From positions 4,994,501 to 5,058,500 of the forward strand of contig CM072344.1 of NCBI GenBank assembly GCA_036874045.1: 64,000 nucleotides of DNA. Reading direction: 5' to 3'. A model generated the notes under the pieces. That model was not told where the DNA came from and did not search any database. It saw nothing but the letters and a program-made list of their open reading frames with translations. This DNA comes from Cymodocea nodosa (Eukaryota; Streptophyta; Magnoliopsida; Alismatales; Cymodoceaceae). Shown here in pieces: positions 1-64,000 of this stretch (its first letter is position 1; every line of letters starts with the position of its first letter). The translations under genes were made by a program, and so were the position numbers.

Positions 1-63
1 CTAAGTAAAAACAGAAGTAACAAATCCAAGTTTTTCTGGTGTAGTGCTGGGAAAATACAAACA
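1..63 (+). repeat. 3' tail of an element-X LTR
   Basis: This is the reverse complement of the left ends of the LTRs at 18320 and 55180 (shared GTAGTGCTGGGAAAA block), and it finishes in the same CAAACA terminus. Only the last 63 bases fall in the window. No TGG-type primer site follows within a few bases, so it may be a 3' or solo LTR rather than the 5' LTR of the X copy that follows. Confidence 0.7.
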
Positions 64-811
64 CATCTCAATAGAGGAATTCCAACGTGTGACAGCCATT
101 GAAGCTACTGACTTGAGGTGGAAAACATCCTCAAGGGAGCACGTGAAGTTGGAGTGGAATTGCTTCAAAGGTATAAGAGGACTTGTGTGGGATCCTTATG
201 CTTATTTCGTGTTAAATTATGTTGTAATATGAGCAAAGGTAGTTGTTATTTGTTATGTGTGTTGATTGTTGTGTTTCCACTTGTTGTCGTGGTTCTTGTT
301 TGTGTGTTCTTGCATGTTATATTAGGAGTAGGAGTAGTGGTAATTACAGCATATTACTGTTAGACTTTGATATAAAACAATGGTGAAAACTTGTGATTAT
401 GTTAATAGAATCTTGTGCATATGTGGTGTTTGTGTATATGCCTAATAATAGCTAACTTAGTATAGTTTTTACTTGGTTGTGAACGACTATTCCTTGCTAT
501 AATTATGACCATATTCATGTGGTAGTTGCACATACATTTAGAGGATGATGTTAAGTGTGAATGCATGCACACTCGTTGAAGTGTTGAAATGTAAATTTCA
601 GATTGTATTGTTGGAGGTTGTATGCTTTTTATGTATATTCTCTTGGAATTTGATACCCCTTTTTAGATTTCTGTTAATAGCCATTTACTCTCTCCTTTAG
701 TGGCTAAATTTCTACAGCCAAACTTGTATTCATTCAGTATATCATTGATACAACAAATTAAAATCCTTGTGGAGATAACTCGTACTTGCATTACTTAATA
801 CAATAGGCACT
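64..811. other. non-coding flank, no recognisable gene
   Basis: Short overlapping ORFs at 44-363 match nothing I recognise. Around 765-835 the text resembles the LTR-end box seen in the Athila/X LTRs here (ACTTGCA ... ACAATAG.CACTGTGC, compare 18480-18530 and 55340-55390 in reverse complement), so a piece of a related LTR probably ends near 835. Confidence 0.4.
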
Positions 812-853
812 GTGCGTTTGCGGAAAATTTATAAATGTAAAATTTACGGTTGT

Positions 854-1399
854 TGTGTTAACAACAAATATCGTTACAGGGCTTATAGAACTGCTTATAA
901 GACAAGCTTAGGTATGTCACCTTTTAGACTAGTATATGGAAAAAGTTGCCATTTACTAGTTGAAATTGAACATAAAGCTTATTGGGAATTAAAAACTCTA
1001 TACACTAATTTAAATCAAGCTACTGAAAACAAGAAAATGCAATTGATTGAATTAGAAGAATTTAGGAATGAAGCTTATTCAAAAACTATAAAAGAAAAAG
1101 AGAAAATGAAGTTCTATCATGACAAGAAAATTATTCCAAAAACTTTTGAAATAGGACAAGAAGTATATCTTTACATGACTAGACTTCATAATCATCTAGG
1201 AAAATTAAGATCTAGATGGGCAAGACCTTACATAATTCAAAATATTTATTTCTATGGAGCTATTGAAATTGAAAATCCTAAAAATCAGAATATATTTAAA
1301 GTAAATAGACAAAGACTTAGACCTATTTTGAAAATTCCAAAAAGTTCTTTTGGAATTATAAAAGAAGTAAGAGTAGAGGATTACTTTAGCTTTACTTAG
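854..1399 (+). pseudogene. Ty3/gypsy (Athila/Tat) integrase C-terminal fragment
   Basis: The translated block has the end of a plant gypsy integrase: [20 protein letters not shown], then [13 protein letters not shown], a lysine/glutamate-rich helix ([10 protein letters not shown]), a GQEVYLY step, [11 protein letters not shown] and a terminal VNRQRLRP stretch. These are the hallmarks of the Athila/Tat integrase tail just before the 3' end of pol. The HHCC and DDE catalytic parts are absent, so the fragment is inactive. It is open to the stop at 1397-1399. The left boundary is a junction with an LTR-like sequence near 835-870. Whether it belongs to element X or to an older insertion in it cannot be decided here. 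Confidence 0.8.
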
Positions 1400-1439
1400 T
1401 AAGAGATAGATATATGTTTACTTTTAAAAAAAACTTATT

Positions 1440-1740
1440 TAAATATAATCACGGTTCAATCGAAAGAAATTATTGATTTTACCGAATTGTATAAAAAATA
1501 TTGTTACAGTCACACCGAAAGGATCCATCGGTTTGACCGAAACATAAAAAAATCTATATATTATATTAAGTAAAAATTTTGATTTTATCGAAGCATGGTA
1601 TCGATTCAACTGATAGAAAAAAAAAAAAATTTAATTTCAATTCAACTAAGGAATATAATGATTTGACCGAAATACTAAAATGTTGAAAAATTAAGAATCG
1701 GTTAGATCAGAAATTCTTCGATCTTTGATCAAATTAAAAA
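1440..1740. repeat. degenerate ACCGAA/TTCGGT motif array
   Basis: About five loosely spaced units contain variants of TTTGACCGAAA, CGGTTCAATCGAA and CATCGGTTTGACCGAAA, separated by AT-rich filler. It directly follows the integrase fragment. By position it could be the U3 of a lost 3' LTR. Confidence 0.4.
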
Positions 1741-1962
1741 TTATTATTATAAGTATTTTATTAGTATTTTCCAAGTATCGCATACTTTGTCCCACAAAGA
1801 TTTTCATCTAGTTGGGGGTATCCTAAGTGGCCCCATCCATTAACTTGATTGAGATTACTAACTAAGGCAAGACCTGTAATGTTGGCATGTGAATTGGGTA
1901 AGTGGTGCACAAACCTACAGCTTGCCAACACTTGAACAAAGCCAACACTACTACCCATAAGC

Positions 1963-2052
1963 ATTGCACAAGAACTTCCTAGATGGTCACCCATCTCGAT
2001 TTTGCTCTTACCTAAACACAGTTAACTCTAAAGTTCTTACAGGAGTGGGTGC
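1963..2052 (-). pseudogene. 5S rRNA-derived relic, probably from a Cassandra-like TRIM
   Basis: Read on the minus strand this aligns along most of plant 5S rRNA. It shows an internal-promoter-like GAGTTAACTGTGTTTAGG, then GAGATGGGTGACC, CTAGGAAGTTCTTGTGCAAT. It is diverged and lacks the 5' quarter. Cassandra TRIMs carry a 5S domain inside their LTRs, and the extra 190 bases downstream on the same strand (to about 1770) would fit the rest of such an LTR. I cannot define LTR ends or a primer site, so a dispersed 5S pseudogene is the alternative. Confidence 0.6.
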
Positions 2053-2074
2053 TTGGTAGTAGGTGTAAATGCAC

Positions 2075-2200
2075 CTAACTCAACGACCTTACTCCGTTGA
2101 GTCTGGGATAAGTTAATGATCTTATTCTGTTGAGTTAATTGTAACTCAACGGAGTATTTTAGTTAAATCCATGAACTTAGTCCATGGAGTTAACCGTAAC
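2075..2200. promoter_or_regulatory. GAGTTA/TAACTC motif cluster before the PTP ORF
   Basis: The cluster contains CTAACTCAACG, CTCCGTTGAGT, CTGTTGAGTTA, GTAACTCAACGGAG and CCATGGAGTTAACCG. The same palindromic vocabulary lies in the X LTRs and before gag and the F-box gene. It ends about 190 bases before the first ATG of the PTP ORF. A promoter role is inferred from position only. Confidence 0.45.
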
Positions 2201-2388
2201 TACATAGAGAAGTGAGTGAGATAGTGAGAGTTTGCGTGGAAAAATGATCCGATTACCTGCCAAAAACTTAGGGTTTATTTATATTAAAACTTAGGATTTA
2301 GGGGGGCATTATCCGTAGAATCATTTAGAACTTAGAATAGTAGAGATTAGAGTGATTCTGTTTCGTTCCCTCACACCATGAAGATAAG

Positions 2389-4590
2389 ATGATGCCAGAG
2401 TTTTGGGAGGCAGTTGACACCACAAGATTTCTTAAAGAATTAGGAGAATGGCATACAAGATAAAAGATCAGGAACACGACACGAGAGAAAGAATTAGAAA
2501 AGGTAGAATCTAACATCTTCTATTGGAGAAAAGTTTTAGTAGATTTAGATATTAGAATACCACAAATAGTGGAAACGAGGATTAAAGTAGCAACAGAAGT
2601 TACTGTAAATAAAGAAAGAAAAATTAGACCAAACAACGAAGTTGACCTAGAGTTAATCCAATGCAAGTCATGATTATGGTTTGTGAGACATATTGCTAGA
2701 CATGCCCGGTGGGAAATTAGGGAGCAATAGAGGAAAGTAGTAGAGGAACTTGCAATAGAAATGCCAACTGCAGCAATAGAACAAGCGAGACCTTCAGTTC
2801 CACCAACAGAACCATTACCACGAGTAACATTTGCTTGGCCAAGAACTAAAGAAGAAGACAAGGAGTTTGCTAGCTTGGTCAAAATAGCAAAAGACCAAAG
2901 AGATAATGAAGAAATGGCTATGGCCAAGGCACATATTTTGTATGATGCCATAAAGAAAAAGCAAGCTAAAGAAAAGTTGAGGGCCTAATATAAAATTAAA
3001 GTAAAACAACATCAAGAAGCAGCTAAATCAATGGTTGCAAAAGAAACTGAAGCTAGTCCTTTAAGACTAGTAATTATAGAAAAAGTAAAATAGAAAGAGC
3101 CACTACTTGTGGCTTGAGGGCCTACAAAGCTTATTTTTATAGACTTACTCTCAAAGGAGGAAGAGGAAGATCAGACACAACTATTAAGGAAAAGGAAAAG
3201 AGATAGTGCTTGAAGTTCAAGTAGAGGTTAAACTTGAGCCTAGATTATCAAAAGGGCCTAAAGAGCCTATTTTTGTTAATCTACTATCTGAATCTGAGGA
3301 GCAAAAGCAGCAACAGCAAGAGCAAATAGAAGAAGAAAAATAGGCTGAAATTAGTTTGCAGCCTGTACAAATAGAAGAAACTAAAGTTAGGGCAGAAGTT
3401 GATTTGCCCATAACTCCATCCCAATCTACCATAGAATTTGAAAGAATAGTAACAATACAGATTGGTAGTTAGGAGGAAGAAGTTGAACAAGTATATACTG
3501 AATAAGGAGAAAATGACTCGATAGATTCCACTGAAGTGGGAGAGACTCTTTAGCAAATTTTTGAAAGAATTCAAGAAAGAAGAGTGGAGAATTCTACTAG
3601 CTCTCCACTATAGATAGAAAGAGGAATTGAAATGTAGGAATCTCCAGATCATTTCGAACAAACTCATGTTTAGCAAATTGAAGAAGAAATTCAAGAACAA
3701 ACCCCGATGGAGCAACAAATTCAAATTCTTGACTCTTCCCTACAACAAGTCCTAAATGAAGTATATTTTTGGAGTTAGGAAGTAATGACTAAATATCAAG
3801 AGATTAGGGGTTATGATATTATATACAGTAGACTAGTAAACTAGGACAGTATGAATGATATTAAAGAATTATTTGAGTTCTAGGGTCTACTGCAATTTAT
3901 TTCTCAACAGAGAGGGCATGTAGTATATGAAAATCTAGTGCCCTATTTTTATGCCAATTTGAGAGAAGGAGAAAGAGGATTAATTTCTAATGTGGAGCAA
4001 GTTGATGTACTAATAATACTAGAGCTTCTCCACAACATTTTTGGATTGAAAAATGAAAGAATAGAAATTCTAGAGAGTACAACTACAGTCGAGTGGACAG
4101 AATAGGAGATAAAAGACTTTTTAGCTATCAATCTTGGTGTGACATTATTAAACAAATTGAAGTACTTAAATGATAAAGCACACATGGTAGCTAACATTTT
4201 GATAAAAAATGTTTACCAACGACAAGGCCATGATATAGAATTAACTCAATTTGTTAAATGGGCCATATATGTAGTTGTGAATAGAATTCAAGTTAATTGG
4301 TCTTCAATTTTTATCTCCAAGTTGAGAGTAGCATAGCAAAATTTATTTTATGAAGATCTGGATTCCACTACTGATGGTGGATAGTATTGACTTCACGAAA
4401 TGGACATCCACGAGGATAAGATCTAGAACCATTTCAATGAAGAAGTATAAAAATTATAATGTTGCAACTGATGTTTTGATAGCTAGACCTTCTAAAGACA
4501 TTATAGGAGCTGTTGAGCATATCAATCAATTAGAACAACAATTAGAAAAGCTCTAGAAGGAAGTAGATGAACTTAGGAAGAAAGATTAAA
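2389..4590 (+). pseudogene. PTP-domain ORF of element X (putative plant transposon protein), decayed
   Basis: A reading frame starts at ATG 2389, runs in frame 1 to about 3205, then in frame 2 to the stop at 4588-4590. It has roughly 730 codons with many stops, mostly TAG. The N-terminal part is charged. A Glu/Gln-rich linker covers about 3215-3760 (EEQKQQQQEQIEEE). The conserved domain spans about 3770-4400: EIRGYDIIYSR, LLHNIFGLKN, AHMVANILIKNVYQRQGHD, FVKWAIYVVVNRIQ.NW. This resembles the plant PTP (Transposase_32-like) domain. It ends in a short coiled coil (INQLEQQLEKL). The copy at 62759-64000 is clearly homologous and less damaged. Domain function is unknown. Naming follows database convention and does not prove transposase activity. 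Confidence 0.7.
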
Positions 4591-4797
4591 ATGTATTGTT
4601 CGTCTACTTGTATTGAAAAAATATCTAACTATATGTAAATGTAAACTATTTATATAAATGAATGTTTGAATTTCAGATGTTTCTAAATTTGTGTAATTGT
4701 GAATGAATGATATAACTGAGAACTGTATTGAATTGAGTATTATATAACTGTTTAAAGATTTGCAAACTGTTTAAAAGTTTTACAATTTTTATGAATG
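4591..4797. other. element X interior, left of the composite insertion
   Basis: This is AT-rich sequence with no ORF. It continues at 15739 after the insertion. The joined flanks can be followed in the uninterrupted minus-strand copy near 62750-62460 (shared AAAATGTAAATTCTA block). Confidence 0.6.
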
Positions 4798-4802
4798 ACA
4801 TG
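4798..4802 (+). repeat. target-site duplication ACATG (left)
   Basis: These five bases immediately precede the TG of the first TRIM LTR and are repeated exactly at 15734-15738 after the SIRE 3' LTR. Confidence 0.85.
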
Positions 4803-5025
4803 TGTTGAGGAACCCGCTGAGGGACTCGAGGGGTGACAAGCTGAGGGACCTGAAGGACTTGGAGGGTGAAGGAAGAAGGCCTTAGGGACATATGGGAGAA
4901 GGGGGTTAATCCTAATGATTCCTCCCATGAACTCAGACTTGTGAGAGTTTCTAGGCTTACTTAAAAGGATTGGTAACGCCTTTGCTATCAGCTCGAGCTT
5001 TTGGCATAATGGTAGTCCGATCCTA
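4803..5025 (+). repeat. TRIM LTR 1 (223 bp)
   Basis: It begins TGTTGAGGAACCCGCTGAGG and ends near CGATCCTA. It differs from the copy at 5111-5333 at about six positions. It is GC-richer than its surroundings. Confidence 0.85.
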
Positions 5026-5029
5026 TTTG

Positions 5030-5041
5030 TGGTATTAGAGC
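5030..5041 (+). other. TRIM primer-binding site
   Basis: TGGTATTAGAGC lies 4 bases after the LTR. It is one transition away from the initiator-tRNA-Met site TGGTATCAGAGC. Confidence 0.8.
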
Positions 5042-5110
5042 CTACTCACAGACGTGGATTTGAATCCCCGAGAATGCAGTATGGGATGCATTTTTCGAGG
5101 GGGGGGGGAT
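5042..5110 (+). other. TRIM interior with polypurine tract
   Basis: The TRIM interior is about 70 bases and has no coding capacity. It ends in a G-rich tract (nine G, 5100-5108) directly before the second LTR, which is the expected place of a polypurine tract. Confidence 0.75.
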
Positions 5111-5333
5111 TGTTGAGGAACCCGCTGAGGGACTCGAGGGGTGACAGGCTGAGGGACCTGAAGGACTTGGAGGGTGAAGGGAGAAGGCCTTAGGGACTTA
5201 TGGGAGAAGGGGGTTAATCCTAATGATTCCTCCCACGAACTCGGACTTGTGAGAGTTTCTAGGCTTACTTAAAAGGATTGGTAACGCCTTTGCTATCAGC
5301 TCGAGCTTTTGGCATAATGGTAGCCCGATCCTA
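5111..5333 (+). repeat. TRIM LTR 2, fused to the SIRE leader
   Basis: It is the same length and sequence as LTR 1, about 97% by eye. Instead of host DNA, a SIRE primer site and gag leader follow. This is the chimeric junction. Confidence 0.85.
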
Positions 5334-5337
5334 TTTG

Positions 5338-5349
5338 TGGTATCAGAGC
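5338..5349 (+). other. SIRE primer-binding site (tRNA-iMet)
   Basis: TGGTATCAGAGC is identical to the sites at 23091 and 50747. The junction between TRIM-derived and SIRE-derived sequence falls at or next to it. Confidence 0.85.
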
Positions 5350-5439
5350 ATTTTAAACTGTTTAAAGCATTCGAAAGCCTTCATTTCTCTATTTAGGAAT
5401 TGGTTTTTCCTGTCATTTACTTCAGATCATTTGTTTAAA

Positions 5440-6408
5440 ATGGATAATTCTGAAATCTTAGTTATGACTGAAGGACAAACCACTAATCGTCCTATGTTTG
5501 AAAGTAGCAATTATAACTACTGGAAATATAGGATGAAAGTATTTTTTCAGTCAATCGATTTCAAATTATGGCATATAATTAGCAATCCTATAGTGTTAGT
5601 TACGACTCCATATGATACTTAGACTTTTGATGAAAAGGAGCGAATGACACTAAATGCTAAAGGTTTAAACATCTTGTTTTGTGCTTTATCTCATGATCAA
5701 TTTAATAAAGTTTCTGCATATCAAACTACATATGAGATATAGCATGCATTAGAAGTTGCCAACGAAGGTACTAATCAGGTCAAGGAATCTAAGATCAATA
5801 TGTTAGTACATAAATATGAGCTTTTTAAAATGCACGAAAATAAATGTATCTCTGACATGTTTTCCCGTTTTCTTGAGATTGTAAATTCATTAAAATCTTT
5901 AGGCAAGAAATTCGAGGAAAAAGACTTGGTAAGAAAGATCCTTAGATCTTTAACTAAAATTTGGGCTCAAAAGACAACATCTATTGAAGAGTCCAAAGAC
6001 TTAAATACATATACTCTCGATGATCTCATAGGAAATCTAACAGCCTATGAAGTACAACATTTAGATCCAAAAGGGAAAAATCCTAGAAGGGATATGGCTT
6101 TTGAGGCTGATAAAGTCTTAGAAGTCACTAGTGATTCTAACGATGATTTATTGTTGTTGACCAGAAAATTTAGAAATCTGTTGAAGAAATGTAGGAACTT
6201 CAGGTCAGCAAAGACATCTGGAGATATGGAGAAGAAGTCATTCACGAAAGACAAAAGTATATGCTACAATTGCAATAGGTTGGGTCACTTTCAAACTGAT
6301 TGTCCTCTCAACAAAGATAAGAAGAATTCGAGGAGGAATTTCAGGAATAAGAAATTCAGAAAGAGAAGGACGCTTAAAGTGACATGGGATGACTCTTCAG
6401 CTTCATAA
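5440..6408 (+). pseudogene. gag: SIRE Gag (S1), with stops
   Basis: Gag would form the virus-like particle shell and bind element RNA. The start at ATG 5440 matches the gag start of S2 (RPMFESSNYNYWKYRM against RPPLFDG....YLKYRM). The UBN2-type central domain (LVHKYELFKMHE, MFSRFLEIVNSL, LVRKILRSL) lies at about 5790-6060. A CCHC knuckle with all four ligands (C-YN-C-NRLG-H-FQTD-C) lies at 6263-6303. Stops sit at 5620 and about 5740, both where S2 has Trp, and TAA at 6406 closes the frame. Pol resumes in the same frame after it, so the ancestor was probably a Gag-Pol fusion or read-through. Confidence 0.85.
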
Positions 6409-9400
6409 AGTGAAGAAACAAAGGATTCAACATCGGACAATGAATCCTCATCAACATCAGATTTAAAAGCAAATCTGGCAAATGTATGCTTTATGGCAAA
6501 ATCTAGTGAGGTACACAAATCAAAATGGATAATGGACAGTGGAGCATCCAGCCACATGACTAGAGATATACGATTACTTACAGAAATAACAAAGACCAAG
6601 AATGGACAAGTTACCTTTGGAAATAAAAGCCAAACAAATATCCTTGGGTCTGGCAAGGTTCAGGTAACTGAGAAATGTTTTATAAATGATATGTTATTAG
6701 TTGAAAACTTAGGTTTTAATTTATTGAGTGTTCTTGTTTTAATGAAGATTTACAAAGTAATTTTTGAAAAAGATTCTTGTAAAATTATGGACATGACTAC
6801 AAACGAAATTTTATTCACTACATACAAGAAAGGATCTGTTTGTATTCTAAATTTGCCTTTTGATATTATTAAAGACAATGCTTGCTTAATTGCAAAATCG
6901 GATGAAGTCATTTTATGGCATAGAAGGCTAGGACACTCAAATTTAAAATTATTACAAAAGCTGTCTAAAAAGAATCTAGTTAGAGGTTTACCTAGTATTA
7001 AGTACTCGAAAGAGTTTATGTGTGATGCGTGTCAACTAGGTAAATTACATAAAACATCCTTTAAAAGCTTAAATGAAATAACAAGCAAAAGAGTATTAGA
7101 ACTAGTGCATATGGATTTATTTGGACCTACTAGAACAACCAGTCTAGGAGGTAAACATTATGCTTTTGTACTAATTGATGACTATTCTAGATTTACTTGG
7201 GTCTATTTTATAGCTAATAAAACTGAAGTTTTTGAAATATTTAAGATATTCTGTAATAAAGTTCAGAATGAGCAAAATGTTAAAATTCAAAAACTTAGGA
7301 GTGATCATGGTACAGAATTTGATAATGATCAAATAGACACCTTTTGTGAAGAATTAGGCATAGATCATAGGTACTCATTTCCAAGAGCTCCTTCACAAAA
7401 TGGGATAGTAGAATGAAAGAACAGATCACTTCAAGAAATGTCCAGAACCATGTTAAATAAGAATAAGTTACCCCTTTTTCTTTGGGCAGAAGTAGTTCAT
7501 ATAGCATGCTATGTTATAAATAAAGTACATCTAAGACCAATTTTAGATAAAACTCCTTATGAGATATGGTATAATAGGGTTCCCAAAATAAGTTATTTAA
7601 AACCCTTTGGCTGTAAGTGTTTTATTTTAAACACTAAGGAACGAAGAGACAAATTTAAAGCCAAATCAGATGAAGGGATTTTTGTTGGTTATTCCATTAG
7701 AAGTAAAGCATATAGAGTTTATAATAAATCAACAAAAACCATTGAGGAAACCCTGCATGTGAAATTTCATGAAAATTCTCATTTGGATTTAAGACATGCT
7801 GAAAACTTTGATTCAGAAATTCTCCCAGAAATAGTACCAAATGATGTTGACAGAGAAATTAATAAATTATCTAACGGAATAAGAAATCTAAGTTTGAGTG
7901 ATGAAAATTTAGAAGAAAATAATGTCATACCTATAGAAAATATAGAACAACATAGAAATTGGTGTTATGCTTCATCTCATCCTATTGATTAGATAATAGG
8001 CGATCCTAATCAAGGAGTTAGGACTAGGTCATCAGTAGTCAACATTTGTGGTGCTTATTCATTTGTTTCTTTACTAGAACCTAAGAAAATTGAAGATGCC
8101 TTAGAAGATGAATTTTGGTTTTTAGCTATGCAAGATGAGCTAAATCAATTTATAAGAAATGAGGTATGGGATCTAGTTCCACCACCTGAAAATCAATCCA
8201 TAATAGGAACAAGGTGGGTATTTAGAAACAAAGTAGATCAAGATGGACATATAGTTAAAAACAAAGCTAGATTAGTTGCTCAAGGTTACAAGCAAGAGGA
8301 AGGAATTGACTATGATGAGACATTTGCTCCTATTGCTAGACTAGAATCAATATGAATTTTGTTAGCATATGCTGTTATATGGATTTCAAATTATATCAAA
8401 TGGATGTTAAGACTGCTTTTTTAAATGGATATATAAAAGAAGATGTGTATGTAAAACAACCTCCAGGTTTTGAAGATTCAAAACATCCTGAGTATGTTTA
8501 CAAGCTTAAGAAGGCACTATATGGCCTTAAACAAGCTCCTAGGTCTTGGTATGAAAGATTATCTAAATTTCTTATGGAAAAAGGGTATTCTATGGGAAAG
8601 GCAGATCACACTCTTTTTATCAAGAAGATCGAAAAAGATATATTAGTAGTTCAAATCTATGTAGATGACATCATATTTGGAGCAACAAATGATAAATTAG
8701 TTGAGTTTTTTTCGAAAGACATGACTAATCAATTTGAAATGAGTATGATGGGTGAACTATCATTTTTCCTAGGCTTACAAATTAAGCAATTAGATAAGGG
8801 TACTTTTATTTCACAAGAAAAATATACTCAAGATTTATTAAAGAGGTTTGGTTTAGACAATACTAAAACAAAGAATACACCAATGAGTACTATCACCAAG
8901 TTGGATAAAGATGACTTTGGAAAAATTGTAGATGTAAAACAATATAGAAGTATGATTGGTTCATTACTCTATTTAACAGCTAGCCGACCAGATATTATGT
9001 TTAGTGTGTGTACTTGTGCTAGATATCAATCAAATCCTCAGGAATCACACCTACTTGCTGTTAAACGAATTTTTAAATATCTATTAGGAACCATCAATTT
9101 CGGACTGTTTTACTTTAAACACAGTTCTTTAAACTTAGTAGGTTATAGTGATGCTGATTTCGCAAGATGTAAGTCTGAAAGAAAAAGCACTAGTGGCACT
9201 TGTCAATTGTTAGGTAATTCTTTAGTGTCATGGTTTAGCAAAAAGCAAAATTGTGTAGCATTATCTACAACTGAAGCTTAATATATAGCTGCTGCACTTT
9301 GCTGTTCTCAAATCCTGTGGATCAGACAAACCTTAAAAGATTTTAATTTACACTATGAACCAACTAAGATTTTCTGTGATAGTAGTTCTACAATAAGTTT

Positions 9401-9608
9401 ATCTAAAAATCCTGTCTTATATTCATGAGCAAAACATAGAGAAGTTCGACATCATTTTCTAAGGGATAATGTTATAAAAGGAAAAATAGTATTAAATTTT
9501 GTTCCTACCACAGAACAATTAGCAGATCTATTTACAAAACCCTTAGATGAAAATACATTCTCAAAATTACGATTAGAACTTGGTATCTGTAGGTTATCTG
9601 ATATTTAA
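6409..9608 (+). pseudogene. pol: SIRE Pol (S1): protease, integrase, RT, RNase H
   Basis: Copia order is visible. Protease has WIMDSGASSHM at about 6526. Integrase has the HHCC zinc region (HRRLGHSN ... CDACQLGKLH, 6920-7050) and DDE residues in HMDLFGP, LRSDHGTEF and GIVE. RT has [30 protein letters not shown] and the catalytic YVDD at 8658-8669. RNase H starts near GYSDADFA and runs to a terminal GICRLSDI. Damage: TGA at 7414 just after the catalytic Glu, TAG at 7990, TGA at 8353 with a one-base deletion shortly after (frame 1 to frame 3), TAA at 9279, TGA near 9426. The catalytic residues survive but the polyprotein cannot be made whole. Confidence 0.9.
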
Positions 9609-10678
9609 ATGGTCTTGTTCATTGTATTTTGGTTTGCTATAAGGTAGTTTTAGAATTTAATGTCTTTTTTATTAAAAAAAAAAAAATAACATTTTTTTTT
9701 TTAATTACAGTTTTCTGGTAGTTAAGAATTTATGAAATTCTGATTTTTATTGAAGTCAATTTATTTAAGAAAAATTCAAAAAAGATTACTTAAGGAAAAG
9801 TTAATTTGATTCAATGTGAGTGCCAACTATATTTTTGTTACTTATGTATATGCTATTATAGAGATTTTAACAGGAAAATACATAGAAAGTATGTACTTTT
9901 TATTAAAGGAAAGTTATTAACATTCTGTTAGAAAAATTAAGTCTTGCGGTTGCCTCTAATTTAATTTACTATCTTGTTTTATTTTTGTTTATTTTTTTGT
10001 CTGTAATTACTTGAGTAATTAAGTCCGTTGGGGGATCTTAAACCCTAGTCACTTAAACCAACTAGTTTGGGATGTGCTGATTGAAAACTCATTTTCAAGT
10101 AATTCGGATTATATTTAAAAAAAAAATAAATAAGATTACCTGTTCTCACTTGTCATTGAGTAACTGGTTATCTTTCCCCTAAGCAAGGGATTATGATCAC
10201 GTAAAAAGATGATATTGTGGGAGGTAATACATAATATATATATATATGAATATAAAAATAAAAAAAAGAAGAAGAGGGCAATGTACTCAAGCTTAATTTA
10301 TCTTTCAAGGTGTTATAACAATCCTGACATAATCTATGCATATAATCCTTGTTATTATCTACTCTTTACACATAATGTACGATATTTATTTGTCTTAAGT
10401 TGTGTACTCATTATTGAAATCTTTTAAGTTTCTGTAGGTATATCTCTATGAATTATCTTTTGTAAACTAAATAACATAAAAGCCAGAAAGTCTAAATTGT
10501 TAATTCTACTACTTATTTCTGTATTTCATTCAAATTAAAAAAAAAAAAAGAGACTCAAATCTATTTAAGGCTTAGCATCCTCTTTAAGTAAGCTTTTTAA
10601 CCTTTTTAAGCCAACTCTACTTAGGGCTTGGCAACCCAGATTAAGTACACCATAGATTCTTTACACTACATTTATGTA
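9609..10678 (+). other. S1 post-pol spacer
   Basis: This is AT-rich untranslated sequence. GATCTTAAACCCTAGTC (10035) and GATTGAAAACTCATT (10079) match the S2 post-pol spacer text around 29250-29310 loosely. The ORF at 10209 is chance. No structured RNA recognised. Confidence 0.5.
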
Positions 10679-11180
10679 GGGGGAGCAATTTCTCGTATAA
10701 TAATTCATAACTTTTGAACTATTATATGTTTTGATGAAAGAATCTGCATAATTTCAGGAAATACACCTTAATTAAGTACATTTCTAAACTGTCGGTGACT
10801 TGCAGGTATTTTAATTCTTAAGTATCCAAATTTTCTATTGTTTCGGCAAGTTATATTTCAAGTATCGAACTGTTGTGTTTTAAAACATTCAATAAACTAT
10901 TTTATTATTTCCTGAAGTACACGTGTCGAAACCATAATGTATGACTTAAGTGGATTTTCGGTAAGTTATCTGTAACTCTCCGAAATGCGTTTGGGCATCG
11001 GAAAGTTAGATTTGTAATTGTCTGAAACATCTCTTTATTATAAAACTGCTTAAGTACACGTGTCGTGATCTGGATGATTGACTTAAGTTATCTTTCGGAA
11101 GGTTATCTGTAACTCTCCGAAATGCACCTGAGCATCAGATAGTTAGGTTTATAAGTCTCCGAAACTTTCTGAACACCTTA
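10679..11180 (+). promoter_or_regulatory. internal polypurine tract plus X-LTR-like U3 block in S1
   Basis: A G-rich tract (AGGGGGAGC, 10679) is followed by about 450 bases colinear with the U3 part of the X LTR in reverse complement (57260-56750). Shared landmarks in order are AAGAATCTGC, TAAGTACATTTCT.AACTGTCGG, ATTCTTAAGTAT, TGAAGTACACGTGTC, AAACCATAATG, TGACTTAAGTG and GTAACTCTCCGAAA. It lies just upstream of the PTP ORF and is a strong candidate for its promoter. That role is inferred. Confidence 0.7.
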
Positions 11181-11540
11181 AGTTCAAATTGTGCACATGT
11201 TGAATTTCACTACTTTATAATGTCTTAGTTGAAACTCGAACAGTTATGTTTAAATCTTCAAGTTTTCACACCTATTCCTTCGAGAAACTCGAACAGTTAT
11301 CATAAGTCTTTGAGTTTTCTCACTTTTTCACTTAGCCTAAAGTTATTTTCTTTATATGCACAATTATGCTAAGTATTCTGCAATTGTTGGTTATAAAACT
11401 TGTACAGTTATTGCAAGCACTCAAGTTATTTATCGGTAACAGATCTTATATTTATGATTTCAATGATTGAATTTGTTTGTCCATTTATAAACTCGAAGAG
11501 TTATGAATGTTTTCCTAACAACCTTTCGTGTTTCTACCTT
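11181..11540 (+). promoter_or_regulatory. AACTCGAACAGTTAT motif cluster before the S1 PTP ORF
   Basis: Repeats include GAAACTCGAACAGTTAT (twice), TCTTCAAGTTTT, TCTTTGAGTTTT, ACTTGTACAGTTAT and AACTCGAAGAGTTATG. The same motif occurs in the SIRE LTR at 14514-15733 (AACTCGAAGAGTTA, GTTCGAGTTTT). It ends about 70 bases before ATG 11610. Confidence 0.5.
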
Positions 11541-11609
11541 GGTAAAACCCTAGCTTCACAATCTTTCCTTCCACTAAGTTCTACAGTGCAAAGCGAAGAT
11601 TAATTAACA

Positions 11610-14169
11610 ATGTCAGGACGTGGTAGAATGACCAAAGTGCAGAAAAGAGAGCTGGAACTTCAGAAAATGTAGAATGAAATCAACGATATTTACTTCAGGT
11701 ACACTTTTTCAAACAAAGTACTACACGAAATCAGAAAAACTATTCAAGATGAGAAAAATTTCTATTGGAAATTTATTCGAAATTATGCTGAAACACAGTT
11801 TAGACTAAAATAGACAGAACTTTCTACATTGCATTTATGGAAAAGAAATTTACACCCTAACCCTGCGGTTGTAAATTCTAGACATGTAAGAAAGACATCG
11901 ATACAGTCTATCACTTATTATGGAAAGAAGTGGGGACCAATGATCGAAAATGCAAACAGGGAATTACAATCCTTGTATTCCCAACATTATTTTCCCCCAG
12001 CTGTCTTAGATGATATTAAACAGTATATTGATGAACAGAAAACTGCCATTAGCAAAATGGGCCTTCGAAGTGAAGGACAAAGAGTTTATCAACTCAAAAT
12101 GGCAGAGGTGGAGAGCTTAAAACTCTATATTCCATTTTTACCACCTAGGCATCATGGTGAAGGACCATCAAGACAACAGGTGCCTTTAACAAGAGAAATT
12201 AAGACAATTTTAGAACCTCCTGAACAACCTGAAACACTACAGACATCTAGTCGGAAAAAGAAAAAGACAATTGAATATTTTGGACTAACTGCAAGTGTAC
12301 AAGGAATATTGCAGCAAAAAGAAGAATCAGTGAAAAATGGAAAACTATGCTCTATTGCAGAAGCTGGACAAAATTTTTGTTAGGAATCCCAGCAAATGTG
12401 ACAAATATTGGCTTACAAGCATATACTCTAAGGTATTGTGTCACATTAGTGCATAATGTATCTTTTAATACAATGGATAGTTTTTCACACAATGCTGCAA
12501 GCACACATTCTTTTCCTACGGAAAGTGAGAATGTAGGAAATTTTGATGATATATATACAGATGATATCAAATTTGATGATATTATTGATGACGTAGACAC
12601 TAAGTCTATGAATTTTGAAGATATTTCATCTGAAGAGGAATGTACATATATTATTCCTCTTACTGCATCTCGAACAGAGACTTTTGAATTTTGGTACAGT
12701 TGCTTATACTACACTTTATATGTATGGTTATGTCTGTTACAATATATCGTATACTTGTTGATAAATGTATATAATCAACAACATACACAGTTACAAATAG
12801 GATATGATACTACCAATGTCTCACATATACAAATTTCAGAAATATAGGATGATTCTATTCCACAGACAGATATAGAACATTCTTTCATACAGAGACAGTT
12901 GTATAGATCACATATAAATATACAGGTTACTGATATATAGATTGTTACAGAGACTGTTGCTACTGAAATGTTTCCAGAAGAACAAACAGAAGAAATTCAG
13001 CAGATTATTGATACGACAATAACAGATATTTCAGACATTTATACTAGTTTTGATAGAAATTCCACCAGTTCTGAAAGATCTGACAATATAGATGCTGCTG
13101 ATAATATTGAAACAAGTCCCAGATCAGAACATCATGACAGGAAAATACCTAATCTTGAACAGAGTTTAGATGCAAATACACTATTATGGTTCAGAAATAA
13201 TTCCTGCTATGACAAATTTCAAACATATAAAACTTTTACAGTTTTATATTCAAGACCAGTTAAGTTTGTAGGGATGGCACACATATGTGAACTGTTTGAA
13301 TTTCAAGACTTATTGACTCTATTTCCACAACAGCCAGACCATCTTGCTATACTCGAACTTCTCAGTTGTTTTTACTCAAACTTAGTAGTGGAAGAAGGTA
13401 TTCCTATTTCTAATATACAAGAAAATGACATATATTTAACTCCAGATTTACTTCATCAGGTACTTGGTCTGAAAAATGGAGTTAAATTATCAGAAAGAAA
13501 ACAGGTTTATCGATTGGGATGGGACATTACAAGTTTAGCCAAAGATCCAACTACCAACAAACCATTGACATTACTAAATGACTTAAATGGCCAAGCACGT
13601 TTTATTGCAAAAATATTGCATGCTACATTGTTTCAGAGGTTTGGTCATGGGGCAGATGTTGTCTTTATGCTACATACGCATTAATCAACCATATACAAGT
13701 GAACTGGTATGATATTTTTGTTTCTCATATCTTACATTTGTAGAGTAAATTATTTTATGGTGATACAATTTTGAGAATTGTGGCAAGTCAAACAGATATT
13801 ACACCTTGGCCACAGAAAAGATTAAAGTCACGATCTTTCTTTGCAAAGGAACTCTAAAAATACCAAGTGGCAGATACACCTATCCTCAGACAACAACAAC
13901 AACAGGTTCAGCAAACACAGCAACAATCCACAGAATTTACAAACACACAGCAACATACAGATATACAACAAGATATACATACAGATATACAACAAGGTAT
14001 ACACAGAGAAATACATATAGGTATAGATACAGACATACATACTGAATTTTTACAACAACCATCACAAGTTTCTCAAAATGATTTAGATCAGGCATTACTT
14101 GATCAGATAAACAGAGTTAGTACAGATATTGCAAAGACAATTTCAGATACCCTAATTGATATTTTTTGA
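11610..14169 (+). pseudogene. post-pol PTP-domain ORF of S1 (position of the SIRE 'env-like' ORF)
   Basis: It starts at ATG 11610 (MSGRGRMTKVQKRELELQ) by analogy with ATG 30230 in S2. The basic N-terminus is followed by an N-terminal domain (11830-12380: LYSQHYFPPAVLDDIKQYID, then MGLRSEG). An acidic repeat-rich linker follows (12540-13160). The PTP core is at 13200-13760: TVLYSRPVKFVGM, LLHQVLGLKNG, ARFIAKILHATLFQRFGHG. A Gln-rich tail with imperfect ATACA(C/G)ATAT repeats (13960-14045) closes it. Stops and frameshifts occur at about 12383, 12847 and 13684. I see no signal peptide. One hydrophobic run at about 12690-12770 could be a membrane segment or a frame artefact, so I do not call it an envelope protein. 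Confidence 0.7.
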
Positions 14170-14499
14170 AGACAAAGAGGCTTGTGATTATACAAATTAT
14201 GTATTATATGATTTATTTTATGTAATTTGTAACCAAAATCATTATGTAAACTGTTTACTGATTCCAAAGTTACATGATTATTTTTCACAGTTTATGATAT
14301 TAAAAATTTTTTGCTTAATCCATAAATCCTATGTATGATTGACATTATCATTTTGATTAATATATACTTAGTAAGATATCCTTCCTTACATTTATAAAAC
14401 TTAACTTCCTAAAGGAGGAGAAAATAGTTTGTTTATTTTTTTATAATGCCAAAAAGGGGGAGATATAAATTATGTGACTTATTAGGTTTTAGCATCATC
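14170..14499 (+). other. S1 3' untranslated region
   Basis: This is AT-rich sequence, with one GGGGGAGATAT tract at 14455 and a second A-rich AAAAAGGGGGAGAT before the LTR. The doubled tract is typical of SIRE 3' ends and also occurs in S2 (32672 and 32975). Confidence 0.6.
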
Positions 14500-14513
14500 A
14501 AAAAGGGGGAGAT
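14500..14513 (+). other. polypurine tract of S1
   Basis: AAAAGGGGGAGAT directly precedes the LTR start TGTTAGG, as needed for plus-strand priming. Confidence 0.85.
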
Positions 14514-15733
14514 TGTTAGGTATTTAATTTTGAAGATGTATGCTTTATTAACGTATTTAAATAAGTCTACATAATATTCTCTAAGTATATTTCTCTAAGT
14601 ATAATAGTTAACAGATTATCGGAAAGTTTCATTTTTATGTTAGATAAATTAAAGATTTCCGAAGAGCTAGATTTGCAATAGTTAAATTTTCGGATAGTTA
14701 ACGTTTCGTTTTTGTCGAATACTTTATGTTAAAAACTCGTATAGTTAAGTTATCTACACGTGTGTTTTTAATGTTTTAAGTTGTCACGTGTTTTCCATGT
14801 GCGCTCGGTAATGAAAAATCGAATAGTTAGATAACTGTTCGAGTTTTTATACGCATGGATAGATAACTGTTCGAGTTTTATAAAAGGACTAACGAATAGA
14901 TAAGTTTCCTTGTTTAGTCACGTGTTTTGCAAGTGCAAGAACTCGAAGAGTTAAAGGATAAGTGTTCGAGTTTTGACAAGAGTTAAAGGATAAATGTTCG
15001 ACTAAATCAAAGACTTAGAAGATATTCTACAAGACTCCAGGAAGATAAAATTTCGGTGAATCTACGAGTGGAGATCGTGGAAACTCAGATTGTCAGTGAA
15101 GAAAGTGGAAATTTAAATAGAAAGTAATTTGGATTAAAGAAAAAATTAGTACGTAGATTATGGATTATGGATTGTGGATCAAGTGGATGAACATGCTAAA
15201 CGTGAAAGACAACAGAGTTTGACTACAAATAGAGAGTACGAGCTACATTACAATAAAGGATCCCAATCTCAAAAACCAAGTCTGAATATTCAATCTGGAT
15301 CCCTAATTGAAAAGTTAAGTTTGAATATTCATATTTTGAAAAGTCCTCCAACATCAGAAGAAGTTCAAAATTTCAAGTAATTTTAGAAAAGGAGCTGCAA
15401 ATGCAAGAAGTTTGGAAATTCGACAACTGGAGAAGAAGAGATACAGAAGCAGAGCAAAGAGAAAGAAAAGAGCTGTGTGCATAAAGATCAGGTTTTATAT
15501 AATTCAAAATTAGTTTTGAAAAAGAGCTTTGTTTTCCTATTTGAATTGTATATCAAAAATTACTATATCAAAATCGTCAAGAAGGGAATTGAGCTGAAAA
15601 GATATTGTAAATTATTTCTTGAAATAAAAGAATAGAATTTCATTTACGAGTATTTTGTGCTCTTGTTTTATCCGCTAGTTTAATTACTAAAGACACAATT
15701 CACCCCCCCTCTTGTGATACAAACGATCCTACA
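14514..15733 (+). repeat. S1 3' LTR (SIRE family A, 1220 bp)
   Basis: It runs from TGTTAGG to CCTACA, with the typical C-run near its end (CACCCCCCCTCTTGTG). Its U3 holds repeated half sites (TCGGATAGTTA, AACTCGAAGAGTTA, GTTCGAGTTTT) and CACGTG-type boxes. Relatives are the solo LTR at 41976 and the minus LTR at 53680. There is no matching 5' LTR of this family on S1. Confidence 0.9.
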
Positions 15734-15738
15734 ACATG
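15734..15738 (+). repeat. target-site duplication ACATG (right)
   Basis: It is an exact partner of 4798-4802. Confidence 0.85.
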
Positions 15739-16552
15739 GTTAAATGCACGATGATTGGTTAATGCTTGAATATATTTGTATACTAAAAAGAAAAATGTAA
15801 ATTCTATATAACAGGAAATGAATTGTAAGTTAAATATGCATATATTGTTCAGATTTAAATGAGTTTAAGTTAGAACACTGCATTAATGAAATGTATTTAA
15901 CTTTAATTAAGTTGACAAAATGTAAAGAAAAATATATAGAAGTTTTAGAAAAATTGCTAAGTGTTAACTCAATGAAGTAAGTTCGTTGAGTTAACCTTAA
16001 CTCCACAAGGTCAATAATAAAGTCACTCCGTTAAGTTATCTGTAACTTAATAAAGTTAGTCTGTGGAGTTAGCAAATAGGCAACGAAGCTAGTTTGTTGA
16101 GTTAGCTATAACTCAACAAGATTAGTTCGTTGAGTTAGAAATAGTAACCAAGGCTAGTCCATTGAGTTAACTGTAACTCAATGAGGTTAGTTCGTGGATT
16201 AAACTGAACAGTTATTCTTTTAGTCATGAACAAAACTTTATGGGTTAAGCAATTACTAAAATTTGAAATTTGAAGTGAAACACGTATCCATAAAAATAGG
16301 AACCATATTACACGTTACAAGATACATTCTTGCAATGAGATTCATTTGCCTTATGGATGTGAATTATAAATATAGAATAGAATGTTATTTATGAGTTACC
16401 AGCACTTGAGGAAAGAAAAGAAAATTCGTTGGGAGAATTGGAAGGAGAAGTAGCTGATTCAACTTCATCCGTCAACAATCATTTACTTGAAAACAAAGCT
16501 TCAAAGTGGTTTGTAATTAATCTTCTGCTATTTTATTTTATGTTAAGAGTTT
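15739..16552 (+). other. element X interior between PTP and gag, with motif cluster
   Basis: This non-coding sequence matches 62620-61830 read in reverse. At 15959-16200 it holds a dense cluster of GTTGAGTTA / TAACTC pairs (for example AAGTTCGTTGAGTTAACC, CTATAACTCAACAAG, CTGTAACTCAATGAGG). The cluster precedes the gag ATG by about 350 bases. Confidence 0.6.
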
Positions 16553-17898
16553 ATGAGCGTATGGACTTGTTCTCCTAGCACTAAACGATTAGTAAGAACA
16601 TCAACACAAGATTATTCAACACAGAGGTGTACTAAAATACTTTCTGAATTGGACTTTAACAAAATCCTTAGGGGTGTAGCTAACCTTTCTTTAAAAGAGA
16701 ATGAAGATATGCCTGCTCTAGTAGAAAAACTGTTAGGGGAAATTCTGTATCCTAAACTAGTTGATGAACCTTCATGTATTTGATTGCCAAACTTTGAGGG
16801 AGATATGTTTGAATTGAAATCTAATTATATTAGTCAATTGCCACACTTTCATGGATTAGAAAGAGAAGATGCCTATTATTTCCTTAGAGAATTTAACGAA
16901 GTTTATCAAATGATGAAAATGCTGAACATGAGTATTGATGCTATCAAACTTAGATATATTCCTTTTTCATTAAAATATATAGCTAAGAGATGGTTATATA
17001 CTCTATTGCCTGATTCAATTTCTACATGGACTAAATTTTACTCTATTTTTCTAGAAAAATATTATCCAACTCATCAAACGATTTAAAAGAAAAAGGAAAT
17101 ATTAATGTGTAGCCAAAAATAAGGAGAATCATTTTGAAAATATTTTGAAAGATTTAAAGATTTACTGACTCAATGTCTACATCATGCAATGAGTAAAGCA
17201 TAGTTAATAGGTATAATTTATGAAGGCATAGATGTTTCAACAAAATCTTTATTAGAATCTACTTGTCAGAATAGATTTTTAAAAGTATGTAGTAAAAAAG
17301 CATGAGCATACTTAGAAAACTTTGCAAAAAGAACTACTCAGTGGGAAACCTCGGCTGAAGCTATTATAGATAAAAGAATATTGCCAAGGCAAATGCATGA
17401 AATAGATTCAAGCGCTATGCCTGAAGTTAAATTAATTGAATTAACAAAGAAAATAGAAGAGTTGTCATTAAATCAAAAACTAACAGAAAAGAATGCAAAC
17501 ATTAATGACTTAGATATTATTTATGCTAGAAACAAAAAAGATAACTTTGGAAATTCTTATAACCCTAATTGGAGAAATCACCCGAACATATCTTGGAGAA
17601 ATAACAATTTCTAGGGAGAAAATATAATGACAAAAATATAAGTTATGAAGCATTAATTGAACAAGAATCTAGAATAGAGAAGTTAGAAAAGATAATTCAA
17701 CAATTAAACAATCGTCTAGATCATGTATTTGAAAATACTACCATTCAAAATCAAAATATGAATAGAAATATACCCCCTAAACAGAAGGAATCAATAGAAA
17801 TTAGACCTGCTAGAGGATTGCCAATGCAAGTAGTACCTAAACCTGTCAATAGAATTGTTAATGAAATTGATACCTCCTTTGGGAGGGAAATTGAATGA
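16553..17898 (+). pseudogene. gag: Athila-type Gag of element X (plus copy)
   Basis: Retrotransposon Gag of the Athila/Tat gypsy type: LPNFEGD.FELK, LPHFHGLEREDAYYFLREF, IPFSLKYIAKRWLY, SISTWTKFYSIFLEKYYP, then RNHPNISWRNNN near the C-terminus. One frame (frame 2) runs from ATG 16553 to about 17612, broken by several stops (16781, 17084, 17120 and others). A frameshift follows, and the end is near 17898 by comparison with the minus copy. There is no protease, RT or integrase after it. The next gene is the F-box ORF. Gag would package element RNA, and here it is inactive. Confidence 0.85.
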
Positions 17899-17996
17899 AG
17901 CAGTATAACTGAAGCAACTATGTATAATATAGTAAGTAGAAAAATATAAAAAGAAAAAAATGTAAGTTTAATTATAGTAAGTAGTATCGTAGAGTT

Positions 17997-18056
17997 ATTA
18001 CTTAACAAACTTAGTCTATTGAGTTATGACCTAACTCCACGAGAGTATGTAAGTAG
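17997..18056 (+). promoter_or_regulatory. GAGTTA palindrome before the F-box gene
   Basis: TTAGTCTATTGAGTTATG is followed by CCTAACTCCACGAG. The minus copy keeps it at 60360-60415 (TAACTCAACGGACTAAG, TTCGTTGAGTTAAG). Confidence 0.4.
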
Positions 18057-18111
18057 CTATGTTAATTTTATCTCTACTAAATTTTATTTTATTTATACAG
18101 AATTACAACAT

Positions 18112-18319
18112 ATGGAATTAATGAAATTACCACTGGATGCACTAAGGGAAGTATTAAGTAACTTATTAGCTAAAGATCTATGCAGATTGTGTTGTGTATC
18201 AAAAGAAATTAAAGACTGTGTCAGAGAAAAATATTTTCATAGACTACAAGCTACAAAAATGACTAAGATTAGAGATGAATTTTTATGGAAGTCATTTAAT
18301 TGTAGTTCAATTAGATATG
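18112..18319 (+). pseudogene. F-box gene of element X, cut after the F-box
   Basis: The start at ATG 18112 matches 60286 in the other copy (an upstream in-frame ATG at 18019 is not conserved). Residues 4-40 form an F-box: LPLDALREVLSNLLAKDLCR followed by CCVSKEIKDCV. F-box proteins bring substrates to SCF ubiquitin ligases. The frame is cut at 18319 by the X LTR that starts TGTTTGGG. The C-terminal half seen at 59354-59998 is absent here. Confidence 0.75.
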
Positions 18320-20121
18320 TGTTTGGGTTTTCCTAGCACTACACTAGAAAAACTTGGATTTGTTACTTCTATTTTTACTTAGTTAATTTATCTTTATGCC
18401 TATTCTTTCTTTTAGAAGTAAACAAACAACCTTTAATACAATTTAGATATTAATTCCAATTTGTACTTTAACTGCGAATGCACAGTGTCTATTGTATCAA
18501 TGTGCAAGTACAAGTTGATCCCATAGGGAATTGCTGATGAATTTAAGAAATGTTTGATTGTGAACAATTCAAATTTATATTCAATAAGCACTCCGTTGAG
18601 TTATAGTTAACTCAACGGACTAAGTTCGTTGAGTTATGGCTAACTCAACGGACTATCCTCGTAGACTTAAGTTAACTCCACGAGCCTGTCTCTTCTTTAT
18701 AATACTGCTACTTACAGAGGAATTCAGCCAACCATTGGGCGATTCCATAGATTGTAAATAACATCAATTAAGCTTTTTAATGCAAGTTAACATTGGATTT
18801 ATCATTAAGCAATACTAACATTCAGATGATTCAAACAGTCACCATTAAAATCTTTAAGTTTTTTGTACGAACCAATTTCAGTAAACTGTAAAATTAAAAC
18901 TAACATAAAACAATCATAAAACTGATACAGATAACATTAATCACGATACAACACAAACAATACAACACTCAAATACAACATACAAACAAAGATAAATTGT
19001 TTTTGGTATTTTTGTTTTGATGTGAACATGGAAATGGGCGAAAGGTGAAATGTAAAGTAATCTCACTTGACAGTAAATACTTCTGACACTACTTGCAACG
19101 CGATTACACCACTGAAAATTAAACCACTTACAATTCTGTCTCCTCTCCCTATAGAATCGCGAGTCCAAAATTGCAAGATGATCTCCTCTTCAGCATACAG
19201 GCATCAACCCGAAGCCAAGGCTAAAAGCTTTACGATCTCCTGAAATATGAGTCGGCGCTTGGTGAAAATGTCTTCCCTTCCCGCGACGCAATCACTCCTC
19301 ACAGTGGTTGTCAGGCACTATGTTTGGCTCGGAATCGACCCGACATCAAGAAAGTATTCTCACAAACCTCCGATGGTTAGTGATTATGGTGGTGATACGA
19401 TGGTTGGTGTGATACTTCGGAGAATCGCCGATACTGTCTGCAGAAAGCTCGGTGCTCCTCCTTTGTATACACTGGCCGTCCATCGATCACACTTTCTTCT
19501 TTTTTTCTTCTTTTCTTTTATATTTCTTCAGTAGTAACTGCTTCTGCTTGAATGATCGGTTGGATTTCCTTCCTTCAGATCAACGGCGATGCTTCCTTCT
19601 CCATGCGCGATTGAATTCCTACGTGATACGTGTAAACGTGGTTTTTCCTTCCAACTGTATGTTCCTACAACCGCTACAATGGCATTTTGGAAAATAACTA
19701 TAAAATACATGCAATAAAGAAATAAGCCGCTAACCTAACGCGTTACCTTAGTGTATATTCATGTAACTCAACGCGTACAGTTATGCTAACTTAACGAGTT
19801 ATAACTTAAGTAAATCTACTAGCTCTCGACACGTGTAAATCTGGAAATAATAAAATATTCTCTCTAAACATAACTGTTCGGCAATTTAAAAATAACTATC
19901 CAAAATATCAGAAAATTCGGATACTTAAGAATTTCACAGCCTGCAACTTACCGACAGTTCATAAATGTACTAAATTAACATTAATTCCCCAAAATTAAGC
20001 AGATTCTTCAATTAAAGCAAATAATAGTGCAATTATAACATAATGGCTTAATTCTCATATGATAAGCTAAATATTAACCATCATTTAACCGTTAATAATA
20101 TGCACTTTTTCATTCTAAACA
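18320..20121 (-). repeat. element X 3' LTR (second copy, minus, 1802 bp)
   Basis: Its ends are TGTTTGG at 18320 and CTAAACA at 20121 (terminal inverted repeat TGTTT/AAACA). It matches 55180-57381, but is 400 bases shorter because most of the hairpin array between about 19800 and 19860 is missing. It is inserted in the F-box gene. Left flank ATATG; the right partner is not seen. Confidence 0.8.
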
Positions 20122-20506
20122 CTTCCCCCATACCTAAATTTTGCTAGTCCCTTAGCAAACTAAGATCTAATTAATTGGTCTTTCAAAAAGTGCTAGAATT
20201 AATTCTTCCCCTTTTGTTTTTTTTCTTTTGTTTAGCATAAACATATATTCTGTATGTTTCAGTAATCAACCTACAAAGATATTTAGAATATATGTAAATT
20301 ACATACAAAGTATATCATCTTCATATAAGTGTTAATTATATTATCGTTTGTTCTTCTTTTCATCATCTGTAATCCTGAATTTTCCAATAAGTTTTCTAGA
20401 AGAAATTTCAACAACATACAAATCAAAGTACAATCCAATTCAATCTGATTAAGACAAGTAGAATAAAGAATTGTATTTCCATTAAACAACTTCAAAAGTC
20501 AATTCC
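20122..20506 (-). mobile_element. element X interior 3' end with polypurine tract (second copy)
   Basis: On the minus strand GGTATGGGGGAAG abuts the LTR start. The rest matches 57382-57765. It is cut at 20507 by a SIRE LTR. A 213-base ORF on the minus strand here is not convincing. Confidence 0.7.
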
Positions 20507-21475
20507 TATTGAGTATTTTTGTTTTGATGATGTGTGCTGAATGAAAATAATCATATTTGCTTAATTACTATTGCTTGTGAAAAGAAATTAAAATCATCAA
20601 TTAATACAGAAAAAGCTTACTGATATAAATACTTGTCTGTATTGGATCTGAAGTTAATAACTAGTCGTTTCGTTGCATTAATTTCTCATTTAGCTAAATG
20701 TTAAGTTAATGTGTGTTTTTATTGAAAAGCATGATATGTTTTAATGTTATATCTTCTGTATCATGAACAATGCACGTTTAGACAACTCGTTAAGTTAGAG
20801 TTTTGTTTGTATAGAGGTCACGTGAGAACTCGTTAAGTTAAAGGCTTAAAGGTTAAAATAGGTCATGCGATAACTCGTTAAGTTAGTGAGTAAAAGAAGA
20901 GACGAACTCGTTAAGTTAGTGTTATACACGTGGTGAAATTATAAGTTACGAATGTTGTATTGTATCACGTGAGGTGCACATGTTTAACTCGTTAAGTTAA
21001 CATAACTAAACGCATTGAGTTGCTATATTGAACACTAAGGCAACGCGTTATAAAATTAAGTTGTTATTTTTGTACGTGGTAAAATTCTTATTTTAAAAAC
21101 ATTTGTTTATTACTGGTTCGTTGAGTTATCATAACACAACGGAGATGGTTCGTTGAGATAGCATAACACCACGAACTTAGTTCGTTGAGTTAGCTACAAT
21201 ACTTGTCACGTGAAATAGCACATGGTGAACTCGTTAAGTTAGAAACGTTAAGTTATATATATATACTTGTGTTACTCATTTAGTTAACATTAAAGTAACG
21301 ACTTCTTATTACACTAATGAAAAATTTTTGGACGAGAAAGTTTATTTTCAGGAAATTTTTCAGAGATCCAGGACTGATGATTAAAGAAAATTCGAAATAT
21401 AAACGTGGGTTAGAACGTGTGTTTCGATGAAGGAAAAAGAAAAGACGTGGAGAAGTGGAAAACTGGTAGTGGTTA
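20507..21475 (+). repeat. partial SIRE family-B LTR
   Basis: These are the first 969 bases of the same LTR as 21476-23088, nearly identical. It breaks off in GTGGTTA, where the full LTR begins. It has no interior of its own. Confidence 0.85.
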
Positions 21476-23088
21476 TGTTGAGTATTTTTGTTTTGATGAT
21501 GTGTGCTGAATGAAAATAATCATATTTGCTCAATTACTATTGCTTGTGAAAAGAAATTAAAATCATCAATTAATACAGAAAAAGCTTACTGATATAAATA
21601 CTTGTCTGTATTGGATCTGAAATTAATAACTAGTCGTTTCGTTGCATTAATTTCTCATTTAGCTAAACGTTAAGTTAACATTTGTTTTTATTGAAAAGCA
21701 TGATATGTTTTAATGTTATATCTTCTGTATCATGAATAGTGCACGTTTAGACAACTTGTTAAGTTAGAGTTTTGTTTGTATAGAGGTCACGTGAGAACTC
21801 GTTAAGTTAGAGGCTTAAAGGTTAAAATAGGTCATGTGATAACTCGTTAAGTTAGTGAGTAAAAGAAGAGACGAACTCGTTAAGTTAGTGTTATATACGT
21901 GGTGAAATTATAAGTTATGAATGTTGTATTGTATCACGTGAGGTGCACATGTTTAACTCGTTAAGTTAACATAACTAAACACGTTGAGTTGCTATATTGA
22001 ACACTAAGGCAACGCGTTAGGTTAGCGTTATAAACTTAAGTTCTTATTTTTGCACGTGGCAAAATTCTTATTATAAAAATATTTGTTTATTACTGGTTCG
22101 TTGAGTTATCATAAAACAACGGAGATGGTTCGTTGAGTTATCATAACACAACGGAGATGGTTCGTTGAATTAGCATAACACCACAGACTTAGTTCGTTGA
22201 GTTAGCTACAGTACTTTTCACGTGAAATGGCACATGAGGAACTCGTTAAGTTAGAAACGTTAAGTTATATATATACTTGTGTTACTCGTTTAGTTAACAT
22301 TAAAGTAACGACTTCTTATTACACTGATGAAAAACTTTTGGACAAGAAAGTTTATTTTGCAGGAAATTTTTCAGAGATCCAGGACTGATGATTTAAGAAA
22401 ATTTGAAATATAAATGTGGGTTAGAATGTTTGTGTTTCGATGAAGGAAAAAGAAAAGACGTGGAGAAGTGGAAAACTAGTGGTGGTTAAACGTGAAGGAT
22501 ATGCATGAAATGAAGATACAGTATAAAAGGCATAGAATTCTTGTTGATCAATTCATCCTTGCACACGAAAAGAAAAATCTTTTCAAGGATCAAACCATCC
22601 CTGCACACCAAAAGAAAAATCTTTTTCAGGGATCAAAAACGCCTTCTCGGGGAAAATCTCTCAAGTGGAAGAAAGTTCAGTGAAGCATAAAAAGGTAAGA
22701 TTTTCGTCACTGAAGATTTGAAGTATCAGAAGAAAGCAAATTCGGTGAAGCATGAAAAAACAAGATATTCGTCACTGAAGAATTGCTGAAGAAGAAAAAG
22801 AAGAAGAAGAAAGATCTCAAATAGGGAGAAAAGTTTTAAATTCCGTAAATTAGTTTTCTCTATTTGTAGTTATGAAATTGTTTAGATGATACATGATATC
22901 GAAATATAATTGCATCTACAATTTCTATGGAGAATTGAATTGTATATTGTAATTGAAACCTTGAATAAAAATGATTTTATGAAAACAATGTCTTGACTTG
23001 TTTTTGAGATTTAAAGTTTCAATTATATTTTTGAAAATATTAAAGATATGCAATTCACCCCCCTCTTGTGTAGCCATACGATCCTACA
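21476..23088 (+). repeat. S2 5' LTR (1613 bp)
   Basis: It runs from TGTTGAG to CCTACA. It carries about six copies of AACTCGTTAAGTTA or one-base variants, GTTCGTTGAGTTA repeats and several CACGTG boxes. Confidence 0.9.
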
Positions 23089-23090
23089 AG

Positions 23091-23102
23091 TGGTATCAGA
23101 GC
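23091..23102 (+). other. S2 primer-binding site (tRNA-iMet)
   Basis: TGGTATCAGAGC lies 2 bases after the 5' LTR. Confidence 0.9.
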
Positions 23103-23288
23103 TTTGTTAATAATCTTTGATATAAAATCGATACCAACTTATTTAATATCATTGCTTATTCTACCTTCCTTGTTTTTAAACAGAAATTAATATCTGAGCA
23201 TACGTTTAACTTTCTTGATTTAAGGCTCAAATTGTTTTAAAGTTTTTAGACTGTTTAAAATCAAATAGGTTGAAAAATCTAAGGTAAA

Positions 23289-25538
23289 ATGGCTACTGGA
23301 AATGGTAATTTTTCTTTATATGAAGGGCAAAATCTTAATCGTCCTCCTTTATTTGATGGAATACATTTTGAATATTTGAAATATAGGATGATTGTTTTTC
23401 TTCAAAGTATAGATCATAAGTTGTGGTTCATGATTTCTAAACCATATACTCCGTTAACTACCCCTTATAATACTTGGACAATTACTGAAAAAGAAAATGA
23501 AACTCTGAATGCTAAGGGCTTAAATATTTTATTCTGTGCATTGAGTTATGAACAGTTCAGTAAAGTGTCGGCATATAAACCTGCTTATGAGGTATGGCAT
23601 GCATTAGAAGTTTCACATGAAGGTACTTCTCAAGTTAAAGAGACTAAAATAAACATGTTGATTCATAAGTATGAACTCTTTAAGATGCATGAAGACGAAA
23701 ATATTTCTGAGATGTTTTCCAGATTTCTTGATATCATAAACTCTTTAAAATGTTTAGGAAAGAATTTTGAACAAAAGGATTTGGTGAGGAAAATTCTCAG
23801 ATCCCTAAGTTCTAAATGGTCTCAGAAAGTAACATCAATTGAGGAATCACGAGATTTAAATGTTTATACTATGAATGAACTTATAGGAAATTTAACAGCT
23901 TATGAAGTTCAATTAAATGAATCACTAAGTCACAACAAACTAAAAATGAAGAAAGAAATAGCCTTCAAAATTAATTCAGATTCTGATATATCTACTGATT
24001 CTGACGAGGATTTGATTTTGCTAACTAGGAAATTCAAGAAAGCAAGAAAAGCTAGGAAACAGCAAAAGAACAAAAATGATAAACCCTCAACGTCAAAATC
24101 ATTGAATGACAAGAATTCTTCATCCAGAAAGTATGTATGTTACAACTGTAAGAAACCTGGACATCTTTCTCCAGATTGACCTATGAGGAAAAATGAAAAG
24201 CAAAGTAGGACAAATCAGAAGAAGACGGCTTAAAAAACTCAGAAATAGTTTTACAAGAAAAAGGCTTTGAAGGTCACTTGGGATGACACATCTGAAGAGT
24301 CTGAATCTGAGGAATCAGCATCAAAATCTTCACATTCAGAAGGAGAACAAGAGTTAGAAGACGTTGCTCATGTGTGCTTCATGGCAGATGAGTCTGAGGT
24401 AATATCTGATCTTGAAAGTCATTCAGATTTCAACTTTGATGAATTATTATGTGCTTATCATGCATTATTACAAAAACATAAAGTATGTAAACTGGAAAAT
24501 AAGAATATTAGAAAATCTTCATCCATTATGGTAGAAGAAAATTGTTTCTTGTCTACTACTTTAGAAAAGTTTAAATGTGATAATGAGAATCATGCTAGAG
24601 ATTTGCAAAAATTTAGATTTAATGAATGTATCTTGCATGAACAAATACAGAATATAAATGCTGAAAAATTAAAGATAGAATCTGAAAATGAAATGTTGAG
24701 AAACAATATAAATGAACTTGAATTAGAGATAGAAAAATTAAAACTGAGAGAGCAAGATTTAAATTCTACCTTTGAGAAATGGAATTTAAGTCAAACTAAG
24801 TTAGACAAACTAATTAGTACCCCTGCGGTGTCATATAAATTTGGCTTAGGATTTGATTATCCTGAATCTCAAGCCAATAAAGAATTTATTAGTTGCAGTT
24901 CAAGTAAATCTAAGACTAAAATTCCTTTTATTATGAAACAAGGTAATAAATATGTAGAAGTAGGTACTTCAAGGGATGAATCACGCAGTAATAATATAAA
25001 TCAATGTGATTTGTCAAATTGTACTTCTAACATGACTATAAATGTTTCTAAAAATCTTGTTTCTTGTTCTGGAAATTCAGTTTCTAATGTTTCTAAAATT
25101 TCAAACAATTGTAGTAAACTGAAAATTCAGAAACCTGAGCATGTAATTCAATACACTAGTATTAGACCAATTACTCATTCTGCATGTGATAAAACAAAAA
25201 ATTCTTGTGCAGAAAAAGATTTTGTATGTACGGAAAGTGTTAATACAAGTACAAAATCTTGGTATGAACTTATAGAAATGTATAAGCATGACCAAAATAA
25301 ATTAACATCTGGTAAAAATATGTTTGGTCTTCATTATACTACATCTGAAAACAAAAAGAATGATTGCAAAAGCAATAATGCTATATGTGAGTATGAAGCT
25401 AATGATAAATCAATAGTACTTACAACTAATAAGAATATAAATGATAATGTTAAACTATTTTTAAACAAAAAGAAGAAATATGCGTTTAATGAACTTGGTC
25501 CTCAACAACATTGGGTACCAAGAAAAAGTTTTTCTTAA
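23289..25538 (+). pseudogene. gag: SIRE Gag (S2) with coiled-coil extension
   Basis: It starts at ATG 23289 (MATGNGNFSLYEGQ). The UBN2-type domain covers residues 20-220. The CCHC knuckle at 24138-24179 has lost its last Cys to TGA. The same frame continues from 24180 through more stops into an acidic stretch, then a long coiled coil (about 24560-24790: LEKFKC, EIEKLKLREQDL), a typical feature between Gag and protease in SIRE elements. TAA at 25536 closes it just before protease, in the same frame. The N-terminal 296 codons are uninterrupted. Confidence 0.88.
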
Positions 25539-28500
25539 TTTGTGTTGCAGGAGGAAACAACATCAAAATGGATCTTGGACAGTGGAGCGTCAAGTCACAT
25601 GACCGGACAAAAAAGTCTACTACAAAATTTTACAAATACCATGAAAGGAAGTGTAACATTTGGAAACAAAAGCAAAGATAAAATTATAGGTATGGGCAAT
25701 GTTCAAATAACTCCTACTTGTGTTATTTCGAATGTACTATATGTAGAAAACCTAGGATTTAATTTGGTGAGTGTCATAAAACTAACTGAAAATGGATATT
25801 ATGTAGTGTTTGAAGATAATGTATGCAAAATAATTGATAAAAATACAGATGAAATTAAGTTTATTGTTAAAAGAAAAGGTTCTATATGTATTTTATCTTT
25901 ACCTTCTAGTGCAGTTGATTTAAATTCATGTTTGCTAGCTGAAACTAGTGATGCATATCTATGGCATAGAAGGATTGGGCATATAAATATGAGACTGTTA
26001 CATAAACTATCTAGAAAACATTTAGTGAGAGGTTTACCAAAGATTAAATACTTAAAGAACTTTATGTGTGATGCATGTGAGTTAGGTAAACTTCACAAAA
26101 ACTCTTTTAAATCCAAAACTGATATTTCAAGCAAGAGAGTCTTAGAACTTATACATATGGATCTATTTGGACCAACAAGAATCATGAGTCTTGGTGGTAA
26201 ACGGTATGTATTTGTTTTAGTAGATGACTTCTCTAGATACACTTGGGTATATTTTCTAGCATAAGACAGAAGTTTTTGAAAAATTTAAAATGTTTTGTAA
26301 TTTTGTTCAAAATGAGCAAAATGTTTCTATTCAAAAACTTAGGAGTGATCATGGAACTGAATTTGATAATGATCAAATGGATAACTATTGTAATGAGCAT
26401 GGCATTGATCACAAATTTTCTTTTCCAAGAGCACTGTGTCAAAATGGTGTTGTTGAGAGAAAGAATAGATCACTTCAAGAAATGGCCAGAACTTTGTTGA
26501 ATGAACATAAGTTACCTCAAAATCTTTGGGCTGAAGCAGTAAATACAGCTTGTTATGTTATTAACAGAAGTCATTTAAGACCTCATGTTAATAAAACTCC
26601 TTTTGAAATTATGTTTAATGAGGTTCCAAAAATTTCCTATATGAAACCATTTGGTTGCAAGTGTTTTATTCTTAATACTAAGAGGATAAAAGGGATAAAT
26701 TTCAAGCCAAATCGGATGAAGGAATTTTGTAGGTTACTCTACTAGAAGTAAAGCCTATAGAGTATATAACAATACTTCTAGGACTATTGAAGAAACCCTC
26801 CATGTAAGCTTCAATGAGAATTCTCTTAGAGAATCTCAATCTAAAGCTGATAATGATAATATGATCAATTTTCCAAATGAGTTAGAAATCAATAGTGTGA
26901 TTGATGATTTATCTGAGAAAATCAAAAATATGAACTTAAATGATCAAACTAATGATGAAAGTGATGGACTTTCAGATGTTGATGAGAATATTGAGGAAAA
27001 TCAGAGAAATTGGCGTTATCTCAAGTCATTGGTAATATTAATGAGGGAGTTAAAACTAGAGCTTCAGTCAATTTAAATAGTATGTGTATGTTTGTTTCTA
27101 TGGTGGAACCAAGGAATATACAAGAAGCATTATCTGATGAAAATTAGATAGTGGCAATGCAAGAAGAACTAAATCAATTCATCAGAAATGATGTATGGGA
27201 ATTAGTCTCTCCACCAGAAAATCAGTCCATAATAGGTACAATGTGGATCTTTAGAAACAAAATTAACGAAACTAGTCAAATTATAAGGAATAAAGCTAGA
27301 TTAGTTGCACAAGGGTATACATAGGAAGAAGGATTAGATTATGATGAAACATTTGCTCCTGTGGCTAGGTTAGAAAGTATTAGAATATTATTGGCCTATG
27401 CTTGTTATATGGATTTTAAATTATATCAAATGGATGTAAAGAGTGCATTTCTAAATGGTTTAATTAATGAAGAAGTCTATGTAAAACAACCACTTCGATT
27501 TGAAGATATTAAAAATCCTGACTTTGTGTATAAATTGAAGAAAACCTTATATGGTTTGAAGCAAGCACCTAGATCATGGTATGAAAGATTGTCTACTTTT
27601 TTAATATAAAAAGGCTATATCATGGGAAAAGTGGATCATACTCTATTTATTAAGAGAGATGGTAAAGATCAGATTGTTGTTCAAATATACGTGGATGATA
27701 TAATCTTTGGAGCAACCTCTGATAAGTTGATAGAAATATTCTCTAAAGAGATGACTAATCAGTTTGAAATGAGTATGATAGGAGAACTTTCATATTTTCT
27801 AGGACTTCAAATTAAGCAAATGGATAAAGATATATTTTTAAATCAGGAAAAATATGCAGATGAAATGCTTAAGAAATTTAATTTTAATGATACAAGGATT
27901 CGAGGAACTCCTATGAGTACTACTTTAAAGTTAGATATTGATGACATAGGAAAATCTATAAATCAAAGAAAATACAGAAGTATGATTGGTTCTTTACTTT
28001 ATTTGACTGCTAGTAAACCTGATATTATGTTTGCTGTGTGTGTTTGTGCCAGATTTCAATCTAATCCTGAGGAATCACACTTAATTGCAGTTAAAAGAAT
28101 ATTTAGATATATATAAGGAACTAAAAATTTTGGGTTGTATTATTCTAAGGATAGTTCAATAGATCTTATAGGATATACTAATGCTGATTATGCAGGATCT
28201 AAATCTGATAGAAAGAGTACCAGTGGCACATGTCAATTATTGGGAAATAATTTGGTGTCATGGTTTAGTAAAAAGCAAAACTATGTAGCACTTTCTACTA
28301 CAGAAGCTAAATATGTTGCTGCTGCACTATGTTGCACTCAGATTCTGTGGATAAGGCAAACTTTAGAAGATTTTGGATTATCTTATGATACAATTGAGAT
28401 TTATTGTGACAGTAGTTCTGCAATAAATCTTTCCAAAAATCCTGTATTACATTCAAGAGCAAAGCATATAGAGGTTAGACATCATTTTCTAAGAGATAAC

Positions 28501-28638
28501 GTAATTAAAGGAAAAATTAAATTAGAATTTGTGTCTAGTAAAAATCAATTAGCTGATATATTTACAAAACCTCCAGACGAAAATATATTATGCAACATTA
28601 GATTAAATTTAGGTATTTGTAGGCTATATGATGTGTAA
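25539..28638 (+). pseudogene. pol: SIRE Pol (S2): protease, integrase, RT, RNase H
   Basis: Protease WILDSGASSHM lies at about 25570. Integrase HHCC (HRRIGHIN ... CDACELGKLH) is followed by DDE landmarks HMDLFGP, LRSDHGTEF and GVVERKNRS. RT has [22 protein letters not shown] and YVDD at 27688-27699. RNase H has GYTNADYAGS, CDSSSAI and LADIFTKP, ending GICRLYDV. Frameshifts fall near 26262 and 26700-26860 and before 27361. Stops include 27147, 27324, 27607 and 28114. The last third of pol is in one frame and nearly clean. Confidence 0.9.
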
Positions 28639-29889
28639 AATGCTTAAACTCCACATAAAAAAGATAAATATTATTGATGATGTTGTTCACCTCATAGATA
28701 TTATATACTTATTATAAATATCTAAAGTAATATCTAAACTGGTGCTTAAGATACTATGTATTTATTGTAAAATCATAGTAGTATCTTATTGATTTTTAGT
28801 AGTTTATCAATTTTAATAGTTTTTACGATTTTAAGTGGAAGTGTAAATGAAAAACATTAAATACTTCTAACATTCTGAAATTTTGATTAAATGTTTTCTT
28901 TGAATCAAGGAAAATGCATATGATCATGCATAAATTTGACTTAATTGATTAAACTTGTAGAATAAGTTATATGTAACTCATCTTAAACTGTTAATCAAAA
29001 GTATAAGCTTATTGAAACTGATTCATATTCTCAGTACAATCATAGAAGTAAAAAATTGTATGAGATTTGTGTTTTATTGCATCTGTATTAAATGGAATAC
29101 ATATATATTGTGCTTAAAATGAAAAGTGCTTACAAAGTAAAAATCTTTGAGAGTTTATTGATCAGTTTGATCACGAGCCTTTTGTACTTGAGCAGATAGG
29201 TATGTAAGGATTGTTGTCCTGAAAAAGGATTCTTTAAATCTGGCAACCTAAGGTCCTGATCAGATCTGGGATTGTTGACTGAAAGCTCATTACACGGGTA
29301 CATTAGAAAGCTCTTGTATGATTCAAGCTTTTCAAACTAACTTTTAAAGAAAATTATCAATAATTACTGTTTTGAAAAGAAAAAGTTGTTTCATTAATTG
29401 TAGATATCTTTGAATCGCATATAGTTTATACCAATATGACTACTGATTTATTGAATCAACATTAGTACTTTTGAAAACGTTTATTTGAGATACATTTTTT
29501 ATTCTCCTTGAATTAATCGAATTGAGTTCAAAGTTGTGTTTTGATTCATATACAGTAGGAATTGATTCTGGAAATCATTTTTGATAATGTCAGGATAACA
29601 GAAGTCTCTGAAAAGAAAATGTAAAAGTATAGTTATACTTAACATCTATTGTCACTACAAGTATATTTTGTATTTTGATTGAATATATTTGAAGTATATT
29701 TGTAGGGGGAGCATTAACAATGTCAAAAACAGATTAATATAATTTAAAATACAAATCTTAGTTAATCTGAATTAATGTCCTCTTAAAATCTTGATGAAAT
29801 AATTTAAAAAGACAAATAAACTATTTTAGATTCAAAGGACAAAATGTTCAAATAGTTTACTATGTTCTCAAGATAATGTTAAGTTTTAG
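28639..29889 (+). other. S2 post-pol spacer, shared with element X
   Basis: The part at about 28890-29630 is clearly homologous to 58440-57620 read on the minus strand, just before the X polypurine tract. Shared landmarks are AACTTGTAGAAT, GCATCTGTATTAA, GAGCCTTTTGTACTTGAG, AGATAGGTATGTAAGGATTG and GATCAGATCTGGGATTGTTG. TAGGGGGAGCATT (29702) is an internal polypurine tract. Confidence 0.7.
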
Positions 29890-30140
29890 CATGTGTGTTG
29901 TTTTCGGAACGTTTCAGTTGGAAGCATCCGAAAATTGTTTTAAGTGTACTAACTAGACGTTATGTTAGATAAGGTAATGTGTAAAACTGCCTCTAGACAG
30001 TGTTTTACTCGTTAGGTTAGTTAACTCAACGAGTTATACTTGAATATTTCGGGTACTTTGATTGAATAAGCTTTATTCAATATTTATTTTATTTCTAAAC
30101 CTGACTTCTCTTCACGTTGAGTTATACGCCTAAAAACCCT
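29890..30140 (+). promoter_or_regulatory. motif cluster before the S2 PTP ORF
   Basis: It contains CGGAACGTTTCAG, CATCCGAAAA, CTCGTTAGGTTAG, TTAACTCAACGAGTTA and CACGTTGAGTTA. It is shorter than its S1 counterpart and ends about 100 bases before ATG 30230. Confidence 0.4.
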
Positions 30141-30229
30141 ATTTAAACACTTATAACACGGGAACTTAGGTTATTTGTAAACTTTGTCAAGAAAATCTTT
30201 CCCGCTTGTTGCTATTACAACCTGCGACG

Positions 30230-32492
30230 ATGGTCTCCAAGTTCTACAAAGGTCGTGGCAAAGGAAAAGGCAAAAGTAGAAGAGATGCAAAAGGAAAAGA
30301 AATAGAGATTGATGAAGTTCCACATACTTGGTTCAAGAAAATATTTCGAGTGGACAAAAGGTTAGAAGAACTTTAGAGAGATTACTTCTTTTCTCAAGAT
30401 ATATTAGATGAAGTTAGACAAGAACTTCAACATACTGATGCAAGTATTACATACATGGGTATTCGAAGTAAATATGATATAGAATACAGAATGAAATTTG
30501 CTGAGATTGCCTTTTTGGAATAGTATGCAAAATATTTGGAAAAGGTGTAGGTTCATCAAACAGAACTCCTCAAACTCCTATAAACGGTACAAGACTACAT
30601 GCATTTGAGGAAGAGCATGAATCAGCTGTCCCTACTCCTTTATATTCAAAACAAGTAGAATCAGATATTGCTGTAGACAAAACAAAAGTTGACAGTCTTC
30701 GAAAGGCCATTGCAATAGAAAGTGTCTTAGAAGAATTAAAGTAGAAAACTTTTATGGAGCAATTTGAAAAGAAAACAGCAATACTTGAAAAGGAGAAACA
30801 AAAATGTTATAGAAGAAGGAAAGTCAGAAAAATTATGTCTAAGGAAACAAAGTCTATTGAAAAAGGAAAATCAGATGAAAATTTATTTCCAAAGGACAAT
30901 GTATGTCTAGACATTGTACCTTATTGTGTATCTGATAAACTCATCAGTTTCGAACACACTGAAACTGATGAAGATAATGAGACTTTATTTTCCCTTGCTA
31001 GAAAACTTGAGAAGAAATCCAAGTCAAATATGAGCTCAAGTTTTTCTATTAGTACAAGTCCTGATGATGCAGAAATTGACAAATCAAAGCATCAGGCACC
31101 TGACATTGAACAAGTTATTGCAGATATAATTGACAATGTTGAGGCAGTAACTAGTTCAAAGGCTGAATTGTCTCGAGTAGCAGATATTGAAATTGTTAAG
31201 ACTCCAAAAGAGCTAAAAGTTAACCAGCCTTCTACAGAATCTATAGAAGCAGAGTCTGAGAATTCACAGCATGAATCAATGGAAATATCTGTTGAACAAA
31301 ATGAACAATTACAGACAGATACACCGGTTGTAGAATTTGTGGAAAAATTGTACTCTGAACATTCTATAGAGACTGAACAAATGAATGTTGCACATATTGA
31401 CAATGTTCCTAACACTATTGATGCTGAAGAATCAAGCTTACCTGAGCAGCTTCAAGATAATATTTGGAAGAGGAACAACATGGCATTCATTTTGAAGAAG
31501 AGGTTCCTGAAGATGAATTAAACTCTGAATCACGGCTTCAGGTATCACCTTCTTTGTGTACAATATTAAAAATTCAAGGTAATGTAATTCATTTTAGATC
31601 TAAAGAAGCATTGCAAAAATACAATAATCTGATTACATGTTAGATTCTACTTGCTCATCCAATAAAATTCAGAAATTTGATGGAAATAAGATATATGTTT
31701 GAGTTTCAAGGCCTCATTAAATTCTTGCCAGTAGGAACGAAATGAAAGCAATACACAGAGATTATTACAACTTTTTATAGCAATCTGGTCAAGAATGGAA
31801 ATTTTCTGAAAACTCAAATAAATGAACAGGAGTTTATATTGTCTCCTGAGTTTATTTTTGAAGTTTTAGGATTAAAGAATGAAGGTGTTGTTACCAACAT
31901 ATTTGATATAATAAGACAACTGGAATGGAACATTCAATCTTTATCAAAAATTCCAGATGTATATTCTGAAATGAGATTAATGGAAAATATGAATGTAGAG
32001 GCAAGGTTTATTGCAAATATATTGCATGCAAATTTATTTCAGAGAGTTGGACACAATATGGAAGTCAGCAGAAGTTGTTTATATGCAACTTATAGCTTGC
32101 TGAATAGAATTCAAATCAATTGGTTTGATGTTTTCACTTCTCAACTACAGCATATGAGTTCAAAGTTATTTTATGGTGATGCTGTATGTAGACTCATTGC
32201 AAGCCAATTGAATTTATCCGACTGGCCCTCTGAAACTAAAGGCATGAGAGCATTTAGTATTAAAGATTTGCAAAAATTCCAGGCCATGCATAAACCTCAA
32301 CGACAACAACAATAACAACCTGATACAGACCATATACAACAACAACAACAAAGTTATTCAGTTCAAGCAGAACAGCAAACCCAGCTACCTCCTGACTTAG
32401 ATGCAGTGCTTAACGACATCAGAAATGATATTAGGCATCTAGGAGATAAAATATGTAATGCTATAAGTGATATACTTAGGAGGGGTCCATAA
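30230..32492 (+). pseudogene. post-pol PTP-domain ORF of S2
   Basis: It starts at ATG 30230 with a Gly/Lys/Arg-rich N-terminus (YKGRGKGKGKSRRDAKGK), then RLEEL...DYFFSQDILDEVRQEL, matching the N-terminal domain of S1. An acidic Ser/Glu-rich linker covers 30750-31520 (255 clean codons). The PTP core is at 31640-32230: PIKFRNLMEIRYMFEFQGL, FEVLGLKNEG, ARFIANILHANLFQRVGHN, INWFDVFTSQL. A Gln-rich tail ends IRHLGDKICNAISDIL. Frames shift around 30530-30750 and near 31521. There is no signal peptide or convincing membrane segment, so it is not an envelope by sequence. Function unknown. Confidence 0.72.
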
Positions 32493-32974
32493 CTGTTTTT
32501 GTTTGTTTCTGAATACAAAATGTAATGTTTGTATTACTTGTTTGATTCATTGAACAATACATTTTTCTGTAAATGTGTTCAATTATTATTCTTGTTTACA
32601 GAAATCGTTGTTGTAATTCTCTTATATACATATATATATTCTCTGTAATTATCTTTTTGATTAATGACAAAAAGGGGGAGAAATATTATAAAAAGATGAT
32701 TATGATCTTAATTGCATATATATATTATAAAAGGAGATGCTATTTAAATGGTTATTGTAATCTGACAGATGATAATTAGAAAACTGATACTTATATAATT
32801 ATTGACATATGAGAGTTTTAGTTCTGAGAGGTATAATTTACACAAACAATAGAAATAAGCTTAAGTGAACTTAAGTCAACAAACAAGTTTGTTGAATTAA
32901 AAGTTAACCCAACGAAGGTGCTTTGTTGAGTTAAACATATTTCATAATTGATTTAATATGGTTTTGTCATCATC
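32493..32974 (+). other. S2 3' untranslated region
   Basis: This is AT-rich, with a first GGGGGAGAAATAT tract at 32673 and a lone GTTTGTTGAATTA/AGTTAACCCAACG pair at 32888. No gene seen. Confidence 0.6.
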
Positions 32975-32988
32975 AAAAAGGGGGAGAT
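32975..32988 (+). other. polypurine tract of S2
   Basis: AAAAAGGGGGAGAT lies immediately before the 3' LTR. Confidence 0.9.
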
Positions 32989-34601
32989 TGTTGAGTATTT
33001 TTGTTTTGATGATGTGTGCTGAATGAAAATAATCATATTTGCTCAATTACTATTGCTTGTGAAGAGAAATTAAAATCATCAATTAATACAGAAAAAGCTT
33101 ACTGATATAAATACTTGTCTGTATTGGATCTGAAGTTAATACCTAGTCGTTTCGTTGCATTAATTTCTCATTTAGCTAAACGTTAAGTTAACGTGTGTTT
33201 TTATTGAAAAGCATGATATGTTTTAATGTTATATCTTCTGTATCATGAATAGTGCACGTTTAGACAACTCGTTAAGTTAGAGTTTTGTTTGTATAGAGCT
33301 CACGTGAGAACTCATTAAGTTAAAGGCTTAAAGGTTAAAATAGGTCACGTGATAACTCGTTAAGTTAGTGAGTAAAAGAAGAGACGAACTCGTTAAGTTA
33401 GTGTTATACACGTGGTGAAATTATAAGTTACGAATGTTGTATTGTATCACGTGAGGTGCACATGTTTAACTCGTTAAGTTAACATAACTAAACGCGTTGA
33501 GTTGCTATATTGAACACTAAGGCAACGCGTTAGGTTAGCGTTATAAACTTAAGTTGTTATTTTTGCACGTGGTAAAATTCTTATTATAAAAACATTTGTT
33601 TATTACTGGTTCGTTGAGTTATCATAACACAACGGAAATGGTTCGTTGAGTTATCATAACACAACGGAGATGGTTCGTTGAGATAGCGTAACACCACGGA
33701 CTTAGTTCGTTGAGTTAGCTATAGTACTTGTCATGTAAAATGGCACATGAGGAACTCATTAAGTTAGAAACGTTAAGTTATATATATACTTGTGTTACTC
33801 GTTTAGTTAACATTAAAGTAATGACTTCTTATTATACTTATGAAAAACTTTTGGACGAGAAAGTTTATTTTGCAAGAAATTTTTCATAGATCCAAGACTA
33901 ATGATTAAAGAAAATTTGAAATATAAACGTGGGTTGGAACGTGTGTGTTTCGATGGTGGAAAAAGAAAAGACGTGGAGAAGTGGAAAACTAAAAGTGGTT
34001 AAATGTGAAGGATATGCATGAAATGAAGATACAGTATAAAAGGCATAGAATTCTCGTTGATCAATTTATCCTTGCACACAAAACGAAAAATCTTTTCAAG
34101 GATCAAACCATCCTTGCACACCAAAAGAAAAATCTTTTTCAAGGATCAAAAACACCTTCTCAGGGAAAATCTCTCAAGTGGAAGAAAGTTCAGTGAAGCA
34201 TAAAAAGGTAAGATTTTCGTCACTGAAGATTTGAAGTATCAGAAGAAAGCAAATTCGGTGAAGCATGAAAAGACAAGATATTCGTCACTGAAGAATTGCT
34301 GAAGAAGAAAAAAAAGAAGAAGAAAGATCTCAAATAGGGAGAAAAGTTTTAAATTCCGTAAATTAGTTTTCTCTGTTTGTAGTTATGAAATTGTTTAGAT
34401 GATACATGATATCGAAATATAATTGCATCTACAATTTCTATGGAGAATTGAATTGTATATTGTAATTGAAACCTTGAATAAAAATGATTTTATGAAAACA
34501 ATGTCTCGACTTGTTTTTGAGATTTAAAGTTTCAATTATATTTCTGAAAATATTAAAGATACGCAATTCACCCCCCTCTTGTGTAGCCATACGATCCTAC
34601 A
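32989..34601 (+). repeat. S2 3' LTR (1613 bp)
   Basis: It has the same ends and motif content as the 5' LTR. The block 33444-33572 (TATCACGTGAGGTGCACATG ... TTAGGTTAGCG ... TTGCACGTGG) is also found, diverged, in the X LTRs (46262-46380, minus). Confidence 0.9.
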
Positions 34602-35919
34602 CCATTGTAGTAGTTGTAGAAATAGAAAATTCGAAGGAAAACTACGATTGCACGTATCATGCAGGAATTCACTCATGGAATGAAGAAGAAATCACCATCG
34701 TTGATATGAATGAAGGACCAACTAATCATTTAAGCAGAAGTAGTTATTATTGAAAGAAATATAAAAGACGAAGAAAAAGACTATGAGAATGAGGTGGAGA
34801 ATTGCGCTAACTACAGGAAGCGTCAGAAATTCCCTAAAGCTCCACCAACCACACTATTAAAATCACCAACCATCAGAAGTCTGTGAGGATACTTTCTGGA
34901 TGTCGAGTCGATTTTGAGCTAAATACAGTGATTGACAACCACTGTGAGGATTGATCGCATCATGGGAAGGGAAGCCATTTTCACCAAGCACCGACTCATA
35001 TCTCAAGAGATTGTAAAGCTTCTTGCCTTGGTTTGAGGTTGATGCTAGTATGTTGAAGAGGAGATCATCTTACAATTCTTGATTCGCGATTTTATAGGGA
35101 GAGGAGGCAAGATTGTAAGTGATTAAGTTTTTAGTGGTGTAATCACATCACATGTAGTGACGGAAGTTTTTACTATTGATAGAGATTTTTTACATTTCAC
35201 CTTTCGCTCATCTTTAGAAACATATCAAAACAAAAATACTAAAAAAAAGAAATTATCTATGTTTACATTTAGTATTAAAGTGTTGTATTATTTGTTTTGT
35301 ATCATGATTACCGTTATCATTGTTAGTATTGTGAATGTTTTATGTTTGTTTGGTTCAGAAAATAGAAAACAGTTTTATTATTTACTGAAATTGATTCGTT
35401 CTAGATACTTAAAGATTTTAATGGTTACTACTTGAAATATCTAAATGTTAGTGTTGCTTAATGTCAAATCTAATATTAACTAACATTAAAGAGCTTAATT
35501 GATGTTATTTACATTCTATGGAATTGTCCAATGGTTGGCTAAATTCCTTTGTAAATAGTAGTATTTAACTGGAAAGGTAGGCTCGTGGAGTTAACTTAAG
35601 TCCACGAGGTTAGTCTGTTGGGTTAACAATAACTCCACAAACTAAGTCTGTTGTGTTAACTGTAACTCAACGGAGTGCTTAACTAACACATATAAACTCT
35701 AATATAAAAATCGAAATAGTACATAATTCTTACTCAATCACTGTGAGATCGACTTGTACTTGCACACAAATACAATATACATAGTGCACTTGTAGTTAAA
35801 ATACAAATTGGACTTAATATCTAATTTGTGTGAAAGGTTGTTTGTTTACTTCTAAAAGAATTTATTAATATAAGCATAAAAATAAATCAAACAAGTTCTG
35901 ATTTAACTTTTCACAAACA
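34602..35919 (+). repeat. element X LTR fragment (plus orientation)
   Basis: It reads as the reverse complement of 18320-19690. It contains GATGAATGAAGG, CATGGGAAGGGAAGCC, GAATTGTCCAATGGTTGGC and the GTGGAGTTAACTTAAGTCCACG motif group (35585). The left end is lost at the S2 LTR. The right end CACAAACA is degenerate and abuts Athila pol. Confidence 0.75.
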
Positions 35920-36300
35920 TCCAAACAAGCAGCATCATATTCCTTCTAGTAATTCTTCCCACTTTTTGGCAATTGGTACAATTCTTAACAAAAGAGTATG
36001 CAACCTTATGCAATGTGGGCCAGAAAAAACCACATTGAAGAGCTTTTGCCATCATCTTATTAGGATTAAGATGACCACTAGCAGGTTGGTCATGACAAAA
36101 AGATACCACACTATGAATCTCCATATCTGGAATGCATCTCCTTAAAATCAAATCAAGGCCAAATTTATATAGATAGGGATCATCCCAATAAATCTCCCTA
36201 ACCCTTGCTAAAAATCTCTTAATCTCTTGCCTTGACCAATTACTAGGTACTCATTTTGTCACCAAGTAATTTACAATATCTGCAAACCAAGGGACTAGAG
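35920..36300 (-). pseudogene. pol: Athila integrase zinc-binding region (element Z)
   Basis: The minus strand shows LILRRCIPDMEI, FCHDQPASGHL, KALQCGFFWPTLH and CTNCQKVGRITRRN: the gypsy H2C2 integrase finger with its ligands present. Sequence homology stops after RRNMM, at the junction with the X LTR fragment. The catalytic core is missing. Confidence 0.85.
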
Positions 36301-36730
36301 TGATTGCCATTAACTATTCATCTGGGAATGAATCGTTAATGGGTAGCTCCCCTTGGGGTGTGACAATACAAGACAAATGGTCAGTAACTACGTTCTCGCA
36401 TCCTTTCTTATCTTTTATCTCCAAATCAAATTCTTGCAAAAGAAGAATCCACCTAACTAATCTAGCTTTAGCATCCTTCTTTGCTAGTAAAAACTTGATG
36501 GCAGAGTGATCTATAAAAATAACAACCTTAGAGACTAACAAATAAGACCTAAATTTCTCAAAAGCAAAAACTATAGCTAGAAATTCTTTTTCTGTAACCG
36601 TATAGTTCATTTGGGCTACATTTAGAGTTTTAGTGGCATAATAGTTCACCCATGGCATTTTATCAATCCTTTGTCTCAACACAACACCAATCGCATAATC
36701 TGATGAATCACACATTAACTCGAATAGTTG
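36301..36730 (-). pseudogene. pol: Athila RNase H (element Z)
   Basis: The fragment [55 protein letters not shown], then DHLSCI is gypsy RNase H with the connection to integrase. It is 133 codons without a stop. A stop at 36314 separates it from the integrase part. Confidence 0.88.
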
Positions 36731-38164
36731 AGATCAATCAGGTGGATACATAATAGGTGTAGATGTGAGGATTCCTTTAAGCTTATCAAAGGCATCTTGA
36801 CATTTCTTAGAAAATTCAAACTTATGATCCTTTGATAATAGGTTTGTTAAAGGTTAGGCAATCTTACTAAAATCTTTAATAAACCTTCGATAAAATCCAG
36901 CATGACCTAAAAATGCTCTTATATCCTTAACAAACTTAGGAGGTGGTAGGTTGGCTATCAAATCTACTTTGGCTTTATCTACCTTCAACCCATTCTTAGA
37001 AACAACATGACCCAACACAATTCCTTATAGCACCATGAAGTGGCATTTCTCCCAATTTAAAACTAACTATTTTTCTATACACCTCCTTAAAACTAACTCT
37101 AAATTCCCAAGACAAAAATCGAAAGAAGAACCTATCACAGAAAATTCATCCATAAAAATTTCCAAATACCTATCAATCATGTCTGAAATGATTCTAGTCA
37201 TACATCTTTGGAATGTTGCAGGAGCATTGCACAAACTAAAGGGCATGCATCGGAATGCAAAAGTACCAAAGGGACATGTGAATGTGGTCTTCTCTTGGTC
37301 ACAAATGTGACAGTAATTTGGTTATATCCAAAATAACCATCTAGAAAATAATAGTATTCTTGCTCAACTAACTTCTCTAACATTTGATCCATAAAAGGCA
37401 AGGGGAAATGGTCTTTCCTAGTGGTAGTATTAAGTTTCCTATAGTCAATGCACACCCGCCATCCTATTTGCACTCTAGTAGGAACTAGTTCATGATTACT
37501 ATTCTCCACAACAATGATACCAGACTTCTTTGGGACGACTTGAACAAGACTAACCCAAATGCTGTCTGAAATTGGGTAAATGATATCATGATCTAGCTAC
37601 TTAATAATTTCTTTCTTAACCACATCCTTTATATTAGGATTTAGTCTTCTCTATGGGATCCTAGATGGAGTAATATTACTATCTAAGTGAATTCTATGTT
37701 GGCACAGACTAGGACTAATTCCTTTAATGTCAGCCATGGTCCAACCAATGGCTTCCTTATACTTCCTAAGAACCACTAATAACTTCTCCTCTTGCTCACT
37801 AGAAAGGTGAGAAGATAAAATGATTAGCAAGGTGTTCTCCTTTCCCAAATAGGCATACTTAAGGTCTTGAGGCAAGGGTTTTAGTTTAAGTAAAGGTGAT
37901 TCCTCAACTGATGGTTTCTTCACTTCTCCTAATTCTCTTACTAACGACTCTATGAAATTTACCTCACCTAAGTCAGGAATACTAGCTAAAGTAACCTCAT
38001 CCTCTAATGGTGGAACTTCTTCATTATCTGTTATACTAAACTCATCTACCTCCTCACCTTCTTTTACGACATCCATGAAGCTCACAATAAAGTCCTCATT
38101 AAATGCATTTTCAATCTCAGGGTGAGTTTTAAAAATGTTTAATTCAACCTTAGCGTCACCAAAG
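36731..38164 (-). pseudogene. pol: Athila reverse transcriptase (element Z)
   Basis: Upstream linker LPQDLKYAYLG and AIGWTMADIKGISPSLC (38085-37651) is followed by LVPTRVQIGWRVCIDYRKLN, DHFPLPFMDQMLEKL and YYFLDGY.GYNQI (37509-37198). After that the frame shifts. Later, FMDEFSV at about 37145 stands where RT normally has FMDD, so the second catalytic Asp is Glu. Several TAG/TGA stops are present. The upstream end is broken by the solo LTR at 38165. Confidence 0.88.
38160..38164. repeat. target duplication CAAAG (left of solo LTR)
   Basis: CAAAG stands before the solo LTR and CATAG after it (40064-40068): a 5-bp duplication with one mismatch. Confidence 0.55.
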
Positions 38165-40063
38165 TGTTAGAACCCGAGTATTTTGATAATGCAAAACCTA
38201 TGTGAGGAAACATATTGTATTTCACAGTTAAGTCTGTACTGCATTAGATCAAAAGGCTATTAGAACAAATTCCAAGCAAATGAACAGATCGAGAAGGTTC
38301 CAGATGATAATACTTTCAAGTTACAGGTTCAAGTATCCGAAGAGTAAAACAGCAGCAAGACTATCAAACAGTTAGAAGGATAACTATCCGAATTTTACAA
38401 AGCCTTCGGAGAATTATTTAATCAGACAGTTAAGGGGATTGAATGATCAAATAGTTAAGGAATTAACTATTCGGAAGCTTAAAGGACTTTTCGGAGAGTT
38501 ACAGGTATAACTATCCGAAAGTTAAGTCATTCAATAAACCACATGTAGAAATACAGAATAGAAGCTTAAAGGACTTGTCAGAGAGTTAGATAACTATCCG
38601 AGTTTTCTTTCCGGAGAGTTAGATAACTATTCGAGTTTTTCGGTAAGTTACAAGCATAACTTTCCGGAACATAAGTCATTTTATTACGCACGTGCAAAAT
38701 GGAGAAGCCGGTAGTTGAAAGCTTAAAAGGGAAAATCGGAGAGTTAAATAACTATCCGAAATTTCAAAGAGAGTTTCGGTAAGTTACAGTTTAACTATCC
38801 GAAACTTAAGTTATTGAAATTTCCACGTGCAGAATTCTAGAAAGAAGATCATTTAAGTTTTCAGAGAGTTAGAAAGATAACTATCCGAAATTACAATAGA
38901 GTTTCAGTGAGTTACAATTTAACTATCTGAAACTTAAGTTAGTGAATTTTCTACGTGCAAAATTCCAAACAGATGCTCAAATGGGTTTTCAGAGAGTTAG
39001 AAAAATAACTATCCAAAATTTCAAAAGAGTTTCGGTGAGTTACAGTTTAACTATCCGAAACTTAAGTCATTGAATTTCCCACATGCAGAATTCCAAAGAG
39101 TGGATCAAATAAGTTTTCGGAGAGTTAGAAAAGTAACTATCCGAAATTTTAAAAGAGTTTCGGTGAGTTACAAGGATAACCTTTTGAAACTTAAGTCAAC
39201 CATTTATGCACGTACTGAATTAAAGCAATCGGAAAGTTGACAGAGACAAACTATTCGACAAGTATATAACTATTCGGTGAGTTACAGTTATAAGTATCCA
39301 ATTGGATGACAACTCACATTTAAATATTCTGGAATCCTACCTAGTAGTAAAGGTTAAGTGATCTTTCGGTGAGTTACAGATACTCTTCGGAGAGTTGCAT
39401 AGCTAACTATCCGAAAGAACAGGAAAATCGGTAAGATATCTTGAAACGATTTTCTGAACGTTCACTTGCCGTATTGGGACTTGAGGCTAATCAAGTATAG
39501 TAGAATACATCCGTTGGAGGAAAATGTGATCGTTATACATATCAGGTATATATACAAAATACAGACAACGAAGATATAGAGAGCTACACTCCAAATTCCA
39601 TTTACAGTCAAGTCTACAAACAGTGAAGCATATCTAAAGATCTAGTGCAGAAAAAGCTCTATGCGCCAAAACTTTGATTGAAGGATTAAAGTTGTTGGTT
39701 CATAGTTTCAACTTGAAAGCTACATACAGTGTTGGTTTGAGTTTCGACCTGAAAACTCTAGAGGTTGGTTTACTGAAGTTTATACCTGAAAACTTCTATG
39801 TAGTTGGTTTTTGCTTTGACCTGAAAGCAAGTGTGTAAGTGTTGAAACACTTAGTGAAGCCCAAGTGAATCTTGGGGGTGGACTAGCCAAGTTGGTGAAC
39901 CACCTAAAATTTTCTTTGTGTTTCTTGTTTCTACAGATTTGCATTCTCTTAGTTTCATTTCATTACACTTCTGTTGAATCATTCGATTCAACATCAAAAG
40001 AATTTTAAAAACTACACTCTTTCACCATTCACCCCCCCTCTGGTGAGCCTATCAATCCTAACA
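38165..40063 (+). repeat. solo LTR of the S3 (SIRE-type) family, 1899 bp
   Basis: Ends are TGTTAG and CTAACA. It shares its tail with the S3 LTR at 49320-50744 (CTTGGGGGTGGACTAGCCA, GGTGAACCACCTAAAAT, CACCCCCCCT). It is inserted in Athila Z between protease and RT. It has no primer site or interior, so it was left by LTR-LTR recombination. Confidence 0.85.
38330..39290 (+). repeat. tandem motif array inside the solo LTR
   Basis: About six diverged units of roughly 110-125 bases follow each other. Each has a TCGGAGAGTTAGA..TAACTATCCGAAA hairpin pair, a TTTCGGTGAGTTACA..TTAACTATCCGAAAC pair, ACTTAAGTCATTGAATT and a CACGTGCAGAATTC box. Confidence 0.75.
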
Positions 40064-40460
40064 CATAGGATATTTGCATAGACCCCTCTCTACACCCTAT
40101 ATAGGCATCTATAGTCGTGAGAAAAGGTCTACCTAAAATTAAAGGCACATTCTTTTTCCTATTTGGCAAAGGTTGATTTTCTAATACAATGAAATCTATA
40201 AGATAGACGAAATCTTTGATCTTGATCAAAATATCTTCCATAATACCTAACGGAGTTCTATAAGAATGGTCAGCTAGTTGAATGAGAACTTTGGTTGGTT
40301 GGATTCCATTGAGACTTAAGCTCACATACACACTAGATGACATAACACTTATTCCAACTCCTAATCTAATAAATCTCTATCAAAATAAGTATCTCCTATT
40401 GTGCAAGAGATGGTAGGAGTACCTGGATCACTATATTTCTTAGGCAAATTGTGGCAAAAA
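40064..40460 (-). pseudogene. pol: Athila protease (element Z)
   Basis: The minus strand reads MSSSVYVSLSLNGIQPTKV, LADHSYRTPLGIMEDILIKI, FIVLENQPLPNRKK, PLILGRPFLTTIDAYIGCREG: Athila-type aspartic protease. The catalytic Asp codon just upstream (about 40370) is separated from the following LG by a frameshift. The C-terminal end runs into the solo LTR. Confidence 0.8.
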
Positions 40461-40597
40461 TAGGCACTAACAGATTCAGCTAAGCAAACTTTCTTTGGCA
40501 ACTTCCTAACTCACTTCTGTGTACATAACTCCTTAAGATACTTGGCATAGGTAGGTATCTATTCTATTGCATCTAGTAAAGGAATATTAATTCTAAC

Positions 40598-41295
40598 TTA
40601 TTCAAAGATTTCCCTCTTTTTATCATTTTGATTACTATCTTTTTGTAAGGTTTTTAATCTATGGGGAAAAGGGACATGTTGACTTTCTAATTGATTGTTT
40701 ACTTCAGCTACCTTACCTTTACCCTTTCTATCACCCAACAAAATTTCATTTTTAGATTTTTTATTTACTTGAGGGAATGAGTCTAAATCATCTAAAGGTA
40801 CACCTATCAATACAAGAGGAGTTTCCTTTTTAGGAATGCTCACCTCTCTCTCGAAGCTTAGTGTAACAAAAGTTTTAATTGATTCATCCTCATCCAAGGA
40901 TGTTGATATTAAATCTATATTTTGATAACCATCTATGTCAATGGGGGCACTAGAAGCTTTTGCTAAGTTTAAAATTCCATAGAGGTGTTAAGTTCAACAA
41001 TTGCCTTAGCTAAGTTGACTGAAGATTCAACATAGGGGATATTTCCTATAGGCTTTTCCATTTTAATTTCACAACTATAGCTACTAGTGTCATAAACATC
41101 AGCATTATAATTTAAATTTGGCATAGATAGGCTAACATTAAAACTAGAACATGCACCTACATTGCTATTTAGCATATAAAATGGGCAATCAATGTCAACA
41201 TGATTATTTAACTTGCATTTAGAACATGTAAGTGTCAAATCAAAACTTGGTTCATCCATGTCATAATTGAAATAATCATTCATAATGGCATGCAA
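40598..41295 (-). pseudogene. gag: Athila Gag C-terminal fragment with CCHC knuckle (element Z)
   Basis: Two minus-strand reading frames, 41295-40969 and 40897-40598. The first holds C-SK-C-KLNN-H-VDID-C, a full CCHC set. The second is acidic then lysine-rich (GDRKGKGKVAEVNNQ). They precede protease in the expected order. The N-terminal Gag core is not recognisable upstream, so it is probably deleted. Confidence 0.6.
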
Positions 41296-41975
41296 TATGA
41301 AACTAAATGAACAAATTGAATGTATTCAATCAAGCACTATCTTCAAGCAAGTTAAGTAAATCTACAATATAATAAGAAAATTGGAAATAATTACTTTTAA
41401 CTCTGATTAAGACTTAATTTTCTTCAAATTCATTTAGTTAAGTCTTTTCTAATATCATACCACTAAATTATGGATGCAAACAACAATGCATCTATCATAC
41501 AAACCTTGTATATGACTAAGTTTCATCAGAACAAGTAATCATGGAATTTCTAAAACTAAACTATACTAACTTGGCTTAAAACTTTTCTACAAACATTTAT
41601 GCAACATCAAAATTCACACATAAATATTCGTCTGAAAGGTAATTATTTCTAGTTTTTATGAAAAATCAGAGACAAAAATATTCAAAACTGAAGTATTATC
41701 AAAATCATGTATTAACTCAGGCAACTCAAATTCATAATCTGTAAACATCTTATATTAGGAAAATTCTTCAGAAATGTATATAAATCCAACTACAATATAT
41801 AATACCTTGTTAGAAAGGTAAACTCCTGTAGTTTCATGGAAAAATAATTTTTAGATCAACATGTAATTACAATTTTGATTATAAAATGTAGATAAAAAAA
41901 ATTAGAAAACTGCACCCATAGAGAGTTCGGAAGGTTAGCCACCTAACCTTCCGAAATGGCTAAGTTTTCAAAAGG
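41296..41975 (-). other. Athila Z leader, left part
   Basis: AT-rich, no ORF over 60 codons. Its right end carries the hairpin GGAAGGTTAG-CCAC-CTAACCTTCC at 41930-41953, directly before the solo LTR. Confidence 0.55.
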
Positions 41976-43268
41976 TGTTAGGAATTTTGTTTTGATGATA
42001 AAATACTTTATTAACATTTTTAAATAATTCTAAATAATATTTCCTAAGTATAATAGTCACGTAATTAAATGTTGACAAGTTATCGAAAAGTTTCATTTAA
42101 AATTTTGGATAGTTAACTTTCGGATAGTTAGATTTTCAGATAGTTAGATTTTTAAACAGTTAAACTTTTGGATAGTTAACACTTCAATTTAGTTGAAGAG
42201 TTATGTTAAAAACTTGTAAAGTTAAGTTATCTACACGTGTGTTTTTAATGTTTTAAGTTGTCACATGTTTTCCATATGCGTTCGGTAATGAAAATTGAAG
42301 AGTTAGATAATTGTTCGAGTTTTTATATGCATGGATAGATAAATGTTTGAGTTTTATAAAATGACTAATGAACAGATAAGTTTTTTTTGTTCAGTCACGT
42401 GTTTTGTAGGTGCAAAAACTCAAAGAGTTATAGATAAGTGTTCGAGTTTTTCACAAGACTTAAATGATAAGTATTCGACTAAAGCGGTGACTTAGAAGAT
42501 ATTCTACAAATCTCCAAGAAGATAAAGTTTCGGTGAATCTATGAGTGGAAATCGTGGAGCTTCAAAATGATAGTGGAGAAAGTGGAAATTTCAAAATGAT
42601 AGTGGACATAGTGGAAATTCAAAAAGATAGTGGAAATTGTGGATAATTTGAATTTGAAATTAGTACATGGATTATGGATTATGGATGAAGTGGATGAACA
42701 TGTTGAACATGAAGTCAAAGTTCAACTACTAAAAATAGAGAGTACGAGCTGCATTATGATCATTTCAATCCCAATCTCAATCCCCAATCACAAATTGAAA
42801 GATCAAGTCTGAATATTCAATCCCAATCTCAAATATCAAACTTGAATATTCAACTGCATATCAAATCCAGAAAAATTCTCCAACATTAGAAGAAGTTCAG
42901 AATTGCAAGTAATTTCAGAAAAGGAGCTACAAACAAAAGAAGTCTGAAAATTCAACAACTAAAGAAGAGATACAAAAGTTGAGCAAAAAGAAGGAAAATG
43001 AGCTATGTGCATAAAAATTAGGTTTTATACAATCAAAATTAGCTTTGAATAAGGACTTCATTTTCTATTTGAATTGTATATTGAACATTACTGTATCAAA
43101 ATCGACAAGAAGGGAATTGAGCTAAAAAGATATTGTAAATTCTTTCTTTAAAAGTTTATAAAGAATAGAATTTTATTTACGAGTGTTTTGTGCTCTTGTT
43201 TTATTTGCTGGTAATTTTAATTATTAAAGACACAATTCACCCCCCTTTTATGTTACAACGATCCTACA
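41976..43268 (+). repeat. solo LTR of SIRE family A (1293 bp)
   Basis: It runs from TGTTAGG to CCTACA and is homologous to 14514-15733 throughout. It is flanked by AAAGG (41971-41975) and GAAGG (43269-43273), a 5-bp duplication with one mismatch. It is inserted in the Athila Z leader. Confidence 0.88.
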
Positions 43269-43961
43269 GAAGGTTAACCAACTAACCTTCCAAAATGGCT
43301 AAAAAAATTTAGAAGGTTAGAGGGAAACCTTTCGATTTGGTTGAAGGCTTAATATCTCAAATTAAAAAAATCACACAGAAATTGATACAGCTCCAAATGA
43401 CACATGTAAATACTTGTTGGAAAGATAATTTTCTCTAGTTTCTGGAAAAAATCACTAAATTAAATTTTAAATATTTTCATAATAGCATATTTTTAAAATT
43501 CATCAACAGAAACCTATCTAGAAATCTGTAAAACCTCCCTATTTTCTAAGATTTTTATCTTTTAACATACCAATCAGAATTTTACACATAAGTACTCAAA
43601 AGAAATATCAGAAATCGAGTATTTCATAAAAAATATTATAAAAATGAGTTCTAATCTCATGCACATCAAAAAATTTAAATTTCTAGATAGGCAGATTTTG
43701 TCTTAATAATTTGTACACAAAGATTATCATTATTCCATTAAGCTACTTGTCACCAAATTATATACTTAATTAAACATGTGACAAGCTATTCAAAAATCAA
43801 GGAATTGAATACATAGAACAACCAATCCATGTATCCTTTTCCTTGTAAACAAACAAATAAAAACAATAACTCAACTAAAACAAGAAAACAAACAAAACTA
43901 GAATAATGTAAAGCATATTAAATCTTGCAAATCATCTAATAAATCATTTTAGCACCAAAAC
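43269..43961 (-). other. Athila Z leader, right part
   Basis: A second copy of the GAAGGTTAAC..CTAACCTTCC hairpin lies at 43269-43291, followed by AAATGGCTAA as on the other side. The rest is AT-rich without genes. Confidence 0.55.
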
Positions 43962-43979
43962 TCCCTGGCAATGGTGCCA
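43962..43979 (-). other. Athila Z primer-binding site
   Basis: On the minus strand TGGCACCATTGCCAGGGA matches the usual Athila/gypsy site TGGCGCCGTTGCCGGGGA except for three G-to-A changes, all at CpG positions. It lies 6 bases inside the LTR end at 43986. Confidence 0.85.
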
Positions 43980-43985
43980 AAAACT

Positions 43986-45300
43986 TGTAACGCTTTTATG
44001 TGTTGTTAAATTAAATGGCAAAAGTGCAAATTTTACATTTATAATTGTAAGCGCACGGTACCCATTGTAATAAGCATGTGCAAGTATGGGTCGAATCTAC
44101 AAGGAGTTTGTCTTAATTAATTTTATTGAAATGATTGTCTGATAAAATATCTACACAATTTAGCTCATAATTAAAACTCTAATTACATGATATTAATATA
44201 CAAATTTCGTAACACACTTAAGGATTAAAAGATTACCCTAAAATCCAATTAATTTCTAAGGTAAAGGCATAAGATACTCAAGAGATCAATGAGTTTTGAT
44301 CTTGGAATCACAAAATTTAAGCCTGAATTTTAACTCTCATCACTTCCAACCTAGACATGTAAAAATCCAAAATAAATATTTATTGAAAAGATCCTCGAGA
44401 TATCTTTAAAATGGTAGTGATTTCATGGATTAAGTCAACTTAAAATGCTGGCAACATCTTATTTAAGAAAGGGGTGCAGACTGTTATGGAAACTTTCTAA
44501 AAACACACCTTTAGTGCAAAAATCAAATCTCTGTCAAATCTCCATGAAATACTACAAAATAAATAGACTTTGAAAGTAGATTCGTAATACTAATAAGAAA
44601 AATTTACAGAACCAAATTTTAGTAGGTACACAATGCAAGCAATGCTCAGGCGTCAAGCTCAAAATTGGCACTCGATAAAGATTCAAAACTGTTGAGACCT
44701 TTAGAAAATAAAATTGAAAACCTTTGAAAACATTCTAAAAAATACTAAAACTTTGCAAACATATTCTACACTCACAATACTTACAAAATGAAATAAAAAA
44801 TGAGATTAAGAAGTGACAAACAAGTAGATACAATTAGAACAAAGGCTACAAACATTCTGGAAATCTAGGAAATGAAAAACTGCATTCACAAAATATACAA
44901 TCACATTCATTCACACTATACACATGATACGAAACCATTCTTTATATAAACCAACGTCAAAACAGTATATAAAACATAATATAAAACATTTAAATCAAAG
45001 ATTCATGCATGAAATTTCATTCCTCAACATTCTCAAACCATACCCATACATATTGAATTTCAGAATATAAAAACTAGTATGAGAATCTCTCCTTTCCATC
45101 ATACCTTTAAGTCTTCCACTTTTCTTCAAGCATTTAAACCTTATTTGATGATGAACCACTTTGATCCGCTCCACTACAAGGCTATCACCACTTGTAGATC
45201 ATGTTCAAAGGGAACTGCCTATGATTGCTTTGAAGAAAAGAGGTTGCATGTCCTCTTGCTTGCTTCAAAAGTCACAACTTTTGCTTTAACATCAAAAAAA
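43986..45300 (-). repeat. Athila Z 5' LTR, 3' portion
   Basis: The LTR end (minus) is CGTTACA. The box GCGCACGGTACCCATTG ... GGGTCGAATCTACAAGG (44050-44105), typical of Athila-group LTR ends, is present. No gene. The LTR is broken at 45301 by an X LTR fragment and probably resumes at 47148. Confidence 0.7.
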
Positions 45301-47147
45301 GAGGAATTCGGCCAACCATTGGGCGATTCCACAGATTGTAAATAACATCAATTAAACTCTTTAATGTTAGTTAACATTGGATTTATCATTAAGCAATACT
45401 AACATTCAGATAATTCAAATAGTAACCATTAAAATTTTTAAGTCTTTTGAACAAACCAATTTCAATAAACTATAAAACTAAAATAAACATAAAACAATCA
45501 CAACACTGACAAAGAATACATTAATCATGATACAACACAAACAATACAACACTCAAATACAACATACAAACATAGATAAATTGTTTTTGGTATTTTTGTT
45601 TTAATATGAACATGGAAATGGGCGAAAGGTGAAATGTAAAGTAATCTCACTTAATAGTAAATACTTCCGACACTACTTGCAACACGATTACACCATTGAA
45701 AATTAAACCACTTACAATTCTGTCTCCTCTCCCTATAGAATCGCGAGTCCAGAATTGCAAGATGATCTCCTCTTCAGCATACAGGCATCAACCCGAAGCC
45801 AAGGCTAAAAGCTTTACAATCTCCTGAAATATGAGTCGGCGCTTAGTGAAAATGGCTTCTCTTCCCACGACGCGATCACTCCTCACAGTAGTTGTCAAGC
45901 GCTGTGTTTGGCTTGGAATCGACCCGACATCAGGCAAGTATCCTCACAGACCTCCGATGGTTGGTGATTATGGTGGTGATGATGATGGTTGGTGTGGAAC
46001 TTCAAAGAATTGCGACACTCATCCTCCTCTACACACGCTATCCACCCATCAATCACACCCTTTTTCTTTTTTCTTCTTTTCTTTTATATTTCTTTAGTAG
46101 TAACTACTTCTGCTTGAATGGTCGGTTGGATTTCCTTCATTCATATCAACGACGATGCTTTCTTCTCCTTGCACGATATGTGCAAACGTGGTTTTTCTCT
46201 TCCAACTGTTTGTTCCTACAACCACTACAGTTGCATATTAGAAAATAGATTTAACTATAAAACACGTGCAATAAAGAAATAAGCCGCTAACATAACGCAT
46301 TACCTTAGTGTGTATTCATGTAACTTAACGCATACAGTTATGCTAACTTAACGAGTTAAACATGTGCATCTCACGTGATATACTAAAGCATTTAAATTCA
46401 ACACATGTATAAATTTAACTATCCGATGCTTAGGTGCTTTTCAGATACTTATAAATTTAACTATCCGATGCTCAAATGCATTTCGGATAGTTACAAATAA
46501 CTCACCGATATATAACTTAAGTAAATCTATTAGATCTCGACACGTGTCAGCAGTAGTTTAATCATAAAATAACATTTCGGAGAGTTACAGGTCTAACTAT
46601 CCGATGCTTAAATGCATTTCGGATAGTTAGAAATAACTCACCAAAAATCCACTTAAGTCACTTTCCCAGAACATGACACGTGTCCTCAGCTATTTTATAA
46701 ATAAAAAGAGATTTTAGAGAGTTACAGGGATAACTATCCGATGCCTAGCTGCAATTTCGGATAGTTATAGATAACTCATCGAAAGTTCACTTAAGTCATT
46801 CATTATGGTTTCGACACGTGTACTTCAAGAAATAATAAAATATTCTCTCAAAACATAACTGTTCGGCAATTTAAACATAACTATCTGATACATGTTCGGT
46901 CTGTTAAACATAACTATCCGAAATATTAGAAAATTCAGATACTTAAGAATTTCACAGCTTGTAACTTACCGACAATTCATAAATATACTAAATTAACATT
47001 AATTCCCCTAATTTAAGCAGATTCTTCAATTAAAGCACATAACAGTGCAATTATAACATAATGGCTTAATTCTCATATGATAAGCTAAATATTATGCAAT
47101 TAACCATCATTTAATCGTTAATAATATGCACTTTTTAATTCTAAACG
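45301..47147 (-). repeat. element X LTR fragment (minus) in the Athila LTR
   Basis: It matches 18718-20121 and 55580-57381, from GAGGAATTCGGCC to TTCTAAAC. It lacks the terminal 400 bases of the LTR. It carries the richest hairpin array: three CTAACTATCCGATGC ... GCATTTCGGATAGTTA pairs between 46400 and 46770, with ACACGTGTC boxes. Confidence 0.85.
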
Positions 47148-47844
47148 CTCACCTTCCCTTGGAGAAATGCTTGTTCAAACCTTGAGAAGAGAGGAGAAGG
47201 CACCAGATTTGAGTTAAAACTTGGAGGATGGTCAGCTGCTACTATGGTGCATGAATTTGGAAGGAGAAGATAGCCTAGGGTTGAGTGGCCAAGCACTTTA
47301 ATAGTCTAGGCTATTGTTGTTTGATCTCTAATAAGTTACATCTAATGGCCCACATTTTTTTCTCTTTGATCCAACTTGATTTCATGATTTATTGACCTAT
47401 AAAACTCAAAACCAAGTTAGTTGCACATATACATTGAATATAAATCATATGATGCAAATATAGTATACATGCATGCATGAGTTGCCATATATGGAAAGTT
47501 GCCAAATTAGGAAGGTTTTAGTCCACAACTTCTTCACATGTGCGCATACATGAATTACTTGAAGTTCTTTAGTTTAACATCATATTTAAGTGATTTGGCA
47601 ATCATACAACATATATAAAGTCATACATTGAAGGATTATAAGAATCATATCTAATGCAAGGGCTATTTACTAGGTGTTTAATTGATAAAGGATAAATTTA
47701 TACATTATCAACTATTTAATCTCTAATTCATGCATATGTCTAAAAATATGATTTGCATGTAATTCCACATTAGAACATATATCTTTTTAACTTATAATCC
47801 TTAACATGCATGAATTAACATATATAAAATACACAAATTAATAC
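47148..47844 (-). repeat. probable 5' part of the Athila Z LTR
   Basis: It contains CTCACCTTCCCTTGGAG and AGCCTAGGGTTGAGTGGCC-like text and no gene. It is assigned to the Athila LTR because it resumes where the X fragment ends. The outer end of the LTR is not identified. Confidence 0.4.
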
Positions 47845-48998
47845 TTTACAAATACCATAGCTAGAAACTCCTTCTCAGTAATAGTGTAATTTAATTGAGC
47901 TCCAATCAATGTCTTGCTAGCATAATAGATTACCTATGGTAATTTATCCACTCGCTGACCAAGTATCACTCCCAATGCATAATCTGAGGCATCAGCCATA
48001 AGTTCAAATGATAAATTCCAATTAGGAGAGTATACTATGGGTACTATTGTTAAAGCTCACTTTAATTGCTCAAAGGCTTCTTGACAATGCTCAAAAAACT
48101 CAAAAAGTTGGTCCTTTACAAGCAATGAAGTAAGCAGACGGGCAATCTTGCTAAAATCTTTGATAAATCTACAATAAAATCCAACATGTCCAAGAAAAGC
48201 TCTAATATCCTTTACAAATTTTGGAGTTGGAAGGTTTGTAGTCAGATCAATCTTAGCTTTGTCTACTTCTAAATCCCTCTTTGATATAATATGGCCAAGT
48301 ACAACTCCTTTTTGTACCATAAAGTGATATTTTTCCGAATTCAATATAAGGTCATATTCAATACATCTCTGTAGTACCAACTCTAAATGATGTAAAAATT
48401 CTTCGAAAGAGAGTTCTGATATAGAAAAATCATACATGAATATCTCCAAAAATCTATCAATCATATCAGAAAAGATTCCTATCATACACTTTTGAAAAGT
48501 CAGGTGTATTGCATAATTCGAATGGCATTCACTTAAATGCAAATGTTCTAAAAGGACAGGTGAACTTTGTCTTATCTTGGTCCTCAAGTGCAACAAGGAT
48601 TTGATTGTATCTTGAATAACCATCTAGAAAATAATAGAACTATTGCCCTACCAATTTCTCTAACATTTAATCCATGAAGGGCAATGAAAAGTGGTCTTTC
48701 TAGGTGGCCTTATTCAATTTTCTATAATCAATGCAAACTCTCCACCTTGTTTGCACATGAGTTGGCACTAATTCATTATGAATGTTTTCTACTACAGTTA
48801 TTCTAGATTTCTTTGGTAGCACATGAATAGGTGAAACCCAAGTACTATCTGAAATAGCAAAGATGATACCATGATCTAGCCACTTTTGGATCTCTTTTCT
48901 TACTACGTCACTCATATTGGGATTTAGTCTTCTTTGAGGATCCCTTGAAGGTCTAACATCCTCATTTACTCTAATCTTATGACAATCAACTTTGTATG
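47845..48998 (-). pseudogene. pol: second Athila pol fragment: RT and part of RNase H
   Basis: RT start: NPNMSDVVRKEIQKWLDHG, ISDSTWVSPIHVLPKK, NELVPTHVQTRWRVCIDYRKLN (48915-48700). After a shift: DRFLEIFMYDFSI at about 48435, where the first catalytic Asp of the usual FMDD is Tyr. Then GHIISKRDLEVDKAKIDL and AFLGHVGFYCRFIKDFSKIA (48057-48623 block). RNase H begins (ADASDYALGVILGQR, LNYTITEKEFLAMVF) and breaks off at about 47845. It is non-functional, and separate from element Z because both have RT. Confidence 0.87.
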
Positions 48999-49319
48999 CA
49001 AGATCATGAAAGTAAGAAGGTCAAACATATTGAAGCTTTCATGCTAACATGCTTTGAAATTGCCAAAGTTTTCAATTCATTCTATTCATGCAATTACTTA
49101 GCACATGTTGATATAATAGCTTATAACATGCAATATACTTTATCATTTAATTTTAAGTCACGGAAGCATTTAGTTTACTTATGAGCATGAATTCAAATCA
49201 AACACTTAATAACATATGAGTTCAGAAATAAACACTTTTAATGCATTTTCACATAAAGGCATAAATCAAACATTTAATTCTCCAATCTCTAGGACCTATC
49301 TTCCATGCTAACTTATAGA
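48999..49319. other. non-coding stretch left of S3
   Basis: No recognisable gene. An ORF at 48996-49184 (plus) has no known motif. Confidence 0.4.
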
Positions 49320-50744
49320 TGAAAGGACCTCTAGATTTTGATAATGTAAAAATCAATGTGAGGAATCAAATTGTATTTCTCAGATATAACAGTTCAGCAA
49401 AAGAGCAAAAGTCGATACAGATAGTTCAGATTTTGCTGCAAGTGATAAAAAGGAAATCGAAAAGTTACCAGGCTTAACTATCCAGAAGAGACAGAATTTT
49501 CGGTGAGTTACCAAGCTTAACTATCTGAAAGAGATAGAGTTTTGGTGAGTTACCAGGCTTAAATATCCATGAGTTAGCTTTAAGTAGTAGAATCACTATC
49601 GAACAATTAGAAAATTAACTATTCGAAAATACAAGGCCTTCGGAGGGTTTTAAAGATAGTTGGTTGAATGATCGGAAGTTAAGGCGCTAACTATTTGAAA
49701 GCTCAAGGAAAATTGGAAAGTTAGGAAAGCTAACTATTCGAAACTTAAGTCATTGAATTTACCACGTGTAGAAATCTAGAATAAAAGCTTAAAAAGACTT
49801 TTCAGAGAGTTAGAAAGCTAACTATCCGAAAAACCAAAAGGTTTGAAAAGTTACAAACTTAACTATCTGAAAATTAAGTCATCCTATTTTGCACGTGTAG
49901 AAATAAGAAAGCAGTCAGAAGCTTAGAAGAAGAAAATCGAAGAGTTACTATAGCTAACTATCCGATAATAAAAAATATTTTGGTAAGTTACAACTACAAG
50001 CATCCAAACTTATGACACCTCACGTATGCAACTTAAGATCCCACGTGGCAAAAGGATTTAAGTAGATTATCGGTAAGTTATGAGCATCTTTTGGAGTGTT
50101 ACACAGATAACCCTCCGAAAGTCAAAGGAAATTGGAAGGTTATCTTGAAATACTTTCCTAAACGGTAACTTACCATATTTGGTTCTGCAAATTCAGTAAG
50201 TACAGCAGAATACATCCATTGGAAGTGAATATGATCGTTATACATATCATTATATATACAAGCAACAAACAATAGAGTCATATAGCTTTGCATATACGAA
50301 TCTATACACCAAGCTCAACGCATACAGTAGAAAGTCTTCAAGATCAAATCTTCAGCAAATGCAAACTCAAGTTTAGAAGCTCTCCATGCAATAAACTCTG
50401 ATTTCTTCAAGCAAGTGGTTTACTGAAGTACACCAACTGAAAACTTCAGTGATAGGTTGGTTAGAACTACGACTAGAAAGCTTAGTTTGATTGGTTGGTT
50501 CTTACTTTGACCTTAAAGCAAGTGTTTGTAAGTTTGTGAAAGCTTAGTGAAGCCCAAGTATCCCTTGGGGGTGGACTAGCCATTAGTGGTGAACCACCTA
50601 AAATCCCTGTGTGTATTATTTGTTATGTGTGCTTGCTAAATTTCATTGTCAATTAGTTATTCATTGTTAATCTCTTGAAGTTACGATTAAGAAATCAAAA
50701 TATTACCATTCACCCCCCCTTTGGTAAGCCATCAGGTCCTAACA
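49320..50744 (+). repeat. S3 5' LTR (1425 bp)
   Basis: It runs from TGAAAGGACC to CCTAACA. The first base pairs have drifted from the TGTTAG seen in the solo copy. It carries TAACTATCCGAAA / GGTGAGTTACCA repeats and CACGTGTAGAAAT boxes (49490-50010), fewer units than the solo LTR. Confidence 0.82.
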
Positions 50745-50746
50745 AT

Positions 50747-50758
50747 TGGTATCAGAGC
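50747..50758 (+). other. S3 primer-binding site (tRNA-iMet)
   Basis: TGGTATCAGAGC lies 2 bases after the LTR. Confidence 0.9.
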
Positions 50759-50796
50759 AAGGTTGATCTCATTAATAGATTTAACCATCTGAGATT

Positions 50797-51960
50797 ATGG
50801 CTTTCCACACTATAGAGGGATAGAATATCCATCGACCTCCCCTGTTTGATGGTAGCAATTATAGCTACTAGAAAAACAGGATAGAGTGTTTTCTTAGGAG
50901 TACATATGTAAAACTCTAGAGAATGGTTGTACATGGTGCACCAATTCCAATCAGTCATGAAAGTGACTAGACTGAGGAGGATGAAAGAATCATCCAAATG
51001 GATGCTCGTGGACTTAATTCCATTTACTATGCACTAATTGGTGAACAATATAATAAAATATATGCATGTAAATCTTCTCATGAGGCTTGAAAGACCCTTC
51101 AGATTACATATGAAGGAACCAGCCAAGTAAAAGATACCAAAATCAGCATTTTGTTAAGAAAATATGAATTATTCAAAATGCTTGAAAAAGAAAGTATTAA
51201 TGAAATGTTTTCTAGATTCATTGAAATTGTGAATGAACTAAGAGGCCTTGGAAGGGATTTTTCTAATCATGAACAGGTCTAGAAGATTTTAAGAAGCTTG
51301 ACAGTTGAATGGAAGTAGAAGTCTACTTCCATATAAGATTCAAAGGATCTAAATAACTATTCAATCGAAGATCTGTTGGGAAATCTTCTAGCTCATGAAG
51401 TTCAAATGAGGAAATGGAAAGAAGAAGATGGAGCCACTGAAAGAAAGGTTGAGAAAAAGAAAGAACTAGCTTTTCCTTCAACAAATGACCAACCAAGCTC
51501 AGATGAAGACGACGTTTTACTATTGGCCAGAAATTTTAGAAAAATGATAAGACAAGGAGGCAAAGCCAGCTTCTTAAGATCAAAAGTTCTCACATGCTAC
51601 AAGTACAAAAAATTGGGATACATTCAACTCTAATGTCCTTTCCAACAAGAGGAGGACAAACAGAAATGGAAGAATAAGAATAAGAAGAAAATGGCCTTGA
51701 AAGCCACATGGGATGATAGCAGCTCATCTAGTAGCTCATCAGAATCAGAGGAAGATGTCTTTGCAAACGTGTGCTTTGCTGCACAAGAGGTATGCTCTAC
51801 ATCCCCTTATTGTTCAGAAAAAGAAAATAATGATTTAGATGTAGATAGTCTTCTCTGTACAATAGATAATCTATATGTAAAGTGTAAAAACTATAAGAAA
51901 GAATTAAAGAGTCTAAATTCCTATTTAGAAGATATTTTTGTTGAATTAGAAAAGCCTTAG
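50797..51960 (+). pseudogene. gag: SIRE-type Gag (S3)
   Basis: It starts at ATG 50797 (MAFHTIEG, then NIHRPPLFDGSNYSY). The UBN2-type domain follows: ILLRKYELFKMLEKE, EMFSRFIEIVNELRGLG. The knuckle at about 51595-51640 reads C-YK-Y-KKLG-Y.. and lacks its second Cys and His, with TAG in the linker, so RNA binding would be lost. A Ser-rich acidic stretch (51715-51750) and coil follow. Many TAG stops sit where Trp or Gln is expected. The frame ends at TAG 51958. Confidence 0.83.
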
Positions 51961-53679
51961 TTAATAACAGGGAACTAAAAACTAAAATGGATAGTTGTAA
52001 AAATTTTGATCTGAAAGAAGAAAACAAAAATTTATTATTTGAAATTACTAATTTGAAAAACACTGTATGTAAATTTACTAAAGGTGAAAATAGCTTAAAT
52101 AAAATCATAGGATCTCAAAGAATAGGAACAAGTAAATTTGGCCTAGGGTATGCTATACCACAGGAAACTCCTTATTGTGGTGGAAAAATTAGATCTTATA
52201 GAGATGACACAACTGTTATTGTTATTAAAAGAAGATCTACTCATATATGGCTATCAAGAGGCAACAAGTTTAATATGCTAAGGACTAACACTGATGGACC
52301 CAAGAAAATATGGGTACCAAAAGTCTTAATTTCAACATGATTTGTAGGAATACAAGGACAAGGAAGCTCAAACATCAAAGTGGATCATTGATAGTGGATG
52401 CTCAAAGCATATGATAGGTAAGAAAAGATTTCTAGAATCTGTTAAGTCCATAAATTCAGGATCTGTTAAGTTTGGTAATAATGAAAAATGTAAAATTACT
52501 GTTGTAGGAAATGTTGCATTTAAAAATGGGAAAATAGAAAATGTCTTACATGTAAATGGTTTAAAACAAAATTTGTTAAGTGTAGGTCAATTATGTGACA
52601 AAGGTTACAATCTTCTTTTTACTGCTAAAAACTATTTTATTCTACAACAAGATACACATGAGATTAAATTTACTGGATATAGAGATAATTCAATTTATGC
52701 ATTAGAATTTCCATTAGATAATATGTCTAGTGATGCATGCTTAATTGCTTCTAGTGAAGATGAATGGTTATGGCATAAGAGATTAAACCATGTAAATATG
52801 AGAACCTTAAGAAAGTTGACCAAACATGATCTCATTAGAGGTGTGCCCAAACTCAAATTCAAAAGGGATAATCTATGTAGTGATTATACAATTGGAAAAC
52901 AAAAGAAATCAGTACACAAGAGTATTGAAGATATTGCCACAAGTTAGCCACTAGAACTACTGCATATGGACCTGTTTGGTCCCACTCAGACAGTTAGTTT
53001 AGGAGGAAGAAAATATACCTTAGTGGTAGTTGATGATTTCACAAGATTCACTTGGGTTATTTTCTTAGCACACAAGAATGAAGCCTGTAATGAATTCAAA
53101 CATCTCTACATTAGAATTCAAAATGAAAAAGAATCAACTATGAAGAAGATCAGAAGTGATCATGGAGGTGAATTTGAAAATTTTGATTTTGAAAACTTAT
53201 GTAATTCTTTTGGTATATTACATGAGTTTTCATGTCCAAGAACTCCTGCGTAGAATGGAGTTGTAGAAAGGAAAAATAGATCAATACAAGAAATGGCAAG
53301 AACAATTCTTAATGCATCTGATCTACTAAAATTTTTATGGGCTGAAGCTATAAACATTGCATGTTATTCAATAAATAGAACTCATCTTAGACCTATCTTG
53401 CATAAGACACCATTTGAATTATGGTATGGTAAAACATCAAATGTTGGATACTTCAAAGTTTTTAGATCAAGATGTTTTGTGCCTAATACAAGGGATCAAA
53501 AGGATAAATTTGATGCAAAGTCTGATCCTGCTCTACTAGTTGGATACTCTTTGAGAAGTAAGGCTTACATGGTCTATTTTGAATATGAAAGAAGAGTAGA
53601 AGAATTAATGAATGTATCACTTAACGAAGACCTAGTAGGAAAATTAAAGTAGCTAAAAATAGATAGTGAAAGTGAAAGT
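51961..53679 (+). pseudogene. pol: SIRE-type Pol (S3): protease and integrase only
   Basis: A Gag-Pol linker with IWVPKVLIST precedes protease WIIDSGCSKHM (about 52384). Integrase follows: WHKRLNHVNMRTLRKLTK with a damaged HHCC (CSDYTIGKQKK), LLHMDLFGPTQTVSLGG, KIRSDHGGEFEN, then TAG and NGVVERKNRSIQEMA. The C-terminal GKTSNVGYFKVF and VGYSLRSKAYMVY complete integrase. Stops occur at 52948 and about 53253. The text ends at 53652 and the next element starts at 53680, before RT. Confidence 0.86.
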
Positions 53680-54255
53680 TGTAAGATCGTTGTATCACAA
53701 GAGGAGGTTGAATTATGTCTTTAGTAATTAAAATTACTAGCAGATAAAACAAAAGTACAAAACACTTGTAAATAAAATTCTATTCTTTATAAACTTTAAA
53801 GAAAGAATTTACAATATCTTTTCAGCTCAATTCCCTTCTTGACGGTTTTGATACAGTAATGTTCGATATGCAATTCAAATAGAAAATGAAGTCCTTATTC
53901 AAAACTAATTTCAAATTGTATAAAACCTAATCTTAATGCATGTAGCTTCTTTCCTTCTTTTTGCTCAACTTTTGTATCTATTCTTCTCCAGTTGTCAAAT
54001 TTCTAGACTTCTTGTGTTTGCAGCTCCTTTTCTGAAATTGCTTAGAATTTCGAACTTCTTCTTCTGATGTTGGAGAATTTTTCTAGATATGAATATTCAA
54101 ACTTGATTTTTCAGTTTGGGATCTGGATTAAATATTCAAACTTGGCTTTTCAGACTTGAACATTTAATTACATGATAATTATACTTAGAAAATATTATTT
54201 AGACTTATTTAAAAACTTTAATAAAATATATATCATCAAAACAAAATTCCTAACA
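53680..54255 (-). repeat. shortened SIRE family-A LTR (576 bp)
   Basis: Both ends (CCTAACA at 54255; TGTAAGATCG at 53680) match the 1220-1293-bp LTRs at 14514 and 41976. The middle is deleted near 54160: exactly the part with the GTTCGAG / GATAGTTA motif array. Left flank AAAGT. Confidence 0.83.
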
Positions 54256-54599
54256 ATCTCCCCCTTTTTGATGATGTCAAAACCTAATAAGTCAAATAAT
54301 CTATCTTCTCCCCCTTTTTGGCATTATAAAAAAGTAAATAAAATGTAAGGAAGAAAAATTTTCTAAATACATATCATTCAAAAAGACATTATTAAACATG
54401 CATAACTGTCATAGATAAGAATAAACTATTTAAATAAAATTGTTTTAAATATAAATTGTCAAAAATAAGTATATGATCATTAAATGTAGTAAACAGTTTA
54501 CATAATGCGATTTCTTTATATAAATAATTTTTGATAACAAATTACAATAAAGAAATCATGCAATACATAATTTGTATAATCACAAGCCTCTTTGTCTTC
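54256..54599 (-). other. polypurine tracts and 3' untranslated region (minus SIRE)
   Basis: On the minus strand AAAAAGGGGGAGATTG abuts the LTR, and a second AAAAAGGGGGAGA lies at 54305-54320. The rest matches 14170-14500. Confidence 0.8.
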
Positions 54600-55179
54600 G
54601 AAAAATATTGATCAGAGTATTTGAAATTTGCCTTGCAATTTCTATACTCACTCTATTGATCTGATTAATTATTGCTTAATCTAAATCAGTTTGTGAAACT
54701 TGTGACGGTTGTTGTAAAAATTCAGTATTTATGTCTGTATTTAAATCTATATGTATATCTGTATTTATACCTGTATTTGTATCTGTATGTTGCTGTTGTT
54801 CTAAAAATTGTGTTGACTATTGTTGTTGCTGTTGTGATTGATTTTGTCGATCCTATTGTTGTTGTTGCTGTCAAATTACAGGTGCATCTACTTCTTGGTA
54901 TTTTTGTAGTTCCTTTGTAAAGAAAGATCTTTACTTTAATTTTTTCTATGGCTAAGGTATAATATCTATTTAACTTGCCACAATTCTAAAAAGTGTATCA
55001 CTATAAAATAATTTACTCTGCAAGTTTAAGATATGAGAAATAAAAATATCATACCAGTTCACCTATATATGGTAATTAATGCATATGTAGCATAAAGATA
55101 GCATCTGCAAACTTCTGCCACATGACCAAACCTCTGAAAGAGTGAAGCATGTAGTATTTTTGCAATAAAACGTACTTGG
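54600..55179 (-). pseudogene. C-terminal part of a PTP-domain ORF (minus SIRE)
   Basis: It matches 13590-14169 of S1: ARFIAKIL core remnant at 55165, then the Gln-rich tail with CTGTATTTATACCTG-type repeats (54720-54800), ending near 54600. It is cut by the X LTR in the middle of the PTP core. Confidence 0.7.
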
Positions 55180-57381
55180 TGTTTGGATTTTCCTAGCACG
55201 ACACTAGAAAAAATTTTGATTTGTTACTTCTGTTTTTACTTAGTTAATTTAGCTTTATGCCTATTCTTTTTCTTTTAGAAGTAAACAAACAACCTTTAAT
55301 ACAATTTAGATATTAATTCCAATTTGTACTTTAACTTCAAGTGCACAGTGTCTATTGTATCAGTGTGCAAGTATAGGTCGATCCCATAGGGAATTGGTTA
55401 AGAACTAAGAACTATTCGTTTGTTAACAATCAAATTTGTATCTTCACTAAGCCCTCCATTGAATTATAGTTAACTCAACGGACAAAGTTCGTTGAGTTAT
55501 GGCTAACTCAATGGTCTAACCTCGTGGACTTAAGTTAACTCCACGAACCTATCTTTTCTTTTTAAATATTGCTATTTACAGAGGAATTCGACCAACCATT
55601 AGGCGATTCCACAGATTGTAAATAACATCAATTAAGCTATTTAATGTTAGTGAACATTGGATTTATCATTAAGCATACTAACATTCAGATAATTCAAACA
55701 GTAACCATTAAAATCTTTAAGTCTTTTGAATGAACCAATTTCAGTAAACTGTAAAACTAAAACAAACATAAAACAACTACAACACTGACAAAGATAACAT
55801 TAATCACGATACATCACAAACAATACAACACTCAAATTCAATATACAAGCACAAATAAATTGTTTTTGGTATTTTTGTTTTAATATGAACATGGAAATGG
55901 GCGAAAGGTGAAATGTAAAGTAATCTCACTCGATAGTAAATACTTTTGTCTCTACTTGCAACGCGATTACACTACTAAAAATTAAACCACTTACAATTAT
56001 GTCTCCTCTCCCTATAGAATCGTGAGTCCAGAATTGCAAGATGATCTCCTCTTCAACATACAAGCATCAACCCAAAGCCAAAGCTAAAAGCTTTAAGATC
56101 TCTTGAAATATGAGTCGGTGCTTGGTGAAAATGGCTTCCCTTCCCACGACGCGATCACTCCTCACAGTGGTTGTCAGGCACTGTGTTTGGCTCGAAATCG
56201 ACTTGACATCAAGAAAGTATTCTCATAGACCTTCGATGGTTGGTGATTGTGGTGGTGGTAGCGATGGTTGGTGTGGTACTTTGGAGAATTACCGATACTA
56301 CCTACAGAAAGCTCGGTGCTCCTCCTCTGTATACACTGGCCGTCCATCGATCACACCCTTTTCTTCTTTTTCTTCTTTTCTTTTATATTTCTTCAGTAGT
56401 AACTACTTCTGCTTAAATGGTCGGTTGGATTTCCTTTATTCATATCAACGGTGATGCATTCTTCTCCCTGCGCGATACATGCAAACGTGGTTTTTCTTCC
56501 AACTATCTTGTTCCTACAACCGCTATAGTGGCATATTAGAAAATAAATAGTCCGTGGAGTTACAGATAACTCAATGGACTTTCTTTGTTGATTTAACTAT
56601 AAAACACGTGCATAAATTTAACTATCCGATGCTCAGGTGCATTTCGGATACTTATAAACTTAACTATCTAATGCTCAGGTGCATTTCGGATAGTTACAGA
56701 TAACTCACCAATATATAACTTAAGTAAATCTACTAGATCTCGACACGTGTCAGTAGCAGTTTAATAATAAAATAAACATTTCGGAGAGTTACAGGTCAAC
56801 TATCTAATGCCTAGACACATTTCGGATAGTTAGAGATAACTCACCAAAAATCCACTTAAGTCACTTTCCCAGAACATGACATGTGTCCACAGCTATTTTA
56901 TAAATAAAAAGATATTTCGGAGAGTTACACATCTAACTATCCGATGCCCAACTGCAATTTCGGATAGTTAGAGATAACTCATCGAAATTTCACTTAAGTC
57001 ATGCATTATGGTTTTGACACGTGTACTTCAGGAAATAATAAAATATTCTTTCAAAACATAACTGTTCAGCAATTTAAACATAACTATCCGACATGTTCGG
57101 TCTGTTAAACATAACTGTCCGAAATATGTTCGGTATGTTAAACATAATTGTCTGAAATATCAAAAAATTCAGATACTTAAGAATTTCATAGCCTGCAACT
57201 TACCGACAGTTCAGAAATGTACTAAATTAACATTAATTCTCCAAAATTAAGTAGTAATTCTAATTAAATCATATAACAGTGCAATTATAACATAATGGCT
57301 TAATTCTCATATGATAAGCTAAATATTATGCAATTAAACATCATTTAACCGTTAATAATATGCACTTTTTCATTCTAAACA
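55180..57381 (-). repeat. element X 3' LTR (2202 bp)
   Basis: Ends are TGTTTGG / CTAAACA, an inverted repeat TGTTT..AAACA. The R/U5 side carries the GTGCACAGTGTCTATTG box (55342) and TAACTCAACGGAC palindromes (55470). The U3 side (56600-57150) holds a hairpin array with ACACGTGTC boxes. Confidence 0.83.
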
Positions 57382-57396
57382 CTTCCCCCATACCTA
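57382..57396 (-). other. polypurine tract of element X
   Basis: On the minus strand GGTATGGGGGAAG directly precedes the LTR start TGTTTAG. The same occurs at 20122-20136. Confidence 0.8.
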
Positions 57397-59353
57397 AATT
57401 TTGCTAGTCCCTTAGCAAACTAAGATCTAATTAATTGGTCTTTCAAAAAGTACTAGAACTAATTCTTCTTTTTTTCTTTTTTTCTTCTGTTCAACATAAG
57501 AATATATATTCTATATTTTTTAGTAATCAACCTGCAAATATACTTAGAATATATGTAAATTACATACAAAGTATATCATCATCACATAGGTGTTAATTAT
57601 ATTAACGTTTGTTCTTCTTTTCATCATCTGTCATCCTGAATTTTCCAATAAGATTTCTAGAAGAAATTTCAACAACATACGAATCAAAGTACAATCCAAT
57701 TCAATATGATTAAGACAAGTAGAATAAAGAATTGTATATCCATTAAACAACTTCAAAAGTCAATTCTAGATTTATATTACAGCAATTCTAGATAACAGAA
57801 AATATACTCGATTCATAAGATATTTGTATTTCACAAAACACTTGTATCTTTTCAAAACAGTATATGTATTTTTTTTTTCTTTTTTTTCTTTTTTTGTACT
57901 TTAAAAGTTAATTTGACAAGCTTGAATCATACAAGAGCTTTCTAATGTACCCATGTAACAAGCTTTCAGTCAACAATCCCAGATCTGATCAGGATCTTAG
58001 GTTGCCAAATTTCAAGAGTCCTTTTTCAGGTCAACAATCCTTACATACCTATCTACTCAAGTACAAAAGGCTCATGATCAAACAAGTCAATAAACTCTCA
58101 AATTTTCCTCTCTCTTTTTTTTTTTCAATCAAAATACAAACATAAAACAAAACATTAATCACATACTGTATATGTATGTATTTCATTAATACAGATGCAG
58201 CAAAACACCAATCTCATATAGTCCTGCTTCTATCATTTACTGAAAATATGAATCCATAACAATAAGCTCATACTTTTTCTATAGTTTAATAAGATCTACA
58301 CATAAATCATTCTACAAGTTCAATCAGTCAAATTAAATGTATCTTTAATCATATGTGTTTCATTTAATCTAAAATTCACATCTCAGCTCCTTCAGGACTT
58401 CAGATAATTTACTGACTTTTCATTAAGCATTCTGATTTCATTTTAAAATTGTGAAACTTTTAAACTCATGAAATTCAGAAAAAACATAAGATACTATATC
58501 TAGATTTACATAAATAGTAAATTCTATAGCATCTTATATAGCCTTCTAAATATAACATTCAAGTAGTTACAATTTATAAAAATTTTACAGTCTCAATTAT
58601 TAGATAGTTACAACAAGTTCATAAAAATTTTCAATTTCCACAAAACTTTGCAATACCATTTTAATTCCTTTAATTAACAAACTTACATTGCTGTTACTTT
58701 AATTACCTCCCCCCCATACCTACATTTTGCATTGTCCTCAATGTAAAAGATTTGACAATAAGTACAGTAATTGTAGTAGGCATGAATACAGTTTTGTTGA
58801 TTTAAAATTCAGGATAAGTAATTGGTTACATACCTTGTTTCGTTTGTATCTCCTTCTACATATTCCGATTTTTGATTCTAGAAAACATTTCATTCATAGA
58901 TAAATGCAGAATATAAAACAAAATAACATTTAACAGATATTAATAAATCAATGTCTTATGTGGAACCCAAACTCCTATGCCATTGGTGGCTCATAAGCAA
59001 GCCAGTTGGTTTCCCAAAACAGATACCAACAAACTGGATTGATATTTTATTTTTATTTTTTTCTTTTATATAATAAAATGAAAACTACAAATTTTTCTAA
59101 AAATAAACGTAGAATACACACAACATTAAACACACAAAATCACAACTTAAGAACATGATTGAAAAGTAGGAACAAATGGAATAAATGTATTAGTCCAAGC
59201 AAACTTTTTAGGCATAGTTCTTCTTGCTATTAATTCTATTTTAATGTAGTTCTTGTTCCTTCTTAATTTGTAAACATGTAATATATTAGAAATTCCAAAT
59301 ACAAGTGTATTACCATTAATGATATGAAATGCAGAAAGGGATCCTTTTTGGTT
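57397..59353 (-). other. element X 3' untranslated region, partly SIRE-related
   Basis: The part at 57620-58440 matches the S2 post-pol spacer (29630-28890). At 58700-58745 (minus) ACATTGAGGACAATGC with GGTATGGGGGGGAGG is the Athila/Tat-type pre-polypurine box. T-rich runs lie at 57867-57896 and 58105-58125. No ORF supported. Confidence 0.65.
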
Positions 59354-60286
59354 CTAGGGTAATGTAGCAGTTTCTATTTCTACATCTATTTCAATATATT
59401 CCTCTTCCCACTTCCATTCATTAATGTCTTTCATAATCCATATTTGAAATTTTATCAATTCATCCCACCATCTTATCAGACATAAAGTAGGATCATCTTC
59501 TTTATTATAACACACTCCTATTTGAATTTTATTAAATTCTATAGATGGTGGTTTAGCTATTTCTCTTGCTATAGGTAAAATTTCTATATTTTCATCATAG
59601 CTGTCTATGCTCACTATGTATAAATCAGATCCAAATGCTATTGATATATCTGTGACTAGATATATATATCCATCAAGTATGACATGTGTTTGGTTAATTA
59701 ATGATTTTTGTCCTAGATATATCATAATATTTTCATTCCAAGATCTATTCAGAAAATTATACACACTTAAGCATAAATCTTCACCCCAATTTCCTATAGG
59801 TCTCCAATAATATAATTTTTCAGGAATTGCAGAATTTTTATCAGAAAATATTAAAACTGACCCACAATTTACAGTTGGTACTTCAAATCTATTAGGTGTT
59901 CCTATATTCCATTCTTCTCCTGTTATAGGATTTCTTATCAAAATATTAGGTAATAATAAACTTGCAAACCTTGGTCTCGTCCTGTATATGATTAATCATT
60001 CATCTATCCCCATAATATGATTTATTCCTTCTAATGTATTGGGTGGAATTCCAGTAGTTTCTTCCATGGCAAGATATTCATGGTTAATTAAACTACGATT
60101 AAATGACCTCCATATGAATCCATCTCTAATCTTAGTCATTTTTGCAGCTTGTAGTCCTTGAAAATATTTTTCTTCAATACAGTCTTTAATTTCTTTTGAT
60201 ACATAACATAGTCTGCACAGATCTTTAGCTGATAAATTACTTAGTACTTCCCTTAGTGCATCCAACGATAATTGCATCAATTCCAT
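59354..60286 (-). pseudogene. F-box protein gene carried by element X, one stop
   Basis: About 310 codons in one frame, starting ATG 60286 (MELMQLSLDALREVL). F-box at residues 5-42: LSLDALREVLSNLSAKDLCR, YVSKEIKDCIEEKYF. A C-terminal domain follows with IRNPITGEEWNIGTP, LYYWRPIGNWGED, HVILDGYIYLVTD, DLYIVSIDSYDENIEILPI, resembling the repeat region of plant F-box proteins that binds substrates. The only interruption is TGA at 59998-59996. There is no intron. In SCF ligases such a protein would tether a target to Skp1-Cullin. The length and single stop make recent coding function plausible. Which host F-box family it came from is not identifiable here. Confidence 0.78.
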
Positions 60287-60349
60287 TTGTCGATTCTGTA
60301 TAACACAAACAAAAATTTAGCAAAGACAAAAATTAACATAACTACTGCA

Positions 60350-60420
60350 CACCCTCATGGAGTTAAGGCATAACTCAACGGACTAAGTTCGTTGAGTTAA
60401 GGACTAACTCTACGATACTA
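60350..60420 (-). promoter_or_regulatory. GAGTTA palindrome before the F-box gene
   Basis: TAACTCAACGGACTAAG followed by TTCGTTGAGTTAAGG gives a near-perfect dyad about 80 bases upstream of the F-box ATG. Confidence 0.45.
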
Positions 60421-60475
60421 TTAACTATAAATAAAAACATATATATACATAGATAGTTGCTTCAGATATGCTGCT

Positions 60476-61819
60476 TCATTCAGCTACCCTCCCAGAAGAG
60501 GTATCAATTTCATTAACAGTTCTATTAATAGGGTTAGGTATTGCTTGTATTGGCAATCCTCTAGTAAGTCTAACTTCCATTGGTTCCTTCTATTTAAGTG
60601 GTATATTTCTATTCTGATTTTGAATTGCAGCATTTCCAAATACAAAATCTAAACGATTGTTTAATTGTTGGATTATCTTTTCTAATTTCTCTATTCTAGA
60701 TCTTTGTTCAATTAATGCCTCATAACTTATATTCTTCTCATTTACATTTTCTCCTCCCTGGAAATTGTTGTTTCTCCAAGATAAATTTGGGTGATTTCTC
60801 CAATTAGGATTATAAGAATTTCCCAAGTTATCTCTCTGGTTTCTAGCATAAATAATATCTAAATCATTTATGTTTGCATTCTTTTCTGCTAGCTTTTGAT
60901 TTAATGATAACTCTTCTATTTTCTTTGTTAATTCAGTTAATTTCACCTCAAGCATAGTACTTGAATCTATTTCATGCATTCCTCTTGGCAATATTTTTTT
61001 ATCTACAATAGCTTCAGCCGAGTTTTCCCACTATGTAGTTCTTTTTGCAAAGTTTTCTAAATATGCCCATGCTTCTTCACTACATAACTTTAAAAATCCA
61101 TTTTGACAAGTAGATTCTAATAAAGATTTTGTTGAAACATCTATGCCTTCATAAATTATACCTATTAATTGTGCTTTACTCATTGCATGATGTGGACATT
61201 GAGTCAGTAAACCTTTAAATCTTTCAAAATATTTCCAGAATGATTCACCCTATTTTTGGCTACACATTAATATTTCTTTTTTCTTTTTAATCATTTGATG
61301 AGTTGGATAATAGTTTTCCAGAAAAATAGAGCAAAATTCAGTCCATGTAGAAATTGAATCAGGCGACAGAATATATAACCATCTCTTAGCTATGTCTTTT
61401 AAAGAAAAAGGGATATATCTAAGTTTAATAGCATCTATACTCATGTTCGGCATTTTCATCATTTGACAAACTTCATTAAATTCTCTAAGGAAATAATAGG
61501 CATCATCTCTTTCTAATCCATGAAAATGTGGCAATTGACTAATATAATTAAATTTCAGTTCAAACCTATCTCCCTCAAAGTTTGGCAATCGAATACATGA
61601 AGGTTCATCAACTAATTCAAGATACAGAATCTCTCCTAATGATTTTTCTACTAGAGTAGCCATCTCTACGTTCTCTTTTAAAAAAAGGTTAGCTACACCC
61701 CAAGGAATTCCGTTAAAGTTCAGTTCAGAAATTTTTTCAGTACTCCTCTACGATGAAAATTCCTGGATAGGTGTTCTTACTAATCATTTAGTGCTTAGAG
61801 AACGGGTCCATGTGCTCAT
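60476..61819 (-). pseudogene. gag: Athila-type Gag of element X (minus copy)
   Basis: The start at ATG 61819 matches 16553 (MS.WT), with early stops. A clean block of 137 codons (61663-61250) holds RLPNFEGDRFELKFNYISQL, FHGLERDDAYYFLREFNEV, IPFSLKDIAKRWLY and WTEFCSIFLENYYPTHQ. A second block of 133 codons (60991-60590) holds coiled LTELTKKIEELSLNQKL, NPNWRNHPNLSWRNNN and a C-terminal helix. It ends at TGA 60478-60476. There is no zinc knuckle. The Gag is complete in outline and better kept than at 16553-17898. Confidence 0.88.
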
Positions 61820-62758
61820 AAATAAATAGTAGAAGATTAATTACATACCAGTCTGAAGCTTTCCATTCAATAAATATTTGTTGTCGGATGAAGTCAAATC
61901 AGTTGCTTCTCCTTCTAGTTCCTCCAACGCATTCTCCTTTCTTTTAAAAGTGCTGGTAACTCATAAATAACATTCTATTTTATATATATACTGCACATCC
62001 ATAAAGTGAATAAATCTCGTTGCAAGGACGTGTCTTGCAACGTGCATTGTGGTTCCTGTTTTTATGGGTACATGTACCACTACTAATTTCAAATTTTGGT
62101 AACCACTAAACTGACGAAGTTTCATTCGTGGTTAAAAGAATAACTGTTCTACTTAATCCATGAACTAACCTCGTTGAGTTACAGATAACTCAACGGAACA
62201 TAGTCGGTTACTATTGCTAACTCCACAGACTAACTTCGTTGAGTTACAAATAACTCAACAGAGTGACCTTATATTATATTACTGACCTTGTGGAGTTACG
62301 TTTAACTCAACGAACTAAGTTCGTTGAGTTAACACTTAGCAACCTCTAAGTTTTATTCTCGAAAGTTCCTCTCTGCTTTTTCTTTTTTTTTCATTCTGTT
62401 AACTGAAATAAAGTTAAATCTATGTCATTAATGCATCATTCTAATCAAAATTCATTTAAATCTGAACATTATATAAAGATTTAACTTGTAGATTATTTTA
62501 TGTTACGTAGAATTTACATTTTACCTTGCAACATGTAGAAATTTTTAAGCATTTTTCCTGTCATTTAGCAAATTGTAAATCTATTAAACATTCATTCATA
62601 AAGTTCCACAAATTATATATAACATTCAATACATTCCATTCATTTCACATTCAAAATACGTACGAAAATTGCATCTGAAAAATTATATTCATTAATATGA
62701 ATCAATTTACAGTATAAGTACATCATACAATTTTATACAAGTAGACGAACAATACAAG
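61820..62758 (-). other. element X interior between PTP and gag
   Basis: Non-coding. The cluster at 62155-62340 has four GTTGAGTTA..TAACTCAACG dyads, one of them TAACTCAACGAACTAAG then TTCGTTGAGTTAACA. It also shows what the site at 4803 looked like before S1 inserted. Confidence 0.65.
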
Positions 62759-64000
62759 TTAATCTCTATTCCTAAGTTCATCTACTTCCTTTTAGAGTTT
62801 TTCTAACTGAAGTTCTAATTGATTAATTCTTTCTACAGCTCTTGTAATTCCTTGAGAAGGTTGTAAATTTCTGTATTCTTTCACTGAAATGGTTCTAGAT
62901 CTAATCCTTTTTTGATGCCTATTTCGTGAAATCAATACAATCCACCATCAGCATTGGAATCAAATCTCCATAAAACAATTTTTTCTTTACTATTTTCAGC
63001 TTGGAGATAAAAACTGTAGACCAATTTATTTGAATCCTTTTTACAACTGCAAACATGGCCCATTTGACAAATTGACTTAATTCTATGTCATGGCCTTGTC
63101 GTTGATAGACATTCTTAATCAAAATGTTGGCTACCATGTGTGCTTTACCATTTAAATGCTTCAATCTATTTAATAAAGGCACACTAGGATTGATAGCTAA
63201 ACAATCCTTAATTTGCTGTTTTGTCCACTCGACTGCAGTTGTGTCTTCCAAAATTTTTAGTCCTTCATTCTTTAATCCAAAAATGTTGTGGAGAAGCTCT
63301 GGTGTTATCTGTACATCTGCTTCCTCCACATTGGAAATTAATCCTCCTTCACCTTCTCTTAAATTTGCATAGAAACAGGGTACTAGATTCTCATATATTA
63401 CATACCCTCTTTCTTGAGAAATAAATTTCAGTAGACCTTGGAATTCAAATAAATCTTTGATTTCTTGCATTCCATCCCAATTTACTGGTCTACTGTAAAT
63501 AATATTGTAACCCCTAATTTCTTGGTATTTAGTATAAGCTTCCTGACTCCAAAAATGTACTTCATTCAAAATTGTTGTTTTAGTCGGTTAGGAATGTGAC
63601 TTTGTTGTTCCAAAGGGGTTTGTTCTTGATATTCCTCTTCTATAGCCTGCATTTGAACATTCTCTACAGATTCCTGAATTTTTTCTTTTGCTTTTATCTG
63701 TGGTGGTGAGTCGGCAGAACTCTCCACTCTATCTTGAATTCTCTCCATAAATTGCTGAAGAGTTTCTTACTCTTTAGTGGAATCTGTAAAGTTATTTTTG
63801 TCCAAATGGCTTCTTTCAGCCTCTTCATTTTCTACTCTTTCTTCTTCCTCCTAACTACCAATCTGTTCTATCACTATTCTTTCTGATTCTGTAACAGATT
63901 GGGATGGAGTCATGGGCAATTCAGTTTCTGCCCTAATTTCTGTTTCTTCTTGTTGTACAAGCTGCAGACTAATTTCAGCCTATTTTTCTTCTTGTCTTTG
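62759..64000 (-). pseudogene. PTP-domain ORF of element X (minus copy, N-terminus outside)
   Basis: The ORF enters from beyond the window with an acidic Gln/Glu-rich region, then the PTP core in 216 clean codons (63569-62919): EVHFWSQEAYTKYQEIRGYN, GLLKFISQERGYVIYENLVP, ITPELLHNIFGLKNEG, AHMVANILIKNVYQRQGHDI, FVKWAMFAVVKRIQINWSTV. The C-terminal coil ends at the stop 62761-62759. It aligns with 3700-4590 and, more distantly, with the post-pol ORFs of S1 and S2. Role unknown. Confidence 0.75.

Follow-up and report, generated by a model that had tools for sequence, protein, structure and literature searches.

Gene content and borders of the element

The window analysed here is a stretch of 64,000 nucleotides from Cymodocea nodosa (contig CM072344.1, positions 4,994,501 to 5,058,500). 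It is AT-rich (28-36% GC in 2-kb steps) and dense with nested LTR elements. Its minus strand carries, between 64000 and 55180, a copy (X1) of an element that we call X, in which a PTP-like ORF, a gag gene, an F-box gene, an untranslated stretch, a polypurine tract (PPT) and an LTR follow one another (Table 1). Pfam matches, the PPT and the LTR borders bear out this order, which a preliminary description had proposed, and the start given there, 55180, is the final base of the LTR. Two marks of an LTR retrotransposon are seen in X, TG...CA termini of the LTR and a PPT directly ahead of the 3' LTR. The gag and F-box genes of X1 carry in-frame stops, the N-terminal part of its PTP gene is broken, and its 3' untranslated stretch is free of ORFs of at least 120 aa.

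Table 1. Features of element X and of related LTRs in the 64-kb window
Feature	Position	Strand	Evidence or remarks
X-type LTR, last 63 bp	1..63	+	89% identity, E 7e-17
X2 PTP, broken	2389 to ~4620	+	3323-4788 aligned to X1; 73.9% aa identity over 203 residues
LTR piece E	10714..11217	+	LTR family comparison
X2 gag, broken	16709..17870	+	86% aa identity over 137 residues
X2 F-box, first 69 codons, no stop, cut by LTR B	18112..18318	+	77% aa identity
LTR B, reverse to X2, inserted in X2 F-box	18320..20121	-	X-type PPT and untranslated stretch run on to 20505
LTR C, without 5' part, beside copia LTR	34602..35927	+	Alignment to 35896; last 31 bp by eye
LTR D, without 3' part	45300..47146	-	LTR family comparison
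LTR A, 3' LTR of X1, TGTTTAG...CCAAACA, 2202 bp	55180..57381	-	Start common with copy D; end common with copy B and window 1-63; flank CCAAG, then interrupted PTP gene
PPT GTATGGGGGAAG, abuts LTR A	57382..57393	-	Identical sequence precedes LTR B at 20133
X1 3' untranslated stretch, 1,765 bp (~1.8 kb), including PPT	57382..59146	-	Last 386 bp match copy B at 92.7%
X1 F-box gene, 379 codons, 2 in-frame stops	59147..60286	-	PF00646 E 7.5e-9; stop count against shuffles
Splice-acceptor-like T-rich tract ending ATACAG, 5' of F-box ATG	60296..60320	-	Found in X1 and X2; pyrimidine-content rank
X1 gag, 3 in-frame stops	60509..61663	-	Retrotrans_gag E 7e-8; stop columns
X1 PTP-like ORF, 216 aa open	62919..63569	-	Transposase_32 E 5.7e-6, below cut-off
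N-terminal extension of X1 PTP, broken	63570..64000	-	Stops and frame change

The borders of the X1 LTR (LTR A) are supported by its relatives in the window. The likeness of copy D to LTR A begins at the second base of the LTR, and at the other end copy B and the piece at window positions 1-63 cease matching at the same base, with which copy C agrees by eye. Several X LTRs had been noted nearby, and this is so, although they amount to six copies or pieces in 64 kb (A to E and the piece at the window start) and not to five. Pairwise identities among copies A to D range from 0.78 to 0.91. LTRs A and B are read as 3' LTRs because both are preceded by the PPT and by a common stretch of 386 bp. Two candidate landmarks were rejected. 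An LTR start at the first PPT-like site, near 58710, does not agree with copy D, which starts at the second such site. A PBS-like motif inside the LTR end could not serve as the mark of a 5' LTR, since the PPT precedes A and B; against shuffled sequences this motif is weak (0.038 for A, 0.41 for B and 0.011 at the window start). The exact PPT-LTR junction was absent from the viral and genome contigs searched.

Downstream of LTR A lie the bases CCAAG and then the PTP gene of another element, which is interrupted at this point; a related PTP gene is whole at ~13590 (GGCCAAGCACG). This arrangement makes X1 look as if it had inserted into the interrupted PTP gene. One CCAAG is seen beside the X1 LTR in the window, and a second, with the other half of the interrupted gene, would be expected beyond 64000. 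The 5' end of X1 is outside the 64-kb window, in which no 5' LTR, LTR pair or PBS of X was found.

A second copy on the plus strand

The same gene order had been reported on the plus strand at 2389-18319. PTP, gag and the start of the F-box gene (69 codons) do follow one another there (copy X2), but an insert of ~11 kb (~4801-15752) separates PTP from gag, the F-box gene is cut, and the adjoining LTR B is reversed and comes from another insertion. Both PTP and gag of X2 contain stops. By tblastn, the remainder of the X2 F-box gene is found nowhere else in the window, and neither the end of this gene nor an LTR belonging to X2 was identified within it. Because the X2 F-box gene is cut at 18318 and LTR B belongs to another insertion, the link between F-box and LTR is seen in X1 only. 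Up to the point at which X2 is cut, the two copies have the same gene order and similar spacing.

Absence of pol and placement of the element

To look for pol, four pol-region pieces taken from the window (812-1399, 37651-38085, 36314-36715 and 48057-48623) were used as tblastn queries. None matched X1, as far as the window reaches, or the pieces of X2, which agrees with the earlier claim that no pol lies between gag and the LTR. Two of the four queries have Pfam matches, to RNase H (E 8.3e-27) and to RT (E 5.3e-5, below the cut-off), and the pieces at 37651-38085 and 812-1399 have none. The frame at 812-1399, which we take to be the end of an integrase, shares the strand of X2 and is located upstream of it, with other sequence in between, and in our judgement it is probably not part of X2. 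With gag present and pol absent, X1 corresponds in this respect, within the window, to the pol-less Athila type.

Placement of X in the OTA (Athila/Tat) group is by context only. The RNase H and RT matches are OTA-type remains near X, and a PBS-like match to the Athila primer site occurs at 43979-43962. Since neither pol nor a PBS of X is in view, the label 'Athila-type' that was attached to its Gag rests on context.

The F-box gene

The F-box domain is recognised by the Pfam profile PF00646 with 35.6 bits, above the curated cut-off of 20.5. The X1 frame has far fewer stops than 2000 shuffles of it, which had 34.7 on average and never fewer than 15, and is therefore not a product of chance. 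GC contents by codon position are 0.36, 0.34 and 0.18 in the F-box gene and 0.38, 0.31 and 0.20 in gag; the A contents of these two genes are 0.392 and 0.402, and that of the LTR is 0.329.

The acceptor-like tract before the F-box ATG ranks, with ties, third in pyrimidine content among 204 YAG sites in X1 and second among 81 in X2. Such a tract would fit expression of the gene from a spliced RNA, a mode reported for the barley element Bagy2 (PMC7264820). The C-terminal part of the protein gave a chance-level match to FBA_3 (E 0.46), and its structure model (mean pLDDT 37.9) was too poor for use. No homologues were found at E 0.001, either with the C-terminal ORF alone or with the whole frame with X at its stops, and the N-terminal piece gave a single chance-level match (E 0.78) among PDB sequences.

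PTP and gag

The PTP-like ORF matches Transposase_32 over 159 residues with 26.8 bits, below the cut-off of 45, and its structure model (pLDDT 35.3) was too poor for use. Gag is recognised by the Retrotrans_gag profile, which does not separate lineages. Of 25 candidates, two matched a piece of Gag, and one of these, a 511-bp ENA contig, is 91% identical to it across 68% of the query; in the viral contigs searched, neither PTP nor gag had a match.

At 33-39% aa identity, relatives of the X PTP also occur behind the pol genes of two copia elements (12968-13803 and 31581-32219). A further likeness concerns the 3' untranslated stretch of X, of which ~1 kb resembles 28759-29720, behind the pol of one of these copia elements (70%). 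SIRE copia elements typically carry additional ORFs in their 3' part (74%; PMC6317226). The cargo looks modular and common to copia and gypsy elements of one genome.

Constraint and decay

Comparison of X1 with X2 shows that PTP and gag were constrained in the X lineage. NG86 omega, calculated after leaving out codons with gaps, with stops or without a stop-free path, is 0.25 for PTP (bootstrap 0.16-0.39) and, for the two gag parts compared, 0.27 (0.13-0.56) and 0.36 (0.21-0.65). We also compared these genes with a neutral model built from three stretches of spacer in X1 and X2, with X1 taken as the starting sequence and gap codons left out. Changed amino acids are too few under this model in PTP (none of 3,000 runs as low) and in both gag parts (P 0.0043 and 0.0003). 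New stops are not significantly low under it in any of the four stretches compared (P 0.13-0.54).

For the F-box codons, for which a dN/dS comparison between copies had been suggested, the 69-codon overlap of X1 and X2 gave an omega of 0.42 (0.16-1.23), and a wrong-frame control was lower, at 0.32. The piece has 16 changed codons against 19.8 expected from the neutral model (P 0.06) and no new stops against 1.9 (P 0.13). The result is not significant, and with P 0.06 over a 69-codon overlap purifying selection on this piece is only suggestive. A stable three-gene cargo across the family, as first envisaged, is accordingly not borne out by these two copies.

Both copies have decayed. The share of C-bearing sites with a C/T mismatch is 0.55 for CG, 0.52 for CHG and 0.22 for CHH; such context-dependent C/T decay is expected of methylated, silenced plant elements. 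Sites with T in X2 and C in X1 outnumber the reverse by 15 to 9 in CG and by 43 to 13 in CHG contexts, so X2 seems the more decayed copy. When gap codons are left out there are 22 stop columns, 6 with a stop in X1 and 19 in X2, with 3 common to both. Shared in-frame stops were considered as proof of a broken master copy or of read-through, and this was rejected with only 3 of 22 columns in common. Independence is not rejected (Fisher p 0.53) in the 13 CAG/TAG columns, which have TAG in both copies (2), in one (9) or in neither (2), a number at which the test is weak.

Interpretation and alternatives

The best explanation, to which we would give about an even chance as a whole, is that X belongs to the plant OTA group as a non-autonomous LTR retrotransposon, with pol supplied in trans and an F-box protein that acts on the host. 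Taken separately, the PTP-gag-F-box architecture is very probably a mobile unit, movement in trans is probable, and retention of the F-box gene by selection is a tentative proposal with somewhat less than an even chance. In such an element the RNA would be packaged by its own Gag and would be copied and integrated by the pol enzymes of an autonomous relative. The F-box protein, made from a spliced RNA, would enter a host SCF ubiquitin ligase via its F-box, and its C-terminal part could direct to destruction a host protein that holds the element in check; a silencing factor is our guess at the target. X1 and X2 would later have been silenced and then have decayed by C-to-T change.

A host F-box gene could instead have been captured once and copied along as a passenger with no role for the element, for which only PTP and Gag would matter. 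We regard this as unlikely. The X1 F-box frame is no more broken, for its 379 codons, than gag (3 stops in 382), the X2 piece is free of the stops predicted under neutrality, and the third-position GC and A content of the gene are near those of gag. Gene capture is nonetheless common in plant LTR elements, with 672 genes in rice and 1,343 in sorghum according to the excerpt of PMC3726574, and the lack of significance for the F-box piece agrees with a passenger.

It is quite unlikely that the ancestor of X1 and X2 was an autonomous element of Athila type that already had the F-box gene, that pol was deleted in their common line, and that full copies with pol persist elsewhere. OTA-type pol pieces do occur in the same window, one of them near LTR D, and the frame presumed to be an integrase end lies upstream of X2. 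No pol piece in the window is joined to an F-box, however, and in both copies gag leads to the F-box gene over a short, related spacer, which places any loss of pol before their split. That the F-box is a host gene beside the element, or that X1 and X2 are duplicates of one locus with nothing having moved with the F-box, is very improbable: independent insertion is not directly proven, as X1 has no 5' end and X2 neither end in view, but in X1 the F-box gene is flanked by gag on one side and by the PPT and LTR on the other, all in one orientation, in X2 it follows gag, and the X1 LTR borders a PTP gene that is interrupted there and of which another copy is whole.

Relationship to known elements

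The plan of X, read as a non-autonomous element, has precedents. In the excerpts of Marco and Marin (2008; PMC2410132), pol-less Arabidopsis Athila elements consist of LTRs, gag and one further ORF, and many of the families are non-autonomous; their gag and env-like ORFs are under purifying selection, with omega about 0.2-0.4, and the authors consider them mobilised at least partly in trans. X resembles these elements in having an LTR, gag and a further ORF without pol, and differs in its PTP ORF before gag and in its third ORF, which is an F-box gene and does not qualify as the env-like ORF found there. The F-box of X is best read as occupying the place of the env-like ORFs. The term 'F-box' occurs nowhere in that paper.

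Extra ORFs are common in OTA elements as excerpted from Neumann et al. (2019; PMC6317226), and X is like these elements in being long, with extra ORFs and large non-coding stretches. The domains given for their extra ORFs are the plant mobile domain, Transposase_28 and Athila ORF-1, unlike the F-box of X, and 'F-box' does not occur in the main text. Other plant gypsy elements with an added gene carry other domains in the excerpts consulted: Retand elements, some of them non-autonomous, have antisense TRP28 ORFs (PMC11963269), and orchid gypsy elements have an AlkB-like domain (PMC9289625). Neither of these two papers contains the term 'F-box'. Among the matches listed for open-licence papers, in their titles and the starts of their abstracts, no report of an LTR element that includes an F-box gene was found; some of the listed papers, such as PMC8764390 and PMC3225836, contain both terms. 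The preliminary description could match the cargo to no described family. The F-box would indeed be new, but a pol-less plan of gag and a third ORF is known and extra ORFs in OTA elements are common, so the novelty lies in the F-box and not in the plan.

Parasite-encoded F-box proteins that use the host SCF ligase are described for viruses, namely P0 of poleroviruses and Clink of nanoviruses (excerpt of PMC3588083); the likeness to X is one of analogy of working only. A host F-box protein, FBW2, regulates ARGONAUTE1 according to the excerpted PMC2914764, which makes silencing factors a reasonable first target to test. By extension of this analogy, a plant retroelement lineage could keep a spliced F-box gene in the env position as an accessory whose product directs the host ubiquitin machinery at silencing or restriction factors. 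The gene, carried by a pol-less partner element that also supplies Gag, would then parallel the viral F-box proteins. We find this extended reading doubtful.

The reason why pol-less elements retain coding genes is unsettled, and for most of the additional ORFs in plant LTR elements no role has been established. The role of an F-box as an SCF adaptor is definite, so an F-box cargo gives a testable idea of how such an element might act on its host. The architecture of X is likely, and a selected function of its F-box is possible. If selection on the F-box holds across copies, the gene would be a plant retroelement's equivalent of the accessory genes of retroviruses.

Sequence in common between X and copia elements

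The PTP of X1, a Transposase_32-like ORF ahead of gag in the minus-strand copy of the pol-less LTR element X, has 33–39% amino acid identity to the PTPs encoded behind copia pol, those at 12968 and 31581. A region of ~1 kb located 3′ of a copia pol (28759–29720) is similar (70%) to the 3′ untranslated stretch of X at 58516–57517, and 10714–11217, 3′ of another copia pol, resembles part of the X LTR. The copia element bounded by the LTR pair listed below is ~13 kb long.

Locations of features
Feature	Position	Strand	Remark
PTP-like gene	12968–13803		behind copia pol
PTP-like gene	31581–32219		behind copia pol
PTP-like gene	55202–54880		at X1 insertion site
Copia LTR pair	21476–23088, 32989–34601		96% identical
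PBS-like motif inside X LTR end	55197–55214	−	copy A, shuffles 0.038
PBS-like motif inside X LTR end	1–63	+	window-start copy, shuffles 0.011
10-mer CGTTGAGTTA	2076–2151, 15984–16137, 18594–18650, 19764, 21119–22204, 30022–30124, 33612–33717, 35663, 55471–55499, 60371–60399, 62172–62331

Other candidate elements and motifs

Behind an LTR-like end is a primer-site-like motif, TGGCACCATTGCCAGGGA (43979–43962, −; 0.00 expected), with three mismatches to the Athila-type primer-binding site (PBS); it is the predicted start of another element of the OTA (plant Athila/Tat) group. The PBS-like motif inside the X LTR end, for which shuffles gave 0.41 in LTR copy B, is perhaps a fossil primer site. The 195-aa frame at 812–1399 (+), presumably an Athila-type integrase end, matched no Pfam family at E 0.01.

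Two 239-bp copies (4803–5041 and 5111–5349, 97% identical) adjoin TGGTATCAGAGC, a tRNA-Met primer-like site, and together these would constitute a small TRIM-like element. A 5S-rRNA-like stretch at 1956–2076 (−) scored 24.2 bits (E 0.009), under the gathering score of 38; a Cassandra-type element is perhaps its source.

The 10-mer CGTTGAGTTA occurs 29 times in the window versus 0.07 expected, frequently in inverted pairs. It lies in the LTRs and spacers of X and in LTRs belonging to a copia element, and is a short motif common to different families.
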